In this document: positions 1 through 64,000 of the stretch, one piece after another
Layout: each line of letters starts with the position of its first letter
How positions within the stretch are numbered: position 1 is the stretch's first letter
The notes under the pieces: generated by a model
Seen by the model: the letters and a program-made list of their open reading frames with translations, nothing else
What the model was told of the DNA's origin: nothing
The model's database searches: none
NCBI GenBank assembly: GCA_030149525.1
Contig: JASBRJ010000377.1
Location: 1-64,000, forward strand
DNA: 64,000 nt
Origin: a bacterium
Lineage (GTDB): Bacteria; Vulcanimicrobiota; Xenobia; Xenobiales; JADMJV01
Direction of reading: 5' to 3'
Program-made: the position numbers and the translations under genes

Positions 1-2
1 CC

Positions 3-2810
3 AACACGCCTGCAGCAGCCGGTTCCACAGCGGCCAAGACCTCCCCTTACGCCGGTCGCTTCGGAGCCCAGGCTGCCCAACTCGGCCCCAGCATCGGCGC
101 CGACGCCTCTCGCAAGACCGGTGTGGGATCGGTCAGAAAACCAGGGCTTCCTTTGGCATCTCCGGCTAGAGCCGCCGCTCCACCGGTGCCCATTAAAAGC
201 GATGCCGAACTGAGACAGCTTCCCGCTCAGTTAGAAACTCTCAGCCGAAACAACAATATCGCCGAAGGACTTCATCGACTTCAGAAGATGACCGGTCCCT
301 CGGGTGACGGGTTAAAGAATCTCCCCCAGGTTCTGGATAATCTGAGCAAACTGCCGGAATCGGTCAACTCTCTCAAGCGAATGACCGGCGCCCTGGCGGC
401 CAAACAGGACCTCGGACAGGGTATCAACGGACTGAAGAGCCTCGCCCAGATGGCTTCCGAGCCAGCGCAACACAAGAATCTCGCCAAGCTGGACAGCGTC
501 TCCAACCTTTTGAAGGCCGTACAGGAGCAGCCCGACGCCTTCAAAGGAATGAAACGTATGCCGGGTCTGATGAATCTGATGGACGGCATGCAAGGGGCCG
601 GAAATTCCGAGCAGATGGATCAGTTGATGCAGACTCTCCAGCGCCGTCCCGACGCCCTGAAAGGCCTCAAAGCTTTCGGCGGACTCATGGAGAATCTGCG
701 CAACAATCCCAACGCTTTGAAGAATCTGGATCAACTGTCCAAGATGGTCAACTCAGGCGAGTTGGACAAAGTCTCCCAGGCCGCCCAAAAGCTGACTTCC
801 AAGCTCCAGGGGCCGCAATCCGTCTTTGGCTTAGACCAGCTGGAAAGCATGACCTTGAAGGCCCGTACCAACTCCGATTTCAAAGCCGGTCTAGACAAGA
901 TGGTCCTCGACCGCAAGGGAGCCGAAGGACTGGGCAAAGTCGGGCGTCTTCTGCAGAGCGTTCGACAGGAGCCCAATCAGATTCGTCAGCAGTTGGACAG
1001 GGTACTTCAACAGCCTACGGTTCAGAGCAATTCGAAGGCCGCCCGACCGACAGCCTCCGCAGGGCAACCCACAGTGGCTCCCCAAAGCAGGCCGGGAGCG
1101 TCCACCCCCCACGCTCAGAAACCAGAGAGCGGCAAGGGAGTGGCCGAAGCCGCCTCGCTCGGTGGATTGAACGCCAACTCTCCCACCAGACCCAACACCC
1201 CTAGCCAGGCGGCCTCGGAGATTTCCAGCACGAGCAAAGCGTCCCGACCTCAGCGCTCTATGGAGTTCCGCAAGGTCTTCAATCTCCTTCGCGAAGTGGC
1301 CACCGGAGCGCCCAATGCCGACAAACATCCCGCCAAATTGGCGGAGATGAGCGCAAGCAAGTCGGGTGCCCATGCGGTGGCCGACGCCATGGAAGCGACG
1401 ATCGTGGCTCAGCCGGACCAGATGCTGGACACCTTCGACGAGATGGTGAAAACCCAGGAGTCCCGCAAAGCCTTTGCCAAAACTCTTTCCAACGTAGCTG
1501 AAGCAGCCCCTGATCGTATGGCCGGAATCTTGCTGCTGGCCTCCGATGTGGAGGGCGGTAAACAGGCTCTGGCCAACCTCTTGACCGATCTCTCCGCTCC
1601 CGAGTCGGCGGGTTCTCTGGGCAAGATGATGGCCTCGGCCAGTTCCAGCGAACAATCGGCTAACGGTATGAAAGAGCTCTTCACCACGCTGCTCAAACCC
1701 GAGGGCGAAGATCACAGCGTGGCCAACCAGACGGCCCGTGCTCTGGCCCAAACCAGTCGAACTAAAGAAGGAGCTGAGGGAGTCGCGAGAACCCTCTCCA
1801 ATCTCATGAAGGCCGAGGGTGGTCCTCGTGACGTGGGTTCGATGATTCGAACCATGAGTCAGACGCCCGAGGGGACCAAGGCCACCACCGAGATGCTGCT
1901 GAATCTGTCCGCCGACAAGAAAAGCGCCAAAGAGTTGGGCAAGGTTCTGGCTCGAGCCAGTAAGTCGGAAGCAGGCGGTCGAGATCTTCTCAAGACCTTC
2001 CAAAAGATGGGGAAGACCGACGCCGGCAAGCAAGAACTCAGCAAACTGTTCGTGCGTCTCACCGATGACGTGGGCGGAGCCAGGCTGCTGGCCAACCTTA
2101 GCCGTGACAAGGGCAATGCCAAACAACTGGGGCAACTTCTCAGTTCCTTCAAACAGTCGCCCCAGGCGGCCGCCAGAATGGGGCAGGCCATTCAACAAGC
2201 CCTTCATCAGCCCAACGCTTCGGCCGAAATGGCTCTGTTTAGAGGCCGAGCCGCAGTGGAGGCGACCCTGAAAGAGGCCCTGGTGGAACTGACTCAGAGC
2301 CCGGTGGCTCAAGCTCCACTTCAACTTTCCGAGTCGGCTCGGGGGGCCAACGCTATGGCCCGCCTCACAGCGTTTGAGAATCTCGCTCGAGCGGTCGCCG
2401 AGAAGCCGGCCCAACCCGAGATAAGAACGGTCAAACCCTCTGGTGCGAGCCCCTCCGGGGGAACCACCGACGGATCACAAAGCTCGGCTGGAAACAACTC
2501 TCAAGAGCCCAGGATGTCGGCAGGCTATCAGCCCCAGCCGTATCCGGATCTGGCCATTGTGTCCGATGTTTGGCGGACCCAAAACATGGTTCGTGCCGAC
2601 GGTGGAGAGCGATTGGCCGAGATGGCCTCAGGCGCCACATCCGACCAGGCCGAACAGAAGCATCAGCAAAATGATCGCAATACTGCTTTCCGACCGGGAG
2701 ATGTCTACTCCGATATGACTCTACTTCGGGCCCGAATCTGTGGGGATTGCGGTTTTAGGACCAATTCCATCGGTGAGTGTTCTCGCTGCGGGTATTCACT
2801 CCTCGACTAG
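3..2810 (+). CDS. Giant helical-repeat protein with C-terminal zinc ribbon (5' end outside window)
   Basis: The frame is open from base 3 to the TAG at 2808, so the GTG at 123 is probably not the true start and the gene is cut by the window edge. The visible product (about 935 residues) has two blocks of Leu/Met/Ala-rich helical repeats with a period near 20-23 residues, for example units built like TPEGTKATTEMLLNLS followed by SEAGGRDLLKTFQKM. A Pro/Ser/Thr-rich linker (roughly residues 300-380 counted from the GTG) separates the blocks. The last 25 residues hold a CGDC...CSRC zinc ribbon. No signal peptide or membrane segment is visible, so a cytoplasmic scaffold is plausible. I do not recognise the family. 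The alpha-solenoid fold is inferred from the repeat pattern; the zinc ribbon is seen directly. Confidence 0.85.
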   Translation, partial: NTPAAAGSTAAKTSPYAGRFGAQAAQLGPSIGADASRKTGVGSVRKPGLPLASPARAAAPPVPIKSDAELRQLPAQLETLSRNNNIAEGLHRLQKMTGPSGDGLKNLPQVLDNLSKLPESVNSLKRMTGALAAKQDLGQGINGLKSLAQMASEPAQHKNLAKLDSVSNLLKAVQEQPDAFKGMKRMPGLMNLMDGMQGAGNSEQMDQLMQTLQRRPDALKGLKAFGGLMENLRNNPNALKNLDQLSKMVNSGELDKVSQAAQKLTSKLQGPQSVFGLDQLESMTLKARTNSDFKAGLDKMVLDRKGAEGLGKVGRLLQSVRQEPNQIRQQLDRVLQQPTVQSNSKAARPTASAGQPTVAPQSRPGASTPHAQKPESGKGVAEAASLGGLNANSPTRPNTPSQAASEISSTSKASRPQRSMEFRKVFNLLREVATGAPNADKHPAKLAEMSASKSGAHAVADAMEATIVAQPDQMLDTFDEMVKTQESRKAFAKTLSNVAEAAPDRMAGILLLASDVEGGKQALANLLTDLSAPESAGSLGKMMASASSSEQSANGMKELFTTLLKPEGEDHSVANQTARALAQTSRTKEGAEGVARTLSNLMKAEGGPRDVGSMIRTMSQTPEGTKATTEMLLNLSADKKSAKELGKVLARASKSEAGGRDLLKTFQKMGKTDAGKQELSKLFVRLTDDVGGARLLANLSRDKGNAKQLGQLLSSFKQSPQAAARMGQAIQQALHQPNASAEMALFRGRAAVEATLKEALVELTQSPVAQAPLQLSESARGANAMARLTAFENLARAVAEKPAQPEIRTVKPSGASPSGGTTDGSQSSAGNNSQEPRMSAGYQPQPYPDLAIVSDVWRTQNMVRADGGERLAEMASGATSDQAEQKHQQNDRNTAFRPGDVYSDMTLLRARICGDCGFRTNSIGECSRCGYSLLD

Positions 2811-2928
2811 AGCAGTTCTCAAAAGTATTGTCTTCAGAATTTTCTTCCAAGGGCTTCCGGACAAGGAGCGAAGAGCGCGTGTATCGGGAATACATAAGTG
2901 ATGAGAGACGCAGACCGGGAGTTCTTGG

Positions 2929-3285
2929 GTGGAAATAATGAGGCTAAGACTTTTGAGAATTGCTCTAGAGCAGTATAGAATCGAAGCGAGAGAGATGAAG
3001 ACCCATCAGGAAATAGACGCGCGGAGTCTGAGGCTGGCTCAAGCCGTCGTCGCCAAGATCGATCTCAATCCTGGTCTTCTGCAGAGAGCAAGAGATTGGG
3101 CGGCGCGACAAGAAAGCGTCGGAGTCAAAGAATGGCTTCCCATACTCGAGCAAACCTGGCCCTTCGTTCGAGAGCAACTTCTTGCCCAGGATGAAGAGGG
3201 GCGTCGTTTACGCCAGAATTCACCGTTCGTAGGGATCTTGACACCTCAAGAGCGATGGGCTCTTTACCGGGAGAGCAACACCTGA
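2929..3285 (+). CDS. Small partner protein of DUF6036 nucleotidyltransferase (possible antitoxin)
   Basis: This 118-residue, helical, charged protein ends in a segment like LRQNSPFVGILTPQERW. From memory, that segment is typical of the small gene that accompanies DUF6036 nucleotidyltransferases. Its 3' end overlaps the next gene by 31 bases, which implies translational coupling. Start is GTG 2929; ATG 2938 is an alternative three codons in. There is no signal peptide. By analogy with AbiEi/AbiEii and MenA/MenT pairs the small upstream protein could be an antitoxin or specificity partner, but nothing in the sequence proves it. Confidence 0.75.
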   Translation: MEIMRLRLLRIALEQYRIEAREMKTHQEIDARSLRLAQAVVAKIDLNPGLLQRARDWAARQESVGVKEWLPILEQTWPFVREQLLAQDEEGRRLRQNSPFVGILTPQERWALYRESNT

Positions 3286-3806
3286 AACGCCACCAATTGG
3301 AACACATCCTCCGGGCAGCCGGAAGTATTGCAGACCAGTCTGAGTTTATCATCATCGGGAGTCAAGCTATCCTGGGAACACATCCGGACGCACCCGACTC
3401 TCTGCTGGTTTCGATTGAGGCCGATCTGTACCCTAGGAACAATCCAGAACTGTCTGACCTCATCGACGGCACAATCGGTGAACTTTCTCCGTTCCATCAA
3501 ACGTTCGGCTACTATGGGCACGGTGTTGGCCCGGAAACAGCCGTCTTACCTCGAGATTGGTCCGAACGCTTGACACCTATCTGCAATGAGAATACCTATG
3601 GAGTTACCGGTTGGTGCCTCCATCCCACCGACCTGGCCTATAGCAAACTTGCTGCCGGCCGACCTAAGGATTTGGAATACGTCGGTCAACTCCGACGACA
3701 CGGAATCCTTGACGACCACTTGCTAGAAGAGTGGATTTCATTGGCGGACCAGCCGCTCAAAGATGTCTTGAGAACTCGCCTTGAGATCGTCCGTCGGAAT
3801 CACTGA
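3255..3806 (+). CDS. DUF6036 family nucleotidyltransferase (possible toxin)
   Basis: The 183-residue protein carries the nucleotidyltransferase-fold signature IIIGSQAILG near residues 33-42, followed by an E-x-D carboxylate pair (SIEADLYP, about residues 56-63). It then has the family blocks GELSPFHQTFGYY, GVGPETAVLP and a C-terminal AGRPKDLEYV. These match the DUF6036 family over its whole length. Such enzymes transfer NMP groups; related AbiEii/MenT proteins modify tRNA as toxins. Substrate is unknown here. It overlaps the upstream small gene by 31 bases, so the two act together. It ends 104 bases before the PqqD-fusion gene, which has its own promoter. Confidence 0.85.
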   Translation: MGSLPGEQHLKRHQLEHILRAAGSIADQSEFIIIGSQAILGTHPDAPDSLLVSIEADLYPRNNPELSDLIDGTIGELSPFHQTFGYYGHGVGPETAVLPRDWSERLTPICNENTYGVTGWCLHPTDLAYSKLAAGRPKDLEYVGQLRRHGILDDHLLEEWISLADQPLKDVLRTRLEIVRRNH

Positions 3807-3837
3807 GACTTTCTACACCTTTCACCCCGTTTAAAAA

Positions 3838-3893
3838 TTTGCATTGCAAAGCTTCAACTTTTCCTTTATGATGCAAACTCATAAACTTTGCAT
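3838..3893 (+). promoter_or_regulatory. Promoter with nested TTTGCA/TGCAAA operator-like palindromes
   Basis: A -35-like TTGCAA (3844-3849), a 17-base spacer and a -10 TATGAT (3867-3872) precede the PqqD-fusion gene. The -35 lies inside a perfect 6-1-6 palindrome TTTGCATTGCAAA (3838-3850). Just past the -10, ATGCAAA (3871-3877) and TTTGCAT (3887-3893) form a second inverted repeat with a 9-base gap. Four half-sites around one promoter look like binding sites for a dimeric regulator. No regulator gene adjoins it. Confidence 0.6.
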
Positions 3894-3910
3894 TGAAGAG
3901 TTCTTTTGTC

Positions 3911-4477
3911 ATGAATTACACTGTTTGCGATCACATCTCTCAGCCGCTCGATTCCGGGCTTCTCGTCTACTCCAAAAACGGGAACTCCGTTCATTTCCTT
4001 GAGGAGGAAGCTGCCTTGGTCTGGACACTTGCGTGCTCCACTTCCTGCACGACCCGGCTGAAGAAGTTACTCCCGGAAATGACTCCCCACCAATTGGAAA
4101 AGGTCCTCTTCGAGTTTACCGAGGCGGATCTAATTCGGTTTGAGGAGCCGGGCTTTCCGAGACGTGAGTTTTTGATTCGGAGTGGCGTTGCCGCCACCAC
4201 TCTTGTGTTGTCAGCTTCCTTGCCCGCTTCGGCGCAGAGCGGTTCGGTCACACCTACTGCGACCTGCGGACCGAACTGTGCCATTGCCGGTTGCGCCAGT
4301 GGAGAACAGGTCTGCTTTTATCAAGAGAACGATCCGGCGTTCTGCACCCAATCCAATGTCGATGGTTGTTGCGGACTCTTTGGAGTCACCTTCTCAATGG
4401 TCTGCGCCCCGGGTGCAGGCTCGTGTCCCCCAGCCGACGGGAACAATTCCTTCAGTAGTACCGCAGCCTGTCCTTAA
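3911..4477 (+). CDS. PqqD-like domain fused to Tat-type segment and ten-cysteine tail
   Basis: I chose ATG 3911 (188 residues) because a GAAGAG sequence lies about 9 bases upstream; TTG 3893 overlaps the operator. Residues about 10-78 read as a PqqD-like/RRE fold: an extended SGLLVYSKNGNSVHFL hairpin, an alanine/tryptophan helix, then winged-helix-like helices. Next comes FPRREFLIRSG (twin Arg 84-85), a hydrophobic stretch and a possible cleavage site ASA|QS near residue 108. The remaining 80 residues are Gly/Ser/Thr-rich with ten Cys (119, 123, 128, 135, 145, 153, 154, 165, 172, 187). Known PqqD homologues bind RiPP leader peptides and occur with HprK-like kinases (HPr-rel-A systems). The fusion suggests a leader-binding domain attached to its own exported, cysteine-rich cargo; that is inference. 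The kinase gene follows after 4 bases. Confidence 0.8.
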   Translation: MNYTVCDHISQPLDSGLLVYSKNGNSVHFLEEEAALVWTLACSTSCTTRLKKLLPEMTPHQLEKVLFEFTEADLIRFEEPGFPRREFLIRSGVAATTLVLSASLPASAQSGSVTPTATCGPNCAIAGCASGEQVCFYQENDPAFCTQSNVDGCCGLFGVTFSMVCAPGAGSCPPADGNNSFSSTAACP

Positions 4478-4481
4478 CGCC

Positions 4482-5264
4482 ATGTTTTATCAGATCGGGG
4501 ATTTAAAACTGGAGCTTGTTCGGTGGAACTCGCGAACAGATCGGAGGGTGTGTCTGCCCACACTCTGGGCTGGGGAGAGGTCTCAACATCTGTCGGCCCA
4601 GCTACATCTCCTTTCCAAGTCGGATTATGTGAAGATCGGAGAGTTTCCCACCAGGCCCTTTCAACTGATAGCCACCTCTATCGACAGCTTCGAGTCCAAG
4701 TTGTACCGGTATCTCATCCGCAATCTCAAGCAGTGGACCATGCTCCATTGTGGAGCGGTCAAGATAGGCACGAACGTTTTGCTCTTTCCGGGTTTGAGCG
4801 GGGCCGGTAAGTCAACACTGGTCCAGGCTCTCTGCAATAGAGGGGCCGGATACCTTAGCGATGAGTGGATTTTTGTGGACGACGAAGGGACTCTTTACCC
4901 TTATCCGAGAGCCCTCAAATTGAAGCGCCCCGAGAGACGTGAACTGAGGGAACCGGTGGGGCTAGGAAACCTCACTGCCGTGCATGTTGTGTTCACTACC
5001 TATCAGCCACGCTCCAAGCTGGCCCCGAAACCCGTCAGTCTGTCAGCGGGCTGTCTGGAGTTGTTGCAGAATTGTCCCCAGATACACAACCGATCCCTTC
5101 AAGCTCTCAGCCGGTTGAGCCGCCTCGCAAGACAGAGCCGATTATGGAGAACGCCACGTCCGGAAGCGGAGCAAGCCGCTGAAGAGTTTATGAGACTCTA
5201 TTCGAAAGGAGGCGACGATGCTTCCCCGGCTTGCCTCTCAAAACACCTGAACAGCCAAGCTTGA
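4482..5264 (+). CDS. HPr kinase/phosphorylase-like (HprK-related) ATPase
   Basis: ATG 4482 starts 4 bases after the PqqD-fusion stop; the frame is open further upstream but overlaps that gene. The 260-residue product has HprK-type landmarks: LHCGAV (His89) before the P-loop, Walker A GLSGAGKST at 104-112 and the SDE acidic motif at 126-128 (YLSDEW), then a Pro/Arg-rich segment. It lacks the N-terminal DRTGG-like domain of true HprK. Established knowledge: HprK-related kinases sit beside PqqD-like proteins in HPr-rel-A loci and in lasso-peptide and related RiPP clusters, where the target is not HPr. Here it probably phosphorylates or otherwise activates a peptide or protein of the locus. Confidence 0.8.
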   Translation: MFYQIGDLKLELVRWNSRTDRRVCLPTLWAGERSQHLSAQLHLLSKSDYVKIGEFPTRPFQLIATSIDSFESKLYRYLIRNLKQWTMLHCGAVKIGTNVLLFPGLSGAGKSTLVQALCNRGAGYLSDEWIFVDDEGTLYPYPRALKLKRPERRELREPVGLGNLTAVHVVFTTYQPRSKLAPKPVSLSAGCLELLQNCPQIHNRSLQALSRLSRLARQSRLWRTPRPEAEQAAEEFMRLYSKGGDDASPACLSKHLNSQA

Positions 5265-5277
5265 CCGCCTGGGCTGG

Positions 5278-5964
5278 GTGGATGGACTGTCTTTTTCTCC
5301 TTTTGAAGTCTCTTTCGGAATACGCACCAACGACCCGTCGGTGCTGCCTGAGTTGAGAACCATAATTTCCGATTTGGGGTGGACGGAGCAAAGTCGAGAG
5401 ATCGTGGACGTTCTGTTTTCGCTTTGGGTGGGCCGCCCCAGCCCTCGGGGGAGGCGCACCTATCATCTTCTCTATGGTGGAGCTATCAGAATGGTGAGAT
5501 CCCTGGAGTTAGACGACGTCTTTGTCTTCTTGCGAGGCATACTTCCCGATGTGGCCAGGGCGACCGCAGCAGGATACTGGTTCTTCCCCGGCTCCAAATT
5601 GAGCTTTCAAGGTCGTGACATTGTTCTTCTTCCTCAACCGTGCGAGGCCGATGCCGGTCGATCGGGACACACCCCATACTTTGCTCTAGACAGCCAAGGT
5701 CGGCTTCAGGGAGCATCCGGTCGAGCGGCACCGCTCCTCTTCCTGGTGTCCCAAGCCCCTAATTTCGACCTGCGATCCTGCTCCAAGGGTGAAGCGGGCG
5801 TTCGACTGTTCCAAAGCACCCTGGGACTGAGAGCCCGCCCGGATATTCTTCTCCGAGCCACCTCGGACTTCGTGCAAGCGTCGTCATGTTGGGAGCTTAA
5901 AACGACGTCTTGGGTGGATTTTTGGAACATGACCACAGAGCTTGTTAACAGAAAGTTCACATAA
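5278..5964 (+). CDS. Degenerate HprK-like protein without P-loop
   Basis: The in-frame stop at 5248 limits the start; GTG 5278 is the first usual start codon, 13 bases after the kinase gene. The 228-residue protein follows the layout of HprK-related proteins: an N-terminal SFGIRTNDP...LPEL segment, then LSFQGRDIVLLP (109-119), which in kinases leads directly into the P-loop. Here the next residues are QPCEADAGRSG, with no GxxGxGKST. Downstream PYFALDSQGRL and APLLFLVSQAP match the region after the SDE motif. I infer a pseudokinase, perhaps a substrate-binding or regulatory partner of the upstream kinase. The homology is by eye and moderate; an unrelated conserved protein remains possible. Confidence 0.6.
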   Translation: MDGLSFSPFEVSFGIRTNDPSVLPELRTIISDLGWTEQSREIVDVLFSLWVGRPSPRGRRTYHLLYGGAIRMVRSLELDDVFVFLRGILPDVARATAAGYWFFPGSKLSFQGRDIVLLPQPCEADAGRSGHTPYFALDSQGRLQGASGRAAPLLFLVSQAPNFDLRSCSKGEAGVRLFQSTLGLRARPDILLRATSDFVQASSCWELKTTSWVDFWNMTTELVNRKFT

Positions 5965-6014
5965 AGCTGTGAGTTTTCAAAGATCCCTTGAGAGTTGACA
6001 CCTAAGATAGGTCT

Positions 6015-6269
6015 ATGATTAGCACGGAAAACTCTTCTCCCGCCGCCAACTTCTCCGACTCTCTCATCGACGAAGCATGGCTCCTCGAAGACGAGGTGGA
6101 ACTGACGGTAGAGTGCGAGTCTCAAAATCTTGCTTCAGCGGGTGAAATCGTTGTTGAAGAGGCGACTCTCCACACTCTGCTGACAATGGAAGATTGCAAA
6201 AGTTTCCGTGTTGTCAATTCGAATGGAAGATATGGCTCGAGCAGACGCTTGAGTGTTAACTTCCGATAA
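6015..6269 (+). CDS. Small acidic-to-basic peptide after the HprK-like genes
   Basis: The 84-residue ORF starts at ATG 6015. A TTGACA (5995-6000) sits just upstream but no well-spaced -10 is clear, so the promoter is uncertain. Residues 1-65 are strongly acidic (repeated E/D, for example LLEDEVELTVE) and the last 20 are basic (GRYGSSRRLSVNFR). It has two Cys and no signal peptide. A terminator follows at 6301. An acidic leader plus a basic tail, next to a PqqD/HprK locus, would suit a modified-peptide precursor, but I recognise no family and the call that it is coding is moderate. Confidence 0.45.
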   Translation: MISTENSSPAANFSDSLIDEAWLLEDEVELTVECESQNLASAGEIVVEEATLHTLLTMEDCKSFRVVNSNGRYGSSRRLSVNFR

Positions 6270-6300
6270 TTCGATCCGTACCGAAACCTACTCTCTACCG

Positions 6301-6326
6301 AGCCCTGGCCGCACACCGGGGCTTTT
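6301..6326 (+). terminator. Rho-independent terminator
   Basis: The 8-bp stem AGCCCTGG/CCGGGGCT (one G-T pair) with a 7-base loop CCGCACA is followed by TTTT. It closes the PqqD/HprK locus before the next gene. Confidence 0.7.
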
Positions 6327-6419
6327 ATCATTTGTTTTACATCCTTCTTACATTCCGCCGTGGCGAGGCCGAATAAGATGCCAGGGTCCGGCTCTGCTCC
6401 TCAGTAAGAGGACCACCCC

Positions 6420-7775
6420 ATGCAGATCGCCACCAGTCAGAAAACTGTTCGATATAAAGTTCCCCTTCTCCAGCGAGAAGCGATCGGAAGCAAACCGGCT
6501 CACCGATTCGACCAAAACCCCAAAGCCGAAACGCCCTATGTTTCGCTCCCCGATCCCTCCAAAGGAGGAGATCATACGGTTTGGGCCACTCAGCCTGTCT
6601 ATTCCGAGGCGGGCGAGGTTCAATTCAAAGAGGTCGCCAAGACGGTTGATCTTACACCCCGCAACCCATTGACCCGCGGGCTGGGATACGGGGCCTTAGC
6701 TGCCGTTCCCGGAGCCATAGGTGGGCTCTTGCTGAGCGAGACGCTGGGACTGACCGCAGGCGCAGGTGCCTTGCTGGGAGCCGCTGTGATAGGTGGAAGC
6801 GTGGGACTGGCCACCGGCGCTCAAGTCTACGGAGAGAAGACCGCTCTCGCCTGGGATACCCACAAGATTTATCAACACGAGATGAAGGGCTACCACGAAC
6901 TGGTAGGACTGGGGGAAAAGAACGGCGAGCGAGGCTTCTTCCACCGTTTTATGCCCGATGTGAAATCGGATGTGGTGGGAGAGTATCAGACCCCCAAAGT
7001 GATTCGATACAAGGGTGAAAAGCCGGAAGATGAAGGCGGACTGGTCTCCCGTGAATGGCCGGGGGTGATCCTGAAGAAAGAGCCGGAGGTTCCCAATCGC
7101 AAAGTCGATGTGACGGTGTCCTTTGAAGATTCAGCCTTGCGTCGCAGGCATCTTGGTCGGATGCCGAGCGACCACTGGGATTACTCCTCTTGGAGTGAAG
7201 GCTATCGCGAGTGTGGACCGGGAGGCTGCAACACCGGCGGACAGAGTGTGGTGCGGTCGACTCCTATCTACGAGCCGAACAACGAACCGCGAGTGGAGGC
7301 CATCGAGAGGCGGCTGACTGAGGAGGCTTCTTCGATTGCCGGTACGGCCATCGGCTACGGGTTGGGCGGAGGCGCGCTGGGAGCTTTTGCCGGCTTTGCA
7401 GTCGGTGCTCTGACCGGGCTTGATGTGGGCGGCCTGGTGGGAGCCGGAGCGGCCATCGGGGCCACTGCAGGAGCCGTCTGGGGGGCCAACTCCGCCTCCG
7501 ACGATAGAGTTCGTGTGGAGTGGCGCGAGCGGCCTATTCTGGAGAAAGAAATGGTCGGCTACTCAGAGAGTGTCCGGCGCCGTTACGTGACCCGTTGTCA
7601 TCGGGAATGGGATCCCATCGATGAGCGCTATGAACAGAAATGTCGCCAGGAGCCCGAGGGTTGGCACCATGATTTTCAGGCCCACATCAGTTCATGGCCT
7701 GTGGGAACCTACGTGGCGCCTGTGATTGTTCATTATTCGGCTAAAGAAGAGGGTGAGGTTCCGCCTCAAAGCTAA
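6420..7775 (+). CDS. Duplicated glycine-zipper membrane protein
   Basis: The 451-residue protein has a good ribosome-binding site (AAGAGGA, about 9 bases before the ATG). It contains two long Gly/Ala-rich glycine-zipper segments, near residues 83-140 and 300-365, each able to form a membrane hairpin. Each zipper is followed by related soluble elements: EMKGYHELV and EMVGYSESV, then VGEYQTPKVIRY and VGTYVAPVIVHY. This points to an internal duplication. There is no cleavable signal peptide. Glycine-zipper segments oligomerise in membranes in many families (OmpA-like, Rick_17kDa and others), but I cannot assign one. It stands alone, with a convergent small membrane gene 13 bases downstream. Confidence 0.85.
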   Translation: MQIATSQKTVRYKVPLLQREAIGSKPAHRFDQNPKAETPYVSLPDPSKGGDHTVWATQPVYSEAGEVQFKEVAKTVDLTPRNPLTRGLGYGALAAVPGAIGGLLLSETLGLTAGAGALLGAAVIGGSVGLATGAQVYGEKTALAWDTHKIYQHEMKGYHELVGLGEKNGERGFFHRFMPDVKSDVVGEYQTPKVIRYKGEKPEDEGGLVSREWPGVILKKEPEVPNRKVDVTVSFEDSALRRRHLGRMPSDHWDYSSWSEGYRECGPGGCNTGGQSVVRSTPIYEPNNEPRVEAIERRLTEEASSIAGTAIGYGLGGGALGAFAGFAVGALTGLDVGGLVGAGAAIGATAGAVWGANSASDDRVRVEWRERPILEKEMVGYSESVRRRYVTRCHREWDPIDERYEQKCRQEPEGWHHDFQAHISSWPVGTYVAPVIVHYSAKEEGEVPPQS

Positions 7776-7788
7776 ACCGGCCCTAAAG

Positions 7789-8127
7789 CTACTCCAGTGA
7801 GTGGCCAGAGAGGGCCTGGAGCCAGGTAGCAAACTCCGCGCCGACGATGGCTCCCAGGGGTATGCCGGCACAGCACCCCCAGATAATCCAGTCGTCATTC
7901 TGAGTGTTCAGATAACCGGCACCGGCAGCTAGAGTGAAGGCTGCCGCTAAGAATCCTACCACTCCGCCCACTCCAAAGAAGATCTGCACCAGGCAGCCCG
8001 CCTTGCGGTAGTCGGGGATGAACAGACTAAAGCAAGCGATGAAAGCTGAGAAAATCAGACCGAAAAGTGCGGCAAGGATGACCATTCCCCGAGGTTTTGC
8101 AGCCGGTGGCCGTTGTAGAGTCGACAT
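7789..8127 (-). CDS. Small integral membrane protein
   Basis: The 112-residue product has three hydrophobic segments (about 15-38, 47-70 and 82-100) and a short basic N-terminus. No family is recognised. It converges with the glycine-zipper gene, leaving 13 bases between the stops. A terminator of the next upstream minus-strand gene lies about 20 bases before its start, so it is probably transcribed separately. Confidence 0.7.
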   Translation of the reverse strand: MSTLQRPPAAKPRGMVILAALFGLIFSAFIACFSLFIPDYRKAGCLVQIFFGVGGVVGFLAAAFTLAAGAGYLNTQNDDWIIWGCCAGIPLGAIVGAEFATWLQALSGHSLE

Positions 8128-8144
8128 TATCAGCCTCCCCCAAA

Positions 8145-8175
8145 AGCAAAACCCCGACTACGATAGGCCGGGGTT
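8145..8175 (-). terminator. Rho-independent terminator of the 8200-8625 gene
   Basis: Read on the minus strand, AACCCCG (8175-8169) pairs with CGGGGTT (8156-8150), followed by the T-rich stretch TTGCTTTTG. Confidence 0.6.
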
Positions 8176-8199
8176 CGTGCTAAGTGTCTCATGAATTGT

Positions 8200-8625
8200 T
8201 TAATTCAAAATGATGATACTGGGCCCCTGTTTGTCGGTGGGCGGATGAGAATTGAAGACTCCGAGGTTTGCCGAGGCGATAGCTTGACGGGCGCTGTGAC
8301 AAAGGCCCAGTGAGCGATGGTATTCAGTGAGTTCTTTAGAGCACTGAGCGACTCGCCCGGCCTTCCCTGCAGAAGCTGCCTGAATAAGCTCCACCAGAAT
8401 CTCTCGAGAATGAAGGGGCAACTGATCGCCCATGCCGTTCAGATAGCTCTTGAGCCCCTTGAGAGCGAGATTAAAATCTCCCAAAGCGAGCGCTTCGAGG
8501 ATGCAGTCACAATGCCACTGACTGTCTTTCACTGAGGAAAGATGATTGGTGGTGACTTCTTTGATCACACAGGCCATGGCGGCCTCATTATTCATCGACG
8601 ACAATCCCGTGGCGGCTATCTGCAT
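8200..8625 (-). CDS. Small helical cytoplasmic protein
   Basis: The 141-residue protein starts at an ATG preceded by AGGGAG with good spacing. The middle (about residues 45-110) is predicted helical, with a motif like LPLHSREILVELIQAASAG. It has several Cys and no signal or membrane segment. I do not recognise the family. The minus-strand hairpin downstream and the strong SD support a real, monocistronic gene. Confidence 0.7.
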   Translation of the reverse strand: MQIAATGLSSMNNEAAMACVIKEVTTNHLSSVKDSQWHCDCILEALALGDFNLALKGLKSYLNGMGDQLPLHSREILVELIQAASAGKAGRVAQCSKELTEYHRSLGLCHSARQAIASANLGVFNSHPPTDKQGPSIIILN

Positions 8626-8725
8626 AATTGACTCCCTAATTCGGTAGCCTCATTCTAGCCCGCATTCCCTAAAGAATGTTGTAACTTATATCACACAGAC
8701 CTTGAAATGGTACGAAAGTTCCAAC

Positions 8726-8752
8726 AAAAAAAAGCGCCCCGCAGGACGCTTT
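8726..8752 (-). terminator. Rho-independent terminator of the first porin gene
   Basis: On the minus strand AAAGCGTCC pairs with GGGCGCTTT (9 bp, one G-T pair) around a TGCG loop and runs straight into eight T. Confidence 0.85.
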
Positions 8753-8778
8753 CTTTTGTTGGTCTTCTCCCTTGTCTT

Positions 8779-11505
8779 TTAGAACTTGAGGCTAAAGGAC
8801 GAGGTGATTTGGATGCCTTCCCAGCTGAAAGGGTGAGCAACCTGAGGACCGTTGTTGATGTTTAGAGCAGGTACCGTCGGGTTGTTGAACACGTAAGCGG
8901 GTACGTTGTCTTTAAACTGGAAGAACTTACCGTTGGCACCCCATACGAGGTCTTCGGCGATCTCCCACTCGAAACCGAGCTCAGGCCAGGTCTGGTTGAT
9001 GTCAAGGTTGTTGAAACGAGTGAAACCAACAGCCTCGGCGTATTGACCGTTCACGTTGAAGGGGTCGAAGTGACCTTTGATATCAACGTTGGTGAAGCCG
9101 GCGAAGACGAGAAAGTCTTCGGTGACGTCGTAGTCAACCTGAACGTTCCAGCCGGTGAAGCTGAGGTCTACCAGGTTCTGGTTCTCAGCTTGAGTTCCAG
9201 CACCGGCAAATCCGTTGGCAGCACCGATGGCCATCATGTTCGAGTTGCGATCGAAGTTGAGAGTGCGTAGACCACCCTTAAGGGTAACACCACGGTTGTT
9301 CTCAGCTTCGTTGAGGAGCCACTTGTAACCACCGGAGATGGTGATGCTCTCAACATTACCTTTGTTATCTTCCAGCGGGACAGCAAATGCGTTTCCGTTG
9401 GCAGAAGCAAAAGTAGCAGAGTTGTAGCCGTTGAAGAGCGGCTCAATCCAGCCGGGGCTGAATCCGAGAACAGGAGTGTTCGGAATTCCCGCACCGATGG
9501 AGCTGGGAGAGAAACGAACATCCTGCAGAGAGCTGGTCTTCTGATCGAGGTTTCCGTACTCGACACTGATTCGACCCGTGGGCAAGAACTTCCAGGTACC
9601 CTTCAAACGGTATCCTTCACGGTTGTGAGGAAGCTCGTTCACGTTGTGCATAGAGTACATGTTCTGGAAGTAGAAGAACCCGGGAGTCTTCCACTGAGGG
9701 GTACTGATACCGGCCACAGTCGGAGTTTCGATAATGAACGGCGAGAACCTAGGATCTACCGAGAGGTACTCTGCGCTCAGATCGACGGTGGCATCGAACA
9801 GGAGGACGTTGGCGCCGACCTTCCAAGCATCTCCATCCGCTGTGTAGGGGGAGTTCTTGTTGGGACGGTAGCTGGAGGTCGCCCATTCACCGTAGATCTT
9901 AGGAGACCAGTCGTGGTCGAAGGTGTACTCGAAGGAGAGGCCCCATGTGCTTTGCTGCTGAGGACCGATGCCACCTACGTTAGGAACACCTTGAGGAAGC
10001 AGACCGGCTGCTACCGCCGCTGCCAGTGAACCGTCGTTTCCGCCGAAAGCGGGGTTGGGGTTCATAGGAGTGGGGCGAACATCCGAGGTCGAACCTTGAC
10101 CGGCTGTGGCACCGAAAGTACCTGCCAGTTGGCCTTGATAGTATCCGTTGGGGTTAACCCACTGGAGCTGACGGCTCAGGTTCGGTACGGTAATAAGACC
10201 TACAGTGAGAGGTCCACCGCCGCTTGCTTCGTCGGCAGCGCGCAGGAAGTTCAGGTTGATCTTACCGCGCTCTTCGTGGAAGTCGAAACCGACTTTGCCG
10301 CCCAGGATATAGGAGGCATAGCTGGTACCGAGTCCGGGAGTTCCCGGGGTGATTGGTCCGTTGGAACCGTCGGGGAGAAGAGAGCCCATCGCCTGCCAGG
10401 AGATGTGCATATCTTCCTCTTCGTCGATGGCGAATTTGCCTTCAACGAGGAAACCGTAGTTCTGCAGGTATTCAGGGCCAAACTCGTTGGGGTTCTGAAG
10501 ACCGACGAAAACGGAGTCATTGAATCTATGCTCGTCGTAGGCACCCACAATGAGTCGGGTTCCGGAGTCGATGTGTCGAACCCAGAAACGCTCGAGATTC
10601 ATTCGAGTGTACGGCGTGTGACCAAGCCCCTGGGCTAGACCGGCAGCGTTTTCATTGGCTGTGGTGAAGGGGTTGGCCAGGTAAGGCTGCTGAACGCCGT
10701 AGTAAGCGTCGACCGCAGCATCACCTTGTGAGGAGTAGGCGGAAAACTCTACTCCAGCATCGATCTCGTTTGAAACGCGGATATTCATTCCCAAAATAGC
10801 CTTGGTAGTGAATCCGGTACCGCTAGTGAGTGGACGACCGGTTCTCCAGTTTGTGGTGGAGAGTACACCCGTGGTGAACGGGTTGAAGGTCGGTACTACT
10901 GCGGTTTGTCCGGGGGGTAGAATGGCGCCCAGAGGGCCCGTTCCACCAAATCCGACGGTAGAACCACCGGCACCGGCGGCGCTACCTGCGACCGCGTTAT
11001 AGTTGAGTGTATCGAATGCAATTCCGGGGTTGAGAGACCGCATGGAATCTCTTCCGGTGTTATAGAAGCTTTGGAAAGCCACTCGAGTGTCAAGGGAACC
11101 ATAGAAGCTAATACGTTCGAGCTCAGTGACTCGTTGATCGAGCCGCCCTACGTTTTCTTCCAGATTATCAACTCGAACTCCCAGAGCATCAAGCTCTTCG
11201 CGCAGGGCATTTGCGAGTTTGCGCAACTCATCAAGCTCGGCCTTCGTCGCAAATGTCGCGTGGGCTTGTTCCATCTTCGAGAGAAGACGTGCAACAATCA
11301 TTGCAGTCTCCCAGCGAGAGGCGGAACGGTCCCCCTTGAACGTCCCGTCGGGATAACCCTCGACGAGACCCTTTGCGGCGAGAGCGGCTACCGCATCCTT
11401 AGCCCAGTGGTTATCTGGGACATCGGGAAAAAGCGGAGCCGCGAAGGCAGGCCAACTGAGTGCATAACAGAGCGTCGTCAAAACCAGATATTTGAAGCGC
11501 TTCAT
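8779..11505 (-). CDS. SLH-domain outer-membrane porin (copy 1)
   Basis: The 908-residue protein starts with an AGGAGG site 8 bases before its ATG and a Sec signal ending in AFA-APL. Residues about 25-72 form an SLH domain (FPDVPDNHWAKDAV, then GYPDGTFKGDR), residues about 78-135 a coiled coil, and the rest a long beta-barrel region rich in alternating aromatic/polar strands. It ends in Phe, as expected for BamA substrates. Such porins tether the outer membrane to the cell wall through the SLH domain in diderm Terrabacteria. A paralogue lies upstream at 12304-14889. The first 130 residues are nearly identical in protein but differ at many third codon positions, so the copies are not recently duplicated. 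Confidence 0.92.
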   Translation of the reverse strand: MKRFKYLVLTTLCYALSWPAFAAPLFPDVPDNHWAKDAVAALAAKGLVEGYPDGTFKGDRSASRWETAMIVARLLSKMEQAHATFATKAELDELRKLANALREELDALGVRVDNLEENVGRLDQRVTELERISFYGSLDTRVAFQSFYNTGRDSMRSLNPGIAFDTLNYNAVAGSAAGAGGSTVGFGGTGPLGAILPPGQTAVVPTFNPFTTGVLSTTNWRTGRPLTSGTGFTTKAILGMNIRVSNEIDAGVEFSAYSSQGDAAVDAYYGVQQPYLANPFTTANENAAGLAQGLGHTPYTRMNLERFWVRHIDSGTRLIVGAYDEHRFNDSVFVGLQNPNEFGPEYLQNYGFLVEGKFAIDEEEDMHISWQAMGSLLPDGSNGPITPGTPGLGTSYASYILGGKVGFDFHEERGKINLNFLRAADEASGGGPLTVGLITVPNLSRQLQWVNPNGYYQGQLAGTFGATAGQGSTSDVRPTPMNPNPAFGGNDGSLAAAVAAGLLPQGVPNVGGIGPQQQSTWGLSFEYTFDHDWSPKIYGEWATSSYRPNKNSPYTADGDAWKVGANVLLFDATVDLSAEYLSVDPRFSPFIIETPTVAGISTPQWKTPGFFYFQNMYSMHNVNELPHNREGYRLKGTWKFLPTGRISVEYGNLDQKTSSLQDVRFSPSSIGAGIPNTPVLGFSPGWIEPLFNGYNSATFASANGNAFAVPLEDNKGNVESITISGGYKWLLNEAENNRGVTLKGGLRTLNFDRNSNMMAIGAANGFAGAGTQAENQNLVDLSFTGWNVQVDYDVTEDFLVFAGFTNVDIKGHFDPFNVNGQYAEAVGFTRFNNLDINQTWPELGFEWEIAEDLVWGANGKFFQFKDNVPAYVFNNPTVPALNINNGPQVAHPFSWEGIQITSSFSLKF

Positions 11506-11841
11506 TATATCTGCCTCCTAGTAGAATTCAGGAGCAAGTTGGGAAAACTCTTTAGAGCCTCTAAGGTTTCCTCTAAAAGTTAGTGAGGGAAGACACAACA
11601 GCGACGACCCGACCAATCCTACTCCCGCTAAGTAAGTCGCGCGCCCTTCTGGGGGATGCTTCGAATATCCTTCGCTCCAAGCGCAATACTTTTCAGTTTT
11701 TTCCAACGCCCTATTTTGCGGGCTTCAGATGCAAAATTCGTCTTCGAGTTGGGCGAGTTTCCTACAAGGAAAGAAAGAAGCCTTAAGCTTCAAGCAGTTC
11801 AATAATATCGACTCAGCTGAGAGGCGACATGAGAGTACAGT
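11506..11841. other. Intergenic region without recognisable gene
   Basis: It holds the 5' leader of the first porin gene (strong SD at its left end). I see no convincing promoter pair, hairpin or coding frame; short ORFs here have no ribosome-binding site. Confidence 0.5.
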
Positions 11842-12195
11842 TCAGGACTCTCTGTTTGTAGGGCTTCCCGATGACCCTTGGAGCTCAAATAGGCGCCGGC
11901 GGCGTCGGCGAATAGCTCTGCCGGCCGCCTTCACTTCCGACCCGCCGAACTTCGCATCCACGCCGACAGCTTCAAAGGTGGTGAATATTAGGCCGTCACG
12001 GCGCAGCTGATGAAGAAGCGCGAGGGGAAAATCGGCCACCAAATTCATGAGCTTTGCCTTGGCCTCAGTGCTCATATCACCCTTGATAAGCGATAAGGCC
12101 ACTCGCTGCTCGACTGTTTGAGCTAGAACCGGAGCCGGCTTGGGGGGTTCGAGAGCTCATGACTTGGAGAAGCGATTGAGAAAGCCTAGCATCAT
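11842..12195 (-). pseudogene. Small gene with in-frame TGA near its 5' end
   Basis: On the minus strand AAAGGA precedes tandem ATGs at 12195/12192. The frame reads twelve residues (MMLGFLNRFSKS), meets TGA at 12159-12157, then continues open for 104 codons in the same frame to a TGA at 11842. The downstream part (ALEPPKPAPVLAQTVEQR, then a helical segment and an Arg-rich RAIRRRRRRL) looks coding. Either a nonsense mutation broke the gene, or translation restarts at ATG 12075, which has its own AAGGGTG site and would give 77 residues. Function not recognised. Confidence 0.4.
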
Positions 12196-12250
12196 GATTC
12201 CTTTGAGATGGTTGTGAATTCAGCTTACTCTTCAACTGTTACAAAAGCAT

Positions 12251-12280
12251 AAAAAAAGGCCCGCCTTTCGGCGAGCCTTT
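12251..12280 (-). terminator. Rho-independent terminator of the second porin gene
   Basis: An 11-bp minus-strand stem AAAGGCTCGCC/GGCGGGCCTTT (one G-T pair) with a GAAA tetraloop is followed by an uninterrupted T run. Confidence 0.9.
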
Positions 12281-12303
12281 CTCCGTATCAAACAGGTCGT
12301 TCG

Positions 12304-14889
12304 TTAGAACTTGAGTTTGAATTGGGTGGTCACTTGTACACCGCTGTACTCGAAAGGATTCTGGGTGAATCCGATCGCGTCGGTGGTGAGGGTGGTACCG
12401 TTGTTCAAGTTCGACGAGGTATCGAAGTAACGCAGGTCCATGTTCCAAGTGGTGTTTTCGCTAACATCGTAGTCGAAACCGATGAACGGGATGAATTGAT
12501 CCTGGTCAACAGTGTCGAAGTTAGTGGATCCGGTCTGAACAGCAAAGCTGTTGTAGAGACCGGAAGGATCGTAGTGACCCTGAATGGTGACGTAGTCGGC
12601 ACCACCGCGGAGCGTCCACTTGTCGCTAGCTTCCCAGGCGAGTTCACCGTGGATGCTGTCGATGTTCAGGTCGATGTTGTTCTGCGAACCACCGAAACCG
12701 GGGGCCAGACCAGAACGACGCTCGTACTCGTTGCGCTCGTAGCCGAGGTCAACTTTGATGCGAGGGTCATCGAACTTGTAGGTTACGCCGAAAGCGTAGT
12801 TGTTGTGCGAACCGGAGGGATTCTCCAGGGGCGCCAGGTTAGCGGTGAACGAGTTAGCAGAACCGGCTCCGTAAACGGAGGGGTGTGCGAACCCGGTGAA
12901 CACAGGGTCGATGAAACCAGGTGCGTGACCGATAACGGCGTTGGTAGGAGTAGCCAGTCCGAGTGCACCGGGGGTGACGCGAACATTGTAGAGGCTGGTA
13001 TCCTTCTGGTCGAGGAATCCGAGTTTACCCCAAACAGCACCGCGACGCTCGTTGAATCTCCAAGTACCTTTGAGACGGAAACCTTCACGGTTGTGAGGGT
13101 ACTTCTCAGTGTCGTGCAAGGAGTACAATCCGCTGAAGTAGTGGATGTTGGGGAAACGCTGAACGCCTACACCGGCAGGGTATCTGAGGATGAAGGGGTC
13201 GTAGGTGGAATCCACGCTGACGTATTCACCAGCCAGGTCCAGGTCTCCGTCGAGGAGGTTCACGCCAACACCGATGCGGAATGCATCGCCGTCTACATCG
13301 TAACCGGAGTTACGGTTAGGACGGTAGTTAGAGTGGCCGTACTCGCCGTCGATTCGGATCTGGTCGCCTTCGCCGATGTCGAAAGCGTAAGCTCCGCTGA
13401 AGCCCCACAGGTCCATGCTCTGAGCACCGAAGCTACCACCGACGAATGCGTCGTTGAGAGCGTTAGCACCGGAGATAGGACGGTTGTCGGTGGTGCTTCC
13501 AGGGCCGTTTCTGGCTTGCTGGAAAGCGGTTTGCTGAGCGGCGTAGAAACCAGGAGGGTTAACCCACTGAAGGGGTGCCCAACCGGCAGCAGCTCCGGTA
13601 CCCTGCAAGGCCGCAGGGTTGCCTGGGAAGGCAGCGCCCAGGCCATTTCCAGCGAAGTTGGCACCAGCACCGGAGGTGATGTTACCGGTCTGGAGAGTTC
13701 CGCCGCTGAAAGAGTCTTCCATTACGCGAGCGTAGTTACCCTTAACGAATCCGCCTTCGAATTCGAGAGCTACGTCACCACCGAAGAGCCAAGGCTCGTA
13801 ACCGCTGTTGAGGTAGCCGGCGGTAGGAAGACGAGTTCCCATAACTTCCCAGTGCAGTACGCCCCAGTCAGATACATCGACCTGACCGGTTACGTCGAAA
13901 CCGTAGCTGGAGTTGAACTCAGGACCGAAAGCGTTGGGGTTGAACTGACCGGCATACAGGATGTTGTCCATCTTGTCTTCCGAGAAAGTACCAACAACGA
14001 GCTTGGTCTTCGAAGGGTTGTGAATAACCCAGAAGTTGTCCAAGTTCATTCTGGTGAAAGGCTGATTGTTCAGGCCTTGAATGCCAGGGTCTTGGTTGTT
14101 CGCAGTGAACGGGTTGCTCAGGAAAGGCTGCTGCACACCGTAGTATGCATCAACGAAAGCATCACCCTGAGAAGTGTACGCCGAGAACTCAGCACCAGCA
14201 TCGATGTCATCGCTGACACGGATGCGCAGACCGAGGAGAGCGCGCGAGGTGAAACCGGTTCCGTTGGTTAGAGGACGACCGTTGCGGTAGTCCATAACGG
14301 GCCATACACCGTTGTTCTGAGGGGTGAGAGCCGCACCAGCAGCGGAACCTACAAGGTTATTGTAGTTCAAGAAACCAGGTCCGGGTACGGTGGCGTTACC
14401 GCCGCCGAAGCGCAGACCGTCGTTGTCGAGACGTCCGTTGTTGCTGAACGACTGGAATGCAGCGCGAGCTTCAACTTCGCCGTAGAAAGTGATTCTTTCC
14501 AGCTCAGTTACGCGCTTGTCGATGCGGGCAACGTTTTCTTCGAGATTGGTAACGCGTACGCCGAGAGCGTCGAGTTCCTCACGAAGAGCGTTTACGAGCT
14601 TACGCAGCTCATCCAGTTCCGCTTTGGTAGCGAAAGTGGCGTGGGCTTGTTCCATTTTGGAGAGCAAGCGAGCGACGATCATCGCGGTTTCCCAACGGGT
14701 AGCAGCGCGGTCGCCTTTGAATGTTCCGTCCGGGTAACCTTCGACGAGACCTTTAGCAGCCAGAGCAGCTACAGCGTCTTTCGCCCAGTGGTTATCGGGA
14801 ACGTCGGGGAATAGTGGAGCTGCGAGTGCAGGAACCACCATTGAGAACATGAGCATTGATGCAAGAATTGACCAAATGCGTTTCTTCAT
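12304..14889 (-). CDS. SLH-domain outer-membrane porin (copy 2)
   Basis: The 861-residue paralogue of the 8779-11505 protein has a signal peptide (cleavage near ALA-APL), an SLH domain at about 25-72, a coiled coil at about 78-135, and a beta barrel ending in FKLKF. Start ATG 14889 has AAAGG 8 bases upstream. A clear promoter (15048-15076) leaves a leader of about 150 bases. The barrels diverge strongly between the two copies while the SLH/coiled-coil anchor is conserved, which suggests different solute or surface specificity on one wall-anchoring module. Confidence 0.92.
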   Translation of the reverse strand: MKKRIWSILASMLMFSMVVPALAAPLFPDVPDNHWAKDAVAALAAKGLVEGYPDGTFKGDRAATRWETAMIVARLLSKMEQAHATFATKAELDELRKLVNALREELDALGVRVTNLEENVARIDKRVTELERITFYGEVEARAAFQSFSNNGRLDNDGLRFGGGNATVPGPGFLNYNNLVGSAAGAALTPQNNGVWPVMDYRNGRPLTNGTGFTSRALLGLRIRVSDDIDAGAEFSAYTSQGDAFVDAYYGVQQPFLSNPFTANNQDPGIQGLNNQPFTRMNLDNFWVIHNPSKTKLVVGTFSEDKMDNILYAGQFNPNAFGPEFNSSYGFDVTGQVDVSDWGVLHWEVMGTRLPTAGYLNSGYEPWLFGGDVALEFEGGFVKGNYARVMEDSFSGGTLQTGNITSGAGANFAGNGLGAAFPGNPAALQGTGAAAGWAPLQWVNPPGFYAAQQTAFQQARNGPGSTTDNRPISGANALNDAFVGGSFGAQSMDLWGFSGAYAFDIGEGDQIRIDGEYGHSNYRPNRNSGYDVDGDAFRIGVGVNLLDGDLDLAGEYVSVDSTYDPFILRYPAGVGVQRFPNIHYFSGLYSLHDTEKYPHNREGFRLKGTWRFNERRGAVWGKLGFLDQKDTSLYNVRVTPGALGLATPTNAVIGHAPGFIDPVFTGFAHPSVYGAGSANSFTANLAPLENPSGSHNNYAFGVTYKFDDPRIKVDLGYERNEYERRSGLAPGFGGSQNNIDLNIDSIHGELAWEASDKWTLRGGADYVTIQGHYDPSGLYNSFAVQTGSTNFDTVDQDQFIPFIGFDYDVSENTTWNMDLRYFDTSSNLNNGTTLTTDAIGFTQNPFEYSGVQVTTQFKLKF

Positions 14890-15035
14890 GACTCATACCT
14901 TTCTTCTTTTAGTCGGCATCTCTCTGCTGACTTCACCCGGGAGGGAACATCGAGTGTCTTTGTTTCCTCGCCGCTATACCCAGGTGTCCTCTGCTCTGAG
15001 ACGCTGACTGTATTCACTCAGACGAAGCTGAGTAA

Positions 15036-15076
15036 AATTTAGTGTTTCTTATAGACGGTATTGATTTAGAGGTCAA
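15036..15076 (-). promoter_or_regulatory. Sigma-70 promoter of second porin gene
   Basis: Minus-strand TTGACC (15076-15071), a 17-base spacer and TATAAG (15053-15048) place transcription start near 15041. The leader to the ATG at 14889 is about 150 bases. Confidence 0.75.
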
Positions 15077-15438
15077 CACCTTTTTGTGTAAGCAGGTAAT
15101 TTTCTTACTTGCTTCTCCTCCCTCGCGGAGAGAGGAAAATTTTTCATTCTCGAATTGAGCGGCCGATTCTCACGACTTCTTCAAACATCCTTCTTACTTA
15201 AAGAAAAACATTGAAGGCTCAGCAGGCCTCTGTATGTACACGAAGTGCTGGAACAAAGACAACCCCTCAACCCTGATAAACTTGTTAACTTTTGGTCGCC
15301 CTGCGGGAACTTCAGGAAAGTCCCGGGCGATGCAGATACTGCATTGAGTCACTGAATTTCCCCTTAAAAAAGAAGCCTAAACATGCAATTTGGCATGTAA
15401 TTTCCGGAACTGAGAAAAGTTTCGCCCCAATTCGACGA
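15077..15438. other. Non-coding stretch between porin promoter and prfB
   Basis: No gene is supported. It holds two hairpins. One at 15116-15136 (one mismatch) is followed on the plus strand by AAAATTTTT. One at 15296-15330 has outer stem TCGCCC/GGGCGA and inner stem GGGAACTT/AAGTCCC with one bulge, and no T tract. The second could be the end of the prfB transcript. Confidence 0.4.
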
Positions 15439-16576
15439 CTAATCGTCGTCGCTTCCGGCCTCACCGGGCAAAGGTTCCCGGCCTAATCGAGCGCAAGCTT
15501 CCAGATAAGAGCGAATAAAAATGGACAATTTTCCGTCCAGAACGGCCTGAACCTGACTATCCTCGGCACCGGTTCGTCTATCTTTGACGATAGAATAGGG
15601 ATGGAGAACATAATTCCGGATCTGATAACCCCAGGCCGCTTCCGTATTCTCGCCGCGCAGTTCGGAAAGATGCTCCTCACGCTGCTGGACCTGCATCTCG
15701 TAGAGCTTGGCTTTAAGGACCCTCATGGCCTGTTCTTTATTGGCGTGCTGAGATCTTTCGTTCTGACATGCCGCCACCACTCCGGTAGGCAAGTGAGTGA
15801 TCCTCACCGCAGAATCGGTTTTATTCACGTGCTGACCACCTGCACCGGAAGAGCGATAGGTATCGATCTTGAGGTCGTCCGACCGAATCTCAACATCCTT
15901 CGCCTTAGCGATTTCGGGAACGACATCGACCTTAGCAAAAGACGTGTGACGCCTCTTGGCCGAGTCGAAGGGTGAAATTCTGACCAAACGATGCACACCA
16001 CGCTCAGAGCGAAGCAGCCCGTAAGCGTTCTCGCCACTTACAAAGATGGTAGCTGAGTGAATTCCGTGATCTGCGGGGGAAGTCTCGGCGAGGTCCATCT
16101 TGAGGCCTTCAGACTCTCCCCATCGCAGGTACATCCTGAGAAGTATCTGAGCCCAGTCCTGGGCGTCATCGCCGCCGGAGCCGCTGTGGATGGTAAGAAT
16201 GGCCGATTCTTGGTCGTACTCACCGGATAGCAGAGCTTGAGTCTCGGCTTTCTCGACCACCTGTTCTAGATCGGAAAAGCCACGCTCAAGCTCGCCTACC
16301 TCAGACTCTTCCCCTTCGGAAACCATCTCGGCAAAAAAGGCGACCTCTTCCAGCTTCTCCTGGAGCGAATTCCACAGCTCCACGATGCCCTGATGACGGC
16401 TGAGTTCCTGATTGAGTTCTCGAGCCTCTTCGGGATCGTCCCAAACATCCGGCTGCGAGACCAGGTTCTCTAGTTCTTGAATCTTCTGTTGACTGAGTTC
16501 AAGGTCAAAGATATTCGCGCATACGGGATACTCGAGCGCGAAATTCCTCCAACCGATCTTCGTACTGTCCGAGCAC
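15439..16576 (-). CDS. prfB: Peptide chain release factor 2, with programmed +1 frameshift
   Basis: RF2 releases peptides at UGA and UAA. GTG 16576 follows an AGGAGGG site. The first 22 further codons run to CTT TGA C (CTT 16510-16508, TGA 16507-16505). A +1 slip on CTT continues at GAC 16506 into the long frame that ends at 15439. The slip site is the classic RF2 autoregulation signal: low RF2 favours slippage past its own UGA. Downstream the SPF motif (SPFDSAKRRHTSF) and the catalytic GGQ (GAGGQHVNKTDSAVRI) are intact. The usual internal SD-like AGGGGG just before the slip codon is not evident (GCGAATAT here). It lies 68 bases after secA, an order also seen in Bacillus subtilis. Confidence 0.95.
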
Positions 16577-16644
16577 GATATCCCTCCTTAGGAGACTAGA
16601 TCTTACGTAATGACGTGAATTCTACAGCTAGAGGAGAGCTTTGG

Positions 16645-19236
16645 CTACCCCTCCTCGGGATAGTGACACTTCTTCCATTTTTTACCGCTCCCACACCAAC
16701 AAGGATCGTTTCGACCGATCTTTTCCCCGCTTCGACGAGTAGGACTGTTGTTTGTCTCGGTCTGGTCGTCTCGGTTGGTGCCGGTCTCCTCTACCTTTCG
16801 CTCGGTCTTGACCTCGGCATCTTCCTTCACCTCAAGCTTAAACATGAAACGAACGGTATCTTCCAAGATACGATGCTTGAGAGCTGAAAACATATCGTAG
16901 GCCTCGCGGATGAACTCCAACTGAGGATCCTTCTGACCGTAGCCACGCAGACCGATACCGTCTCGCAGCTGATCGATGTTGCGAAGGTGATCGATCCATT
17001 TCTGGTCCAAAGTTTGGAGCAGACACCACTTCTCAAAGGCGCGCATCATTTCAGGCCCGATGAGACTCTCTTTGAAGTTGTAGTGCTCTTCGGCCCATTC
17101 TTTGATCTGGGCCAAAATCGGCTCTTGCTTGCGGTGCTGCTGAAGAGTTTCCAGGCTGGCCCCCTCAGGCAGAGTCAGAAAGTGATTAATTTCCGACCAC
17201 ATCTCCTCGAACTCCCACTTACTGGGATGCATCTCGGTACTACAATGGGTGTCTATCCAAGACTGGGCCAGTTCTTCTACGAAATCGAGGATATGCGGTT
17301 TGAGGCTCTCACCGCTGAGAATTCGGTCCCGCTCTTCGTAAATGATACGACGCTGCTCATTCATGGTGTCGTCGTATTTGAGAACGTTCTTTCGAATGTC
17401 GAAGTGGTGACCTTCGACTTTTTTCTGGGCGTTCTCAATACCGCGAGTGACCATCCCGCTTTCGATGGGCACATCATCCTCTATCTTGAGCCACTCCATG
17501 GCGTTCTTAATACGATCCGAACCGAACAGACGCATTAGCTCGTCGTCTAGAGCGATGTAGAAGCGGGAGCTTCCCGGATCTCCCTGACGCCCGGAACGAC
17601 CGCGCAACTGATTATCGATACGACGAGATTCGTGACGCTCGGTACCGATGATACAAAGTCCACCGGCCTCTTTGACCAGCTTCTGCTTCTCTTCATCGAC
17701 AGGCGCGCCGCCAAGAACGATATCCACACCACGACCGGCCATGTTGGTAGCGATGGTCACAGCGCCCGGGCGACCGGCCTGGGCGATAATCTCAGCCTCT
17801 TGTTCGTGATACTTTGCGTTGAGAACGTTGTGTTTAATGCCTCTTTTGGTCAAGAAACGCGAGAGATCTTCCGACTCCTCAATCGAGCGGGTACCCACCA
17901 GAACCGGGCGCTGCTTTTTGTTGTTCTCGATGATGTCTTCCACCACGGCCTGGAACTTGGCCGCCTTGTCTTTATAGACCAGATCGGAGAGGTCTTGGCG
18001 AGCGATGGGACGGTGAGTTGGGATAACAACAACATCAACGTTGTAAATCTCTCGAAATTCGCGCTCCTCGGTAGCCGCCGTACCGGTCATTCCCGACAGC
18101 TTCTTATACATCTTGAAGTAGTTCTGGAAAGTGATGGAAGCCAGGGTCTGGTCTTCGGAGCGCACTTCGACACCTTCTTTGGCCTCAATGGCCTGGTGCA
18201 ATCCGTCGGAGTAACGTCGACCGAACATCAGGCGACCGGTGAATTCGTCGACAATAACGATCTCGCCGTCCTTGACGACGTATTCCTTATCGGCCCGATA
18301 GCATTCTTTGGCTCTGAGGGCGTTGCCGATACGATGAGCGGCTTCGGCGTTTTCGTAATCCCAGAGATTCTCAAGGCCGAGATACTCTTCGGCAACCTCT
18401 GTCCCCTCGTCGTTCAGGGAAGCCGACTTCGCTTTCTCTTCAACCGTGTAGTGCTCGTCGCGAACCAGTTTGTCTACCAGTTCGGCGTATTTCTTATAAT
18501 CGGTGGAATCGTCTTCACCACGGCCGGAAATGATGAGCGGAGTTCGCGCTTCGTCGATAAGGATGGAGTCAACCTCATCCACGATGGCGTAATTGTGACC
18601 TCTCTGAACCTTCTGCTCGAGTTCCCACACCATGTTATCCCGCAGGTAGTCGAACCCGAATTCATTGTTCGTCCCGTAGGTGATATCGGCTGCGTATGCT
18701 TCTCGCCTGTGAACAGGGCGGGCACCGCCTTCGGCCTCCGGGTCGTAGAGAAAGGCACTGTCGTGATTGATCACACCGACGGTAAGGCCGAGAAAGTGAT
18801 AAATGGGCGCCATCCAGATGGCATCCCGTTTGGCCAGGTAATCGTTGACGGTTACCACATGGACGCCTTTGCCCTCAAGTCCGTTGAGGTAGATAGCCAG
18901 AGTCGACATGAGGGTTTTACCCTCACCGGTCTTCATCTCCGCGATTCGACCCTGGTGAAGAACGATACTACCCACGCACTGCACGTCGTAGTGGCGCATC
19001 TTCATGACCCGTTTACTGGTCTCACGGACCACAGCAAAAGCGTCGTTTAAGATAGAGTCGAGATCGGCTCCGTTGGCGATGCGCTCCTTGAGCTTTGGAG
19101 TCATAGCCTTCAGCTCATCATCTGAGAGAGCTTCGTACTTGCTTTCCAGTTCATTGATCTGGTCTACGATCTTGCGAATTTTCTTTACTTCGCGCTCATT
19201 GGTATCGAAGACTCGTTTGAGCAGAGATGTCAACAT
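16645..19236 (-). CDS. secA: Preprotein translocase ATPase SecA
   Basis: SecA drives post-translational export through SecYEG. I use ATG 19236 (MLTSLLKRVFDTNEREVKK), the usual SecA N-terminus, giving 863 residues instead of the longer frame from 19284. Walker A MKTGEGKTL, the DEAD-like block VDEVDSILIDEARTPL, and motif VI QLRGRSGRQGDPG are present. The C-terminus keeps the zinc-binding SEC-C tail (DPCWCGSGKKWKKCH) that contacts SecB or phospholipid/ribosome. Upstream on the minus strand is an extended -10-like TGCTATAGT (19297-19290). prfB follows 68 bases downstream. Confidence 0.97.
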   Translation of the reverse strand: MLTSLLKRVFDTNEREVKKIRKIVDQINELESKYEALSDDELKAMTPKLKERIANGADLDSILNDAFAVVRETSKRVMKMRHYDVQCVGSIVLHQGRIAEMKTGEGKTLMSTLAIYLNGLEGKGVHVVTVNDYLAKRDAIWMAPIYHFLGLTVGVINHDSAFLYDPEAEGGARPVHRREAYAADITYGTNNEFGFDYLRDNMVWELEQKVQRGHNYAIVDEVDSILIDEARTPLIISGRGEDDSTDYKKYAELVDKLVRDEHYTVEEKAKSASLNDEGTEVAEEYLGLENLWDYENAEAAHRIGNALRAKECYRADKEYVVKDGEIVIVDEFTGRLMFGRRYSDGLHQAIEAKEGVEVRSEDQTLASITFQNYFKMYKKLSGMTGTAATEEREFREIYNVDVVVIPTHRPIARQDLSDLVYKDKAAKFQAVVEDIIENNKKQRPVLVGTRSIEESEDLSRFLTKRGIKHNVLNAKYHEQEAEIIAQAGRPGAVTIATNMAGRGVDIVLGGAPVDEEKQKLVKEAGGLCIIGTERHESRRIDNQLRGRSGRQGDPGSSRFYIALDDELMRLFGSDRIKNAMEWLKIEDDVPIESGMVTRGIENAQKKVEGHHFDIRKNVLKYDDTMNEQRRIIYEERDRILSGESLKPHILDFVEELAQSWIDTHCSTEMHPSKWEFEEMWSEINHFLTLPEGASLETLQQHRKQEPILAQIKEWAEEHYNFKESLIGPEMMRAFEKWCLLQTLDQKWIDHLRNIDQLRDGIGLRGYGQKDPQLEFIREAYDMFSALKHRILEDTVRFMFKLEVKEDAEVKTERKVEETGTNRDDQTETNNSPTRRSGEKIGRNDPCWCGSGKKWKKCHYPEEG

Positions 19237-19433
19237 AACGTAATTCCGTTCTTGAGTTGCCGGGAATAACCCATGGGCAACCACGCCGCACTATAGCATA
19301 AGCTCATGGAAGCTTAAATTAGCACAGTAATAGAATGTTTTAATTTTCTGGAGGAGTAACCTTATAACAGCTTGGGCTTGAAATCAATCCAATATTTTGA
19401 AGAACAGACTCGCTCGTGTTAGGTTTGCCATGC

Positions 19434-19919
19434 ATGATGAGACGGTTTTTCAAAGTGATCGTGATGTTGGGGCTTATCCTCCCCACCCTTGCCGACCCCC
19501 TCGGCACGCCCTATACGAACAGTCGTTTCGGTTACCAAGTCACCGTGCCGGACGGCTTGCTCATCAGCAACCGGGCCGCCGACAACTCCGGACTCACCTG
19601 GCAGACCGGGACCGTCAAACTCCAGGTCTCCGGAATCAATAACCCCTACGGCATCAAACCACACGAGTACTTCGAACGGATCAAGACGGCCGCCGCCGAT
19701 CGCATCGTGACCGAACGCGAAGGGGGACACCCTTATAGTTGGTACGAGATCTTGTACACTAAAGACGGCCGACGCATTCATCAGAGAACCTATGTAGGTG
19801 GAGGCTCCATCAACACGGTGGCTTTTTCCTACGCTTATCGGTATCGCAAGCAGAAAGAGCGTTTAGGGGTGGAAGTTCTAGAGAGCTTCCGACCCGGCGA
19901 CCTCAGTCGAGCTCACTAG
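19434..19919 (+). CDS. Secreted hypothetical protein
   Basis: I start at ATG 19434 (or 19437), because RRFFKVIVMLGLILPTLADP is a clear signal peptide; the longer frame from GTG 19416 would bury it. The mature part (about 140 residues) begins YTNSRFGYQVTVPDGL, a pattern common in small periplasmic beta proteins of the PsbP/DUF1795 style, with basic helices at the end. No catalytic motif is visible. Probably periplasmic or surface-exposed; function unknown. Confidence 0.75.
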   Translation: MMRRFFKVIVMLGLILPTLADPLGTPYTNSRFGYQVTVPDGLLISNRAADNSGLTWQTGTVKLQVSGINNPYGIKPHEYFERIKTAAADRIVTEREGGHPYSWYEILYTKDGRRIHQRTYVGGGSINTVAFSYAYRYRKQKERLGVEVLESFRPGDLSRAH

Positions 19920-19926
19920 AAGGTCA

Positions 19927-20094
19927 CCTAGCAGGCTGATGCAAAGCTCTCTCGTCGTCAGAAAAGTTCATTATTTGCCGTACCGAATCGAAAATTTATC
20001 CCCATATGTCCGTATATGCCTCAAAATTTTCGATTCAGCACGACAAAAATGCCCATTTTCTGACTCGGTCCGAGTTCTGCATCAGCCTGCTAGG
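19927..20094. repeat. 168-bp nested inverted repeat, MITE-like
   Basis: A 17-bp perfect inverted repeat (19927-19943 and 20078-20094, core CTAGCAGGCTGATGCA) bounds the element. Inside it GTCAGAAAA (19957-19965) pairs with TTTTCTGAC (20056-20064), and a 13-bp perfect repeat GAATCGAAAATTT (19985-19997) pairs with 20024-20036, with a small CATAT/ATATG hairpin at the centre. The right arm supplies the stop codon of the 20090-21538 gene. It lies between convergent genes and has no coding capacity. It could be a miniature transposable element, a structured RNA, or a two-way terminator. Confidence 0.85.
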
Positions 20095-21538
20095 GCCTCA
20101 AAACCAGATTCCCGGGACTCGCCAGCGGCATGGGATCGGTCTGGTAGATTTGCTTGAGCGTTTCCAGATCGACGGTAGAAATCGTGCCGGCCTCCTTATT
20201 GGCCACGTAACAGATCTTGCTGTCGGGGGTGACGACAAGTCCCGACGGCTCCTTGCCCACTCGAACCATCCCCATGACCTTTTTGGCCTGGGTATCGATG
20301 ACGGAGAGGGTGTCGGAACCGAGATTGGTCACCAGAAGGCGCTTGCCGTCGGGGGTGACGGCACATTGCTGGGGGGACACCCCGACAGGCAGCAAACCCA
20401 ATGGCTGAAAGGTTTCGAGGTCGATCACCGTGACATTGCCGGAGTGAGAGTTTGTCACGTACCCCCAGCGTTTGTCGGGGGTGGTGGACACGCAGGTCGG
20501 CACTGCACCCACGGGGATAGAGTGAACGGTCATACCGGTCTGAAGGTCGACCACCAGAAGTCGACCGTTCTGAGCCGGAGCACTTACCGTCACCAGCAAG
20601 GTTCCAGCCGGCCCGGCCACAACACAAGAGGGGGAAGCGCCGTTGAGATTGTCCAGAGGAAGGTAGGCCACCCCCTGGTTTCTTGCGGTATCGATCACCG
20701 AGATTCCCGACTGAGCGGAAATCACAGCGGCATAGATGTACCGACCGTCGTCGGAGGAGTTGAGAGAACTGACGATGGCCTTTCCGCCCGGCATAAGAAC
20801 TCGTCCGGCAGGCTCCCTGTCTCCCGACTCGTCCCAGATCCGCACCTCGCCCCCCTCCCCGGCAGTGTAGAGATAACGACCGGAACCGTCGAAAGCCAGC
20901 TTATAGATAGGGGAGTTTTGGATGAAGAAGGTGGACCTGGGTGGAGCCTTGGGAGGATAGATCATAATGTGATTGGGCTCCAAAGTGATCGGCATGAGGG
21001 GTCGCTTTCCAGGGTTTGTCTCATCCATCTGAGTCACCACCTCCAGAGAATCGGGATTGACCGCCAATCGCTTTCGGATATCTTCATCACTTAGACGCTG
21101 CATCTTGGGGCCCTTAGATTGGTCGAGAATCTTCGTCGAAAAAGCCACATAGAGTGTCCCCCTCCCCGTCAGGCTGTCCCCCACCTTAGACATCCCCACC
21201 GGCAATAACTCCACCGTGAACGTGGCGGGATTGAGAGAACTCGAATCGATTTTGGCCGTGCGCATGACAGGCTGATAGCCTTCTTTGCTGATTCTCACCG
21301 TAACTTCGCCGTTGGGAGCCTTGGTGAAGACAAACTGCCCGTCGGAGTTGGTTTTGGTCTTCAGTTCAGTGCCGACAAGTTCCACGCTGGCCCCCTGGAC
21401 AGCACCCGTGGAATTGCCGTCGGACGGAGCGATCACAAGGCCGGACAGTAAAATCTTGCCCCGACTCGGGTCCATCTCTTTGGCCAGGCCTGGAATCAAA
21501 AGTCCAATGAGGAAAAAAATCGCTATATATCTCTGCAT
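20090..21538 (-). CDS. Secreted YVTN beta-propeller protein with carboxypeptidase-regulatory-like domain (copy 1)
   Basis: ATG 21538 has AGGAG 6 bases upstream; GTG 21541 precedes it. After a signal peptide (cleaved near GLAKE) comes a short transthyretin-like domain, about residues 28-110 (VELVGTELKTKTNSDGQFVF). A linker leads to a seven-bladed propeller of about 40-residue repeats (for example YVTNSHSGNVTVIDLETF, LLVTNLGSDTLSVIDTQ). YVTN propellers are usually cell-surface or periplasmic and bind proteins or ligands. The stop codon TAG lies within the arm of the 19927-20094 repeat. A close paralogue sits at 22688-24232. Confidence 0.88.
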   Translation of the reverse strand: MQRYIAIFFLIGLLIPGLAKEMDPSRGKILLSGLVIAPSDGNSTGAVQGASVELVGTELKTKTNSDGQFVFTKAPNGEVTVRISKEGYQPVMRTAKIDSSSLNPATFTVELLPVGMSKVGDSLTGRGTLYVAFSTKILDQSKGPKMQRLSDEDIRKRLAVNPDSLEVVTQMDETNPGKRPLMPITLEPNHIMIYPPKAPPRSTFFIQNSPIYKLAFDGSGRYLYTAGEGGEVRIWDESGDREPAGRVLMPGGKAIVSSLNSSDDGRYIYAAVISAQSGISVIDTARNQGVAYLPLDNLNGASPSCVVAGPAGTLLVTVSAPAQNGRLLVVDLQTGMTVHSIPVGAVPTCVSTTPDKRWGYVTNSHSGNVTVIDLETFQPLGLLPVGVSPQQCAVTPDGKRLLVTNLGSDTLSVIDTQAKKVMGMVRVGKEPSGLVVTPDSKICYVANKEAGTISTVDLETLKQIYQTDPMPLASPGNLVLRP

Positions 21539-21673
21539 CACACACTCCTAGTCGGGGTCCCTACCATTGTATTTCGGCCAATTGACGGTGCTGTTACAGA
21601 AATTCCGGTCAAATGTAAACAAACTCGTCGCAAGCGACAGGCTGAGGGCGTTTTCAAGCGGAAGGGCCAGGCT

Positions 21674-22618
21674 ATGAGAACTCTCCTGATTGTCGCCCTT
21701 CTTGGCCTGAATCTCGGCTCGTCGGCGCTAGCTCAACCGGCAGGCTACGATTTTGTCCGCCACCGGGGAAAACTGATCCGGCATCCCATCGCCGGCCTAC
21801 CCTGGCGGGTCTACGTCAACGATCATCGCTATTACGAAGCCACACTCCACGCCCTGCGCACCTGGAACGCCGCGGGCCACCGTCAGGGGTACCCGGACCT
21901 TTTTGCCCCGGTGGACAACCTGGTGGACGCCGACATGCTCTTAGACTGGACGGGAAAGGGATTACCCTCCGACAAGGCTGGAGCCGTCTACTGGAATTTC
22001 CAGGGTGAGATGCCTCGCATCAGTCGACTTGTCATGGATCCCTATCACCAGATCCCGGAAGGAAATCGAGCCCAGATCCTGTTGCAAGAGTTGGGTCACA
22101 CCCTGGGCCTGGGCGACTCCAATTCTCCTCAGGATGTCATGTATCCCATCATGCACACCCGCCGCTACCGCCGAGTGAACGAAGCTCAATTGACTGCTCG
22201 AGATCTGGCCGCTTTCCGCTGGCTGTATACCCAGGACAACTTTTTGCCCATCACCTCGGACAACCGATTGGACTCGCCGTCTGTGCCGCTTATCACCATG
22301 CAGCCCACCGGCCGACTGGAATTCGACCCCATCAAAGTCGAGCTGAAGAACTCGGTGAATGTCCGCATCGCCCTCCGCAATCCCCAAAAAGAAACCTTAC
22401 GAGCGCCGCTGGTCATCGAACTGTGGGGCCGACCCCGTGGACAGAGTGACTGGCGACACCTCAAAAGCTGGAACGGCCTGGACAAAATCCCGGCAGGCTA
22501 CCGCGTCACTCGGGACTACTTTACGGAAATGCAGCCACTCTTCGCCTCTCCCTTCGAACTTATGGTGAAGGTGCATCGAAGTGACAACAACGAGATACTG
22601 GCGGAGACGAGCTACTGA
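21674..22618 (+). CDS. Matrixin-like secreted metalloprotease homologue with altered zinc site
   Basis: The 314-residue protein has a signal peptide (cleaved after ALA-QP) and a matrixin-type domain. The zinc-binding helix reads QELGHTLGLGD (138-148) instead of HExxHxxGxxH: the first His is Gln (codon CAA, 22085), the catalytic Glu and second His are kept, and the third ligand is Asp. A Met-turn follows (DVMYPIM). Asp as third ligand is known in other metzincins such as snapalysin; loss of the first His is not expected in an active enzyme. The C-terminal 90 residues look like a beta domain. It is transcribed away from the propeller gene and ends at a two-way terminator. Confidence 0.8.
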   Translation: MRTLLIVALLGLNLGSSALAQPAGYDFVRHRGKLIRHPIAGLPWRVYVNDHRYYEATLHALRTWNAAGHRQGYPDLFAPVDNLVDADMLLDWTGKGLPSDKAGAVYWNFQGEMPRISRLVMDPYHQIPEGNRAQILLQELGHTLGLGDSNSPQDVMYPIMHTRRYRRVNEAQLTARDLAAFRWLYTQDNFLPITSDNRLDSPSVPLITMQPTGRLEFDPIKVELKNSVNVRIALRNPQKETLRAPLVIELWGRPRGQSDWRHLKSWNGLDKIPAGYRVTRDYFTEMQPLFASPFELMVKVHRSDNNEILAETSY

Positions 22619-22626
22619 GCCCACAG

Positions 22627-22665
22627 AAAAAACCGAGCCGTCCACCCTGGACAACCCGGTTTTCT
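22627..22665. terminator. Bidirectional terminator
   Basis: The outer stem AAAACCG (22629-22635)/CGGTTTT (22657-22663) and inner stem GTCCA/TGGAC give A- and T-rich flanks on both sides. It serves the protease gene (plus) and the propeller gene (minus). Confidence 0.75.
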
Positions 22666-22687
22666 CCCATCGATTCTGCCTTTCAGG

Positions 22688-24232
22688 CTATGGTCTGACA
22701 GCCACTCCAATGGGAGAGCAGCGCGGCATAGCGTCGGTGACGTAGATGGCGTTGAAGGTGGACATATCAATCACGGAGATAGTGCCGTCCTCCCGGTTGG
22801 ACACGTAGGCCCTGGTTCCATCGGGGGAGATCTTGACGTCGGTGGGACCCTGACCTACAGAAACCGTGTTGACGACCCTGTTGCTCAGAGCGTCGATGAC
22901 GGAAACCGAGCCGGAACCTTTGTTGGTCACCAGGAGATATTTGCCGTCGGGGGTGAGGGCGCACTTCTGGGGAGCCACCCCGACAGCCAGCAAACCGAGA
23001 GGCTGCATACTGGCGGTATCCACCACGGTAACGTTTCCGGCGGCGGAATTGACCACGTAAGCCGTTCGTCCGTCGTTGGAAATGGCGAGTCCGGTGGGCT
23101 TGGAGCCGACCTTGGCCGTCCCTTGAGTCATGCCGGAGTAGGCGTCCAGCACAGCCAGAAGACCTTGCCCCCCTTGGCCCATCTGCCCATCCAGAACCAC
23201 ATAAACGCGACTTCCCTCTTTGGAGGTCGCCACAGCGGTGGGCGACATGGTGCCGACCCCGTCGACACTCAGGTAGGCGGCAGGCTGGCGGGTTTGGGTG
23301 TCGATCATCATCACCCCGGGCGAGGCGGCCATAACGGCTGCCATAATGTACTTACCATCGCCCGACAACTTGAGGTCGGTGACGAAGCCGTTCATCTGAA
23401 CGGGAAGATTATGAATAACCCGATTACCGTTAGCAGCATCGAGCACCTGAACCTGACGGGCCGAGTTGGCCACGTAAAGGGTGTCGCCCGAGGCGTCGAA
23501 ACAGAGCCAGTACGGCGCGGCGTTAGTATTGTGAAACCCGGTGCGCGAGGGCGATTTGGGCGGATAGATCATGATAGTGCGGTCGGCGCCGGTAGTTGGA
23601 TTGTTGTTGGTCTGCTTGGGATCCGTGATAGGCTGGGCCCGATTGCCCTCCAGAGTCAGAGGGTCGGCACCGGCAGCGATGGCGGCGCGAACGGTGTGGA
23701 GATTTTTGTCCCAGTGAGTGTGGGGGTTGGACTCTTCCACTACTCTGGGGGAGAAAGCCACATAGACGGTCCCCATCCCGGTGGGCGTTTTGCCGACAAA
23801 CTGAACACCGTCAGGAAGCATTTCAACCCGAAGATTTTCGGGCATTCCACCGCCTTTTTCGATGGTAGCCTGTCGGGTTTCGGTACGATAGCCCTCTTTC
23901 GATATCACCACGGTGACCGGACCTTCAGGCCCTTTGGTAAAATAGAACATCCCGTTGCGGTCCGTCTCGGTGACAAGACCGGTCCCCACAAGCTCGACCT
24001 TTGCGCCCACCACGCCGCCGATACCGTCGGCGATTTCGCTGCCTCCGGTATCCTTAACCGGGGCGTGCACCAGACCGGCCAGAATGATCGTCCCCTTGTT
24101 GGGGTCCATCTTCTTGTCTTTTTTCTTGCGATCACGGGCGGCCGCTCCACCGGTTAGGAGCAAAACGAAAATCAGCATCAAAGACGCTGCCGTGCGCCAT
24201 CGCAAGACCGGGCTCCTCAAAATATTATCCAT
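22688..24232 (-). CDS. Secreted YVTN beta-propeller protein with carboxypeptidase-regulatory-like domain (copy 2)
   Basis: The 514-residue paralogue of the 20090-21538 protein has the same order: signal segment (MLIFVLLLTGGAAA), a Lys-rich stretch, a transthyretin-like domain (AKVELVGTGLVTETDRNG) and YVTN repeats (AYVVNSAAGNVTVVDTAS, LLVTNKGSGSVSVIDAL). Both copies share the phrase IMIYPPK before the propeller. Its start overlaps the end of the YqgF-like gene by 8 bases and its GGAGG lies inside that gene, so it is the last gene of the DUF3084-YqgF transcript. Confidence 0.88.
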   Translation of the reverse strand: MDNILRSPVLRWRTAASLMLIFVLLLTGGAAARDRKKKDKKMDPNKGTIILAGLVHAPVKDTGGSEIADGIGGVVGAKVELVGTGLVTETDRNGMFYFTKGPEGPVTVVISKEGYRTETRQATIEKGGGMPENLRVEMLPDGVQFVGKTPTGMGTVYVAFSPRVVEESNPHTHWDKNLHTVRAAIAAGADPLTLEGNRAQPITDPKQTNNNPTTGADRTIMIYPPKSPSRTGFHNTNAAPYWLCFDASGDTLYVANSARQVQVLDAANGNRVIHNLPVQMNGFVTDLKLSGDGKYIMAAVMAASPGVMMIDTQTRQPAAYLSVDGVGTMSPTAVATSKEGSRVYVVLDGQMGQGGQGLLAVLDAYSGMTQGTAKVGSKPTGLAISNDGRTAYVVNSAAGNVTVVDTASMQPLGLLAVGVAPQKCALTPDGKYLLVTNKGSGSVSVIDALSNRVVNTVSVGQGPTDVKISPDGTRAYVSNREDGTISVIDMSTFNAIYVTDAMPRCSPIGVAVRP

Positions 24233-24650
24233 CCGTTTGTTCCTCCAGGTATCGTTCAGCTAAGACAACGGCTGCAAAATCATCGTAGCATGTGGGCGGC
24301 GTTTGAAGGCCGATAGGAACCAGCTTCCAGAGACCACGTGGCGGAAACTCCTGAAAGTAACGTACTTTCGCCATTTCTGTGGTGTGACGTTCGTCCACAA
24401 GTTTGAGATCGACGTCGGTGGACTCCTGAATCGCCTCGGCAATTTCTTTCGAACCCGTGCTCCCCCCAAGGAGAACCTTCTGGGGCCGATGTTGCCGGAA
24501 GAGTTTCTGGAAGACAGGAGTAAAATCTTCACATGGGACCACTTCGCGATGAAGAATGCCCTGATTGGCGCTAACCACGGCCAAACCGCACTTCTTCTTG
24601 CCGGGATCGATGGCAAGAATACACTGTACTTTGGCGGTTCCACTCTTCAT
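24225..24650 (-). CDS. YqgF/RuvX-like RNase H-fold nuclease
   Basis: The 141-residue protein shows the YqgF-type first strand with catalytic Asp (ILAIDPGKKKCGLAVV), VLLGG at strand 4, VDERHTT, and a C-terminal DDFAAVVLAERYL with the second acidic site. The family includes the pre-16S rRNA processing nuclease/Holliday-junction resolvase-like proteins. It starts inside the DUF3084 stop (TAATG) and overlaps the propeller gene by 8 bases. Pairing with DUF3084 is, to my knowledge, also seen in cyanobacteria. It may be a divergent second family member, not the housekeeping YqgF. Confidence 0.8.
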   Translation of the reverse strand: MKSGTAKVQCILAIDPGKKKCGLAVVSANQGILHREVVPCEDFTPVFQKLFRQHRPQKVLLGGSTGSKEIAEAIQESTDVDLKLVDERHTTEMAKVRYFQEFPPRGLWKLVPIGLQTPPTCYDDFAAVVLAERYLEEQTDG

Positions 24651-25639
24651 TATCGTTCTGGTAGATATTCGACGGACAATCCCTGTTTCACTACTGACTC
24701 GACCTCTATCCTTACATCTAACTTGCTACTTCGATAAAGGTCGCGATTAGCCACCGCTTTCAAGCGAATTCGGCCCTGATTTGAGGACTGAACGGCCTTG
24801 GAGATCTTGACCAGAGTTTCGCCCGTGATCTCTCCGCCGAGACTGTCGTTGATTTCGATCATCCCTTTCTTGAGCGCTACCTTCTTCAGATCTTCCAGGA
24901 AGACATGCCAGTCGAGCAAGACTTCCGACGGAATCAGCTCGGCTTCGTAGACAGTCTGCTCCTTGGAGAACACCACCTTCACCGGAAAACTCGCCACCGA
25001 GACCGGGACCGGATCTTTGTAAAGACAGTTTTCCGTAACCACAATCCATAGACCGACGGGACGCTCTAATCCCGTGTAGTCTTTCACCCACTGTCGCCAA
25101 TCCTCCGGCGCATATTTCACTAAAACCATATCAGGATGGATAGGCTTGTCGCCCTGGCGGACGGCGATCTGATTATTCTTGAGGATAGAAAGATCGTTGG
25201 CTTGCTTGAGTAAGACTCCGATAATCCGCTTCACCGTGCGCTCATCGGCCCCAGCGGGGATGGTATTCAAGGCTATTCGCTCGTCGTAGTTCCAGATAAT
25301 CGTTCCACGACGAACCTCTTCAGCCAGTTGCTGCACTCGTTCGAGTAACTGTTGCTCTCGCTTCTGAAGCTTTTCAATGTTCTCGTTAAGCCCGGTGATG
25401 AGAATGTAGACTTCGGTGGAGAACAACATGGCAAGCGCCAGAGTAGACACAGCGATAAGCGATCCGGTAATGGCGGTGATAAAAATCGACGTATGGCGAG
25501 GCCGCATACCGAACACGGTCATTTTTTTGCGACCGACCTTACGGCCCAACTGATTTCCCAGCATGGCGATGCCCCCGGCGATGATAGCCACCGCCAGAAA
25601 AATCAATATGACGCGAATCACCACAGCCACAGGAATCAT
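24650..25639 (-). CDS. DUF3084 membrane protein
   Basis: The 329-residue protein has two N-terminal membrane helices (about 8-27 and 50-72) separated by a basic loop (GRKVGRKKMTVFGMRPRHTS). A coiled coil (about 85-110) follows, then a soluble domain with the DUF3084 pattern GTIIWNYDERIALNTIPAG. This layout matches DUF3084 proteins of cyanobacteria and Deinococcus. Function is unknown. The C-terminal domain probably lies on one face of the inner membrane. First gene of a coupled operon with the YqgF-like and propeller genes. Confidence 0.85.
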   Translation of the reverse strand: MIPVAVVIRVILIFLAVAIIAGGIAMLGNQLGRKVGRKKMTVFGMRPRHTSIFITAITGSLIAVSTLALAMLFSTEVYILITGLNENIEKLQKREQQLLERVQQLAEEVRRGTIIWNYDERIALNTIPAGADERTVKRIIGVLLKQANDLSILKNNQIAVRQGDKPIHPDMVLVKYAPEDWRQWVKDYTGLERPVGLWIVVTENCLYKDPVPVSVASFPVKVVFSKEQTVYEAELIPSEVLLDWHVFLEDLKKVALKKGMIEINDSLGGEITGETLVKISKAVQSSNQGRIRLKAVANRDLYRSSKLDVRIEVESVVKQGLSVEYLPER

Positions 25640-25689
25640 GTGTTACCGTTGCCCATGGGTAGGTCCCTCCTAAACCCGAGTTTGGGTTT

Positions 25690-27327
25690 TCAAGAGAAAG
25701 AACTTATAAAGCGGTTCACGATGGCGCGACAGTCCTCAACCTTAGCCTGCAGCCCAAACACCCCACCCGGCTCCTCCAATCGCGAACGCGCAAAAGCCTC
25801 GCAAGCCCCCGGAGTGGTACTTTGTTCCATCAATTGCATCTGCCAGTGAACCGCAAGCGACTGGGCCAGGCGACGAGCAGAGAACGGCTGGGCCAACTGG
25901 ACGATCTTTGCCTGCAGAGACTGCTTGGTTACATGTTCTGATTGAGACACCTCGGAGAGAAACGCATCCAACGACTCCGGCTCCTTCTGAAAGGAGCGGA
26001 GGATGTCCAGTGAAATCACGTTGCCGGACCCCTCCCAGACAGAGAGAAGAGGGGATTCTCTGAAGATTCGTGCCAGGGGAAAGTCTTCCGTGTAGCCGTT
26101 CCCCCCTAGACACTCCAAACACTCCACAACCATTTGCGGACAACGCTTACAAACCCAGAACTTGGCGACCGCCGTGGCCAGGCGAGCGAAGGCCCGTTGC
26201 TGGGGGTCGGCGTGACCCTGTCCATAGGCCCGGCAAAGCCTCTGAATCATCAGCCAGGCCGCCTCCATTTCCAGACACAGGTCGGCCAAGACGTTGATCA
26301 TCAGCGGTTGCTCGATCAGCACCGAGCCGAAAGCCATTCGGTGATTGACATGGTGGAGAGCTTGGGTGAGAGCCGCCCTCATCAAGGCAGCGCTTCCAAT
26401 CACGCAATCCAGACGGGTGTGATTGACCATTTCAATAATGGTCGGCACGCCTCGCCCTTCCTCGCCGACTCTCACCGCCCAGGTGTCCTCATACTCAATC
26501 TCCGAAGAGGCGTTGGACTTGTTGCCGAGCTTGTTCTTCAGACGAACTACTCGGAGCGAGTTTTTGCTGCCGTCGGGCTTAAAACGAGGAACAAAAAAAC
26601 AGGTCAGACCGCCCTCGGCCTGAGCCAGGGTGAGAAAGGCGTCGCACATGGGCGCCGAACAGAACCACTTGTGCCCTCGGAGTGAGTAATAGTCTCCCTC
26701 TAGATGGGTGGCTTGAGTGGTGTTGGCCCGTACATCGGACCCACCTTGCTTTTCCGTCATGGCCATACCCATAGTCGCCCCGGTCTTCTGTTCCACCGGC
26801 AAGAAACGGTGATCGTAAACTTTTGCCGTCAGCTTAGGTATCCAAACCGACTTGATTTCCTCAGGGGCGTAGCGTTGCAGGGCCGGGACCCCGGCAAATG
26901 TCATGGTGAGTGGACAACCCACTCCCGCCTCAATCTGGCTCAACATATAGTGACCGGCAGCGCGCTCCAGATGAGATTCTGCAGAGGGTTCGTCGGTTGT
27001 CCAGGGTAGACAGTGAACGCCGAACCCCATTCCGGCACTGAACATTTGATGATAGGCGGGATGAAATTCCACCGTATCGGCTCTCTGCCCGTAGCGATCA
27101 TGGGTGCTCAGGACGGGTGGATACTCATTGGCCAGAACGCCTGCTCGAATATACTCGGAACTTCCCAGACGGGCTCCGAAGTCGCAAAGCCTCTGTCGGG
27201 CATCGTCGGGCAACGGCAGTTGCTTGAGCAGTGGGTCGACCTCGTAGAGATTGTAATTTTCCAATACGGGGACCTGATTGATCACCTCGTGAGTAGAGAG
27301 GGCGTTCGTTTTTTCTTTGACTGGCAT
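25690..27327 (-). CDS. aidB: AidB-family acyl-CoA dehydrogenase-like flavoprotein
   Basis: The 545-residue product aligns by eye with E. coli AidB over its length: LANEYPPVLSTHDRYGQR near the start, GMAMTEKQGGSDVRANTT, GHKWFCSAPMCDA, KNKLGNKSNASSEIEYED, and LGGNGYTEDFPLARIFRE. AidB binds FAD and DNA and is induced by alkylation; it has weak acyl-CoA dehydrogenase activity. The start ATG has GGAG 7 bases upstream. Its upstream neighbour ends 2 bases before, so the two are co-translated. Confidence 0.93.
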   Translation of the reverse strand: MPVKEKTNALSTHEVINQVPVLENYNLYEVDPLLKQLPLPDDARQRLCDFGARLGSSEYIRAGVLANEYPPVLSTHDRYGQRADTVEFHPAYHQMFSAGMGFGVHCLPWTTDEPSAESHLERAAGHYMLSQIEAGVGCPLTMTFAGVPALQRYAPEEIKSVWIPKLTAKVYDHRFLPVEQKTGATMGMAMTEKQGGSDVRANTTQATHLEGDYYSLRGHKWFCSAPMCDAFLTLAQAEGGLTCFFVPRFKPDGSKNSLRVVRLKNKLGNKSNASSEIEYEDTWAVRVGEEGRGVPTIIEMVNHTRLDCVIGSAALMRAALTQALHHVNHRMAFGSVLIEQPLMINVLADLCLEMEAAWLMIQRLCRAYGQGHADPQQRAFARLATAVAKFWVCKRCPQMVVECLECLGGNGYTEDFPLARIFRESPLLSVWEGSGNVISLDILRSFQKEPESLDAFLSEVSQSEHVTKQSLQAKIVQLAQPFSARRLAQSLAVHWQMQLMEQSTTPGACEAFARSRLEEPGGVFGLQAKVEDCRAIVNRFISSFS

Positions 27328-27329
27328 AT

Positions 27330-27827
27330 TTACTCCGGGCCCGGGCCTAAAAAGATTTGACTCACCTTATCTTCGGTTAAGGTGAAGACAAGCATGGTCC
27401 AACTGTCGGTCAGAAGAACCGAGCAACTGTCGGAACTGATGGAAACTTCGTTCTTGGGATTCATCTGCAGCCCTGAAACATAGGCCTTAGCCTTAGCAGC
27501 CGGACTGCCGATCCCAATACCATCCCAGCCGATCCACTGGCAAGGCTTCTCGGCCTGTATTCGATAAACTCGAAGCGTCTCAGCTTGTTCCGATTGGGCC
27601 ATATCCAATGTGACACCGATTTTGGGATAGGACCATTTTTGCACTGTTTCACCGGTCGCCGCCTCAAAAAGCTTCTCGCCCTTCTTGGCGGGCTTTCCGA
27701 GGGCAGCCACCACCTCTTCGGCCGTCTGGTCGAGCTTGAGTTTTCCAAAGGCGTCGACGGGGGTGTCGGCAAGCGTCCACCCCCCTACCGAAAGTAAGAA
27801 AACAAGGGACAGTAAGAATCGTTTCAT
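27330..27827 (-). CDS. Small secreted SmpA/BamE-like protein
   Basis: I use ATG 27827 (GGGAAAC 3 bases upstream) because it begins a signal peptide, KRFLLSLVFLLSVGGWTLA; the longer frame from 27935 lacks support. The 165-residue protein has two similar segments of the SmpA/OmlA style: LKLDQTAEEVVAALGKPAKKGEKL and GIGIGSPAAKAKAYVSG. This suggests a duplicated small periplasmic fold. It stops 2 bases before aidB. Why an exported protein is coupled to a cytoplasmic flavoprotein is unclear. Confidence 0.75.
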   Translation of the reverse strand: MKRFLLSLVFLLSVGGWTLADTPVDAFGKLKLDQTAEEVVAALGKPAKKGEKLFEAATGETVQKWSYPKIGVTLDMAQSEQAETLRVYRIQAEKPCQWIGWDGIGIGSPAAKAKAYVSGLQMNPKNEVSISSDSCSVLLTDSWTMLVFTLTEDKVSQIFLGPGPE

Positions 27828-27927
27828 CGTTTCCCATGGTTCTCGGAGCCCTGTCCAAACCCCCTCCCCATTCCCCCCGGAAGGTAAGAGAAAGAGTCCG
27901 ACCAAAACTTCTCCAGGAGTAGACATC

Positions 27928-29847
27928 TTGGACAATCTCGACGATTTCCTTCAAGATCAAACCGCCCAGGGGCAGCAGGACTCGCGGGGTACGTTTACCG
28001 TTTCGATGGAAAAGGCCACTTGGAAGCTGTCCCAGTTCCGACTGGCCGATCGCTCCCTTTTCCTTCTCCATCTGCTGGCCTGCGCCGTCGCCAATGAGGC
28101 CAACGTTTTCCGGGCCAACACAAGCTTGACCAGCAAGAAGCTCAGCTTTTACTTTGATGGCCACCCATTCTCGGCGGCCGACCTCAGCCTTCTCAGCCAA
28201 CCGGTGATGGATGGTCGCCGACCACAGCGACTCAGAGAACTGGCCATCGCCCTCTCGGCAGCCTCGGCCGACACCGACCTCGAATTTGTCACTCTTTCGG
28301 AAACATCGGGGCTTCGCCTGAGCTTCTCCGAAGGCGGGGCCAAGATGGAAGAGTTCCACTCGGATGACCTGGAACCCGGACATCACCTCCTGCTCAAGAG
28401 ATGGAGTCTCCCAAAGCCTCTTGAGCCTTTAAAGTCCAGGGGTCTGTACGCCCCCCTGGACATTCAGTTGAACGGCAAGCGGAAGAGCAAGAGATTCGAC
28501 TTCGGAGGCTCCCAAAGAATGCTCTTTAGCCTCTATCAGAGACACGGAGCCACCGCCATCCCCGTTCAGCAACCAAACGACGAAACACCTCGTTTTGAAA
28601 TCACCGGAGAAAACAAGCCGTCCTTCTGCCTGGCCCTGACCTGGCCCACCATCGCCCAGGCCGAGGGGTGGTCCGTCCTGTCCAACGGTGTCCAGTACCC
28701 CCTGACAGACCCGCCATTTCAGTTCCCCTTTCTATGCGGGGTCATCGAGGGCTCTCATCTCAAAAAAGACATCTCCCTTAATGGCTTTGTGGAAGACGAC
28801 AAATACCTAGCCCTGATGGAGGAGGTCCGCTCAGGAATCGACGAGCTTTTCCATCGCTACTTTGCCCGACCGGGAGACATCTCCGACAATTTCCGAGAAC
28901 AGATGGCCCTAGAACTCTCCATTTGGTACACCGACCGACCCATCCCCAGCGGCGTCAAAGCTTTCCTCGTCAACCTGGAGAACCACGACTCCAATAGCGG
29001 CGTTCTTGCTCGCATCGCCGCCGAGGCGCTGAACACGAATTCCTGGGAGGATTTCGAAGCCACCAGGCTTTCCATCCGGCGTCGCTTTCAACAGACCTAT
29101 CTCAAAGGGAGCCTGTCCACGGCCCTGTCCTGGCTGGACAAGGAAGAGTTCTTTCTTTCTCAGGGCCAAAGAGACCTCACCTCGCTGCGGCAACTCCGAT
29201 ATTTTCTCTTGCACATTCACCAGGAGCCTCAGGTTCACGAACTCCCTCAAGCCGAAGACCGCCTGGCCGAAGTTCGCTCCCTTCTTTGTCGACTTGAGCA
29301 TCTCAGCCCCAAAGATGCCCTGGCCATCCTGAAGAAGTCGACCCCCCCGGCACGCCTGTCCAGGCCCCTGCAACACTTTCTTCAGACCGTCAGCCTCAAT
29401 CAACCGGACGACCTACCCCGAGAGAACGACAGATGGACTTTCGGCTTCAAACTCTGGCAATTGGCAAAAGCCCGGAAGTTCGACGAACTCGCCCACCTGT
29501 TGAACGACAAAGACAATCTCAAGAATCTGGTGTGGCGAGTGATCATCCTCACCTATTTCCGGGGACAGATGAGTCGACTTCAGTCTTTTCGTTGGGGAAT
29601 CCACACCAGATTCGATTGCTGGAGAGAAGAACGCCTCTTATTGAAGCGCTGTCAAAGGCTCATCCGTCGGATTAAAACCCAGCCCTATCAGAATCATTCT
29701 TACTTTCTCGGGCCCGACTACCGCGATTGTTTAGAAGTTCTCGTCTTCGCTCAAATGATTCCCATGGTCCAGGAAGGTTTCGAACCCGAAGCTCGGGCTT
29801 TGTTGGGGCGAGCTTTGCTTCTGCAAAGCGTTCTGGAGCAGTTCTAA
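27928..29847 (+). CDS. Large cytoplasmic hypothetical protein
   Basis: I choose TTG 27928 with CAGGAG 8 bases upstream; the frame is open further left but overlaps the divergent gene. The product is 639 residues, without signal or membrane segments. The N-terminal 110 residues (ADRSLFLLHLLACAVANEA, LSFYFDGHPFSAADL, then RLRELAIAL) faintly recall a GHKL-type ATPase fold without its usual Asn/Asp motifs. The middle is mixed and the last 300 residues are helical, TPR-like. No family recognised. Its stop overlaps lptF by 4 bases tail to tail. Confidence 0.75.
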   Translation: MDNLDDFLQDQTAQGQQDSRGTFTVSMEKATWKLSQFRLADRSLFLLHLLACAVANEANVFRANTSLTSKKLSFYFDGHPFSAADLSLLSQPVMDGRRPQRLRELAIALSAASADTDLEFVTLSETSGLRLSFSEGGAKMEEFHSDDLEPGHHLLLKRWSLPKPLEPLKSRGLYAPLDIQLNGKRKSKRFDFGGSQRMLFSLYQRHGATAIPVQQPNDETPRFEITGENKPSFCLALTWPTIAQAEGWSVLSNGVQYPLTDPPFQFPFLCGVIEGSHLKKDISLNGFVEDDKYLALMEEVRSGIDELFHRYFARPGDISDNFREQMALELSIWYTDRPIPSGVKAFLVNLENHDSNSGVLARIAAEALNTNSWEDFEATRLSIRRRFQQTYLKGSLSTALSWLDKEEFFLSQGQRDLTSLRQLRYFLLHIHQEPQVHELPQAEDRLAEVRSLLCRLEHLSPKDALAILKKSTPPARLSRPLQHFLQTVSLNQPDDLPRENDRWTFGFKLWQLAKARKFDELAHLLNDKDNLKNLVWRVIILTYFRGQMSRLQSFRWGIHTRFDCWREERLLLKRCQRLIRRIKTQPYQNHSYFLGPDYRDCLEVLVFAQMIPMVQEGFEPEARALLGRALLLQSVLEQF

Positions 29848-30968
29848 CTTCGCGTGGCGCCTACCAGAAAAAAGAAGCCAAGAGTTCCGAAGATGATGTT
29901 AGGTAGCCAGGCTCCTAATTGAGGGTCCAGCGTCCCCGCCTCACCCAGCACCATCCCCACCGTCATCAAAACGTAGTAGATGAGAATGAAGACAAGTGAG
30001 AGACCGAGACCCATGGATTTGCTGGATCGATGGGGACGAACCCCAAGAGGGATCGCGAAGGTGGCAAAGATGAAAGAGACCCAGGGCAAAGAGGCCTTCT
30101 GGTGATACATCACTTTGTAACGGTCGATCTTCGCCTTGACATCTTTGTTACTGCTGCTCTCTTCCAACTGGAGAACCATCAAAGCGTCGTGTAGTTCGGC
30201 CCGAGTCATTTCCTCCGGCCGGAGCTTACGTTCATTGAGCTCCTCAGGATCGGGCGGAGAAGTTTTTGGGTCGAGACCCGTCCAACCTCGCTCCGAGGAA
30301 GCGTAGTGCAGCGGCTCCTGGTTGGCATCGTACTCGGTAGTTCTAATATTGAAGAGTTCCCAAACCTGACCGGTCCAACGGGCCTTCTCGGCGTAAACCT
30401 CGCGACGACGCATGTTCTCGAAGAAATATAGAATGTAAACACCCTTCATGCTTTTCTCGTCGAGATCGAACTTATGGGCGTAGATGATCTGCTCCAAACC
30501 GCTCTCCAGGGTTCGAGGCTTCGACATTAAGGTCGTCTGGATCATATCTTCTTTCTGAGAGTTCAGAAGAATCTCGTAGGCCCTTTTCATCTTTTGAGGC
30601 ACCACCCGATCGTTCATCCAGTAGCTAAAGCAACTCAAAAAGAAGAAAAACGCCAGAGCCGGCACGGCGATTCTGAAAAACGATATCCCGGAAGCCCTGA
30701 GAGCCGTCAACTCTGCCTCACCAGATAGTCGTCCGAAGGCGAGAAGACAAGCCATGAGTGTTGCCATAGGAAAAGTGAAAACGAGAACCTGGGGAAGTCG
30801 GCAGGCCAGATATTCCAAGACCACACTGAAACCCACCTCCGACTCCGAGATCATCCGAGCCACTCCGATCAGGGTTTCCACCGAGAAAAATAGGATCGTA
30901 AAAGCCCCCAGGCCGAAGATGAAGGGGCTTAAGATTTCTTTCAGGATGTATCGGTCGAGAGTTCTCAC
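29844..30968 (-). CDS. lptF: LPS export permease LptF/LptG (YjgP/YjgQ family)
   Basis: The 374-residue protein begins MRTLDRYILKEILSPFIFG and has three N-terminal helices (about 12-32, 50-75 and 97-118), a large beta-jellyroll periplasmic domain (about 125-270) and three C-terminal helices. This is the LptF/G layout. With LptB it forms the inner-membrane ABC transporter that extracts LPS toward LptC. The gene begins 2 bases after lptB ends. F versus G cannot be settled by eye; a partner permease is not in the window. Confidence 0.9.
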   Translation of the reverse strand: MRTLDRYILKEILSPFIFGLGAFTILFFSVETLIGVARMISESEVGFSVVLEYLACRLPQVLVFTFPMATLMACLLAFGRLSGEAELTALRASGISFFRIAVPALAFFFFLSCFSYWMNDRVVPQKMKRAYEILLNSQKEDMIQTTLMSKPRTLESGLEQIIYAHKFDLDEKSMKGVYILYFFENMRRREVYAEKARWTGQVWELFNIRTTEYDANQEPLHYASSERGWTGLDPKTSPPDPEELNERKLRPEEMTRAELHDALMVLQLEESSSNKDVKAKIDRYKVMYHQKASLPWVSFIFATFAIPLGVRPHRSSKSMGLGLSLVFILIYYVLMTVGMVLGEAGTLDPQLGAWLPNIIFGTLGFFFLVGATRS

Positions 30969-30970
30969 TG

Positions 30971-31747
30971 CTATCCAGTTGTGGCTTCTTGAACAGCACC
31001 CTCATCTACAGGTTTCGCGCCTTCGAAGCCGGTTTGAAAATTCTCCCCGAGATAATATTTACGAGCCAGGGTGCTGGAGGCGATGGTGGCCGCGTCTCCG
31101 TGAACCAGAATCTGGCCTTCTCTTATGATGTAACTGCGGTCGGTGATAGCTAGAGTTTCCCGCACGTTATGGTCGGTGATGAGAACCCCGATGTTTCGAG
31201 ACTTCAGGCGCCGGACAATGTCTTGAATCTCCGACACGGCAATGGGGTCGACCCCGGTGAACGGCTCGTCCAAGAGGAGAAATTTCGGCTCGATAGCAAG
31301 AGAGCGAGCGATCTCCACTCGACGTCGCTCACCACCGGAAACCTCGATGCCGAGACTTTTTCGAACTTTTTGCAGGGAGAAGTCGTTGAGAAGACCTTCC
31401 ATCCGCTCCTGGCGCTCCTTTTTGGGAACCCCCTGGACTTCCCAGGCTAGGGTGATGTTCTGTTCCACCGAGAGGTTACGATAGACCGAGGGCTCTTGGG
31501 CGAGGTAAGCCACTCCGGCTCGGGCTCGTTTGTGAATAGGGTAGCGAGCGATATCCTTGCCGCCCAAAAGAATCTTTCCCTTGTCGGGCTTGAGCAGCCC
31601 GACCACCATGGAAAACGTGGTGGTCTTTCCGGCCCCGTTGGCCCCCAACAGCCCGACCACCTCACCTTGAGACACGTCGAGAGAAACACCCTTGACAACG
31701 CAACGGCGCTTAAAACTCTTTACGAGCTCTCGAACCTCAATTTTCAC
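30971..31747 (-). CDS. lptB: LPS export ABC transporter ATP-binding protein LptB
   Basis: The 258-residue ATPase has Walker A GANGAGKTTT, Q-loop LAQEPSVYRNLSV, signature SGGERRRVE, Walker B FLLLDEPFTGVDP and switch His ITDHNVRETL. The LTDHNVRETL-type switch and the RxxV...GL start fit LptB better than other ABC ATPases. About 25 extra residues at the C-terminus (after YYLGENF) are acidic and not part of the core. It overlaps lptC by 11 bases and precedes lptF by 2, forming lptC-lptB-lptF. Confidence 0.95.
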   Translation of the reverse strand: MKIEVRELVKSFKRRCVVKGVSLDVSQGEVVGLLGANGAGKTTTFSMVVGLLKPDKGKILLGGKDIARYPIHKRARAGVAYLAQEPSVYRNLSVEQNITLAWEVQGVPKKERQERMEGLLNDFSLQKVRKSLGIEVSGGERRRVEIARSLAIEPKFLLLDEPFTGVDPIAVSEIQDIVRRLKSRNIGVLITDHNVRETLAITDRSYIIREGQILVHGDAATIASSTLARKYYLGENFQTGFEGAKPVDEGAVQEATTG

Positions 31748-32354
31748 CTGATGATTTAGCCTTCCGCGGTTCCGAAAAATTCAGTCCCTTAAGACCGCCC
31801 TCACTCTTACCCTTGACTCGACCTTTGAGCTGCACCTTATCGAGTTCTGCGGTGGCCGTCAATGTTTCACCGGTCAACTGAATGTTGGCCCGATTCCAGA
31901 TCACTCCGCCGGAGCCGTAGAATTTTCGGTCCTTACCCTTATAGACAAGGTGTTGGACCTTCAGAGTTTCCGGAAAACCCAGACGAGTGGCCACCGTCTG
32001 ACCCACAAAGGTGATCACTTCCGTATCCATCTGAACATCGGCCTTGGGTGCGTCCACTCTCACCCATTTTTTATCGTTCTCGTCGAGAAGCCACCAGGTA
32101 ACATTGTTAGCCTTAGCGTTGGAGCGGTCGTCGTACCAGTCCACGTCGTCGGCCTCCAGCTCCCACTTCTGACCCTGGCGAAACTTGATAGTCGTCTTGG
32201 CCAGACGAACCGTGTCTTCCGTCATCCCTTTCAAGGGGGAACTCGAGGCCGCAGGACTCGGCGAAGCCGAGGCCTCGGGTGAACCCTTGGACGGATCCGA
32301 TCTCTGACAACCGATAAGAAGAACGGCTATGAGCAACAAAAAAAGCGGTCGCAT
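31737..32354 (-). CDS. lptC: LptC-like LPS export lipoprotein
   Basis: I use ATG 32354, which starts a lipoprotein signal (LFLLLIAVLLIGC, lipobox LIGC); the longer frame adds 20 basic residues. After a Ser/Pro/Ala-rich linker the domain (about residues 45-190) has the repeated beta strands of the LptA/LptC OstA fold, with paired phrases FRQGQKWELEADDVDWYDD and DTEVITFVGQTVA. LptC passes LPS from LptB2FG to LptA. The lipid anchor replaces the usual transmembrane helix, an arrangement seen in some non-proteobacterial diderms. No strong SD is visible. It overlaps lptB by 11 bases. Confidence 0.82.
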   Translation of the reverse strand: MRPLFLLLIAVLLIGCQRSDPSKGSPEASASPSPAASSSPLKGMTEDTVRLAKTTIKFRQGQKWELEADDVDWYDDRSNAKANNVTWWLLDENDKKWVRVDAPKADVQMDTEVITFVGQTVATRLGFPETLKVQHLVYKGKDRKFYGSGGVIWNRANIQLTGETLTATAELDKVQLKGRVKGKSEGGLKGLNFSEPRKAKSSGEN

Positions 32355-32406
32355 CGAAGAAGGTCTTCTGCGAACCGCCTTGTTTCCCGCCCTGAAGCGA
32401 AGGAAA

Positions 32407-33060
32407 CTACACAAAAGAATCGTCGTAAGTGGTTACCTGGGCGTACTTATCGACCCGCACGAGATCGTCCACGTCCACCCCCCCGGCAGACCATCTGTCC
32501 AGGGCGTCGGCGGTCTGGGCCGGCATTCCGATGTAGTCGGAAATGGCGAGAAGACTGGGCTGAGCAGGCCAGCCTCCGGGAAAGACGCTCACCGGGAACG
32601 ACTCCACCAGATAGCCGTGCTGATAGACCTGGACATCCTCACCCTGGCGACGAAGTGTGGTGCTGGGGGTGGAATCGGGATTTCGGATTTCGATGGAACT
32701 CTCGCTGAAGCGCGCGGACACATCGCTATCGAAGCCGGGACGGTCCAGGCGAAGTGAATTCTCGTCTCTCAAGACGTTGAGGTCGGCATAGTGGCCATAC
32801 CTATCCACATGGATATTTTGACCGCTCCTTCGAAAAGTCACGTCGGCATCGATTCCGACTCGGTCCATTCTGACGGTTTCGCCGGATTTGGTGACTCGCA
32901 TCTCAAGGCCTGGGGTGTCTTTATAATCGATATCCACCCTGTCGCCGGTGCGGTTGGTCTCCAGAAAGGTGGAAACTCCCTGACGGAATCGCGTCCGCCC
33001 CTGAGGCACCGGTTGAACACCGTACTGATAAAAACTCTGCACATTCATACTCATAGCCAT
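32407..33060 (-). CDS. Beta-repeat protein with 20-residue Asp/Arg units
   Basis: The 217-residue protein has no signal peptide. Residues about 40-135 contain four to five units of about 20 residues built like GETVRMDRVGIDADVTF, GQNIHVDRYGHYADLNVL and NSLRLDRPGFDSDVSA. The regular strand-turn pattern suggests a small beta-solenoid or beta-roll. The C-terminal 60 residues are less regular. No family is recognised. It is encoded upstream of lptC on the same strand with about 50 bases between, so it may share the transcript. Confidence 0.75.
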   Translation of the reverse strand: MAMSMNVQSFYQYGVQPVPQGRTRFRQGVSTFLETNRTGDRVDIDYKDTPGLEMRVTKSGETVRMDRVGIDADVTFRRSGQNIHVDRYGHYADLNVLRDENSLRLDRPGFDSDVSARFSESSIEIRNPDSTPSTTLRRQGEDVQVYQHGYLVESFPVSVFPGGWPAQPSLLAISDYIGMPAQTADALDRWSAGGVDVDDLVRVDKYAQVTTYDDSFV

Positions 33061-33131
33061 CCTAAGCTACTCCAGAACTCCCAGCCGTCTGTTAACACCT
33101 TGAAACAGTCCTCCCACTTCACTCATGTCGG

Positions 33132-33178
33132 CCCCCTCCCCGGCGCGCCGGGGAGGGGGGACGGCACTCTGTCCCCCC
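33132..33178. repeat. Two GC-rich hairpins sharing one G run (REP-like)
   Basis: Bases 33132-33159 form a perfect 28-bp palindrome centred on GGCGCGCC with C/T-rich and G/A-rich arms. GGGGGGAC (33155-33162) also pairs with GTCCCCCC (33171-33178). The two stems use the same G run and cannot form together. The tract lies between divergent genes. Confidence 0.8.
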
Positions 33179-33297
33179 TCCCCAGACTCCCGGTCTGTCG
33201 GGTCCGGCAATAAAATGTCTAAGGGTGACAGCAGGAACATGCTTGAATCCGGCATACTCTTATGTAGAAATTTATTCAATTTTCTCAAGGAGACATC

Positions 33298-33987
33298 ATG
33301 GAAGTAACCCTGAAAGAAGCAGCCGGGCTTTGTAAGAAGTCGGAAAAAACTCTCAGAAGAAAGATCGAGGCCGGTCTTTTGGACGGGCGCAAAGAGCCCT
33401 TAGAGTTCGGGGGATTTATGTGGATGATCGACGTGGAGAGCTTGGATGAACTCTATCCCGGTTCTCGGCCCTCCAATCTTCCCCAGGTCTACGACGCTCC
33501 CGAACCTCCTCAGGTTCGCCTTAAGAACCGCCCGGAGGAAGACAGAGAACGAACCACGGCTCTTGTAGCCGGCCCCGACGACATGGAGCTCGACGAGGAC
33601 GACGATGATTCCGACGAAGACGGTGAAGAATGGAATGTCCGCCAAAGCTTTTTCGACTATATTCTGGATGAAAATCGTTGCCTGAAGTCCGAACTCAAGC
33701 AAAAAGACGCAAGAATCCTGTCCCTCAACGAGCGAGCCTTTGTTTTGGAGCGGGCTCTCGGTGAGCAGGAGGGAACATCTTCCACTCAGGCACGCGTCCT
33801 GGAGTGGTTCCAGTCTCAGGAAGCCGAGCGCGAGAAGACCCGCAAGGAGACCGAGGAGAAACTTCTCAACGCCGCCCCGGAAAAGGCACAAATCAAACAC
33901 GGCAACCCCTGGATACCTGCCCTGGTGGGTGCTGGAATGATGTTCGCTTTCATGCTGCTGATTTTCAACATGGGTGTGATCGGCTAG
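33298..33987 (+). CDS. HTH protein with coiled coil and C-terminal membrane anchor
   Basis: The 229-residue protein has a strong SD (AAGGAG, 7 bases before the ATG). Residues 1-50 (MEVTLKEAAGLCKKSEKTLRRKIEAGLL) read as an excisionase/MerR-like helix-turn-helix. A proline-rich linker and a very acidic tract (DMELDEDDDDSDEDGEE) follow, then a coiled coil (about 115-195). One C-terminal membrane helix (about 204-226, ending GVIG) comes last. The layout predicts a DNA-binding head tethered to the inner membrane. Function is otherwise unknown. A 14-bp hairpin lies 20 bases past the stop. Confidence 0.8.
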   Translation: MEVTLKEAAGLCKKSEKTLRRKIEAGLLDGRKEPLEFGGFMWMIDVESLDELYPGSRPSNLPQVYDAPEPPQVRLKNRPEEDRERTTALVAGPDDMELDEDDDDSDEDGEEWNVRQSFFDYILDENRCLKSELKQKDARILSLNERAFVLERALGEQEGTSSTQARVLEWFQSQEAEREKTRKETEEKLLNAAPEKAQIKHGNPWIPALVGAGMMFAFMLLIFNMGVIG

Positions 33988-34160
33988 CCCTGATCTTCGG
34001 ACGAGTTTCTGCCGCCGTGTCGCGTCACGGCGGCAGAAAGCCGACTCGTGGTTTCGTGGAGACTTGCCGCAACGTCGTTGAAGCTCTTGATGTTAGTCTG
34101 GGTCTGACGCGTAGCATCGCTTAAAAGGCAAACTGAATCCACAATCTGCTCAGCCGCATC
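33984..34160 (-). CDS. Possible 58-residue coiled-coil protein
   Basis: On the minus strand ATG 34160, with a GAGGCGG-like site just upstream, opens 58 codons to a TAG at 33984. The product is amphipathic and helical (LLSDATRQTQTNIKSF, then AASLHETTSRLSAAV). This recalls the C-terminal hairpin of methyl-accepting chemotaxis proteins. It ends inside the neighbouring plus-strand stop codon and covers the 34001-34049 hairpin. It may be a gene remnant or spurious. Confidence 0.3.
   Translation of the reverse strand, partial: DAAEQIVDSVCLLSDATRQTQTNIKSFNDVAASLHETTSRLSAAVTRHGGRNSSEDQG
34001..34049. terminator. Long perfect hairpin after the HTH gene
   Basis: TTTCTGCCGCCGTG (34006-34019) pairs perfectly with 34026-34039 around a TCGCGT loop; the outer ACGAG/CTCGT extends it. 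There is no T tract, so it may be a hairpin-only terminator or a structured repeat. Confidence 0.55.
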
Positions 34161-34212
34161 CGCCTCGCCTATAGGGTTATCGGCTCTTCCGGGGTTTCTT
34201 TAAATTCCAAGC

Positions 34213-34386
34213 ATGAACCAGTCGCGACGCCGGGGGAGTGCGAACGGCCTTGCCTCAGACACAGAAGCCTTCGAGCGACAGGTCGTTTCGAGGCAGGCAC
34301 AGACCGTGGAGCACAAGCGTCGAGAGGCGAAAGCTCAAAATTCACGAAACCGATACCCGTGCCTGACCTACAAGGAGCATACCTGA
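34213..34386 (+). CDS. Possible 57-residue basic protein upstream of ADP-ribosylglycohydrolase
   Basis: ATG 34213 opens 57 codons (begins MNQSRRRGSANG) that overlap the start of the ADP-ribosylglycohydrolase gene by 28 bases. The product is basic and Arg/Gln-rich and has no clear SD. The overlap would fit a coupled small partner, but coding status is uncertain. Confidence 0.3.
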   Translation: MNQSRRRGSANGLASDTEAFERQVVSRQAQTVEHKRREAKAQNSRNRYPCLTYKEHT

Positions 34387-35270
34387 GCCTCCTGGGACTT
34401 TCTGTCGGCGATTCACTCGGAAATGTCTTAACGTTCGAGAGCCGCGCACGACTGGAAAGTCGTGACCTTCCGAGCGGTCCGTGGAGTTACACCGACGACA
34501 CGGAGATGGCTCTGTCTGTGTATGAACAGCTTTCTGACACTGGAGAGATAAATCAAGACCGCTTATCGACAGCGTTTGCAATTCGCTACAACCCTCAAAG
34601 AGGGTATGGGACCGGCGCACGCCGCTTGATGCAAGAGATCGGCTCAGCCAGACCTGGAGCTTGGCGTAGCCTTGCACGGAACCTCTTCTATGGACAAGGC
34701 TCATACGGCAATGGCGCCGCTATGAGAATCGCTCCGTTAGGCGCCTTCTTTTGTCAGGATTACGAACTCTGCCGTGAGCAAGCAAGACTTTCTGCCGAAG
34801 TCACCCACTATCACCCGGAGGGAGTTGCAGGCGCTGTCGCTGTCGCAATGGCTGCCGCCTACACAAGAAATGAAAAAGCTTGGAGTCGCGATCATTTCTT
34901 CGACACAATTCTCGAATACACCCCACACGGCGAAACCAGGAGTGGGATTATAAAAGCTCGCGAAATCCCTGAAAGTATAGACTGCCATGAAGCTGCCGAA
35001 GTTCTTGGAAATGGAGATCTCGTGACCTCCCAAGACACTGTCCCATTCTGTCTCTGGTCTGCATCAATCACTCCAGACGACTTCCAAGAGACTTTCTGGA
35101 GAACGATTGTAGTTGGTGGTGACCAGGATACAAATTGCGCAATTACCTGCGGGATTGTAGCAGCCCGCACTCAACCACCCGCTGAGTGGCTAGAACGACG
35201 AGAACCCCTACCAGATGAATTCAACTCAGTCCACCACAACCGGAGTGAGAGTAATCCGGGAACTTCTTGA
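34359..35270 (+). CDS. ADP-ribosylglycohydrolase family protein
   Basis: The 303-residue protein has the DraG/ARH metal-site motifs: TDDTEM near residue 45, GNGAAMRIAPLG, THYHPEGVAGA, and the C-terminal VVGGDQDTNCAITCG. Such enzymes remove ADP-ribose from proteins or nucleic acids or hydrolyse related compounds, using two Mg or Mn ions. GTG 34359 has no good SD, so translation may be coupled to the small upstream ORF. The gene is visibly richer in A and T than its neighbours, a hint of transfer. Its 3' end overlaps the convergent secretin-like gene by 45 bases. Confidence 0.87.
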   Translation: MPDLQGAYLSLLGLSVGDSLGNVLTFESRARLESRDLPSGPWSYTDDTEMALSVYEQLSDTGEINQDRLSTAFAIRYNPQRGYGTGARRLMQEIGSARPGAWRSLARNLFYGQGSYGNGAAMRIAPLGAFFCQDYELCREQARLSAEVTHYHPEGVAGAVAVAMAAAYTRNEKAWSRDHFFDTILEYTPHGETRSGIIKAREIPESIDCHEAAEVLGNGDLVTSQDTVPFCLWSASITPDDFQETFWRTIVVGGDQDTNCAITCGIVAARTQPPAEWLERREPLPDEFNSVHHNRSESNPGTS

Positions 35271-36062
35271 GCCTGACATGCTTTGCGAACCCATGATGAG
35301 GCCGAAGGCACGGTTCTGCATTTCCTGCTTGTAGCCACCGGAGGAAACGGTGATGGTCTGGCCGGATTTGACGGCGAAGGTGGACGACGCCTCGTCTACT
35401 CGGACATCGGTTCCACCGTTGGGCCCCAAGAAGCTCATCCAGGGAGTGATCTTGATTCGGACAACCTCTCCCACCACCACCGGTTCGACGGCAAAACCTG
35501 TTCCTACTTGCTGAACCAGGAAGGTGGGCGGCAAGAAGCCGGATTGGGTAGCAAACTGCTGGAGGGGATTGAAATTAACCACGTCCCTTGAGACATGAAT
35601 GATCCCTTTCTCTCCGCTCATCACCAGAAGGCTCTGACGGCTTTCCATCTGAGAACTGCCCGAACTCTTCACGGCACGACCACTCACCGATAGACTGTCA
35701 TCGATCCCCGAACCGGCGCGACCGGACACCGAAACGCCCGCTAGATTGCCGTTCTCGCGGGCCACTCCGTGCATATTCACGTTGATTCTCACTTGAGGCA
35801 TGTGGACATCGATCTGCTGCAGAAGTTCTTCTATCTCAGCTAAAACTTGGGGAGTGTCCCGCACGACCAGTTTGTTGAGTCGGGTATCGGGAATCACCTT
35901 ACCTTGCGGGCTCAGCAGGGGCTGCACCATTTCCACTGTTGCTTCGGCGGGTCGTGCATTGAGCACAAAAATACGGGTTTTCATCTCCTGGGCCGAGGCT
36001 CCCAGGGTCAAGAGGAGAGCTAGAACAACGAGATTTCGTAGGTAAAGAGCGCAACGGGGCAT
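35226..36062 (-). CDS. Secreted protein with solitary secretin N-domain
   Basis: The 278-residue protein has a signal peptide (cleaved near ASA-QE). Residues about 28-90 match a secretin N1-type domain (FVLNARPAEATVEMVQPLL, then LNKLVVRDTPQVLAEIEELL). The rest carries short beta strands and Ser/Gly-rich stretches, but the C-terminal secretin pore seems missing or reduced. No other type II, III or IV secretion or pilus gene is in the window. It may be a periplasmic accessory of a distant system. Overlaps the ADP-ribosylglycohydrolase 3' end. Confidence 0.75.
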   Translation of the reverse strand: MPRCALYLRNLVVLALLLTLGASAQEMKTRIFVLNARPAEATVEMVQPLLSPQGKVIPDTRLNKLVVRDTPQVLAEIEELLQQIDVHMPQVRINVNMHGVARENGNLAGVSVSGRAGSGIDDSLSVSGRAVKSSGSSQMESRQSLLVMSGEKGIIHVSRDVVNFNPLQQFATQSGFLPPTFLVQQVGTGFAVEPVVVGEVVRIKITPWMSFLGPNGGTDVRVDEASSTFAVKSGQTITVSSGGYKQEMQNRAFGLIMGSQSMSGSRSSRITLTPVVVD

Positions 36063-36204
36063 AACTGGATCATACCTCTAAATTGTCTAAAAAGTAAGTT
36101 TTGGGAGCCTTTTGCTTTGTTAACAACTTGGTATCCAACTCTTCCACCGCTTTGTCGTAACTTGAAGGACACCAACTGCTCTCATCTCCGGTGAGGAGAT
36201 CGAA

Positions 36205-37167
36205 GTGACCGTACAGCCCCAATCTTATACCGGCTCGCCAGGGCGCCCCTCTTGGTCGGCCGACAGCAAAAGAGTGGCCGTTCGACTGAACCGCAAGGCC
36301 GTTCTGGTGAACAAAGACGATGAGAGCGTGCTGCTGGAGATCGGTCCCAAAGACGCCAACGTCGGTGCACCGCAATTCAGCCCCGACGGCACAAAACTGG
36401 CCTACGATATCTACACCGAAATACCGGGAGCAGAGAAAAAGCAGTGGGCGGTGGCCGTCTCCGACGCGGAAGGCAAGAACCAGGAAATCTTAGTCGATCA
36501 CGGTCGACGTCCTCGCTGGAGTCCGGATGGCCAACAACTGGCTTTCAGTTCCTATACCGACGATTTCCAGACAGAGGTCTCCGTTGTCGACGTCCGGAGT
36601 AAAGAGCAAAAAGTGGTGAGCCAACGCCCCTACTATACCGATTTTGCCTGGTCTCCCGACGGCACCAAGATCGCCTACGAAGCCACTAACGACGTCGCCT
36701 TTGATCTGCGAACCGTGGAGCTTGAAAGCGGGCGAGAGAACATCCTCACCGACGGGGACAACAACGCCTACACCGACCGCTCCCCGGTTTGGTCGCCCAG
36801 CGGCAAAACCATTGTCTTTGAACGCCGTCACAAAAGTTTTCCCGCCGGCTCCATCTGGAGCGTGGAGGCCGAGAGTGGAGTCGAAAAACAGCTTTTCCAG
36901 AAGTTTTCCGACGCGGTCGATCCCGTTTTCACCGCCGACGGCAAGACCCTAATCTTCGGCTCCAATCACGGAGGACGAGGGGGCCTGGATCTCTTTGCCA
37001 TGGACCTCGATGATCTCTCTATTTCTCAGCTCACGGACCTCCCGGGCGACGAGCATTCCCCCTCCATCTCCCCCGACGGAAAGACCATCGCCTTCTTCAA
37101 TACCGATAGGCGGCGTGAGTCCGGTGAGCGGACCAAACTTCACTTTCAAAGCGCACCCCTGGAATAG
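36205..37167 (+). CDS. TolB-like WD40/PD40 propeller (copy 1)
   Basis: GTG 36205 has GAGGAG 7 bases upstream. The 320-residue product is almost entirely PD40 repeats (APQFSPDGTKLAYDIY, PSISPDGKTIAFFN) forming a beta propeller like the C-terminal part of TolB. There is no signal peptide, so unlike TolB it should stay in the cytoplasm. A paralogue is at 49890-50885 with the same opening idea (PSWSxDxKxV...). Ligand unknown. Confidence 0.82.
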   Translation: MTVQPQSYTGSPGRPSWSADSKRVAVRLNRKAVLVNKDDESVLLEIGPKDANVGAPQFSPDGTKLAYDIYTEIPGAEKKQWAVAVSDAEGKNQEILVDHGRRPRWSPDGQQLAFSSYTDDFQTEVSVVDVRSKEQKVVSQRPYYTDFAWSPDGTKIAYEATNDVAFDLRTVELESGRENILTDGDNNAYTDRSPVWSPSGKTIVFERRHKSFPAGSIWSVEAESGVEKQLFQKFSDAVDPVFTADGKTLIFGSNHGGRGGLDLFAMDLDDLSISQLTDLPGDEHSPSISPDGKTIAFFNTDRRRESGERTKLHFQSAPLE

Positions 37168-37282
37168 ACCTGACACACCCGAAGTCAACCTCCCGCCTCC
37201 TGCGCTTAAGCGGTCTTTAGAGGCATAGGACAAATGTCACAGCTAGCCAATACCTGAGAACTGCAAATCCAAGGAGCCCGTG

Positions 37283-40200
37283 ATGCGTAGTCTCACCAGG
37301 AATCGCCTTTTTAAAAAGAACCCTTTCAAGAAAGCCCTCGCTGCGACGGTTATGTCGGCGGCGCTGATGACGGGGTCGCTTGCCAACCCTTCCGGCCCGG
37401 TGGTCCGGAACGGACAGGTCAACATTTCCGGCCTGGGAGGCGCCCAACTCCAGATTGAGCAGCTAACCAACAAAGCCATCGTCAATTGGGATTCCTTTTC
37501 CATCGGAGCAGGCGAAGCAGTTCGCTTCCTCCAGCCTTCGCAGATGGCCCTTATTCTCAATCGCGTAACCGGCCAAGACCCGTCCCAGATTCTGGGGTCC
37601 CTGTCGGCGAACGGCCAGGTTTTTCTGATCAATCCGAACGGTATCTTGTTCGGACCCGGCTCTCAGGTGAACGTGGGCAGCCTGGTTGCCTCCTCTCTAC
37701 AGATCACCGATCAGGATTTCCTCAACGGAAACTACAACTTTACCCAGGATGCAAGCAAAGAGCTTGCCTCGGTTATCAACCAGGGCACCATTCGAGTTTC
37801 CGACGGGGGCTACGCCGTTCTCACAGCGCCTCTCGTCTCCAACGAAGGCCTGATCGTGGCCAATCTGGGCAAAGTGGTTCTCGCCGGTGGAGAGCAAACC
37901 ACTCTGAACTTCGACGGTCGCGACCTCATCAATTTCGAAGTGGGCGCCCTCCCCGGTGAAGCCGGAACCGTGGTTCTCCCCCGGGAAGCAGTTGGGGGAA
38001 TCCTGGCCGACATGCTGGGGGCCGAAGATAGGGCCGGACAATTGATCCGCCGAGAAGACGGAACCCTGGCCCTGGAGGGTGGAAGTGGAACCGTCTATCA
38101 GGCCGGAACCATTCGTGCCGACGGCTCTACCGGCGAAAAAGCGGGTTCGGTTGTTATCGACTCGACGCGCCTCACTGTATTAGGTGAGAACTCCGTGACG
38201 GCTGCCGACGGGGTGGGTCAAAACTCCGAGGGCGGAGAGGTTCTGGCTCTTTCCAACCTGAGCACCGGGACCACCGTGGGATACGCGGGCTCTCATCTCT
38301 CGGCTCAAGGTGGGGAGAGTGGAGACGGAGGATTCATTGAGTTCTCAGGGTCGAAGTTTTCTCTCGGTTCGAGTATCGATGCAACGGCCCAAAACGGCAC
38401 CATGGGAACTTTCTTGCTCGACCCCCGCGACATTTTCGTGATCGACGGGCCTTCCGGTGCGAGTCCCTTGCCGGGACCGCCGGCACCAGCCGACCTCACG
38501 ATAAACGACGGGACCATTGAGACGCTTTTAGCCGGAGCTCAAGTCACTCTACAAGCCGATCGCAACATCGATTTTGCCAACGGGGTATCCATCAACGTAC
38601 CCACCGGCAATTTCATCGCGCTCGCCGATGCCGACAATAACAATAACGGCACGGTGACCGTCAATCAGGCCACTATCAATGTCAACAGCTTGGAACTCAC
38701 AGGCAATGGAATCTTCCTGAATAGCAATCACTCCATCACGGCCAATACGGCCGTATTGACGGGTCGAAACTTCGTTGAAGCGGACTCGACGGGTGCAACG
38801 CTCAACGTCACCAATCTCGGGTTGGTTGGCAGCAGCATCCGCGGCTCCGGTGCCAGCGACATCATCTCGCTCAACGCCACGAACCTTGCCATCCAACAGG
38901 ACGCGGGAAGCTTCTACCTTTTTCTCAACGACACAGGCGGCGGCCTGAATATCGTCAACTCCATCACCGGCCTCACCCAAACCGCCACCACCGGCGGCAC
39001 TCCTTCAGAGTTCGACATCACTGCCTCCGGTGGCGGGGATCTCACCATCGGAACGGCTCTTTCCGGAAATTTCGGCTACATTCGCGCCGACGGAAACGTC
39101 ACTCTTCAAGCGGACCTGAACATCACCGATCAATTTCTGATCATTGCCGACAACGACAACAACGGTGTTGGCGGCATCATCCAAACTGCAGGCACCGTGA
39201 CCACCGATGCACTCGGACTCTCCGCCGGATTAAACGGGATCGGCTCTGCGGGCGCTTTAACCAACGGCCTTCAGGTGAACACCCGGGAACTAGCCATTGG
39301 ACTTCCCACAGGAGGCTTGCCCAGAATCAACAGGGTTGGCAATGTCAACGTCGTGGATACAGCCGGTGGTGTGACAATTGTGGACAGTGTCGATGCCAGC
39401 GGAGAGGTTCTGGACAGCTTGACCGTCAACGGAAACTTTAGCACCGGCTCTATGCAGGTCACCGCCCGTGGCGGCGACACGGCGAATCTCACCGTTGCGG
39501 GAGCCATCGACAGCGTGGGAACGAACCTTGAACTTTCCGCCGACAACGACGTTATCTTCGATCCTATGGTGACAGCCACTGTCACAGGGAGCGCGATTAT
39601 TAGAGCCGACCTGGACAACAATAACGACGGAACTATCACTTTCAGCGACGGAAGCGCCAACTCTCACATCTCAGCCCAAAATCTAGGTCTTGCCTTGAGC
39701 GAGAACTTCGGCACGGCGGGCGCCTTCCAATCGGTGGAATACAATATCTTCACTGTGGACGCCGATCCTAACGGCGACGGCACGGGAGGCACGGTGTTCG
39801 TCAACGATTCCGGCGGAGATTTTACCATCGGTTCGGTGAGTGGCCCCAACCAGACGATCTCCAATCTTCGAGGCGCCGGAGACACTGTGGCTCAAGCCGA
39901 TGGAGGCAACCTCCTTTTGAACGCCCCGGCAAGCTCAAGCACCGGTGACGTCCATTTGGCAGCCGTCGGCAATGTCGCGCTCGGGGCCAATGTGAGCGCC
40001 GCTACAGGCCAGGAAGCTCTCGTTCGAGCCAACACGGGAACCGGCAGCATCACTCAGACAAGCGGAAGCATAACCGGTCAGACCGTCGGGCTTCTGGCTC
40101 AGAATGTGGGAACCAATACCCGCTCCATCAATATCAACGCCGACAATCTGGTGGTGAACGGTGGAGGCAGCATTTACGTCAGCGAAGCCGATAGTGTCAA

Positions 40201-43200
40201 CCTCATTGCCGATATCACCGCCGCAGGGTCCACTTTCAACCAATCTCCCCTGAGCGCAGGCGGAGACTTCAGAGTTTTTGCCAACAACAATCTCAACGTC
40301 AATAATCAGGTTCAGGGAACTGATGTCTCCCTGATCGCCAACACCGGCAATTTAGCCGTCAACCAAAATGTCACCGCCACCGGGAATGCTGTGCTCTCGG
40401 CCGGAGGCAACATCAGCGGGACGGGAACCGTCACTGCCCCTAACCTGGGACTCGACGCTGCCAACATCGGTGCCGCCGGTGCCAATCTGATGATCGATGC
40501 CGACAATTTGGCCGTGGACTCCGAAGCAAACGCCTTTGTCCAGGATTCCGATGACGTCACGCTAGTCAACCAGGTCACTTCCACCTCCTTCAATCCCGGG
40601 ATAGGCGGCGGAGGGGGAGACGTGGTGACGGGGAACGATGCCACCGGCGACTTCGCCCTTCTCGCCGGCGGAAACATCACCGTCAACGACACCGTGACGG
40701 GTGGCGATACGGTTCTTCGAACAACGGGCGGCAATATCGTGATCAATCAGGGAGTGGGCGACGCAGGCACGGTGGACACCGTTCTTTCCGCCAGCGGCAC
40801 CATCACAGGCTCCGGAACCGTCACCTCTCAAAATCTCGGCCTCTCGGGCTCCACCATCGGAACCAGTGGGGCCAACCCGTTGTCTATAGCCACAAACAAT
40901 GTCAGTGTCCTGGCCACAGGGAGCGCTTTTCTTTCCGACCCCAACGACCTAACCATGATTAACCAGGTCCAGGCCACAGCCAACAACGACACGGTCACAG
41001 GCAACCAGGTTGGGCAGCAGTTGAGCGTCGTGGCCGGTAACAACCTCACTGTGGCCGACGATGTCAGATCGAACTCCGGCGCGGGGATCTTGGAGTTCGT
41101 GGCTACCAACAACGTCAGCTTTACCAACAACGCCGGAGATGCCGCCGACGCCACAGTCCCTCCCGACGACGGTCGCATTATCGTGGTGGCCCAAAACGGC
41201 AGTATTTCCCAGGAGCAAGGCGGATTGCTCAACGCCCGAACTATCGGCCTGAGAGCGGGAACCGACATCGGCACCAGCGGCGGCGGAACCGACAACAACG
41301 CCATCGATCTGGTCGCCGATAGGGTGGCCGTGGTGGCCGGACGGCACGCCAATGTGCTGGACACCAGCGCCAATCTCAGCACCTCCGCCGGTGTCGCCGG
41401 GATCACCCAGAACGTGGCAGGCTTTAGTACCGGAGGGAACCTTGAACTGGAGGTGGCCGCCGGTGCGCTCGACCACTCTTCGGGAACCATCACCGTAGGC
41501 GGCAACGCCGATGTGGTGGCCAACAACACCATAACGCTCGCCACTCCTATCAACATCACCGGCAACGGCGTCTTCACCAGCACCAACGGAGACGTTCTCG
41601 CCTCTCCAGGGGCAGGACAGGTGATCTCCGCCGATCAACTCGGCTTCAACGGCCGTAATATCGGCGAAGACATCGGTGCCGTCTCGCCTCTCCAAGTGAG
41701 TGCAAACAGTGTTGCCTACAACGCCACCGGTCAGGTTTTCTTAAGAGACAACGTGGGCGATCTTCAACTGGTCGCGAGTGTCACCGGCGTCGACGAGACT
41801 GCCAACGGTGCCACCTCCGGCAATCAGACATCGATAGAAGCTCAGAACGGCAATCTCACCGTCGCCACCAACGTGGTGAACAACAACGCGGGTGCAACAG
41901 GTATTGATCTCATCGCCCAGGGCAATGTGGCCCTCAACGGTTCGGTCTCCAACACCAACGGCAACGTGGTTGTGGTGGCCGATTCCAACAATAGCGGCAC
42001 TGGAGCCATCAGCCAGGGGGCCGGGCAGTCTGTCAACGCCGTGGGGGTCGGGCTCACTGCAGGCAACGGTGGGATCGGCACCCCGGGTGCCGACAGCAAC
42101 GCTGTTGCGATCAACGCCACCAATCTTTCTCTTGAGACCTCGGGAAGCGCCAATGTTCGGGACACGGCCGGCGGACTGACTCTCGTGAACAACGTGACCG
42201 GCTTCAACAGATCGGTCACGGGAACCACTCTCAACGGCAGCCTTGAACTTGAAGCCAACGGCGGCGACGGAGCAACTCTCACCATCGCCGACGACATCAC
42301 AGGAGTCACCAACGCCGACCTGGTGGCCGACGACGACGTCATCATCAACAACGCCTTGACCGCTTCAGGGAACGTGGTCGTTCGAGCCGACAACGACAGC
42401 AATAACAACGGTGGCATTACCAATACCGGAAGCATTACCTCGGCGGGCCTGGGACTTGCCGCAGCCGAAAATATCGACAACGGCGCGGGTGGACCGCTGC
42501 TGGTGAACGTGGACAATTTTGCCGGGGTGAGTACCGGCGGCAATGTGAACGTTCAGGATCAGTCGGGCACCCTGACCATCGCGAACGTCACCGGTGTAGA
42601 TGAAAGCGTTAACGGAGCTCAGGCCGCCACCGATCTCGCTATTCGGGCCAACGGCACCGATCTGACTCTGAACGCTCCCGCCACGGCCGGGCGGAACATC
42701 GATCTGGTGGCCAACCAGAACGTCAACTTGAACGCCAACGTCAACTCGACCGGCGGGACCGGCACCGTGGTCATTGCGGCCGACGCCGACGGAGCGGGTG
42801 GCGTGGGCTCCATAACTCAGACCGAGGGAAACGCCATCACCGGTAATCGGGTGGGACTGTCGGCTCAAAACGACATCGGCGGAGTTGGAGCGGGCGATAT
42901 TGAGACCAACGCCAACGAGATTGTTATTGAAACGGCCGCAAGCGCCTACGTGGACAACGCAGGCGCCGTTAGAATCGTCGATTCGGCGGCAGGTCAACTC
43001 TTCACTGTCACCGGGAATGTGGCGGCCAACGACTATCGTCTCGGCGCCGGGGGACAGATCACGGTCGACGATGCTGTCCAGGCCCTCGACATCGCACTGG
43101 TCACGACATCCGGCGGCATTGTGGTCAACCAAAACGTGGGAGGAGACACTCAGGACGTTGTGCTGTCCACCCCGGGTGACATCACGGGCGACGGCGTCGT

Positions 43201-45679
43201 CGGGGCCGTGAACGTGGGGTTGAGAGGAAACAACATCGGCACCTCGGCCAACTCCTTCGATGTGCGAGCGCAAAATCTCGCCGTAAACTCAACCCGCAAC
43301 TCCTACGTGAACGATCCCGACTCCATCACCATTGTCGATTCGGTGACGGCCACAGGCGTGAACGATATGGTGACCGGCAACCTGGCGGCAGGGGATTATC
43401 GCGTGTCGGCAGGCGGCGCCATCACCGTGAACGACGGAATCAACGGTAACGACGTGAGTCTGGTGACAACCAACGGCACCATCACCGCCAACCAGACCAT
43501 TATCAGCACTCAGGATTTGGTCCTCAACGCCGGTGGAGCAGGTCAGAGTATTCTCCAGGGAGGCGGCACACTGGTGGGTCAAAACATCGGCCTGCAAGCC
43601 GCCAATCAGATCTCTGCCACCACCCTTAATGAAGAGCTCTCTATCAACGCCACCAATCTGGTGGCCAATGCCGGCAATGTCCTCATTGTCGATACCGCAG
43701 GCGGAGTCAACATCGCCACAAGCGTCACCTCGACCGCTGTGGGCGATACCGTGAACTCCAACGGCGGGAACAACTTCAGAGTGATAGCCAACGGCGGAAG
43801 CTTAGGGATAGGCGGTTCCGTCGGCGCCACCAACGCGCTCCAACTCTTAGCCGACAACGATATCAATCAGAACGCCAATATCACGGCCCAAACAGCTATT
43901 TTGAAGGCCGATAACAACAACGACGGCAGCGGCGCCTTGACCCAGACCCAAGGCAATAGCATAACAGCTGATGCCGTGGGGCTTTCGGCAGGCGACGGCG
44001 GCATAGGAACAGCCGGGTCCGACATCAACGCCTTCGATATCTTGGCCGACACCCTCACCCTCGAAACCAGTGGCAACGCCAACGTCTTAGACAGTGCCGG
44101 TGGACTGAGTGTGGTGAACTCCACCGCCGCCACGACGAACGCTCTCCCTGGAGAGACCGTCACCGGAAATACCGTCGGCGGCTCTCTGGAAATTAAGACC
44201 ACCGGAGGCAACGCGGCTGCTCTGAACATACAATCCAATGTTCAGATCGGGACCAATGGGGAACTGGTAGCCGACGACGACATCGTGGTGGGCGGCAATA
44301 TCACCGCCACCGGCAGCCTTGTTTTAAAGGCCGACAACGACCAGAACGACAACGGCGGAATCAATCGCAACCCCCAAAGTCCTGCCGTCGTTACCGCCAC
44401 CAACCTCGGCCTGCAATCTTCCGAAAATATCGGCGACCCCAACGGAACGGCTCTTGAGGTGAACGTTACAACGCTTGCCGTCGACACCGACCCCAACACA
44501 AATCAGGTGGGTGGGGGAGTCAATATCGTGGACAACAACGGCGATCTCATTCTGGGAACTGTCACGGGTGTCAACGAATCCGTCGCCGTGGCCAGATCCG
44601 CCGGGAGTCTCAAGATACAGGCAACCAATGGAAATCTCAATGTGGGCATTCCTGTCACCTCGGGACAGGAAACCGAACTGGGAGCGTCAGGCGATCTCAA
44701 TCTCAGCTCCAATGTCAACGCGGGAGGCAACTTCGTCGCCAACGCCGGGCGCAATATCAATCAAACCGGCAACATCTCGTCCGGAGGCGATGTGGCCCTT
44801 CAGGCAACCGGGAACATCTCTCTGGGTGGAAGCGTTCAAGCGACCAATGGAAACACCGTTGTCGTAGCGGGCGGCAATCTGACCGTGCCGTCTGGAACCG
44901 CCGTATCCGGCAGAACACTGAACCAGGTCGGAAATCCGACCATCACCACCAATCAATTAGGAATTCAGGCCGGTACCGATGCGGGCTCTCTCGCCAATCC
45001 GGTTCTCTTCAATGCCGGTAGCCTCACCTACAACGTGGGCAACAACATCATCGCCGAGGACACGGCAGGCGGCGTTACCCTTGTGAATCAGGTCGTCGCT
45101 GCCGGCACAACGGTCAACGGTCTCACAGCCGGCAACGACTCTCGAATCGTGGCCAATAACGGTGATCTCACCGTCAACGCCACCTCCACCATCGGAGGCG
45201 ACGGCGAACTGGTCACCAAAGGCAGCGGCAATATCGTGGTCAATCAAGACTACACGGCAGCCACCGGCAACGTGGTTCTTCGGTCGGCCGGTGATATTTC
45301 GGGAAGCGGCTCCATCACGGCCAGAGGTCTCGGAATCGACGCTCCTAACGGAACAGCGGGCACCAACGCAAACCCTTTGAGCATCAACGCCGACACTCTT
45401 ACCGTAGGGTCCCGACCGTTTGCCGTGAGGCCACAGAAAGTGTTCCAGCGAGCTCCCGAGGTGACGGCCATTGTAGAGACGGTCAAGGACGTGGGTGTGA
45501 TTGTCGTCCCCGGTCAGCCCAATAATCCTCTGGTTATCGACGGAAACGTCTTCGCCCAGGACAACGTGGGATTGGTGGAGGCGGTGCTGGAAGAAGCCCT
45601 GGACAACTACGATCTGATTTACAACGAAACCGGCTGGCAAGTCTTAGAAGACGACGGATTCGGGACGAACAGGAGATAA
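37283..45679 (+). CDS. Giant filamentous-haemagglutinin-type exoprotein
   Basis: ATG 37283 has AGGAG 6 bases upstream. The 2,798-residue protein has a signal region (basic N-terminus, then ATVMSAALMTGSLA). Its TPS secretion domain at about 35-260 includes the diagnostic NPNGILFGPGSQVNVG. Beyond residue about 400 it is built from roughly ten to fourteen degenerate repeats of 120-180 residues, each with an ADNDNN-like Asp/Asn turn, LGL.A..NIG, and VxDTAGGxTIVNSV, consistent with a long beta-helix. TpsA proteins are exported by a TpsB/FhaC barrel and act in adhesion or contact-dependent functions; no tpsB is in the window. The C-terminus (AVRPQKVFQRAPEV onward) is not repetitive. Base composition follows the repeats. 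Confidence 0.92.
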   Translation: MRSLTRNRLFKKNPFKKALAATVMSAALMTGSLANPSGPVVRNGQVNISGLGGAQLQIEQLTNKAIVNWDSFSIGAGEAVRFLQPSQMALILNRVTGQDPSQILGSLSANGQVFLINPNGILFGPGSQVNVGSLVASSLQITDQDFLNGNYNFTQDASKELASVINQGTIRVSDGGYAVLTAPLVSNEGLIVANLGKVVLAGGEQTTLNFDGRDLINFEVGALPGEAGTVVLPREAVGGILADMLGAEDRAGQLIRREDGTLALEGGSGTVYQAGTIRADGSTGEKAGSVVIDSTRLTVLGENSVTAADGVGQNSEGGEVLALSNLSTGTTVGYAGSHLSAQGGESGDGGFIEFSGSKFSLGSSIDATAQNGTMGTFLLDPRDIFVIDGPSGASPLPGPPAPADLTINDGTIETLLAGAQVTLQADRNIDFANGVSINVPTGNFIALADADNNNNGTVTVNQATINVNSLELTGNGIFLNSNHSITANTAVLTGRNFVEADSTGATLNVTNLGLVGSSIRGSGASDIISLNATNLAIQQDAGSFYLFLNDTGGGLNIVNSITGLTQTATTGGTPSEFDITASGGGDLTIGTALSGNFGYIRADGNVTLQADLNITDQFLIIADNDNNGVGGIIQTAGTVTTDALGLSAGLNGIGSAGALTNGLQVNTRELAIGLPTGGLPRINRVGNVNVVDTAGGVTIVDSVDASGEVLDSLTVNGNFSTGSMQVTARGGDTANLTVAGAIDSVGTNLELSADNDVIFDPMVTATVTGSAIIRADLDNNNDGTITFSDGSANSHISAQNLGLALSENFGTAGAFQSVEYNIFTVDADPNGDGTGGTVFVNDSGGDFTIGSVSGPNQTISNLRGAGDTVAQADGGNLLLNAPASSSTGDVHLAAVGNVALGANVSAATGQEALVRANTGTGSITQTSGSITGQTVGLLAQNVGTNTRSININADNLVVNGGGSIYVSEADSVNLIADITAAGSTFNQSPLSAGGDFRVFANNNLNVNNQVQGTDVSLIANTGNLAVNQNVTATGNAVLSAGGNISGTGTVTAPNLGLDAANIGAAGANLMIDADNLAVDSEANAFVQDSDDVTLVNQVTSTSFNPGIGGGGGDVVTGNDATGDFALLAGGNITVNDTVTGGDTVLRTTGGNIVINQGVGDAGTVDTVLSASGTITGSGTVTSQNLGLSGSTIGTSGANPLSIATNNVSVLATGSAFLSDPNDLTMINQVQATANNDTVTGNQVGQQLSVVAGNNLTVADDVRSNSGAGILEFVATNNVSFTNNAGDAADATVPPDDGRIIVVAQNGSISQEQGGLLNARTIGLRAGTDIGTSGGGTDNNAIDLVADRVAVVAGRHANVLDTSANLSTSAGVAGITQNVAGFSTGGNLELEVAAGALDHSSGTITVGGNADVVANNTITLATPINITGNGVFTSTNGDVLASPGAGQVISADQLGFNGRNIGEDIGAVSPLQVSANSVAYNATGQVFLRDNVGDLQLVASVTGVDETANGATSGNQTSIEAQNGNLTVATNVVNNNAGATGIDLIAQGNVALNGSVSNTNGNVVVVADSNNSGTGAISQGAGQSVNAVGVGLTAGNGGIGTPGADSNAVAINATNLSLETSGSANVRDTAGGLTLVNNVTGFNRSVTGTTLNGSLELEANGGDGATLTIADDITGVTNADLVADDDVIINNALTASGNVVVRADNDSNNNGGITNTGSITSAGLGLAAAENIDNGAGGPLLVNVDNFAGVSTGGNVNVQDQSGTLTIANVTGVDESVNGAQAATDLAIRANGTDLTLNAPATAGRNIDLVANQNVNLNANVNSTGGTGTVVIAADADGAGGVGSITQTEGNAITGNRVGLSAQNDIGGVGAGDIETNANEIVIETAASAYVDNAGAVRIVDSAAGQLFTVTGNVAANDYRLGAGGQITVDDAVQALDIALVTTSGGIVVNQNVGGDTQDVVLSTPGDITGDGVVGAVNVGLRGNNIGTSANSFDVRAQNLAVNSTRNSYVNDPDSITIVDSVTATGVNDMVTGNLAAGDYRVSAGGAITVNDGINGNDVSLVTTNGTITANQTIISTQDLVLNAGGAGQSILQGGGTLVGQNIGLQAANQISATTLNEELSINATNLVANAGNVLIVDTAGGVNIATSVTSTAVGDTVNSNGGNNFRVIANGGSLGIGGSVGATNALQLLADNDINQNANITAQTAILKADNNNDGSGALTQTQGNSITADAVGLSAGDGGIGTAGSDINAFDILADTLTLETSGNANVLDSAGGLSVVNSTAATTNALPGETVTGNTVGGSLEIKTTGGNAAALNIQSNVQIGTNGELVADDDIVVGGNITATGSLVLKADNDQNDNGGINRNPQSPAVVTATNLGLQSSENIGDPNGTALEVNVTTLAVDTDPNTNQVGGGVNIVDNNGDLILGTVTGVNESVAVARSAGSLKIQATNGNLNVGIPVTSGQETELGASGDLNLSSNVNAGGNFVANAGRNINQTGNISSGGDVALQATGNISLGGSVQATNGNTVVVAGGNLTVPSGTAVSGRTLNQVGNPTITTNQLGIQAGTDAGSLANPVLFNAGSLTYNVGNNIIAEDTAGGVTLVNQVVAAGTTVNGLTAGNDSRIVANNGDLTVNATSTIGGDGELVTKGSGNIVVNQDYTAATGNVVLRSAGDISGSGSITARGLGIDAPNGTAGTNANPLSINADTLTVGSRPFAVRPQKVFQRAPEVTAIVETVKDVGVIVVPGQPNNPLVIDGNVFAQDNVGLVEAVLEEALDNYDLIYNETGWQVLEDDGFGTNRR

Positions 45680-45683
45680 GACC

Positions 45684-46388
45684 TTGCGATACTTTGCTCT
45701 CATAGCTCTATCAGTGCTCATGCTCACTCTGGCCGCCTGGGCTCAGGACGGCAACGCTGTCAGTCAGGTGCAGATCGCTTCACAACGATTGGCCGAGCAA
45801 CAGAAGTCCGGACTTTTGCTGGATTGGCTCAGTCGGGGAAAAGTGGCGGGGGAATCGGTTGCCGCACGCCTACTCAATCAGAGTGAGAAAGAGATGGAAA
45901 TTCAGTTCATGCCGGGAATGGTGTTTCAGGATCCGGAGGGCCGATATCAACCCTTCATCCTGGAAACAGCCTTAACCGTCGGACTCGCTCCCGGTGAAAC
46001 CAGACAACTCAACAATCTCCGAGCCTATAACCTGGATCACGCCAAAGGCCCGGCCGTCGCGCAAACTCACTATAACCACCAGACCCTGACAGACTTAAAC
46101 GCTTATTCTCCAGCCATCAAAGCCTTGTGGGCCGGGATACGTCGGAGTGCCGAAGGTGAGATGCAGCCGGTGGTAAGCCCCATGCTACACAAGACAGTCG
46201 TGCTTCAAAGAGCCATCTGGGCCTCTCTGGGCGACCCCAACCCCTCGACACTTGAGAAGCTGGAAAAAGACATTTGGGCCGACACTCTCAGCGGTGCTCA
46301 TCCCTTCTCTCAACACAAAGCGAAATGGATGGCCGGACACTTCTGGAAAGATGTCACGGCGACGCTCGAAGCCTCTAAGAGCGAGTAG
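45684..46388 (+). CDS. Secreted protein co-transcribed with the exoprotein
   Basis: TTG 45684 follows an AGGAG site within the exoprotein gene and starts 4 bases after its stop, so the two are translationally linked. The 234-residue protein has a signal peptide (cleaved near AWA-QD). A central beta domain has the phrase FMPGMVFQDPEGRYQPF and a Pro-Gly turn LAPGETRQL; the C-terminal half is helical. No known family. It could help the exoprotein fold, attach or mature; that is inference from position. Confidence 0.78.
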   Translation: MRYFALIALSVLMLTLAAWAQDGNAVSQVQIASQRLAEQQKSGLLLDWLSRGKVAGESVAARLLNQSEKEMEIQFMPGMVFQDPEGRYQPFILETALTVGLAPGETRQLNNLRAYNLDHAKGPAVAQTHYNHQTLTDLNAYSPAIKALWAGIRRSAEGEMQPVVSPMLHKTVVLQRAIWASLGDPNPSTLEKLEKDIWADTLSGAHPFSQHKAKWMAGHFWKDVTATLEASKSE

Positions 46389-46398
46389 GCGTGACCCT

Positions 46399-47034
46399 TT
46401 AAGCCAACGCCAGCAAAAACGGGTTGCTCTTTCGTTCCCGTCCAACGGTCGTCTTGGGACCGTGCCCGGGATAAAGAACGATGTCGTCGTCGAGCTTGAG
46501 AATGACTCTTCGCAAGGAGTCGTTGAGGGCTTGAGTCGAGCACCCGGGAAGATCCGTGCGGCCGATGCTTCCGGCGAAAACCACATCGCCGACAATAGCT
46601 TGTTTGCTGTCTTTTGAAACGAGTGTGACCGAGCCTGGGGAGTGACCGGGTGTGTGGAAAAGCTCGAATTTCAGACCTGCTACCTCGAACTCTCCTTGCC
46701 CCGGGAGTTCGTGATCGATTTTGGTAACGGGACAAGGAGGCAAGCCGAACATCATGGCCTGTTGGGGGACACCTTGAGCCATGGCCCAGTCGTCTTTGTG
46801 GAGATAGGTGGGCACCTTAAGTTGCGTCCGCGCTTCTTCGGCGTAGGCAATATGATCTATATGTCCGTGGGTGAAGACGATCGCCTCGATAGCGACGCCC
46901 AGCGCCTTAACTCTTGCCAGGATACGATCGGTTTCATCGCCCGGATCGATAAGAAAACCCCGCTTGGTTTCCTCCGAATAGCAGATCATGGCATTCATGG
47001 CGAATGGGCCAACAGTGATGACATCGATTTTCAT
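46399..47034 (-). CDS. MBL-fold hydrolase (glyoxalase II-like)
   Basis: I use ATG 47034 (MKIDVITVGPF); six residues of a longer frame precede it. The 211-residue protein shows the metallo-beta-lactamase metal motifs THGHIDHI, FHTPGHSPGS, GDVVFAGSIGRTD and YPGHGPKT. The short form without the C-terminal glyoxalase II domain is common in bacteria and acts on thioesters or related compounds. It converges with the exoprotein operon, 10 bases apart. Confidence 0.9.
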   Translation of the reverse strand: MKIDVITVGPFAMNAMICYSEETKRGFLIDPGDETDRILARVKALGVAIEAIVFTHGHIDHIAYAEEARTQLKVPTYLHKDDWAMAQGVPQQAMMFGLPPCPVTKIDHELPGQGEFEVAGLKFELFHTPGHSPGSVTLVSKDSKQAIVGDVVFAGSIGRTDLPGCSTQALNDSLRRVILKLDDDIVLYPGHGPKTTVGRERKSNPFLLALA

Positions 47035-47076
47035 GGACTGCCCATTTAACAAAACCCTGCGAGATCTTGTTCCCGT

Positions 47077-47457
47077 TTAAAAATTGACCGAGGACTGATC
47101 GTAATAAGCGGGTTCGTCGATGACATAAGTGTCGTATGTGTAGCCGGTCACTTTCTTATCTATGGTTCGGCGACTGCCGTCATCCCAGGTGACACGGACC
47201 TGGAAGCGATCACCAGGCGCAAGATCTTCAAGGTAGACGGAGTAAGAATCGTAATTAGCTCTGTTACAGTGAACAATATCGTTGCCTGGGTATCCGTTGC
47301 GAAAGGTCACGCTTTCTACCCGCGAGACTTTCCGATAGCGCTTATTGTAGTGGTCATAATTTTGGACCACCTGGATTTCTATATCCGTTTTGTCGGAGTA
47401 GCCCAGAACAGGTAGGGCGAAGAATACCAACAGGCAGAGTGAGAGTATGTATTTCAT
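47077..47457 (-). CDS. Small secreted beta protein
   Basis: ATG 47457 has GGTGGAG just upstream and begins a signal peptide (KYILSLCLLVFFALPVLG). The mature 105 residues are Tyr/Asp-rich beta (VTFRNGYPGNDIVHCN, then FQVRVTWDDGS) and Ig-like in feel. No known family. It sits 42 bases upstream of the MBL gene on the same strand. Confidence 0.7.
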   Translation of the reverse strand: MKYILSLCLLVFFALPVLGYSDKTDIEIQVVQNYDHYNKRYRKVSRVESVTFRNGYPGNDIVHCNRANYDSYSVYLEDLAPGDRFQVRVTWDDGSRRTIDKKVTGYTYDTYVIDEPAYYDQSSVNF

Positions 47458-47528
47458 GACTCCACCAATATGCACCGAACTCTGGCTCCCGGCTTGCCTC
47501 AGTGGTCTCCTGAAGAGGTATACGGTCA

Positions 47529-47578
47529 GGTGCGCGCACCAAACAGTTTTGCCATCGTGCGCACCGATCTTCTACAGT
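47529..47578 (+). promoter_or_regulatory. Promoter with two GTGCGC palindromes
   Basis: TTGCCA (47549-47554), 18 bases, then TACAGT (47573-47578). GGTGCGCGCACC (47529-47540) is a perfect palindrome just upstream and GTGCGCAC (47557-47564) lies inside the spacer. The layout suits repression of the RHH-type gene that follows. Confidence 0.5.
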
Positions 47579-47605
47579 GAATCTATCAAACCACTGGAGT
47601 AAGAG

Positions 47606-48586
47606 ATGAACCCGGAAATCAGATTCAGAGTCCCAAAGCATGTCCTCGCTCTTGCCCAAGACAAAGCTCAAGAACTCGGCCTTCAGTCAAGTCGAGGACG
47701 CACCGGAGGGGCTTCCGAATTAGCGCGTGGGGCGCTCTACGCGTTTCTGGGCTTAGGGCTGCCGGACGAACTGCAGAAACGAGTTCCCGTCCAGTTTGAG
47801 AGAGTGAGAGCCCAGGGTGTGGAGGAGGGCCGAGACAACTTTTTCCAGGTCACAGTTCATCACCGAGTCTGCGACGACTATCGTAAAAAGAGCGCTCTGA
47901 AAGCGGGTCGAAAAATCAGCAGTCGACAAACCACAATCTTTGAATTTCCTCAAGGAGAACTGCCCCATTTCCTCGTTCCCTTTATCACCCTGTCTGCCAG
48001 CGGTGCTCCCCTGGCCGTCCTGAATCTCGAAGGTCGTTTGTCTCCCCGTCCTCGCGTACTCCATGAACTGGTGAGTCAAGAAGAGAAAGCGACTCTAAAG
48101 GAGCTTCAGATCTGCTTGGAAGATCTGCAGAACCGAAAGTCGCAACGTGAAAAAGAACGTGAAGACAGAGAAGAGACTCTCAAGAAGGGGAAAACAATTC
48201 TGCGGGTCTGGTCGCAAAAGCACGGTTCCGAACTTCTTCAAGCGCGTCTCAAGGGAGGGTTCGAATGGCTGGAATTGGCAGCCCACGAGTATGCTTTGAG
48301 CCACCTGGCTGAACTCGGGTTGGATTCTCTCGTTTTCATGCCGCTCACCCATAGCCTGGAGGCGGAGAATCCCACCTATAGGAATTTGCGTCCTCAAACC
48401 GAGCCACAACTCTCTTCCATTCAACAACTCGAAAAACTCAAGGAGATCACCGATCCCGGTCTCTCTGTTCAGATTGTCCTGGTGGAAGACCGGCACGGGC
48501 GATTGCTGGAAGGTCTTCACCTTACGTTCCAAACTCCCATCGGAGTTCGACTCAACTTTCTACACCACCTCATCCCCGCCAAGTAA
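47606..48586 (+). CDS. Putative ribbon-helix-helix regulator with coiled coil
   Basis: The 326-residue protein starts MNPEIRFRVPKHVLALAQDKAQELG, a strand plus helix pattern like RHH (MetJ/Arc) DNA-binding domains, then GGASELARGALYAFLGLG as second helix (residues about 1-52). Residues about 155-200 are a charged coiled coil (REKEREDREETLKK). The C-terminal domain is mixed and unrecognised. The palindromic sites in its own promoter support a DNA-binding and probably autoregulatory role. The RHH call is by pattern only. Confidence 0.6.
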   Translation: MNPEIRFRVPKHVLALAQDKAQELGLQSSRGRTGGASELARGALYAFLGLGLPDELQKRVPVQFERVRAQGVEEGRDNFFQVTVHHRVCDDYRKKSALKAGRKISSRQTTIFEFPQGELPHFLVPFITLSASGAPLAVLNLEGRLSPRPRVLHELVSQEEKATLKELQICLEDLQNRKSQREKEREDREETLKKGKTILRVWSQKHGSELLQARLKGGFEWLELAAHEYALSHLAELGLDSLVFMPLTHSLEAENPTYRNLRPQTEPQLSSIQQLEKLKEITDPGLSVQIVLVEDRHGRLLEGLHLTFQTPIGVRLNFLHHLIPAK

Positions 48587-48609
48587 AAGCTAGAAGCTGG
48601 AGGCTCCCT

Positions 48610-48903
48610 ATGGCTTTCCGACCGTGCCGTTTCCGCACGTCTACCCTCGGTATTTTCCAATGCGAAAAACATATGTTCCAACACACCTACCCCGACGTCT
48701 ACAACGAACTCTACGAGTTCTGTCTCCACAACGTTCCCGATAGTTACTGCGACTATATCGACTTCGGATTCAGTCTGGAAGGCGACCGCCCACGACTCTT
48801 TATCAACTGCCGCCACCCCTATCAGTCAAGGCCGTTGGACAGTTTTCGAGACTGCATCGAAGAGTGCGACTATCCCCATAAATCGAGCGTTTCTCTTGGA
48901 TAA
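48610..48903 (+). CDS. Small Cys/Tyr-rich hypothetical protein
   Basis: ATG 48610 has GGAGG 7 bases upstream; ATG 48673 (FQHTYPDVYNEL) would drop a basic 21-residue leader but has no SD. The 97-residue product is acidic and rich in Tyr, Cys and Asp (NVPDSYCDYIDFGF, FRDCIEECDYPHK). No family recognised. It lies 23 bases after the RHH-type gene and may be co-transcribed. Confidence 0.55.
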   Translation: MAFRPCRFRTSTLGIFQCEKHMFQHTYPDVYNELYEFCLHNVPDSYCDYIDFGFSLEGDRPRLFINCRHPYQSRPLDSFRDCIEECDYPHKSSVSLG

Positions 48904-48987
48904 AGCCCCTTTTAACGAATGGATTTTGACGGAAATTTCACAATAACAGTTTAATCTTTTCCCATAACGCTTATGCAGGAGACTCAC

Positions 48988-49473
48988 ATGACAACTATCA
49001 GCTTAACCTCGCCCCAAACCGCCAAAGAGATTCGCAATCTGGCCTGGGCTCAGGGAGAAATCCGAAAAGCCGAGGCCGAGGTGGCCACGGTGATAGCTCG
49101 CGACAATGCCGCCGATGACTTTATTCCCTCGCTGGGAAGCGTGGCGGTGGCCGATCTTACCAGCGCCCCTCGAACCACTTTAACCGGTTCGGTGAACTAT
49201 GATGTGGAGTCCAAAGAAATCACATCCGCCAATCTTGAGAAGACCCGTCCGGTGGAAGTGGAAGTCGATCATATGATGTGGGGAACCTATCGTGGGGTTA
49301 CCAGCCTGGAGATTGAGAAGTCACCCGAAAAAGCATCCTACAAGTTCCACGACCAGGTGGGAAACAAGATCACTCGCGACTACAACATCGTTTTGGATCA
49401 CCAAAATCAGACTCTTTCCTACGACTTCGACATACAGAAAGGACCGTGGGTTGGTCGCTCTCGCGGCCTATAG
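48988..49473 (+). CDS. Cytoplasmic hypothetical beta protein
   Basis: ATG 48988 has AGGAGA about 8 bases upstream; the frame's earlier ATG (48973) is upstream of that site. The 161-residue protein has a helical N-terminus (TAKEIRNLAWAQGEIRKAEAEV) and a beta C-terminal half (VEVEVDHMMWGTYRGVTSLEIE) ending in basic residues. No signal peptide; family unknown. A weak GGGCT/AGCCC hairpin follows the stop at about 49475-49490. Confidence 0.65.
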   Translation: MTTISLTSPQTAKEIRNLAWAQGEIRKAEAEVATVIARDNAADDFIPSLGSVAVADLTSAPRTTLTGSVNYDVESKEITSANLEKTRPVEVEVDHMMWGTYRGVTSLEIEKSPEKASYKFHDQVGNKITRDYNIVLDHQNQTLSYDFDIQKGPWVGRSRGL

Positions 49474-49491
49474 CTCGGGGCTAGGAGCCCT

Positions 49492-49758
49492 CTATCTTCT
49501 CCTAAAGAGGTTGCTGAAGAACGCCACCATTCTAGACCAAAGCGATTCTTTTTCCACCGCGCCCGCCGCCCTGGCTTTCTCCCGCTGTTCGATCAAACGG
49601 TCAATCACCGACTTGGGAACTCGCATAAAATGCCCGCAGAAAAGGCATTGGTGTTCCGCGCCATTGGCGATTTCATCCAGATTCAGATCGGTGACCCGCT
49701 GGCGACAGTTGGGGCAGGCCGGGGCTGCTCCCATATCTATGCGACCAATTTGTGCCAT
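49492..49758 (-). CDS. Small zinc-ribbon protein
   Basis: ATG 49758 has a GAAGGCG-like site upstream and removes an unlikely leader. The 88-residue protein has CPNC (near residue 15) and CLFC (near residue 37), a classic two-knuckle zinc ribbon, then a basic amphipathic helix ending FSNLFRRR, which could touch membrane or nucleic acid. Function unknown. Confidence 0.7.
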   Translation of the reverse strand: MAQIGRIDMGAAPACPNCRQRVTDLNLDEIANGAEHQCLFCGHFMRVPKSVIDRLIEQREKARAAGAVEKESLWSRMVAFFSNLFRRR

Positions 49759-49889
49759 ACCGGCGCCTTCGCGAACAAAACCCAGAATCCTGAACCGGTG
49801 AAACGTTAACAACTCTCTAGCAGTCTCACCTCTGCAATGGAATAGCTTATGCTGGTCCGCTCTGCTCCCCGCCTACGTGAGGAGTCATC

Positions 49890-50885
49890 GTGAATATTTC
49901 ATCTATCAAATTTCAAAACCCGTCCCAGCCGGGTCCGAAGGCCTGGGAAAATACCGACGGTAGCCCGAGCTGGTCACCGGACGGAACCAAAGTGGTTGGA
50001 GAACTGGGCCGCGAGTCCGTTGTCCTTAGCCGAGAAGATCATTCGATCTTGAGCAAGATCGGTCCAGAGGGCAAGTGGGTCGATTCTCCCAATTGGAGCC
50101 CCGACGGTAGCCGCATCGTTTACGCTACCTATGGAAAGCACCGTGAAGGGGCTTTTGCTCAATGGGGTATCTTCTCTTGTAACCCCGACGGAACCGACGC
50201 CAAGCTTCTGGCTGTGGACGGTCGCGATCCCGAATACAATCCGCAGGGTGATCGGATCGCCTACCAGCTGAACAAGGGACACACTCCTGAAACAGTGGTG
50301 GTTATGGACAAGGACGGCGGCAATCAAAAGTTCGTCAGCGCCGGAGGAGTGGCTCATCGGGATCTCTCCTGGAGTCCGGGCGGCCACCAGATCGCTTACG
50401 ACACCTTTCATGTGGATGTTTACCAAACTCGAGTCACTGATATCACCGGCAAAAAAGATCGTAAGCTCACCGACGGGGAGAGTGGGATCTTCGTGGACAA
50501 GAATCCCGAATGGGCCCCCGACGGCAAAAAGATTCTGTTCGAACGACACGACAAGGTATTCCCGGTCAACGGATTATGGACCGTTGACCCCAACACCAGA
50601 ATGGAAAAAGAGATTCTCCAATCCGGAGCCCGCAATCTCGATGCCGTCTGGTCTCCTGACGGCAGCAAGATCATCTTCGCCTCTAATCGCGACGGCGGTG
50701 GCGATCTCGATCTCTTTATGATGGACGCCGACGGAACCGATATCCAACAGATCACCGATCTGCCGGGGAACGAACACGCCCCAAGCTGGTCTCCCGATGG
50801 GAAAGCCGTGGCCTTCAAGCGACTGGACTTTAATAAAGAGGACGAGGGGCGCTACGCTCTCCACATTCAGGAACTAGAAGAATAA
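49890..50885 (+). CDS. TolB-like WD40/PD40 propeller (copy 2)
   Basis: GTG 49890 with AGGAG upstream starts a 331-residue protein of PD40 repeats (SPSWSPDGTKVVGELG, NWSPDGSRIVYATYG, PSWSPDGKAVAFKR). Like its paralogue at 36205-37167 it lacks a signal peptide. The two share order and blade phrases, including DLFMMDADGTDIQQITDLPG here and DLFAMDLDDLSISQLTDLPG there. Cytoplasmic ligand or protein binding is likely; specificity unknown. Confidence 0.85.
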   Translation: MNISSIKFQNPSQPGPKAWENTDGSPSWSPDGTKVVGELGRESVVLSREDHSILSKIGPEGKWVDSPNWSPDGSRIVYATYGKHREGAFAQWGIFSCNPDGTDAKLLAVDGRDPEYNPQGDRIAYQLNKGHTPETVVVMDKDGGNQKFVSAGGVAHRDLSWSPGGHQIAYDTFHVDVYQTRVTDITGKKDRKLTDGESGIFVDKNPEWAPDGKKILFERHDKVFPVNGLWTVDPNTRMEKEILQSGARNLDAVWSPDGSKIIFASNRDGGGDLDLFMMDADGTDIQQITDLPGNEHAPSWSPDGKAVAFKRLDFNKEDEGRYALHIQELEE

Positions 50886-50886
50886 C

Positions 50887-51606
50887 CTATGCAGGGAGAC
50901 GTTTGACCTCACGAGTCTTGAGACAGATGATATGCGTTCGCTCGCTCTCGTCAGTGACTCTAAGAGTGTTCTCTTCGACGGCCAGATGGGTGATGAAGAC
51001 CTCCTGGTCGTCCTTTTCAAAACCGCTACTGTATTCGGTTTCGTAGACCTGAACGCACCAAAGAGGCTCCTGAGAACTTTCCTTAAAGGCGACCACATAA
51101 CCACCATCCTGAGGGCTGGGACGCTCCCCCTCAGGCAGCATCTGAATTTTCTGTCGATGGAGGAAACTGAGCGCCGTCTGAATCTGCTTAGGGGTCAAAC
51201 CGTTCTTTTCCAGCAGCGGTCGTAGCCGATCCTGTGTGGCATAACCCAGCGGGGACCGGTCGGACCTGGACTCTTCGCCATATGAGGCGGTCTGGGTAAC
51301 AGAGGTGGCAAGCGTCATCAAAGCCTCCTGAAGTTTACGATGGACGACCATCTTGCCCACTGTCTTTTCCACCAAATCGGGATCATGGCCGGCCTCCAGG
51401 AGAGTAGACTTTATCCACTCCGGACTCAGATCTACCGCGCCTCCTTGAGCCATGGCGTTGACCATAGTGGCCTGCATACGGGCCTCCTCCGCCAGTTCCA
51501 GAGCATCTTCCCCCGGGTCCAGCGGCAGTCCCGCTCTCCAGTGGGGGGCTTCGTAGCGGATGCCGTTGTGGGAGACAGGGGGGACGGATTTAGGTTCTCT
51601 TCTCAT
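50887..51606 (-). CDS. Hypothetical protein with helical middle and beta C-terminus
   Basis: The frame is open to 51762, which would overlap the divergent acetyltransferase start; I take ATG 51606 (MRREPKSVPPV), though it has no good SD. The 239-residue protein has a helical N-terminal half (ALELAEEARMQATMVNAMA) and a C-terminal beta domain (VVAFKESSQEPLWCVQVYETEY) that ends one base after the propeller stop. Family not recognised. Confidence 0.6.
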   Translation of the reverse strand: MRREPKSVPPVSHNGIRYEAPHWRAGLPLDPGEDALELAEEARMQATMVNAMAQGGAVDLSPEWIKSTLLEAGHDPDLVEKTVGKMVVHRKLQEALMTLATSVTQTASYGEESRSDRSPLGYATQDRLRPLLEKNGLTPKQIQTALSFLHRQKIQMLPEGERPSPQDGGYVVAFKESSQEPLWCVQVYETEYSSGFEKDDQEVFITHLAVEENTLRVTDESERTHIICLKTREVKRLPA

Positions 51607-51735
51607 AAAGGAGTGTTTGGGCTTGAGGGGTGGGCTACCTTTGACGGGGACTTGGATCCGGCTTGGGTCAATTGATCGTCCCACAGCGGAACAATTCAAC
51701 ACGGAAAATCCACCGTCTACTACGAAGCCATCCCC

Positions 51736-52329
51736 ATGCAAATCCAAACATTTACCGGTCACGACATCCTCAATCTCATCGACGACGTGGCCCGTCTAAG
51801 GATCGCTGTTTTCAGAGATTACCCCTATCTTTATGAGGGCTCGCTTGATTATGAAAAACACTACTTGGATAAGTTGAGTCAGTCAGAATCCGGAGTTGTG
51901 ATAGCGGCCCGAGATGGGACCAGGGTTGTGGGGGCTTCAACGGCGCTTGCCATGGTGGAAGCCGAGGAGGCGTTTCAGAGGCCTTTTTTGGAGGCGGGAG
52001 CCGACTTGAACGACTATTTTTACTTCGCGGAGTCGGTTCTCTTACCGGAATATCGCGGCCGCGGTGTGGGAAGAGAGTTCTTCCGACGAAGAGAAGCTCA
52101 TGCCGCTAATATCGGCAAGTTCAAGTTCCTTTGCTTTTGCGCCGTGGACCGCCCCGGGAATCACCCCTGTAGACCGGAAGATTATCGCCCCCTGGACAGC
52201 TTCTGGGAATCGGAACATTTCTTTCGAAGACCGGATCTTCAAACGACCTACCCGTGGCTTGACCGGGGAGACGAGCAAGAAACGGAAAAATCTATGACCT
52301 TCTGGGTGAAAGAGTTGGGCAAAGATTAA
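51736..52329 (+). CDS. GNAT-family N-acetyltransferase
   Basis: The 197-residue protein has the GNAT acetyl-CoA loop LLPEYRGRGVGREFFRRRE near residues 98-116 and upstream strands FAESVLL. The N-terminus (VARLRIAVFRDYPYLYEG) is also typical. Substrate is unknown. It is divergent from the 50887-51606 gene. Confidence 0.85.
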   Translation: MQIQTFTGHDILNLIDDVARLRIAVFRDYPYLYEGSLDYEKHYLDKLSQSESGVVIAARDGTRVVGASTALAMVEAEEAFQRPFLEAGADLNDYFYFAESVLLPEYRGRGVGREFFRRREAHAANIGKFKFLCFCAVDRPGNHPCRPEDYRPLDSFWESEHFFRRPDLQTTYPWLDRGDEQETEKSMTFWVKELGKD

Positions 52330-52469
52330 GGTCTACCCGGCCTTGTGGGAGTACTTTCAGGACATGCAACAACTCCAATAGGTCCGACAAAGATACTCCT
52401 CATGACCGAAAGGAGAACTTGCCCCCTGCAGAATTCTCCGGCCCATCTTAAAGCCATACGGAGGCCAAT

Positions 52470-53126
52470 ATGAGTGCTGCCGGTATCCGAGGAAAAGTTC
52501 GTCTATCAAAGGCCAAGCCTGATCATGATCGTTGCTTTCTCTCTCCTTTCGAATCCCTAAGCCTGAGCTTGAACGGCTTCTTTCTTCGCGATGACTTTTT
52601 AGGACAGGCGGTCTGCAGCCGAGTGCGCTCCGAAGTGGTTAGGAAAGTCAACTCTCAATCTCTTCGTCAGGCGGGAATCGGGCGAGAGCAGAAGGTCGAC
52701 ACCTCCATCCGGGGCGATCAGTTCTGTTGGATGGAAAAATCCGAAGCCGGTCCGGGTATTCGGGAATTGATGTCCCATCTGGAACTCCTCCGCAAATCTA
52801 TCAACCGTGAGTTCTACCTGGGCCTGGACCGATTTGAGATGCAACTGGCCCACTTTGCACCGGGAAGCGGTGGTTACAAAAAACATCTGGACGCCTTCAA
52901 GGGGCGCAATCCTCGCAACCGCCGGCTGACGACGATCTACTATCTCAACCGAGGATGGCAACACGGAGACGGCGGAGAACTGTCCATCGATCTCAAGGGT
53001 CAGGATGTCTTCATCGAACCGGTGGCGGACCGCCTTGTTGTCTTCTTTGCCGAACAGTTGGAGCACGCCGTGCTTCCTAACCAGAAAAGTCGCCTTGCCC
53101 TCACCTCCTGGTTCCACTCTCCATGA
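52470..53126 (+). CDS. 2OG-Fe(II) dioxygenase, prolyl-4-hydroxylase type
   Basis: The 218-residue protein matches the P4H/SM-20 fold: the iron ligands HLD (about residue 138) and His in LEHAVLP near the C-terminus, followed by the 2-oxoglutarate Arg in SRLALTSWFHSP. LTTIYYLNRGWQHGDGGELSI matches the core strand. It could hydroxylate proline or another residue of a protein or free substrate; which one is not visible. Confidence 0.87.
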   Translation: MSAAGIRGKVRLSKAKPDHDRCFLSPFESLSLSLNGFFLRDDFLGQAVCSRVRSEVVRKVNSQSLRQAGIGREQKVDTSIRGDQFCWMEKSEAGPGIRELMSHLELLRKSINREFYLGLDRFEMQLAHFAPGSGGYKKHLDAFKGRNPRNRRLTTIYYLNRGWQHGDGGELSIDLKGQDVFIEPVADRLVVFFAEQLEHAVLPNQKSRLALTSWFHSP

Positions 53127-53264
53127 GGGAGCTTGAAGATTGTTTTGAAAAAGGGATACCGTTAAGAAAAAAAATCTCCATGCCGGCCTAGAGTTTTAAC
53201 ACAAAGTCCATATCATCCTCACGGTTTCAAGCCTCTTGAAGTCAACGAGAGGTATCCTGGTAGT

Positions 53265-54332
53265 ATGGCTCTTGCACTCAATCAGGAAACGACACGCGAG
53301 GAACTTCGCACGCTGGTGCAAGCTTGGCGCGACAAGGTTCCCGCCAGGTCGAAACCGGTTCTGCGGCTGGTGTCGACAAGGCCCGCTTTTCCTGCTTGGC
53401 AAGACTTCCTTAAGGACCTCGGTTACGACGCCACTCAGCACGGCTGGGCGGGAGACCTCGTTCGAGACGCCTCCGCCGTGAAGGCCCTCGATAAATACCT
53501 GGATACTTTGAGCGATGAAACCTGGGAACAGTTGGCTGAAGCTGTTTGTGAAGGCGTTAAGTGGGAGCTTGAGCACTTCGCTCTCGGGCTTGCCGAAAAT
53601 CCCTCATCCGAGCGATTTGAATTCGTTCTCCAGTCAGCCCGCCTCCAAGAGCTCTACAATGCGGTGAACGCTGATGACATCTCTTTGGAGATAGAAGACG
53701 CCTTCAACCGATTCGACCGAGAGTTGGAAACCCGTCGCCAGAAGCTCCAAGCTAGAATTTCCTGGAAGCCTAACGACAAACTTACCCGAGTCGATCCCAA
53801 CGTTCGAGCCCGCGACTACAAGCCGGGCCGGCCGCACTGGCTCTCCGGGCGACTCAACGACGCTCCCATGATGCTAGGCCGTAAACTGACCCTAGAAGAG
53901 GCCGAGCGCACGGCTATCGCTTTGGAAAAAAGCTTGTTTCAGCATCTGGGAAAGAGTGATGTTCCCCGCCCCCGAGTGACCGACATCACCACCCAGAACA
54001 CCTATTTTGCCCAGGGCCAGGAACCGAGAGTGCAGTTCGGTCAAGTCGACGGGGCCCCCGGGGTTGAAGGCTATCTTAAGAAAGCTCCCGATGATGGCGC
54101 TCGTGTACTAGAGTTTCCGCTGGAAGACGGCCGATTCGCCTACTTGATGTTCGACGGCCATCACCGCTCGGCAGCCCAGCTGATGCGTGGACTGAAGAAG
54201 TTTCGCAAAGTCACGGTCATGCGTTTAGACGACGTCGAGAAAACCTTCGGACTCAATCGTGAAGAGATCGTCGACGCGATCCGAGACCTCCACACTCACC
54301 TCTTCATGACCGACAGACCCGTTCCCAAATAG
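53265..54332 (+). CDS. Hypothetical protein with ParB-like C-terminal motif
   Basis: The 355-residue protein is helical over residues 1-175. Near the C-terminus it has a ParB/sulfiredoxin-like box MFDGHHRSAAQLMRGLKKFR (residues about 296-315), in which DGHHR corresponds to the DG(E/H)HR nucleotide-binding motif. The rest (LEFPLEDGRFAYLMFDG) supplies the preceding strand. Such boxes occur in ParB CTPases, sulfiredoxins and related NTPases. No CTPase partner lies nearby. The SGNH gene follows after 22 bases. Confidence 0.7.
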   Translation: MALALNQETTREELRTLVQAWRDKVPARSKPVLRLVSTRPAFPAWQDFLKDLGYDATQHGWAGDLVRDASAVKALDKYLDTLSDETWEQLAEAVCEGVKWELEHFALGLAENPSSERFEFVLQSARLQELYNAVNADDISLEIEDAFNRFDRELETRRQKLQARISWKPNDKLTRVDPNVRARDYKPGRPHWLSGRLNDAPMMLGRKLTLEEAERTAIALEKSLFQHLGKSDVPRPRVTDITTQNTYFAQGQEPRVQFGQVDGAPGVEGYLKKAPDDGARVLEFPLEDGRFAYLMFDGHHRSAAQLMRGLKKFRKVTVMRLDDVEKTFGLNREEIVDAIRDLHTHLFMTDRPVPK

Positions 54333-54354
54333 AGCGCGTGCCGGAAGGTCTCAG

Positions 54355-55299
54355 GTGAGTCTCAAAGAACGCCAGGCCACCGTGCGAAAAGTGTTCCGCG
54401 CCATACTCATCTGTTTTGGAATTCTGCTGGCCATGGTCATCATGGAACTTGGCCTCCGCATTTACTATTCCGACGGCGGAATTCCAGCCGCTCATCTGGA
54501 GCACACCTCCGACGAACAGCACACCTCTTTTGTGGAGAACGAAGAGTGCGGCTATCTCCCGATCACCGGGCGCGGGGAATACGATGCCTACGGGTGCCTG
54601 GCCAACGACTACAATGTGGACAACAAAACGGCGCCCCGAGTTCTTTTTACGGGCGACTCCGTGACTCATCGTGCCCGCATCGTGAACGCTCTCAAAAAGC
54701 TTTACGGCGAAGACACCTACGAGTATTGGAACGCCGGGGTAGAGAGTTTCAACACCCTTCAAGAATGGGTCTTCTTCCGCGAATACAATCACAAGATCAA
54801 GCCCGACCAGGTGGTTCTCACTTTTCACAATAACGACTTTCGTGCCACCCCTATGGTGGTCCGTGAGCGAGGCCAAATCAAGGTCTATCAGCCAGGCTTA
54901 GACATTAACCCCTGGCTCTTCCGGAAAAGCTACCTTTATCGATGGGCTTGGCCCAAAGGTGAAGACCGAGGAGCTCGGGAGAAACAGGTCCAGGAGGGAC
55001 TTTTGGGTTTTCGAGACGCCTTAAAAAAAGACAATGTGCCCTTTGTCATCATTCTCCATCCCATGCTGAAGCCGGTTTCTGAATGGGACGACAAGGAGAA
55101 GCGTTCCAGAGAACTCTCACTGCAATATTTCAAGGAACACGACCTCAAGGTCATCGACCTGTTGCCCACTCTGGAGAAAGCCATCGCCGACGGCATCAAT
55201 CTCACCGAGTCCGAAGGCGACTATCTCCATCCCAGCGACGAATTATCGGCTCGATTTGCCCAGCAGATCTACAACGAGAACGCGCTCATCAAGCCATAA
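54355..55299 (+). CDS. Membrane-anchored SGNH/GDSL hydrolase
   Basis: The 314-residue protein has one N-terminal membrane helix (about 13-31) and an SGNH hydrolase domain. Landmarks: block I FTGDSVTH (Ser102), Gly in NAGVES (block II), Asn in FHNND (block III) and DYLHPSDE near residue 290 (block V Asp/His). Members deacylate lipids or carbohydrates, and membrane-tethered ones often act on surface polysaccharide acetyl groups. Start GTG 54355 has an AAGG site upstream. Confidence 0.82.
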   Translation: MSLKERQATVRKVFRAILICFGILLAMVIMELGLRIYYSDGGIPAAHLEHTSDEQHTSFVENEECGYLPITGRGEYDAYGCLANDYNVDNKTAPRVLFTGDSVTHRARIVNALKKLYGEDTYEYWNAGVESFNTLQEWVFFREYNHKIKPDQVVLTFHNNDFRATPMVVRERGQIKVYQPGLDINPWLFRKSYLYRWAWPKGEDRGAREKQVQEGLLGFRDALKKDNVPFVIILHPMLKPVSEWDDKEKRSRELSLQYFKEHDLKVIDLLPTLEKAIADGINLTESEGDYLHPSDELSARFAQQIYNENALIKP

Positions 55300-55314
55300 G
55301 ACTATGACAGCTTT

Positions 55315-55884
55315 CTAACGATTCATCTGCTTGGCGAACTCTTCCACACTGAGCGTTTTTCCGAGGGTAAAAACCGATGTTCGTCGCGACTGCTGAGCCA
55401 TTTCCTGAACCGTCTGCACCGTTCCCAGTGAGTAAACAGAGGAGCGTCTCGATTGCTCGGCAAGCTCAGCGGGGGTCAGTACATGGGGCGAACGGCCGGC
55501 TTTCACTTTAGGCCGAGAGAGATGGCGGCTGAGTTGAGGTCGGTAATCGGGAGTTGCTTCGTGACGAGCGCCGAAACTTGGAGCCCCGCCGTTCTGCCCC
55601 GTAGCCTTCTTATGGAGAAGATCCCCACGATAGAAAGGCACGTCCTCTTCGAACTTCACCAGGCAACGACCGTCGGCGGTCTCTGTTACCTTGCCGTCAA
55701 CCAGAAACTTCCCACTTCGTTGCAAACACACAGTCTCACCCCGCTTCACTTCACAGCCGTTCATCTGAAAGACTGCATAACCGGGGAAATCCGTCTCCGC
55801 TCTCACCATGGGCCCCACAACCTCGGCCTCCACCGCCCCCAAGAGCGAAATCACAGCCAGCAAAACACCAAACATCTTCTTCAC
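55315..55884 (-). CDS. Secreted protein with C-terminal tandem repeats
   Basis: The 189-residue protein has a signal peptide (KKMFGVLLAVISLLGAVEA). A domain of about 75 residues with two Cys follows, then a basic linker. The C-terminus has three 18-24-residue units of the type TPAELAEQSRRSSVYSLG, TVQEMAQQSRRTSVFTLG and SVEEFAKQMNR. The repeats look like protein-binding or surface-binding motifs. Function unknown. Confidence 0.7.
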   Translation of the reverse strand: MKKMFGVLLAVISLLGAVEAEVVGPMVRAETDFPGYAVFQMNGCEVKRGETVCLQRSGKFLVDGKVTETADGRCLVKFEEDVPFYRGDLLHKKATGQNGGAPSFGARHEATPDYRPQLSRHLSRPKVKAGRSPHVLTPAELAEQSRRSSVYSLGTVQTVQEMAQQSRRTSVFTLGKTLSVEEFAKQMNR

Positions 55885-55974
55885 ACCAATTCCCTCACTT
55901 CCAGATCCAGAATAGAGGAACCGGCTTGCAACGAGCGTTGATGTTGGCGTTGATAAGGATCAACGGTCGGGCTT

Positions 55975-57174
55975 CTAGAAGTTGGGGCGAAAAAGGTAGT
56001 CGCGACGAAGGAGCCAGGACGCCTCATTCAACCACAACCGCTCGTTCTCGACGCCCCACTCCGACAGAAGCTCCTTCAAGGTCCGGGCCTGTTTAGCTAC
56101 TGCTTTGAGGATCTTTGCTTGTTCCAGAGAGAGCGACTCGTCAGGGTAGAAAAGCACGCGAGCCTTGTGTTCCAATCCGAAACCGCGGTAAGAAACTTCC
56201 GTCAAATGGACCTGAGGACTGAGCTTTATGGAACAATCTAGTGTGAGGGGTCCGTCATTGGCCAGAAATCCCGGCTTGACCAGATAGCAATCGTACTGAT
56301 CCCGATCGAACAACTCTTCAACGATCTCAAATCTTTGCCAGTCATCTGTGGGGAAATCACCTCGCTCACTAGCTTCGGGCAGAAGTTCCTCCAGATCCCA
56401 ATATCTCGATTCGAACCATCGATGGAATTTGAGCCCTGCCGCCTCGATGTGTTCCCGGAGAAGACCCAGGTTATAGGGCTCATCGTGAGGGTGAAGATAG
56501 CGGTCGACAAATTCTTCCAAGCTCACCGAGTTGGAGTCGGCAAGAATACCACGCAGTGAGGGAACTGGATAACCTTGTCGTGCGGTTACCGACTCAAGCT
56601 CCATGAGAAGTGACTTCGCTGCCATGACTCTTTCATCGATGGTAGCCTCGTGGGAGAGAGGTAGAGACTGGACTGCCCCGGCAAATCGATAGAGCGCGTG
56701 ACGACCCTTATCGGCGTAGACCATGAGCCGCATGACTCCCTGGGGCGCCAGACGACCCGCCAGAGCCTTGAGAACCCCTGCCGGGTCCGGTGTATGATGA
56801 ATCACTCCCATGCAGTAGATTACATCAAACCCTTGCTCCGGGCCGAAGTCCTCGGGCAGATTGAGAAGATCTAATCGACGAAGTTCGATGTTATTGAGGC
56901 CAAGTTCATCGATATCATCCTCAATTGCATCTAACCCGGACTGATTGAAGTCGCAGGCGAAGACTTGCAGATTCTTGTTGAGGACCGCCGCTCCCAAGGC
57001 ACAGGCTCCTGTGCCGCAACCGGCATCCAAAAAAGTGGGGGAGTGCCGGAGCGGGACCCTGGAGAACCCGAGCATGTAGTCGACGTAAGGATCCACGCTC
57101 TCCCCCGGCGCCCGCGGGGGGTAGGGGTATTTCTCGTAAAGGGCTCGGACTTTTTCAGAAGTCTGGTTCGACAT
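55975..57174 (-). CDS. SAM-dependent methyltransferase (class I)
   Basis: The 399-residue protein has the SAM-binding motif LDAGCGTGACALG (about residues 48-60), acidic motif CDFNQSGLD and the post-motif CMGVIHHTPDP. The N-terminal KYPYPP box occurs in a known group of class I methyltransferases. The C-terminal 150 residues are an extra domain (SYRGFGLEHKARVLFYPDES). It lies 6 bases downstream of the interrupted zinc-ribbon gene and follows an O-methyltransferase on the same strand. Confidence 0.88.
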   Translation of the reverse strand: MSNQTSEKVRALYEKYPYPPRAPGESVDPYVDYMLGFSRVPLRHSPTFLDAGCGTGACALGAAVLNKNLQVFACDFNQSGLDAIEDDIDELGLNNIELRRLDLLNLPEDFGPEQGFDVIYCMGVIHHTPDPAGVLKALAGRLAPQGVMRLMVYADKGRHALYRFAGAVQSLPLSHEATIDERVMAAKSLLMELESVTARQGYPVPSLRGILADSNSVSLEEFVDRYLHPHDEPYNLGLLREHIEAAGLKFHRWFESRYWDLEELLPEASERGDFPTDDWQRFEIVEELFDRDQYDCYLVKPGFLANDGPLTLDCSIKLSPQVHLTEVSYRGFGLEHKARVLFYPDESLSLEQAKILKAVAKQARTLKELLSEWGVENERLWLNEASWLLRRDYLFRPNF

Positions 57175-57180
57175 GCGAGC

Positions 57181-57354
57181 TTAACAAGTAATATCGAGGC
57201 TTCCGCCCAGGTATCGGCTTCCTACCGCTCTTCTGACCAACTCATCGGGAAGTTTCACCTTTTGGCCGCAATGAGGGCACTGCTAAGGTTCGCCCGAGGC
57301 CGCCTCCTCAACGGAAAAGTCTTCCAGAAAGTTACGGCAACTGGGGCACGCCAT
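57181..57354 (-). pseudogene. Small zinc-ribbon gene interrupted by in-frame TAG
   Basis: From ATG 57354 the minus strand reads 23 codons containing CPSC, meets TAG (57285-57283), then continues in frame with QCPHCGQKVKLPDELV to a TAA at 57181. The two CxxC knuckles belong to one zinc ribbon, so the TAG splits a 57-residue protein exactly between its metal halves. A single change (CAG to TAG) would explain it. It ends 6 bases before the methyltransferase, and the next upstream gene ends 72 bases away, so it was part of that operon. No strong SD is visible. Confidence 0.65.
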
Positions 57355-57426
57355 CTTGGTGAGTGGTTTTATTCGTCCTACATTTCCCATAAGACTGGCT
57401 TCTTGGGTAGGGAAGTCATGGCCTTT

Positions 57427-58080
57427 TTACGGAGAACGACGGCGCACGATAGTCAGCCCGTCGGCGATGGGTACCATGCAGCAATCCACTCGTCCATCAG
57501 AGTGGATCTTTTGGTTCAGAGCTCGGATAGCCTCGGTGTCTGCGTCGTTGGCGTCGGGGTCCGTGACGCGACCGCCCCATAGAACATTGTCGATGAGTAG
57601 CGCGCCGCCTGGTGCCAGCAACTCAAGCCCCCGCTCATAATAGAGATCATAGTTTGATTTGTCGGCATCGATGAAAATAAGGTCGAAAGAGTCTTGAAGA
57701 GCCCTCATGGTTTCCAAAGCCGGACCTATTCTTTGCTCAATTTTATGGCTGACTCCCGCAGCTTCCCAAAAGCGGCGGGCCGTCTGACCCGTCTTTTGGT
57801 TGATATCAAGGGTGAGAAGTTTGCCGTCGTCAGGAAGCGCCGCCGCCATGGACAGGGCGCTGTAACCGGTAAACGTCCCCACCTCAAGGATGCGCTTGGC
57901 TTGAGTAAGCTTGACCAGGATAGCCATTAAGGCCCCCTGCTCGGCCGCGATCTGCATGTTGGCATAAGGGTGTCTTGCCGTTTCTTCTCTCAGCGCCCTG
58001 AGAGCTTCGGATTCACGAACGGAGACGGAGAGGAGATAGGAATGCAGATCGGCGGGAAGCCCCAAGCTTTCACGAGACAT
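57427..58080 (-). CDS. O-methyltransferase (CCoAOMT-like)
   Basis: The 217-residue protein matches the caffeoyl-CoA O-methyltransferase family: ILEVGTFTGYSALSMA (motif I), LTLDINQKTGQTARRFW, FDLIFIDADKSNYDLYYERGL and the metal/substrate block LLIDNVLWGGRV. Bacterial members methylate catechols and small phenolics with Mg. It starts inside the stop of the 58080-58706 gene (TAATG), so they are coupled. Confidence 0.92.
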   Translation of the reverse strand: MSRESLGLPADLHSYLLSVSVRESEALRALREETARHPYANMQIAAEQGALMAILVKLTQAKRILEVGTFTGYSALSMAAALPDDGKLLTLDINQKTGQTARRFWEAAGVSHKIEQRIGPALETMRALQDSFDLIFIDADKSNYDLYYERGLELLAPGGALLIDNVLWGGRVTDPDANDADTEAIRALNQKIHSDGRVDCCMVPIADGLTIVRRRSP

Positions 58081-58706
58081 TAACTCTCAGGACCCAGCTT
58101 CTTGGTTTCTGTCAGAGCTTCTGTTCCGTCGGCTCCCACGGTGAAGAGTTTCATCACACTACTTCCATCAGGACTGAAAACTCGCTCCTCACGTCTCACC
58201 AGAACCGGCTTACCACTTTCCGTCTTGTAATATTCCGTGTGGTACTCTGCGGCACTCACCCGCTGACGAGATATCAACTCCTTGTTTGAGGTGTCTACCG
58301 TAGGACTGACCACCACTTCGAAGGCCTCATTCCCCTCAAAGATCCTTTGCGTCGGGTTGTAGACCCAAAAATAGTAAGGTACGTTGGCGCCGCCGGGGAG
58401 ATACTTCATAATGCGGAGATCGTTGTAGCCGTCGAAGTTCACATCTTCCACGATCAGAGCATCCGGCTCCGAGCCCTCCGGCAAAAGCGAGTCGAACTGA
58501 TCCAGCATCTGCTCCTTCCCGTCGGGCGCGATCACATGAATCCCGTAGGCTGCGAAGGAACCTGTGTCCTTGTCGCCCAGAACACGGAAGGTGTAGGGCG
58601 GTCCGTCTGTGGTGACTCGAGCCTGAATTTCGGTGAAAAGTTCCTGAGCCAAGAGGGGCTGCAGAAAAAATGAGAAGACAACAAGTTTGAGGAGATTATT
58701 CTTCAT
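58080..58706 (-). CDS. Secreted protein with VCBS/FG-GAP-like element
   Basis: The 208-residue protein has a signal peptide (KLVVFSFFLQPLLA-QE). The phrase VEDVNFDGYNDLRIMKYLPG (about residues 90-109) is a Ca-binding D-x-N-x-D-G-x-x-D loop of the VCBS/FG-GAP style, as in the XAC2610 group of secreted proteins. The rest is beta. Its stop overlaps the O-methyltransferase start (TAATG), though the products should reside in different compartments. Confidence 0.8.
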   Translation of the reverse strand: MKNNLLKLVVFSFFLQPLLAQELFTEIQARVTTDGPPYTFRVLGDKDTGSFAAYGIHVIAPDGKEQMLDQFDSLLPEGSEPDALIVEDVNFDGYNDLRIMKYLPGGANVPYYFWVYNPTQRIFEGNEAFEVVVSPTVDTSNKELISRQRVSAAEYHTEYYKTESGKPVLVRREERVFSPDGSSVMKLFTVGADGTEALTETKKLGPES

Positions 58707-58840
58707 AAAGTCATTTTTTCGGATTGAGAATCGCTATCCTGTGCATGAGCGGGAGAACAATCGTTTATACTTGGATAACAAGGGAAAGTTTCCAAACGGA
58801 ACAATTTCTATATCGAGCGAGAAAGTATTGTGAAATTCAG

Positions 58841-59272
58841 ATGACAGAAACAGCACGTGTTCTTCTGGTAGAAGACAGTCCGAGTGACGCCAAACTAGTC
58901 GAGATAGCCGTTGAAGAGCTCAACTGGATCAATAAACTTGACGTTGCCGAAGACGGAGAATCGGCTATTGCCTACTTGGAGAGTAAGCGCTCTCATCCCG
59001 AACTCACCCCCCATCTGATCTTGCTCGATCTGAATATGCCTCGAATGAACGGATTCCAGGTGCTCGATTGGCTGAAAGCCGATCAGGACTTCAAACTCAT
59101 CCCGGTGGTGGTGCTGACCACCTCCTCTTCCCCCGAAGATGTCAACAAAGCCTACCAACACTCTGCCAGCAGTTTTATCTCAAAACCATCCGATTTTTCA
59201 GCCTTCGTGGACTCCCTCCATACCCTCGAAGAATACTGGTTCAAAGTGTCGAGATTACCGAGTACCGAGTAG
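58841..59272 (+). CDS. Response regulator, Rcp1-like stand-alone receiver
   Basis: I start at ATG 58841 (MTETARVLLVEDS); the frame from 58724 adds 39 residues upstream of a normal receiver N-terminus. The 143-residue protein is a single receiver domain: acidic ED at 11-12, phosphoacceptor Asp63 (LLDLNMP), Thr93/94 and Lys115 (ISKP). No output domain is present. The sequence style (LKADQDFKLIPVVVLTTSSSPEDV) matches Rcp1-type regulators that pair with PAS-containing kinases. The kinase gene begins 5 bases after its stop. Confidence 0.92.
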   Translation: MTETARVLLVEDSPSDAKLVEIAVEELNWINKLDVAEDGESAIAYLESKRSHPELTPHLILLDLNMPRMNGFQVLDWLKADQDFKLIPVVVLTTSSSPEDVNKAYQHSASSFISKPSDFSAFVDSLHTLEEYWFKVSRLPSTE

Positions 59273-59277
59273 CGCCG

Positions 59278-61509
59278 TTGAAAGGGGGGATACTCTATCG
59301 CATTACTCTGCTATGCACAGGACTCGTTTTAACCACGGCTCTGGTGGAAGCCCTGTGGGTCTTTCGGGGGTTCGAAGATCAGCTCGTCGATCAGTGCTTC
59401 TCCGAGTTGAAAGCAGAGACTTTCGCCGAGGAGGTTCGTCTTCGGGCAAGGCTACAGGAGTTTCGCCAGGACACTCTTTTCCTTGTCGACCTTCCATCTC
59501 TTGATAGCTTCCTAAAAACCCGCTCGCCGGAGAAAAAGGCGCGACTCGAAAACATTTTTCTCGAGCTAGCGAAAAACAAACCTCACTATCTTCAGGTCAG
59601 AGTCCTGGAGGCTTCCCAAGATGGTCTTGAGCTAGTTCGTGTGGATCGAATGACCCCCGACGGATCGGTAAGGATAGCACCGGATCTCAAGCCCAAAGGG
59701 CATCGTACTTACTTCCAGGAGACCGTGAGTCTGGGGTCCGGTGATGTCTCTTTCTCCAAGATCGAACTCAATCGAGAGGAAGGCCAAATCAGCCAACCTC
59801 CAACCCCCGTTCTCCGCGCCTCAAGCCCCCTTTATCGGGAGGGAAAGCTGGTCGCTATTCTTGTTGTTAACATTGATGCTACCGGCGCTCTCAAAAGACT
59901 TCAGGTCTCACCAAATCAGGCGGATGTGCTGTTCACCACCGACAGTACCGGCGAATTTGTGGCTCATCCCGATCCCAACAAAACTTTTCAGTTTGAGTAC
60001 GGCAGAAGTGCGAGCATTCAGGAATCTTTCCCGGAATTCCAAGCTGTTTTCGAATCCGCCTCTAACCGTGAAACTCTCGAACCTGTCCTGGCCCGAAACG
60101 AAGAAAGCCTGGCAGTCCTTCGTCTTATCGCCTACGATCCCAATACTCCGGACCGGCGACTGGGTCTTGTAGCATCACGGAGTCTCTCCAATGTTCTGGC
60201 TGCCTCCAGGAATGTGCAACATCACAACCAAATCTATCTGGCCGCCACCGTTCTAGCCCTGTTGGGAAGTGGTCTGGGTGCCTTGCTGGCTAGACAGATC
60301 GCGGCTCCCTTTCAATCCATGACAGCGAAACTCAAGGATGTCAGAGCCGGAGAGAAAGTCGAACTACCTGTGAAGGTGGGTGGAGAGGCCGGCAAACTAG
60401 CTCGAGCTTTCCATGGTCTGCTGGAAAGAGAACGGGCTGTGCTCAATACCGCCGCCGACGCTATCGTCACCATCGACTCCGAAGGTCAACTTCTTGCTTT
60501 CAATCTGGGAGCAGAGAAGATGTTCGGTTACAAGCCCGAGGAAATCGTGGGAGAAAACGTGGCCTCACTCATGCCTGAAGAGGTGGCCGCAGAGCATAAT
60601 AGACATCTGAGCAATTATTCTGCGGGACGAGGGACGGGAGGGGTCGGAAGAGTCCGGGAACTGATAGCCAAGAAGAAAGACGGCACTCTCTTTCCCATCG
60701 AACTGTCGGTAGGGGAGCTGCGGCTCAATGACCGGACCCAGTTCGTTGGGATCATGCGAGACATTACCGAGAGAAAGCAGGCTGAGGTGGCTCTGCGCCG
60801 ATCCCATGAATCTCTGGCCCGTTCCAACGCAGAGTTAGAGCAGTTTGCTCATGTAGCCTCTCATGATCTGCAGGGTCCACTCCGGTCCATAGTCAGCTTC
60901 TCCCAACTGCTTCAGCGTCGTTGCGCCCACAAACTCGACGAAAAGGAAGTCGAGTTGCTGAATTTCATTATCGACGGGGCTTCCCGAATGAGAGAATTGA
61001 CAAGAGACATTCTCGATCTGGCCTCTCTGGGTAAAGAGGCGCGCGAGAAGGAAGAGGTCCAACTCGGGGGGCTGATTGAGAAAACGATCAAGGACCTGAA
61101 AGCAGATATTGAGATCAGTGAGGCCGACATAGAGTGGCGCGACTTACCGACCGTGTGGGGCTACCCAAGCCTGTTGGGGCAACTGTTTATGAACCTTATC
61201 CAGAATTCCATCAAATACGGGGATGCGGAAGAGTCTCCCCAAATCAGAATATCCGGCCGGGTGGACAGCGAAGGCGGTCACATCCTTGAAGTTTCCGACA
61301 ACGGCCCCGGAATCGACAAGAGGTATCACAATCTCATCTTTCATCCGTTTCAACGCGTAGACACAACGAAGGACGGAACCGGTATCGGGCTCTCTCTCTG
61401 CAAGAAGATCGTCGAACGCCACGGCGGCTCCATCTCAGTGAAGTCGGCGCCTGGCTCGGGGACAACCTTTATTATCAGACTGCCTTCAGGCCCTATTGCG
61501 GCCGTGTGA
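59278..61509 (+). CDS. Membrane PAS sensor histidine kinase
   Basis: TTG 59278 is the first usable start after the regulator's stop (743 residues); no clear SD, so coupling is likely. Order: TM1 (about 9-27), an extracytoplasmic sensor domain (about 30-315, dCache/PDC-like), TM2 (IYLAATVLALLGSGLGALL), HAMP, PAS (AIVTIDSEGQLLAFNLGAEK to FVGIMRDITERK), HisKA with phospho-acceptor His in HVASHDLQGPLRS, and HATPase with NLIQNSIKYG, SDNGPGID and GTGIGLSLCKKIVERHGG. It should phosphorylate the upstream receiver. Its end overlaps the FKBP gene by 17 bases. Confidence 0.93.
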   Translation: MKGGILYRITLLCTGLVLTTALVEALWVFRGFEDQLVDQCFSELKAETFAEEVRLRARLQEFRQDTLFLVDLPSLDSFLKTRSPEKKARLENIFLELAKNKPHYLQVRVLEASQDGLELVRVDRMTPDGSVRIAPDLKPKGHRTYFQETVSLGSGDVSFSKIELNREEGQISQPPTPVLRASSPLYREGKLVAILVVNIDATGALKRLQVSPNQADVLFTTDSTGEFVAHPDPNKTFQFEYGRSASIQESFPEFQAVFESASNRETLEPVLARNEESLAVLRLIAYDPNTPDRRLGLVASRSLSNVLAASRNVQHHNQIYLAATVLALLGSGLGALLARQIAAPFQSMTAKLKDVRAGEKVELPVKVGGEAGKLARAFHGLLERERAVLNTAADAIVTIDSEGQLLAFNLGAEKMFGYKPEEIVGENVASLMPEEVAAEHNRHLSNYSAGRGTGGVGRVRELIAKKKDGTLFPIELSVGELRLNDRTQFVGIMRDITERKQAEVALRRSHESLARSNAELEQFAHVASHDLQGPLRSIVSFSQLLQRRCAHKLDEKEVELLNFIIDGASRMRELTRDILDLASLGKEAREKEEVQLGGLIEKTIKDLKADIEISEADIEWRDLPTVWGYPSLLGQLFMNLIQNSIKYGDAEESPQIRISGRVDSEGGHILEVSDNGPGIDKRYHNLIFHPFQRVDTTKDGTGIGLSLCKKIVERHGGSISVKSAPGSGTTFIIRLPSGPIAAV

Positions 61510-62320
61510 CCTCTGAGCTTGTAGCCAAGAGTTCCACTTCGAAAAGAAGCGGGCTGTTGGCAGGGATGGCGCCTCTCTCGCGCTCTCCATAAGCCAGATG
61601 AGAGGGAATGTCGAGCAAACGCTTCTCGCCCACCTTCATGCCTTCAACGCCGGTCTCCCAGCCTTTGATGACGCCTCCGGCACCGAGTTGAAAGCTGAAA
61701 GGCTTCTCTCGAGTCAGACTGGAGTCGAATCTCGTCCCGTCTTTGAGCCATCCGGTGTAATGAACAAGGACCGCTTCACCTTTGTCCGCCACCTCCTCGT
61801 TTGAGCCTTCTTGAAGAACGGCATACTTCACACCGTCCTTCTCCATCATTTTGTCGGCAGCAACCTCACTGGGACTTTGCGGGACCTCCCCTTTGAGGAG
61901 GTCAAAGCCTGGCTGGGAAGACTCAACAAAACTGTTCTCGGGGTTCTTACGATCCACATGCAGATGGTTCACTCCCCCCGGCATCACCTGATAGTTGTCC
62001 ACGGCGTTCTCATCGAATTTCGTGTAAAGAAAGCCTCCACCGACCCATTCGTGGACGTACTCGCCGGACTTGGAATCCCCGGAGAAGAGAACCTGGATGT
62101 TCTCACCTTTGGAGGTGTGATATCTCACCAAACCTTCGGCGTTGGCAGCACCGTCGGAGGGAGACTCGTCGAGACTCGGATAGAATGAGTCGATAGCCTG
62201 GGAGAACTGACTCTCCGCCTCCTTGGAATTGGGAAACGCCTGCTTCGACTGAGGGTTGGCAAGAGCCGGGGAAGACTGGAGTTTTCTCAATGATGCTGCT
62301 GTGCGGAGGGTTAAGGCCAT
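61493..62320 (-). CDS. FKBP-type peptidyl-prolyl isomerase
   Basis: ATG 62320 has CTAGGA 7 bases upstream (two codons into the longer frame). The C-terminal 110 residues are an FKBP domain: VLVHYTGWLKDGTRFDSSL, GGVIKGWETGVEGMKVGEKR and HLAYGERERGAIPANSPLLFEVELL. The N-terminal 160 residues are an unrecognised extension without a signal peptide, so it is probably cytoplasmic and may have a second binding function. Confidence 0.92.
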   Translation of the reverse strand: MALTLRTAASLRKLQSSPALANPQSKQAFPNSKEAESQFSQAIDSFYPSLDESPSDGAANAEGLVRYHTSKGENIQVLFSGDSKSGEYVHEWVGGGFLYTKFDENAVDNYQVMPGGVNHLHVDRKNPENSFVESSQPGFDLLKGEVPQSPSEVAADKMMEKDGVKYAVLQEGSNEEVADKGEAVLVHYTGWLKDGTRFDSSLTREKPFSFQLGAGGVIKGWETGVEGMKVGEKRLLDIPSHLAYGERERGAIPANSPLLFEVELLATSSEVTRPQ

Positions 62321-62440
62321 GTTCAAATCCTAGTTCTTTGGTTATTCCATTCAAACACCGGCCGGCTCGAAAGAGCTTAAGATTTTGTAACACTCTCGAG
62401 GAAGAGGTTAAGCCGCCGAGGTGGCCCAACTCTTGGAACT

Positions 62441-63235
62441 ATGAAACGCCTTCTTCTCTTCTCCCTGTTGCTACTCACATTCTCACCGGTTCAGGCCGAA
62501 AGAGTTCCAAAGACGACTGTGGTGGGCTCTGTCTATATGGTGGAGCCGGCTTTCGAACCGGTTCTCCAAGAGACCATTGCAAGGCTTAGAGCTCTTATTT
62601 CCGAGCAAAGAGCTCAAGGAAAGCTGATCGGATTTGTCTCCATTCCCCTCTCTACCCGGGGTGGCGGCTATCGCGACATCAACACCGAGGTTTCGGAACA
62701 GATCAAGAACAAGCTGGAAAAGAGATTTGGAGCCGACCACTTTTGGGCTCTGGCACCCGGATTGGTAGAATCCAGCTTACCGCGAGTGAACGGAATGAGT
62801 GCCGGTGGCGGAGAGTACATGTACATGTGGACCGAGGTTCTGGCCGGTCCGCAAGGCCTGGGCGAGCAGTTCGACCTCATCTATTTCTCCGGCCCCTCGG
62901 ACTTTGCGAACTACTTCGGGCTCAACGGATCAGACGATCTGGGAAAACTTCAGAGCTACCTGGAGGCGACGGAGAAGAAGGACGAGCAGTTCGCCCAGGC
63001 CTTCTCCACCCCGGAGCAAAGAAAAGCCTTCCTCCACTACTACAGCATGAAAGCCTCGGTGAACTTCAGCGACGGCTCGAATGATGAGTGGAATATCTTC
63101 CGCCGTATCAACGAGCGGCGCCGCCGAGAGTTAGGAATCGTAGAACAACTTCCCATCTACTTCGACGGACGCCAGATGCCCTCAGCCGTACTGGAGCGAT
63201 CCGTAAGCAACGGATATGAGGTGTCGGATGAGTGA
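62441..63235 (+). CDS. Secreted hypothetical protein
   Basis: The 264-residue protein has a signal peptide (KRLLLFSLLLLTFSPVQA-ER). The mature part starts with a repeated-strand phrase TTVVGSVYMVEP and a helix (LQETIARLRALISEQRAQG). A Gly/Tyr/Met-rich loop (SAGGGEYMYMWTEVLAG) and a charged helical C-terminus follow. I do not recognise the family. It is followed 130 bases later by the candidate sRNA. Confidence 0.75.
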   Translation: MKRLLLFSLLLLTFSPVQAERVPKTTVVGSVYMVEPAFEPVLQETIARLRALISEQRAQGKLIGFVSIPLSTRGGGYRDINTEVSEQIKNKLEKRFGADHFWALAPGLVESSLPRVNGMSAGGGEYMYMWTEVLAGPQGLGEQFDLIYFSGPSDFANYFGLNGSDDLGKLQSYLEATEKKDEQFAQAFSTPEQRKAFLHYYSMKASVNFSDGSNDEWNIFRRINERRRRELGIVEQLPIYFDGRQMPSAVLERSVSNGYEVSDE

Positions 63236-63364
63236 ATTCTTGTTGGACCAGGTTCCGCTCTAATGTTACAAATGTGAACGCCCGGACTTTTACCTTTTAC
63301 AAACTTTACATCCAGGCAACAGAAATCAGGTTCTCCGAGCGCACTCTCGCTCTATAATCACCTT

Positions 63365-63455
63365 ACAAGCGAATAACACACCGCCCGGTCATCAAATGCT
63401 GTATGTGGACCCTCCTGCTAATCATCCTCTGCAACGACCTGGGCGGTTTTTTTTT
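63365..63455 (+). ncRNA. Candidate small RNA with CCUCCU in its loop
   Basis: A perfect TATAAT (63353-63358) with a poor -35 predicts a start near 63365. ACCGCCCGGTC (63380-63390) pairs with GACCTGGGCGGT (63436-63447) as an 11-bp stem with one bulge, directly followed by nine T (63447-63455). The large loop holds CCTCCT (63411-63416) and TCCTCT, complements of Shine-Dalgarno sequences. The RNA would be about 90 bases. It could instead be the terminator of the 62441-63235 gene. Confidence 0.5.
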
Positions 63456-63461
63456 GCCTTT

Positions 63462-63995
63462 TTAGATGCTGTGCATTTCCACCGACTGCTCCACATGGGT
63501 GGACTCGGGGGAGAGGTTGGCCAGACGGTTTCGAAACTCCCAGGCCAACCAACGAGCGATATTGATGGCGGGGAGCCGCTCTCTGAGAATTTTTCGGTCG
63601 CTGATGAACTGGATGTCAGGACCACGACTGGTGACCGTTACGGCGATATGCTCGAGTTCGTCCAGGGAGATACGCCCGCCCCGAACGGGGATTCCCCAGA
63701 CAGTGGTTCGAGACTGCACTCTTTTTGGAACAATAAGCTCAAGAGTGTTTCGATATCCGGCTAACAGGATTAAAGAGACAACCGTGAAGACGGCAATGCC
63801 GATGAAGTAACGGTAGTCTCCCTCGGCCATCTCGGCCTGGAATAGAGAGAAGCCCTGGCCGTCCGGGCCTCCCGGGAGCGGAATAAATGCCGCCGCTACC
63901 AGAAAGCTTGCCACACAAAACAGTTCGAAAAGAAGACTAGAGCGAAAAAAACACCAACTGACCTTGAGGCCTTCCGGGGTTTTCTCATAATCCAC
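63462..63995 (-). CDS. Membrane protein with PH-like C-terminal domain (near window edge)
   Basis: The 177-residue product has two membrane helices (about 20-40 and 63-82) and a soluble C-terminal half with an ISLDELEHIAVT segment resembling bPH-type domains. GTG 63995 has AGGTC directly before it, but the frame is open to the window end, so the true start may lie outside. No function assigned. It converges with the candidate sRNA, 6 bases apart. Confidence 0.65.
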   Translation of the reverse strand: MDYEKTPEGLKVSWCFFRSSLLFELFCVASFLVAAAFIPLPGGPDGQGFSLFQAEMAEGDYRYFIGIAVFTVVSLILLAGYRNTLELIVPKRVQSRTTVWGIPVRGGRISLDELEHIAVTVTSRGPDIQFISDRKILRERLPAINIARWLAWEFRNRLANLSPESTHVEQSVEMHSI

Positions 63996-64000
63996 GACCT

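What the first reader, a model, noticed from the sequence alone, without database searches (positions are those of the whole stretch)
3838..6269. PqqD-Tat-polycysteine fusion in an HprK-like peptide-modification locus
Four genes behind one operator-rich promoter: a PqqD-like domain fused to a twin-arginine export segment and a ten-Cys tail, an HprK-related kinase 4 bases later, a P-loop-less HprK relative, and a small acidic-to-basic peptide, closed by a terminator. Established knowledge: PqqD-like proteins bind leader peptides, and HprK-related kinases pair with them in HPr-rel-A loci whose product is unknown. Joining the RRE-like domain in cis to exported cargo, so that one protein is recognition module, transport signal and substrate, is a layout I do not know. 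Inference: a self-presenting, possibly phosphorylated or crosslinked Cys-rich product leaves the cell by Tat.
Basis: partly seen in the sequence, partly recalled or inferred. Interest (0 to 1): 0.85.

Follow-up and report, generated by a model that had tools for sequence, protein, structure and literature searches.

The report
Self-tagging Tat-exported cysteine-rich proteins with kinase
A bacterial gene fuses a peptide-recognition domain, a Tat export signal and a cysteine-rich payload into one protein beside an HPr-kinase-like enzyme, and surveys show this is one member of a large, apparently undescribed family of self-tagged exported proteins in several bacterial phyla.

Summary
Window 3911-4477 encodes a PqqD-like (RRE) domain, a Tat signal and a ten-Cys tail. 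An HprK-like kinase gene starts four bases later, and a diverged HprK relative without a P-loop follows. Promoter repeats and a terminator-like hairpin are there. The fourth small ORF is an orphan and is not supported as a component.

The fusion is not unique. Relatives form a large family in this class, in Acidobacteriota (52 of 61 genomes of one order; up to 42-44 copies per genome) and in Gemmatimonadota. Payloads are mostly Cys-rich (116 of 117 with even Cys counts, so probably disulfide-paired), but also lectin-like, Gly-rich and YfbK/vWA.

In that order fusion and HprK-like gene co-occur (50 both, 8 neither, 3 discordant), and at least 47 of 59 HprK-like genes lie within 1 kb of a fusion. 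A nucleotidyltransferase (NTP_transf_5) is a recurrent third partner.

Best reading: the cis PqqD domain is a shared tag recruiting an HprK-like kinase (often with NTP_transf_5) to modify Tat-exported cargo. The chemistry is inferred from lasso-peptide kinases and unproven. No paper found describes this layout.

The parts
3829..3902 (+). promoter/operator region: two TTTGCATTG direct repeats (3838, 3887) and an inverted ATGCAAA (3871) over a -35/-10-like pair (3844-3872)
3911..4477 (+). g1: PqqD-like domain (about residues 6-78), twin-arginine signal (RR 84-85, cleavage about residue 107), ten-Cys cargo
4482..5264 (+). g2: HprK-like kinase with intact Walker A (GLSGAGKS), His89 and SDE motif
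5278..5964 (+). g3: HprK-family relative without P-loop (probable pseudokinase); start codon uncertain
   Evidence: fold model poor
6015..6269 (+). g4: 84-aa ORF with acidic N-terminal half and basic end; orphan, membership unsupported
6300..6324 (+). intrinsic terminator-like hairpin

Best explanation
g1 is one member of a large family of exported proteins that carry their own recognition tag. The N-terminal PqqD-like (RRE-fold) domain stays on the cytoplasmic side and recruits a dedicated HprK-like kinase (g2) and, in many genomes, a partner NTP_transf_5 nucleotidyltransferase. These modify the attached chain, most likely by phosphorylating a Ser/Thr that may then be nucleotidylated or glycosylated. 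The conserved Ser just after the cleavage site (A-x-S) is the best cargo-independent candidate acceptor. The cargo is exported through Tat, cut by signal peptidase, and its Cys residues pair as disulfides. g3 is a catalytically dead HprK-family protein that probably helps binding or regulation. Shown: architecture, homology, linkage, co-occurrence, motif conservation and even Cys counts. Inferred: recruitment by the PqqD domain, phosphorylation, the acceptor site, glycosylation, and export itself.
For: Fusion family; PqqD by Pfam in relatives; RRE-like fold and PDB hits. Kinase linkage: at least 47 of 59 HprK-like genes within 1 kb of a fusion gene, 42 on the same strand; co-occurrence 50/8/2/1, Fisher p 1.3e-7. 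One or two HprK-like genes with 37-44 fusions in G058 and G093. NTP_transf_5: in 11 of 12 single-copy loci, directly after the lone HprK-like gene in G058 and G119, beside several fusions in the window's class. RR 100%, Pro 99%, Ser 88% plus Thr 7% at the post-cleavage column in 84 non-redundant members, against 12% Ser at +2 in 34 crude controls. Even Cys in 116 of 117. TatC present. Precedent: HPr-kinase homologues phosphorylate lasso precursors, BsfK is accelerated by a discrete PqqD-like RRE (PMC10368454), and PsmN is linked to hexose addition on the phospho-Ser (PMC9266682).
Against: No biochemistry. The kinase family reads SDE where lasso kinases have Asp-Asp. In some genomes fusions outnumber kinases and lie far from one. 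Two genomes have a fusion but no HprK-like gene found (G062, G118). The window locus has no NTP_transf_5 beside it (five elsewhere in the genome). Cargoes share no obvious acceptor motif apart from the signal region. Co-occurrence and even-Cys p-values ignore relatedness.
Confidence: 0.55

Rival explanations
1. The PqqD-like domain is a cis chaperone or gate for Tat (like a proofreading chaperone fused to its client): it holds the signal until the cargo is ready, and the HprK-like kinase switches this gate by phosphorylating the domain or the signal rather than the cargo.
For: The N-module is conserved while cargoes are diverse, and the most conserved residues lie in the signal itself (LP, SS, AP).
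Against: Does not explain the NTP_transf_5 partner or the glycan-gene neighbours; PqqD folds are known as peptide-binding elements of modification systems.
Confidence: 0.22
2. HprK-like and NTP_transf_5 proteins act on a glycan or another substrate of a polysaccharide locus. The fusion is merely co-regulated, or is the acceptor to which surface glycan is attached, so the Cys-rich protein is a surface-anchored structural piece.
For: In 12 of 12 single-copy acidobacterial loci a WecA-like transferase gene is in the cluster just before the HprK-like gene, with glycosyltransferases upstream; HldE-like genes precede it in G058, G093 and G119 (annotation by eye).
Against: No such neighbours were identified at the window locus; the neighbours differ between lineages while the kinase-fusion link persists.
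Confidence: 0.15
3. g1 is an ordinary Tat protein with a chance wHTH-like N-terminal extension, and the neighbouring genes are unrelated.
For: Direct Pfam PqqD and TAT scores on g1 are below cut-offs.
Against: The same architecture, RR and kinase linkage in several phyla.
Confidence: 0.02

Closest known systems
HPr-rel-A cassette (NCBIfam TIGR04352 kinase, TIGR04353 PqqD-family chaperone)
   Same: HprK-like kinase paired with a PqqD-like protein; the best NCBIfam hits of these kinases, and the commonest PqqD-model hit of the fusions, are these two models.
   Different: The PqqD domain is fused to a Tat signal and cargo; scores are below the equivalog cut-offs (55 against 200 for g2; at most 27 against 35 for the PqqD part); copies can exceed 40 per genome.
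Lasso-peptide kinases (PadeK, ThcoK, BsfK) with discrete RRE B1 and nucleotidyltransferase PsmN
   Same: HPr-kinase homologue, PqqD-like RRE and a nucleotidyltransferase; His, P-loop Lys and Asp kept.
   Different: No lasso B2 protease or C cyclase seen in the locus; RRE in cis with the substrate; Tat signal; SDE instead of Asp-Asp.
Methylamine dehydrogenase small subunit with MauE/MauD (from memory)
   Same: Exported, disulfide-rich; MauE genes lie beside fusions in two lineages.
   Different: No sequence match to MauA in Pfam; no PqqD domain in MauA.
Bufferins: Sec-exported Cys-rich peptides with DUF692/MNIO enzymes (from memory)
   Same: Exported Cys-rich ribosomal product with an RRE-type partner.
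   Different: Tat rather than Sec, HprK-like rather than MNIO enzyme, RRE fused in cis.

Membership tests
HPr-rel-A system | kinase scoring above TIGR04352 cut-off (200 bits) | tested here: not met
   g2 55.2 bits; relatives 45-57 bits
HPr-rel-A system | PqqD protein above TIGR04353 cut-off (35 bits) | tested here: not met
   g1 no hit; relatives at most 27.2 bits
HPr-rel-A system | kinase and PqqD protein linked | tested here: met
   window gap 4 bases; at least 47 of 59 HprK-like genes in one acidobacterial order within 1 kb of a fusion
PqqD/RRE domain (PF05402) | Pfam hit above gathering score | tested here: inconclusive
   g1 none; several homologues above cut-off
PqqD/RRE domain (PF05402) | bbb-aaa fold | tested here: met
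   strands 8-31 then helices 32-75; mean pLDDT 70-84 for residues 11-40, lower after
Tat substrate | RR motif, hydrophobic stretch, AxA site | tested here: met
   RR found in 127 of 129 family hits, consensus; TIGR01409 on g1 only 11.4 of 16.7 bits
Tat substrate | host has TatC | tested here: met
Tat substrate | export depends on Tat | not testable with these tools
   needs experiment
HprK-type peptide kinase | His, P-loop Lys/Ser and acidic pair in g2 | tested here: met
   H89, K110, S111, D127 E128; the second Asp of lasso kinases is Glu here
HprK-type peptide kinase | the same catalytic residues in g3 | tested here: not met
   P-loop and acidic pair lost
Lasso peptide | B2 protease and C cyclase in cluster | tested here: not met
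   none among the six locus genes scanned; not every neighbour was scanned

The most novel reading that the evidence does not exclude
A new, modular protein-export and modification system: a cis-acting RRE-Tat N-terminal tag marks up to dozens of diverse exported proteins per cell for a single HprK-like kinase plus NTP_transf_5 pair that phosphorylates and then nucleotidylates or glycosylates a conserved Ser at the mature N-terminus.
Probability: 0.3. Interest if true: 0.9.

Novelty: new variant of a known kind. Interest (0 to 1): 0.77.

Why it matters
RRE domains are known as separate proteins or fused to modifying enzymes. Here the domain is fused, repeatedly and in several phyla, to the exported product itself through a Tat signal, with Cys-rich, lectin-like, Gly-rich and vWA cargo. 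It gives HprK/PqqD cassettes, whose product was unknown, a concrete family of candidate substrates and makes that open question directly testable.

Tried and rejected
Viral contigs: no relatives. g4 homologues: none significant. The g3 fold model was too poor to use. The hhalign comparison of A5 with A4 is circular because they share sequences and was not used. The DUF6036 gene and the 118-aa ORF upstream have no relatives near other fusion loci and were left out as a probable separate unit. Five other fusion genes of the same genome do not show the TTTGCATTG operator. Literature: no paper in the library held PqqD with twin-arginine and HprK, and none mentions HPr-rel-A; the library is open-access only, and two RRE surveys read in part do not mention this layout in the passages seen.

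Full report
1. Observation. The window holds, on the + strand, g1 3911-4477, g2 4482-5264, g3 5278-5964 and an 84-aa ORF g4 6015-6269, preceded by an intergenic stretch with two TTTGCATTG repeats and one inverted ATGCAAA over a promoter-like pair, and followed by a terminator-like hairpin. g1 has RR at 84-85, a hydrophobic stretch, an ASA-QS cleavage region and ten Cys. Direct HMM support is thin: no Pfam PqqD hit, TAT_signal 11.4 of 16.7 bits. g2 is a sub-threshold HprK_rel_A.

2. The fusion is a family. A protein search found diverged fusions in the same genome and in relatives; a profile found up to six matches per genome in this class. Relatives score above the PF05402 cut-off, which secures the PqqD assignment by homology. 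A scan of public genomes gave fusions in Acidobacteriota and in a MAG labelled Armatimonadetes, and a plasmid scan gave one in Gemmatirosa (Gemmatimonadota). One Pyrinomonadaceae MAG has 44 matches (42 at E 1e-15), another genome 37. In that order 52 of 61 genomes have at least one; in a phylum-wide draw 15 of 199 do (stricter threshold and a capped first look), so it is concentrated in particular lineages. The predicted g1 fold has the bbb-aaa order of RREs; the top six Foldseek hits are lasso B1 RREs, though their E-values are above 0.1; a profile search of PDB sequences puts TbiB1 and two PqqD proteins first (E 0.01-0.17).

3. Signal and cargo. In 84 non-redundant members (chosen for having RR) the consensus after RR is G (86%), LP (P 90%), S (77%), AP (P 99%), A (88%), then S/T (95%) two residues after the probable -1 Ala. 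A crude control of 34 secreted ORFs from the same DNA has Ser at +2 in 12%. Tails with at least four Cys have an even number in 116 of 117 (relatedness not corrected), so the Cys are probably paired as disulfides. MauE genes sit next to fusions in two lineages. Other cargoes: a SUEL-lectin-like domain (E 0.0016, below cut-off), Gly-rich chains, and YfbK/vWA in both the window's family and Acidobacteriota.

4. Partners. g2 and g3 belong to one family that recurs beside fusions. Some members keep the P-loop; others, like g3, have lost it; intact and degenerate copies often sit in tandem. In the acidobacterial order, fusion and HprK-like gene co-occur (50 both, 8 neither, 2 and 1 discordant; Fisher p 1.3e-7) and at least 47 of 59 HprK-like genes lie within 1 kb of a fusion, median gap 80 bases. 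In 12 single-copy loci the order is glycosyltransferases, WecA-like, HprK-like, PqqD-Tat-Cys, then an NTP_transf_5-type gene (directly next in 10, nearby in one, not seen in one; one of these genes was checked by Pfam, the rest by similarity). In the 42-44-copy genome the single HprK-like gene overlaps an NTP_transf_5-type gene and lies apart from fusions. In the window's class NTP_transf_5 is present in exactly the nine genomes with HprK-like genes. The window's genome has five, none in this locus.

5. Mechanism. Lasso-peptide work shows that HPr-kinase homologues phosphorylate precursor Ser, that a discrete PqqD-like protein accelerates this (PMC10368454), and that a nucleotidyltransferase-like PsmN is needed for hexose on the phospho-Ser (PMC9266682). 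By analogy, the PqqD domain here presents its own chain to the kinase and transferase before Tat export. The residue set His, P-loop Lys/Ser and Asp is kept in g2, with Glu in place of the second Asp. Because one or two kinases coexist with dozens of fusions whose cargoes differ, the shared PqqD-Tat module is the likeliest common handle. Recruitment, phosphorylation and acceptor site are inferences; none was tested.

6. Limits. Mostly MAG data; crude ORF calls; p-values ignore phylogeny; the control set is small; the literature library is open-access only; g4 and the DUF6036 gene are not supported as parts. The host lineage is unnamed; a relative (G006) corresponds to 'bacterium CPR1' (contig QWHO01000546.1), which NCBI leaves unclassified.

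Noticed in passing
L060, L115-L144 (genome G058): One Pyrinomonadaceae MAG carries 42-44 PqqD-Tat fusions, and another genome (G093) 37, with one or two HprK-like genes each.
   Followed up: yes
L193-L195: In genomes with many fusions the lone HprK-like gene follows HldE-like heptose kinase/adenylyltransferase genes (identified by eye), with an NTP_transf_5-type gene next in two of three.
   Followed up: partly
L008:4910-6850 and L114:2-1819: PqqD-Tat fused to a YfbK/vWA protein in two phyla.
   Followed up: partly
L051:9021-9713, L048, L010, L041: PqqD-Tat fused to SUEL-lectin-like cargo, in several cases beside a P-loop-less HprK relative.
   Followed up: partly
L045:8350-9330, L047:9540-10553: Fusions with about 100 extra N-terminal residues that look like a second PqqD-like domain.
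   Followed up: no
window 2929-3806: DUF6036 nucleotidyltransferase (PF19502) with a small overlapping upstream ORF, possibly a toxin-antitoxin-like pair.
   Followed up: partly
window 37280-45679: 2799-aa ORF with no Pfam match.
   Followed up: no
window 123-2810: 895-aa repeat-rich ORF with no Pfam match, ending in a Cys-rich zinc-ribbon-like motif.
   Followed up: no
window 8779-11505 and 12304-14889: Two SLH-type outer-surface proteins in tandem (the second confirmed by PF00395).
   Followed up: no

Follow-up and report, generated by a model that had tools for sequence, protein, structure and literature searches.

A full-length hairpin with CTAG termini at the stop codon of a beta-propeller gene: a probable MITE-like DNA transposon in a bacterium of the phylum Vulcanimicrobiota

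The hairpin and its flanking genes

The window analysed here is a stretch of 64,000 nucleotides from a bacterium of the phylum Vulcanimicrobiota (assembly GCA_030149525.1, contig JASBRJ010000377.1, positions 1 to 64,000). Between two convergent genes it carries a nested palindrome, which a preliminary description had reported and which is present as described, its outermost perfect arms of 17 bp lying at 19927-19943 and 20078-20094. We took the unit to be 19928-20093, that is 166 bp with CTAG at each terminus, leaving off the outer C/G pair. The features of the locus are as follows, bit scores referring to the covariance models R1 and R2 described below.

19416..19919, plus strand: convergent flanking gene of 167 aa, without a Pfam match, ending 8 bp before the element
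19928..20093, plus strand: full-length hairpin, probably a MITE, terminal CTAGs included; 166 bp; 187.8 bits with R1, which was built with this copy included, and 63.9 bits with R2
19928..19931, plus strand: left copy of the probable YTAR target site, CTAG; being palindromic, duplication and repeat end are indistinguishable here
19932..19949, plus strand: left terminal inverted repeat, CAGGCTGATGCAAAGCTC
19948..19960, plus strand: left subterminal motif, TCTCGTCG (TCCCGTCG in sister copies), forming asymmetric internal loops with the right motif
20060..20073, plus strand: right subterminal motif, around CTCGGTCCGA
20072..20089, minus strand: right terminal inverted repeat, CAGGCTGATGCAGAACTC on that strand
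20090..20093, plus strand: right copy of the probable YTAR target site, CTAG, whose complement bears the TAG stop of the propeller gene
20090..21541, minus strand: beta-propeller gene with a carboxypeptidase-regulatory-like domain, full length, its stop in the CTAG of the element

A repeat search returned arms of 71 nt (19927-19997 and 20024-20094) that are 75% complementary and separated by a 26-nt spacer, and 19900-20120 folds with a minimum free energy of -84.6 kcal/mol (z -9.75), a value equalled in 0 of 200 dinucleotide shuffles. Within the window, the 15-mer CTAGCAGGCTGATGC occurs with up to two mismatches at two places, in both arms, against 0.10 expected. The strongest-folding other place in the window, at about 7251-7600, looked like GC-rich coding sequence. 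There is no transposase gene in the 166 bp, and the sole open reading frame (ORF) of at least 80 aa starting inside them is a mechanical one, 20006-21094, antisense to the propeller gene. Short, transposase-free and bounded by terminal inverted repeats (17-bp perfect ends and the 71-nt arms), the element has in these respects the make-up of a MITE.

According to the preliminary description, the palindrome supplies the TAG stop codon of the propeller gene, and its insertion may have trimmed the gene. The TAG does lie in the right-hand CTAG, but there is no premature stop: the propeller protein ends in LRP and its adjoining paralogue (22688-24232) in VRP, and this terminal RP is shared with most homologues at the aligned residue. 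At seven homologous loci in six relatives the stop likewise falls at the aligned residue, as TAG, TGA or TAA. The agreement of the homologues in this end point makes a native stop within the target site the best reading of the TAG, and the trimming of the gene has to be given up. A propeller homologue stands beside secA in five relatives (G001, G003, G004, G005 and G006), the same as in the window, and a search of these five genomes with R1 returned no element. The relatives belong to a different genus and are without the 167-aa neighbour gene at this locus, and no exact empty site was seen among them.

Copies, subfamilies and target sites

The copy count proposed in the preliminary description shows a repeated element. 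In the genome containing the window (G000; 8.27 Mb, 398 contigs), BLAST returned two further full copies, C318 (90% identity) and C136 (89%), together with a copy lengthened by insertions (C324) and numerous partial matches, which gives the several dispersed copies expected of a MITE. The terminal 16-mer, with at most one mismatch, has 19 matches in G000 against 0 for a reversed control pattern. R1 was built from six aligned copies (C41, C318, C136, C324, C294 and C40) and at E values up to 1 marks 16 distinct places in G000, of which six are the model-building copies and the weakest is C395 (E 0.129). Copy lengths range from 28 to 227 bp.

The copies fall into subfamilies by their ends. C41, C318, C136 and C324 have CTAG-CAGGCTGATGCA ends; C40, with C114 and C252 close to it, has TTAA-GAGGCTGTTGACTTAGTC; C5, C36 and C201 have CTAG-AAGYCCAACCGGAAAGTGCC, also given as CTAG-AAGYCCAACCGGAAAG; and C294, C216 and C395 are single end variants. 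The inner segments GTTCATTATTGTCC / GAACAAAATG and TCCCGTCG / CTCGGTCC recur across subfamilies with different ends. An 18-nt insert like TACTCTTCGAGCACCACG is found in the 5' arm of different subfamilies (L004, L015, L056, L061, L066), and C114, C252 and C201 have the loop extension CGAAAGCGGAGCGTTCC or a near match to it. G000 also holds a second near-perfect hairpin of 168 bp with other ends, CTAGTGGTCTGTCACATAAAG...CTTTATGTGACAGACCACTAG (L069, 3242-3409, C355; -130.5 kcal/mol), which abuts an IS1182 element, and a partial copy of it abuts the C5 element (L058); CTAG-ended elements thus sit in or beside one another.

In the consensus hairpin of the six copies, 20 of 61 pairs have changed on both sides. 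Paired cells amount to 93.0% and the covariation score to 0.282, both values being reached in 0 of 500 shuffles, and slid structures are at most 40% paired. The hairpin body is kept as a structure, in which the outer arms have changed in concert between subfamilies and an asymmetric subterminal motif and the inner segments have been retained; covariation alone does not separate RNA from DNA hairpins. Two of the shortest forms can be derived from a full element by loss of its middle, C299 (42 bp) between CTGA direct repeats with one mismatch and C94 (28 bp) between TGCA direct repeats with two, and the fit of C198 (49 bp) to this scheme is less clean. Long palindromes are prone to rearrangement, and slippage at them produces middle deletions of this kind, so that those of C299 and C94 are an outcome typical of long-palindrome slippage. 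Long copies decay to short palindromes, in these two cases via deletion between 4-bp direct repeats.

C136 is informative, with a CTAA at each flank in one orientation, a non-palindromic direct repeat. CTAG and TTAA are palindromic, and a duplication is therefore indistinguishable from a repeat end at most loci. Over all loci, outer 4-mers are identical in 34 of 47 flank-distinct elements (palindromic in 33 of the 34), a count that is biased because most elements were found via a pattern containing CTAG. The outer 4-mers of several copies are unlike (CTAG/CTAT, GTAG/CTAG, CTAG/CTAC, CGAG/CTAG), as would fit old copies, and might also reflect non-duplicating insertion.

Gene-end positions hint at a duplication more strongly than the flanks do. 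The stop codon of a flanking ORF lies inside the terminal YTAR in 10 of 16 G000 copies, involving 13 gene ends; ORFs were called mechanically for this count, and C252, C251, C389 and one-ended fragments were left out. For comparison, of the 64 CTAG sites that the window contains, 5 overlap the stop of an ORF and 44 are internal to ORFs. At C299, C198 and C94 both convergent genes stop in the terminal YTAR, and Pfam matches in five of the six proteins (Dus and glycyl-tRNA synthetase beta at C299; cytochrome c, a weak match, and T2SSF at C198; NIF3 opposite the one protein without a match at C94). Convergent stops that overlapped at one CTAG and were split by a CTAG-duplicating insertion explain these three loci simply. 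Copies in a YTAR at stop codons would survive, which would account for the many copies that border gene ends, and the bias towards stop codons thus probably reflects the survival of harmless insertions.

Insertion sequences and similar hairpins in other genomes

G000 contains three DDE_Tnp_1 genes. One belongs to an intact-looking insertion sequence (IS) of about 1.93 kb (C355), which lies between two CTAGs, has the terminal inverted repeat AAGCGCTGCCGGAAACCCCC and encodes a transposase of 608 aa scoring 273.9 bits as IS1182 against a cut-off of 270. Its ends agree with those of the C5/C36/C201 subfamily at 14 of 20 positions, counted by hand, and are unlike those of the window copy. G001, of the same family, carries an IS1182-like element with CTAG-GAGGCTGCTGAAA on both sides, scoring 265.7 bits and so falling just below the same cut-off. 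Four elements some 1.3 kb long whose ends are of the CTAGCAGGCTGCGGAAA type encode IS5_4-like transposases, three of them over the cut-off, and the fifth end pair of this size (L142) encloses no gene of IS5_4 type. An IS5_4 search of G000 returned none. The YTAR target and GGCTG-type ends of the hairpin are thus those of transposase-encoding IS1182 and IS5 elements, and IS5 is described in a passage of PMC10359306 as duplicating YTAR. IS701 was tried as the YTAR transposase and rejected, having no match in G000 and an end consensus, as given in part of PMC2266710, that differs. G000 also harbours an IS1380 element that spans about 1.66 kb (C243; L067, 944-2600) and is bounded by the long terminal inverted repeats AACCCAGATGATGCGTAGCGGATT; its transposase scores 250.3 bits against a cut-off of 180.

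An autonomous element with the window copy's own ends, which the preliminary description had proposed to look for, was not found in G000 by searches for IS5_4, IS701 and DDE_Tnp_1 genes. Partners can be lost, and we therefore did not treat such a same-ended IS as a requirement for a MITE. The window element uses an end and a target of the IS1182/IS5 type; its own partner has probably been lost from G000 or is missing in the assembly.

BLAST for the element in 37 relatives gave no match in any of them. With R1, one of the 37 matched, namely G034 from another family of the same phylum, where the hairpin is 169 bp long with ends CTAG/TTAA-CAGG(C/T)TGCGGAAAAACCC; five full copies were found, plus one in G036. 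A G036 element with ends CTAGTGCCCCGACTC (L104) matches positions 58-110 of the G034 hairpin query at 92%, the centre being combined there with other arms. Within G036, one hairpin centre, around TCGGTCA...GCTCCCTC, is joined to outer arms that differ between loci (L099, L104, L109). The pattern that the preliminary description had set against a mobile element, one lone copy kept at this locus in distant relatives, was not seen.

Similar hairpins are found well beyond the phylum. Scanned for exact matches to CTAGCAGGYTGCGGAARAACCC, named genomes returned at least 120 stretches, the labels among the matches listed including Deltaproteobacteria, Nitrospira, Omnitrophota, Acidobacteria, Chloroflexi, Myxococcota and others. 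When ends were paired in 120 listed loci, 57 pairs spanned less than 260 bp (many of them 127-169 bp, and for the most part strong hairpins), with a few others near 1.3 kb. In the Deltaproteobacterium OFTM159 (G038), 28 matches reach at least 138 bp at 96-100% identity; many are cut at contig ends, so that some may be halves of one copy. Full-length hairpins of 166-169 bp with different ends occur in several genomes (L051, L126, L153, L058, L069 and 19928-20093 of the window), and 127, 139 and 151 bp are other size classes. Two IMG/VR contigs (L288, L289) carry the CGG-type end CTAGCAGGYTGCGGAARAACCC; the window-type end had no match among viral contigs, a plasmid search returned none, and an exact scan of genome contigs with a G000 interior pattern gave no match. 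In the titles and abstract openings of open-licence papers we recognised no description of this hairpin family.

A second covariance model, R2, was built from eight cross-phylum elements and no G000 sequence. It matches the window copy end to end (E 3.5e-11), and R1 in turn scores up to 71.8 bits on Deltaproteobacteria elements (67 of the 120 listed loci were run); these cross scores mix fold, ends and sequence, and a long hairpin need only have similar ends to gain score. A sequence-only Deltaproteobacteria profile of full length finds C136 at E 3.4e-5 and the window copy, split in two pieces, at E 0.047; stripped of the ends, it gives nothing significant against the G000 loci. Sequence-only profiles being weak, interior homology across phyla rests on a short paired motif, on length and on fold. 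Both halves of that motif, TCCCGTCG / CTCGGTCC, stand at matching distance from the ends in 14 of the 57 cross-phylum hairpins against 0 of 28,500 shuffles, which is not a fair probability, since at least 8 of the 14 carriers come from one MAG, OFTM159, and the motif was picked after being seen. The window copy reads CTCGTCG, not CCCGTCG, and fails the left-hand motif test.

Origin and maintenance of the hairpin

We consider it highly probable (about 85%) that the feature is a MITE-like non-autonomous DNA transposon with IS1182/IS5-type ends and a YTAR target, probably moved in trans. Of the two origins offered in the preliminary description, the MITE is favoured by the dispersed copies, the YTAR flanks, the CTAG-ended insertion sequences of IS1182/IS5 type and the absence from relatives, and loses only its corollary of a trimmed gene. 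A selfish structured RNA, the other, is less likely but conceivable; it draws on a fold conserved with covariation, and against it stand the 0 Rfam matches above the gathering score in the window, L126, L051 and L058. The element has ends of about 18 bp of the IS1182/IS5 type (CAGGCTGATGCA...) and lies at a 4-bp YTAR site (CTAG in this case) that is probably duplicated on insertion; a DDE transposase of that group most likely mobilised it in trans. Insertion would have been into the CTAG holding the native TAG of the propeller gene, which keeps its stop and its full length because 4 bp are duplicated on insertion.

The element is like known MITEs in being short and transposase-free, with terminal inverted repeats, dispersed copies and flanks that fit an IS-family target duplication. 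It differs from them in that nearly all of it is one hairpin with covarying arms, that no IS was found with its exact ends, and that its inner segments recur with several terminal arms. With IS1182 and the IS5_4 group of IS5 it shares CTAG flanks and GGCTG-type terminal repeats; unlike them it has no transposase gene, and the repeats of the window copy are identical to those of no IS found.

A palindrome of REP/REPIN kind, mobilised in single-stranded form by a RAYT, a Y1 tyrosine transposase, would also be extragenic and near gene ends, with a foot tetranucleotide able to supply TAG stops, as described in a section of PMC3733652, and some copies here do have GTAG on one side. REPs as defined in that section are 20-40 bp long with one unpaired GTAG or CGTC end; the present element is 166 bp, about four times longer, has a paired CTAG or TTAA at each end and duplication-like flanks, and so does not conform. 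The CTAA/CTAA flanks of C136 and the convergent stops in both CTAGs fit duplication by a DDE transposase, and the insertion sequences that share this type of end encode DDE enzymes, so that movement by a RAYT seems very improbable. Hardly more credible is a structured RNA or bidirectional terminator selected for its use to the host: the fold is conserved with covariation and the element lies between convergent genes in the window and at C299, C198 and C94, yet it was not found at the syntenic secA locus in relatives, its copies are dispersed at unrelated genes with lengths from 28 to 227 bp, it has no Rfam match, and its YTAR ends are common to insertion sequences.

A transposon of MITE type leaves room for two accounts of why its arms stay alike, and the hairpin may be maintained by selection on the fold or by arm-to-arm conversion. 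Under conversion through fold-back repair, the covariation would be a by-product; this has a real chance of being right, if somewhat short of even, as the arms of differently ended subfamilies differ in concert, and long palindromes are rearrangement-prone, with deletion forms present here. Conversion would, however, erase asymmetric subterminal mismatches, and TCCCGTCG / CTCGGTCC are kept in G000 and Deltaproteobacteria elements. The persistence of the asymmetric loops speaks against conversion along the full length of the element; in the outer arms, with their concerted change, it could still act. A further conjecture, which we regard as unlikely but worth stating, is that these are modular long-hairpin parasites of several phyla, in which a conserved inner hairpin with its asymmetric motif persists and both arms are swapped at once to suit IS1182/IS5-type transposases. 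Fold-back repair would copy a captured end to the other arm, the hairpin would serve as a transposase-switching device, and the kept loop would be a putative protein site or a functional RNA or single-stranded DNA fold.

The supply of stop codons as such is not new, REPs being known for it already from the part of PMC3733652 cited above. The unusual points are the full-length covarying hairpin, the inner parts that reappear between differing ends, and insertion at stop codons that spares the genes. On our reading of the element as a MITE-like transposon, a gene-less transposon may settle harmlessly where a stop-containing YTAR is duplicated, sparing both flanking genes, even convergent genes that overlap at one CTAG. 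The finding also points to widespread hairpin elements whose inner part would persist while their ends change in concert, and it brings two questions within reach of a test: what keeps some MITEs fully palindromic, and how a non-autonomous element may switch its partner transposase.
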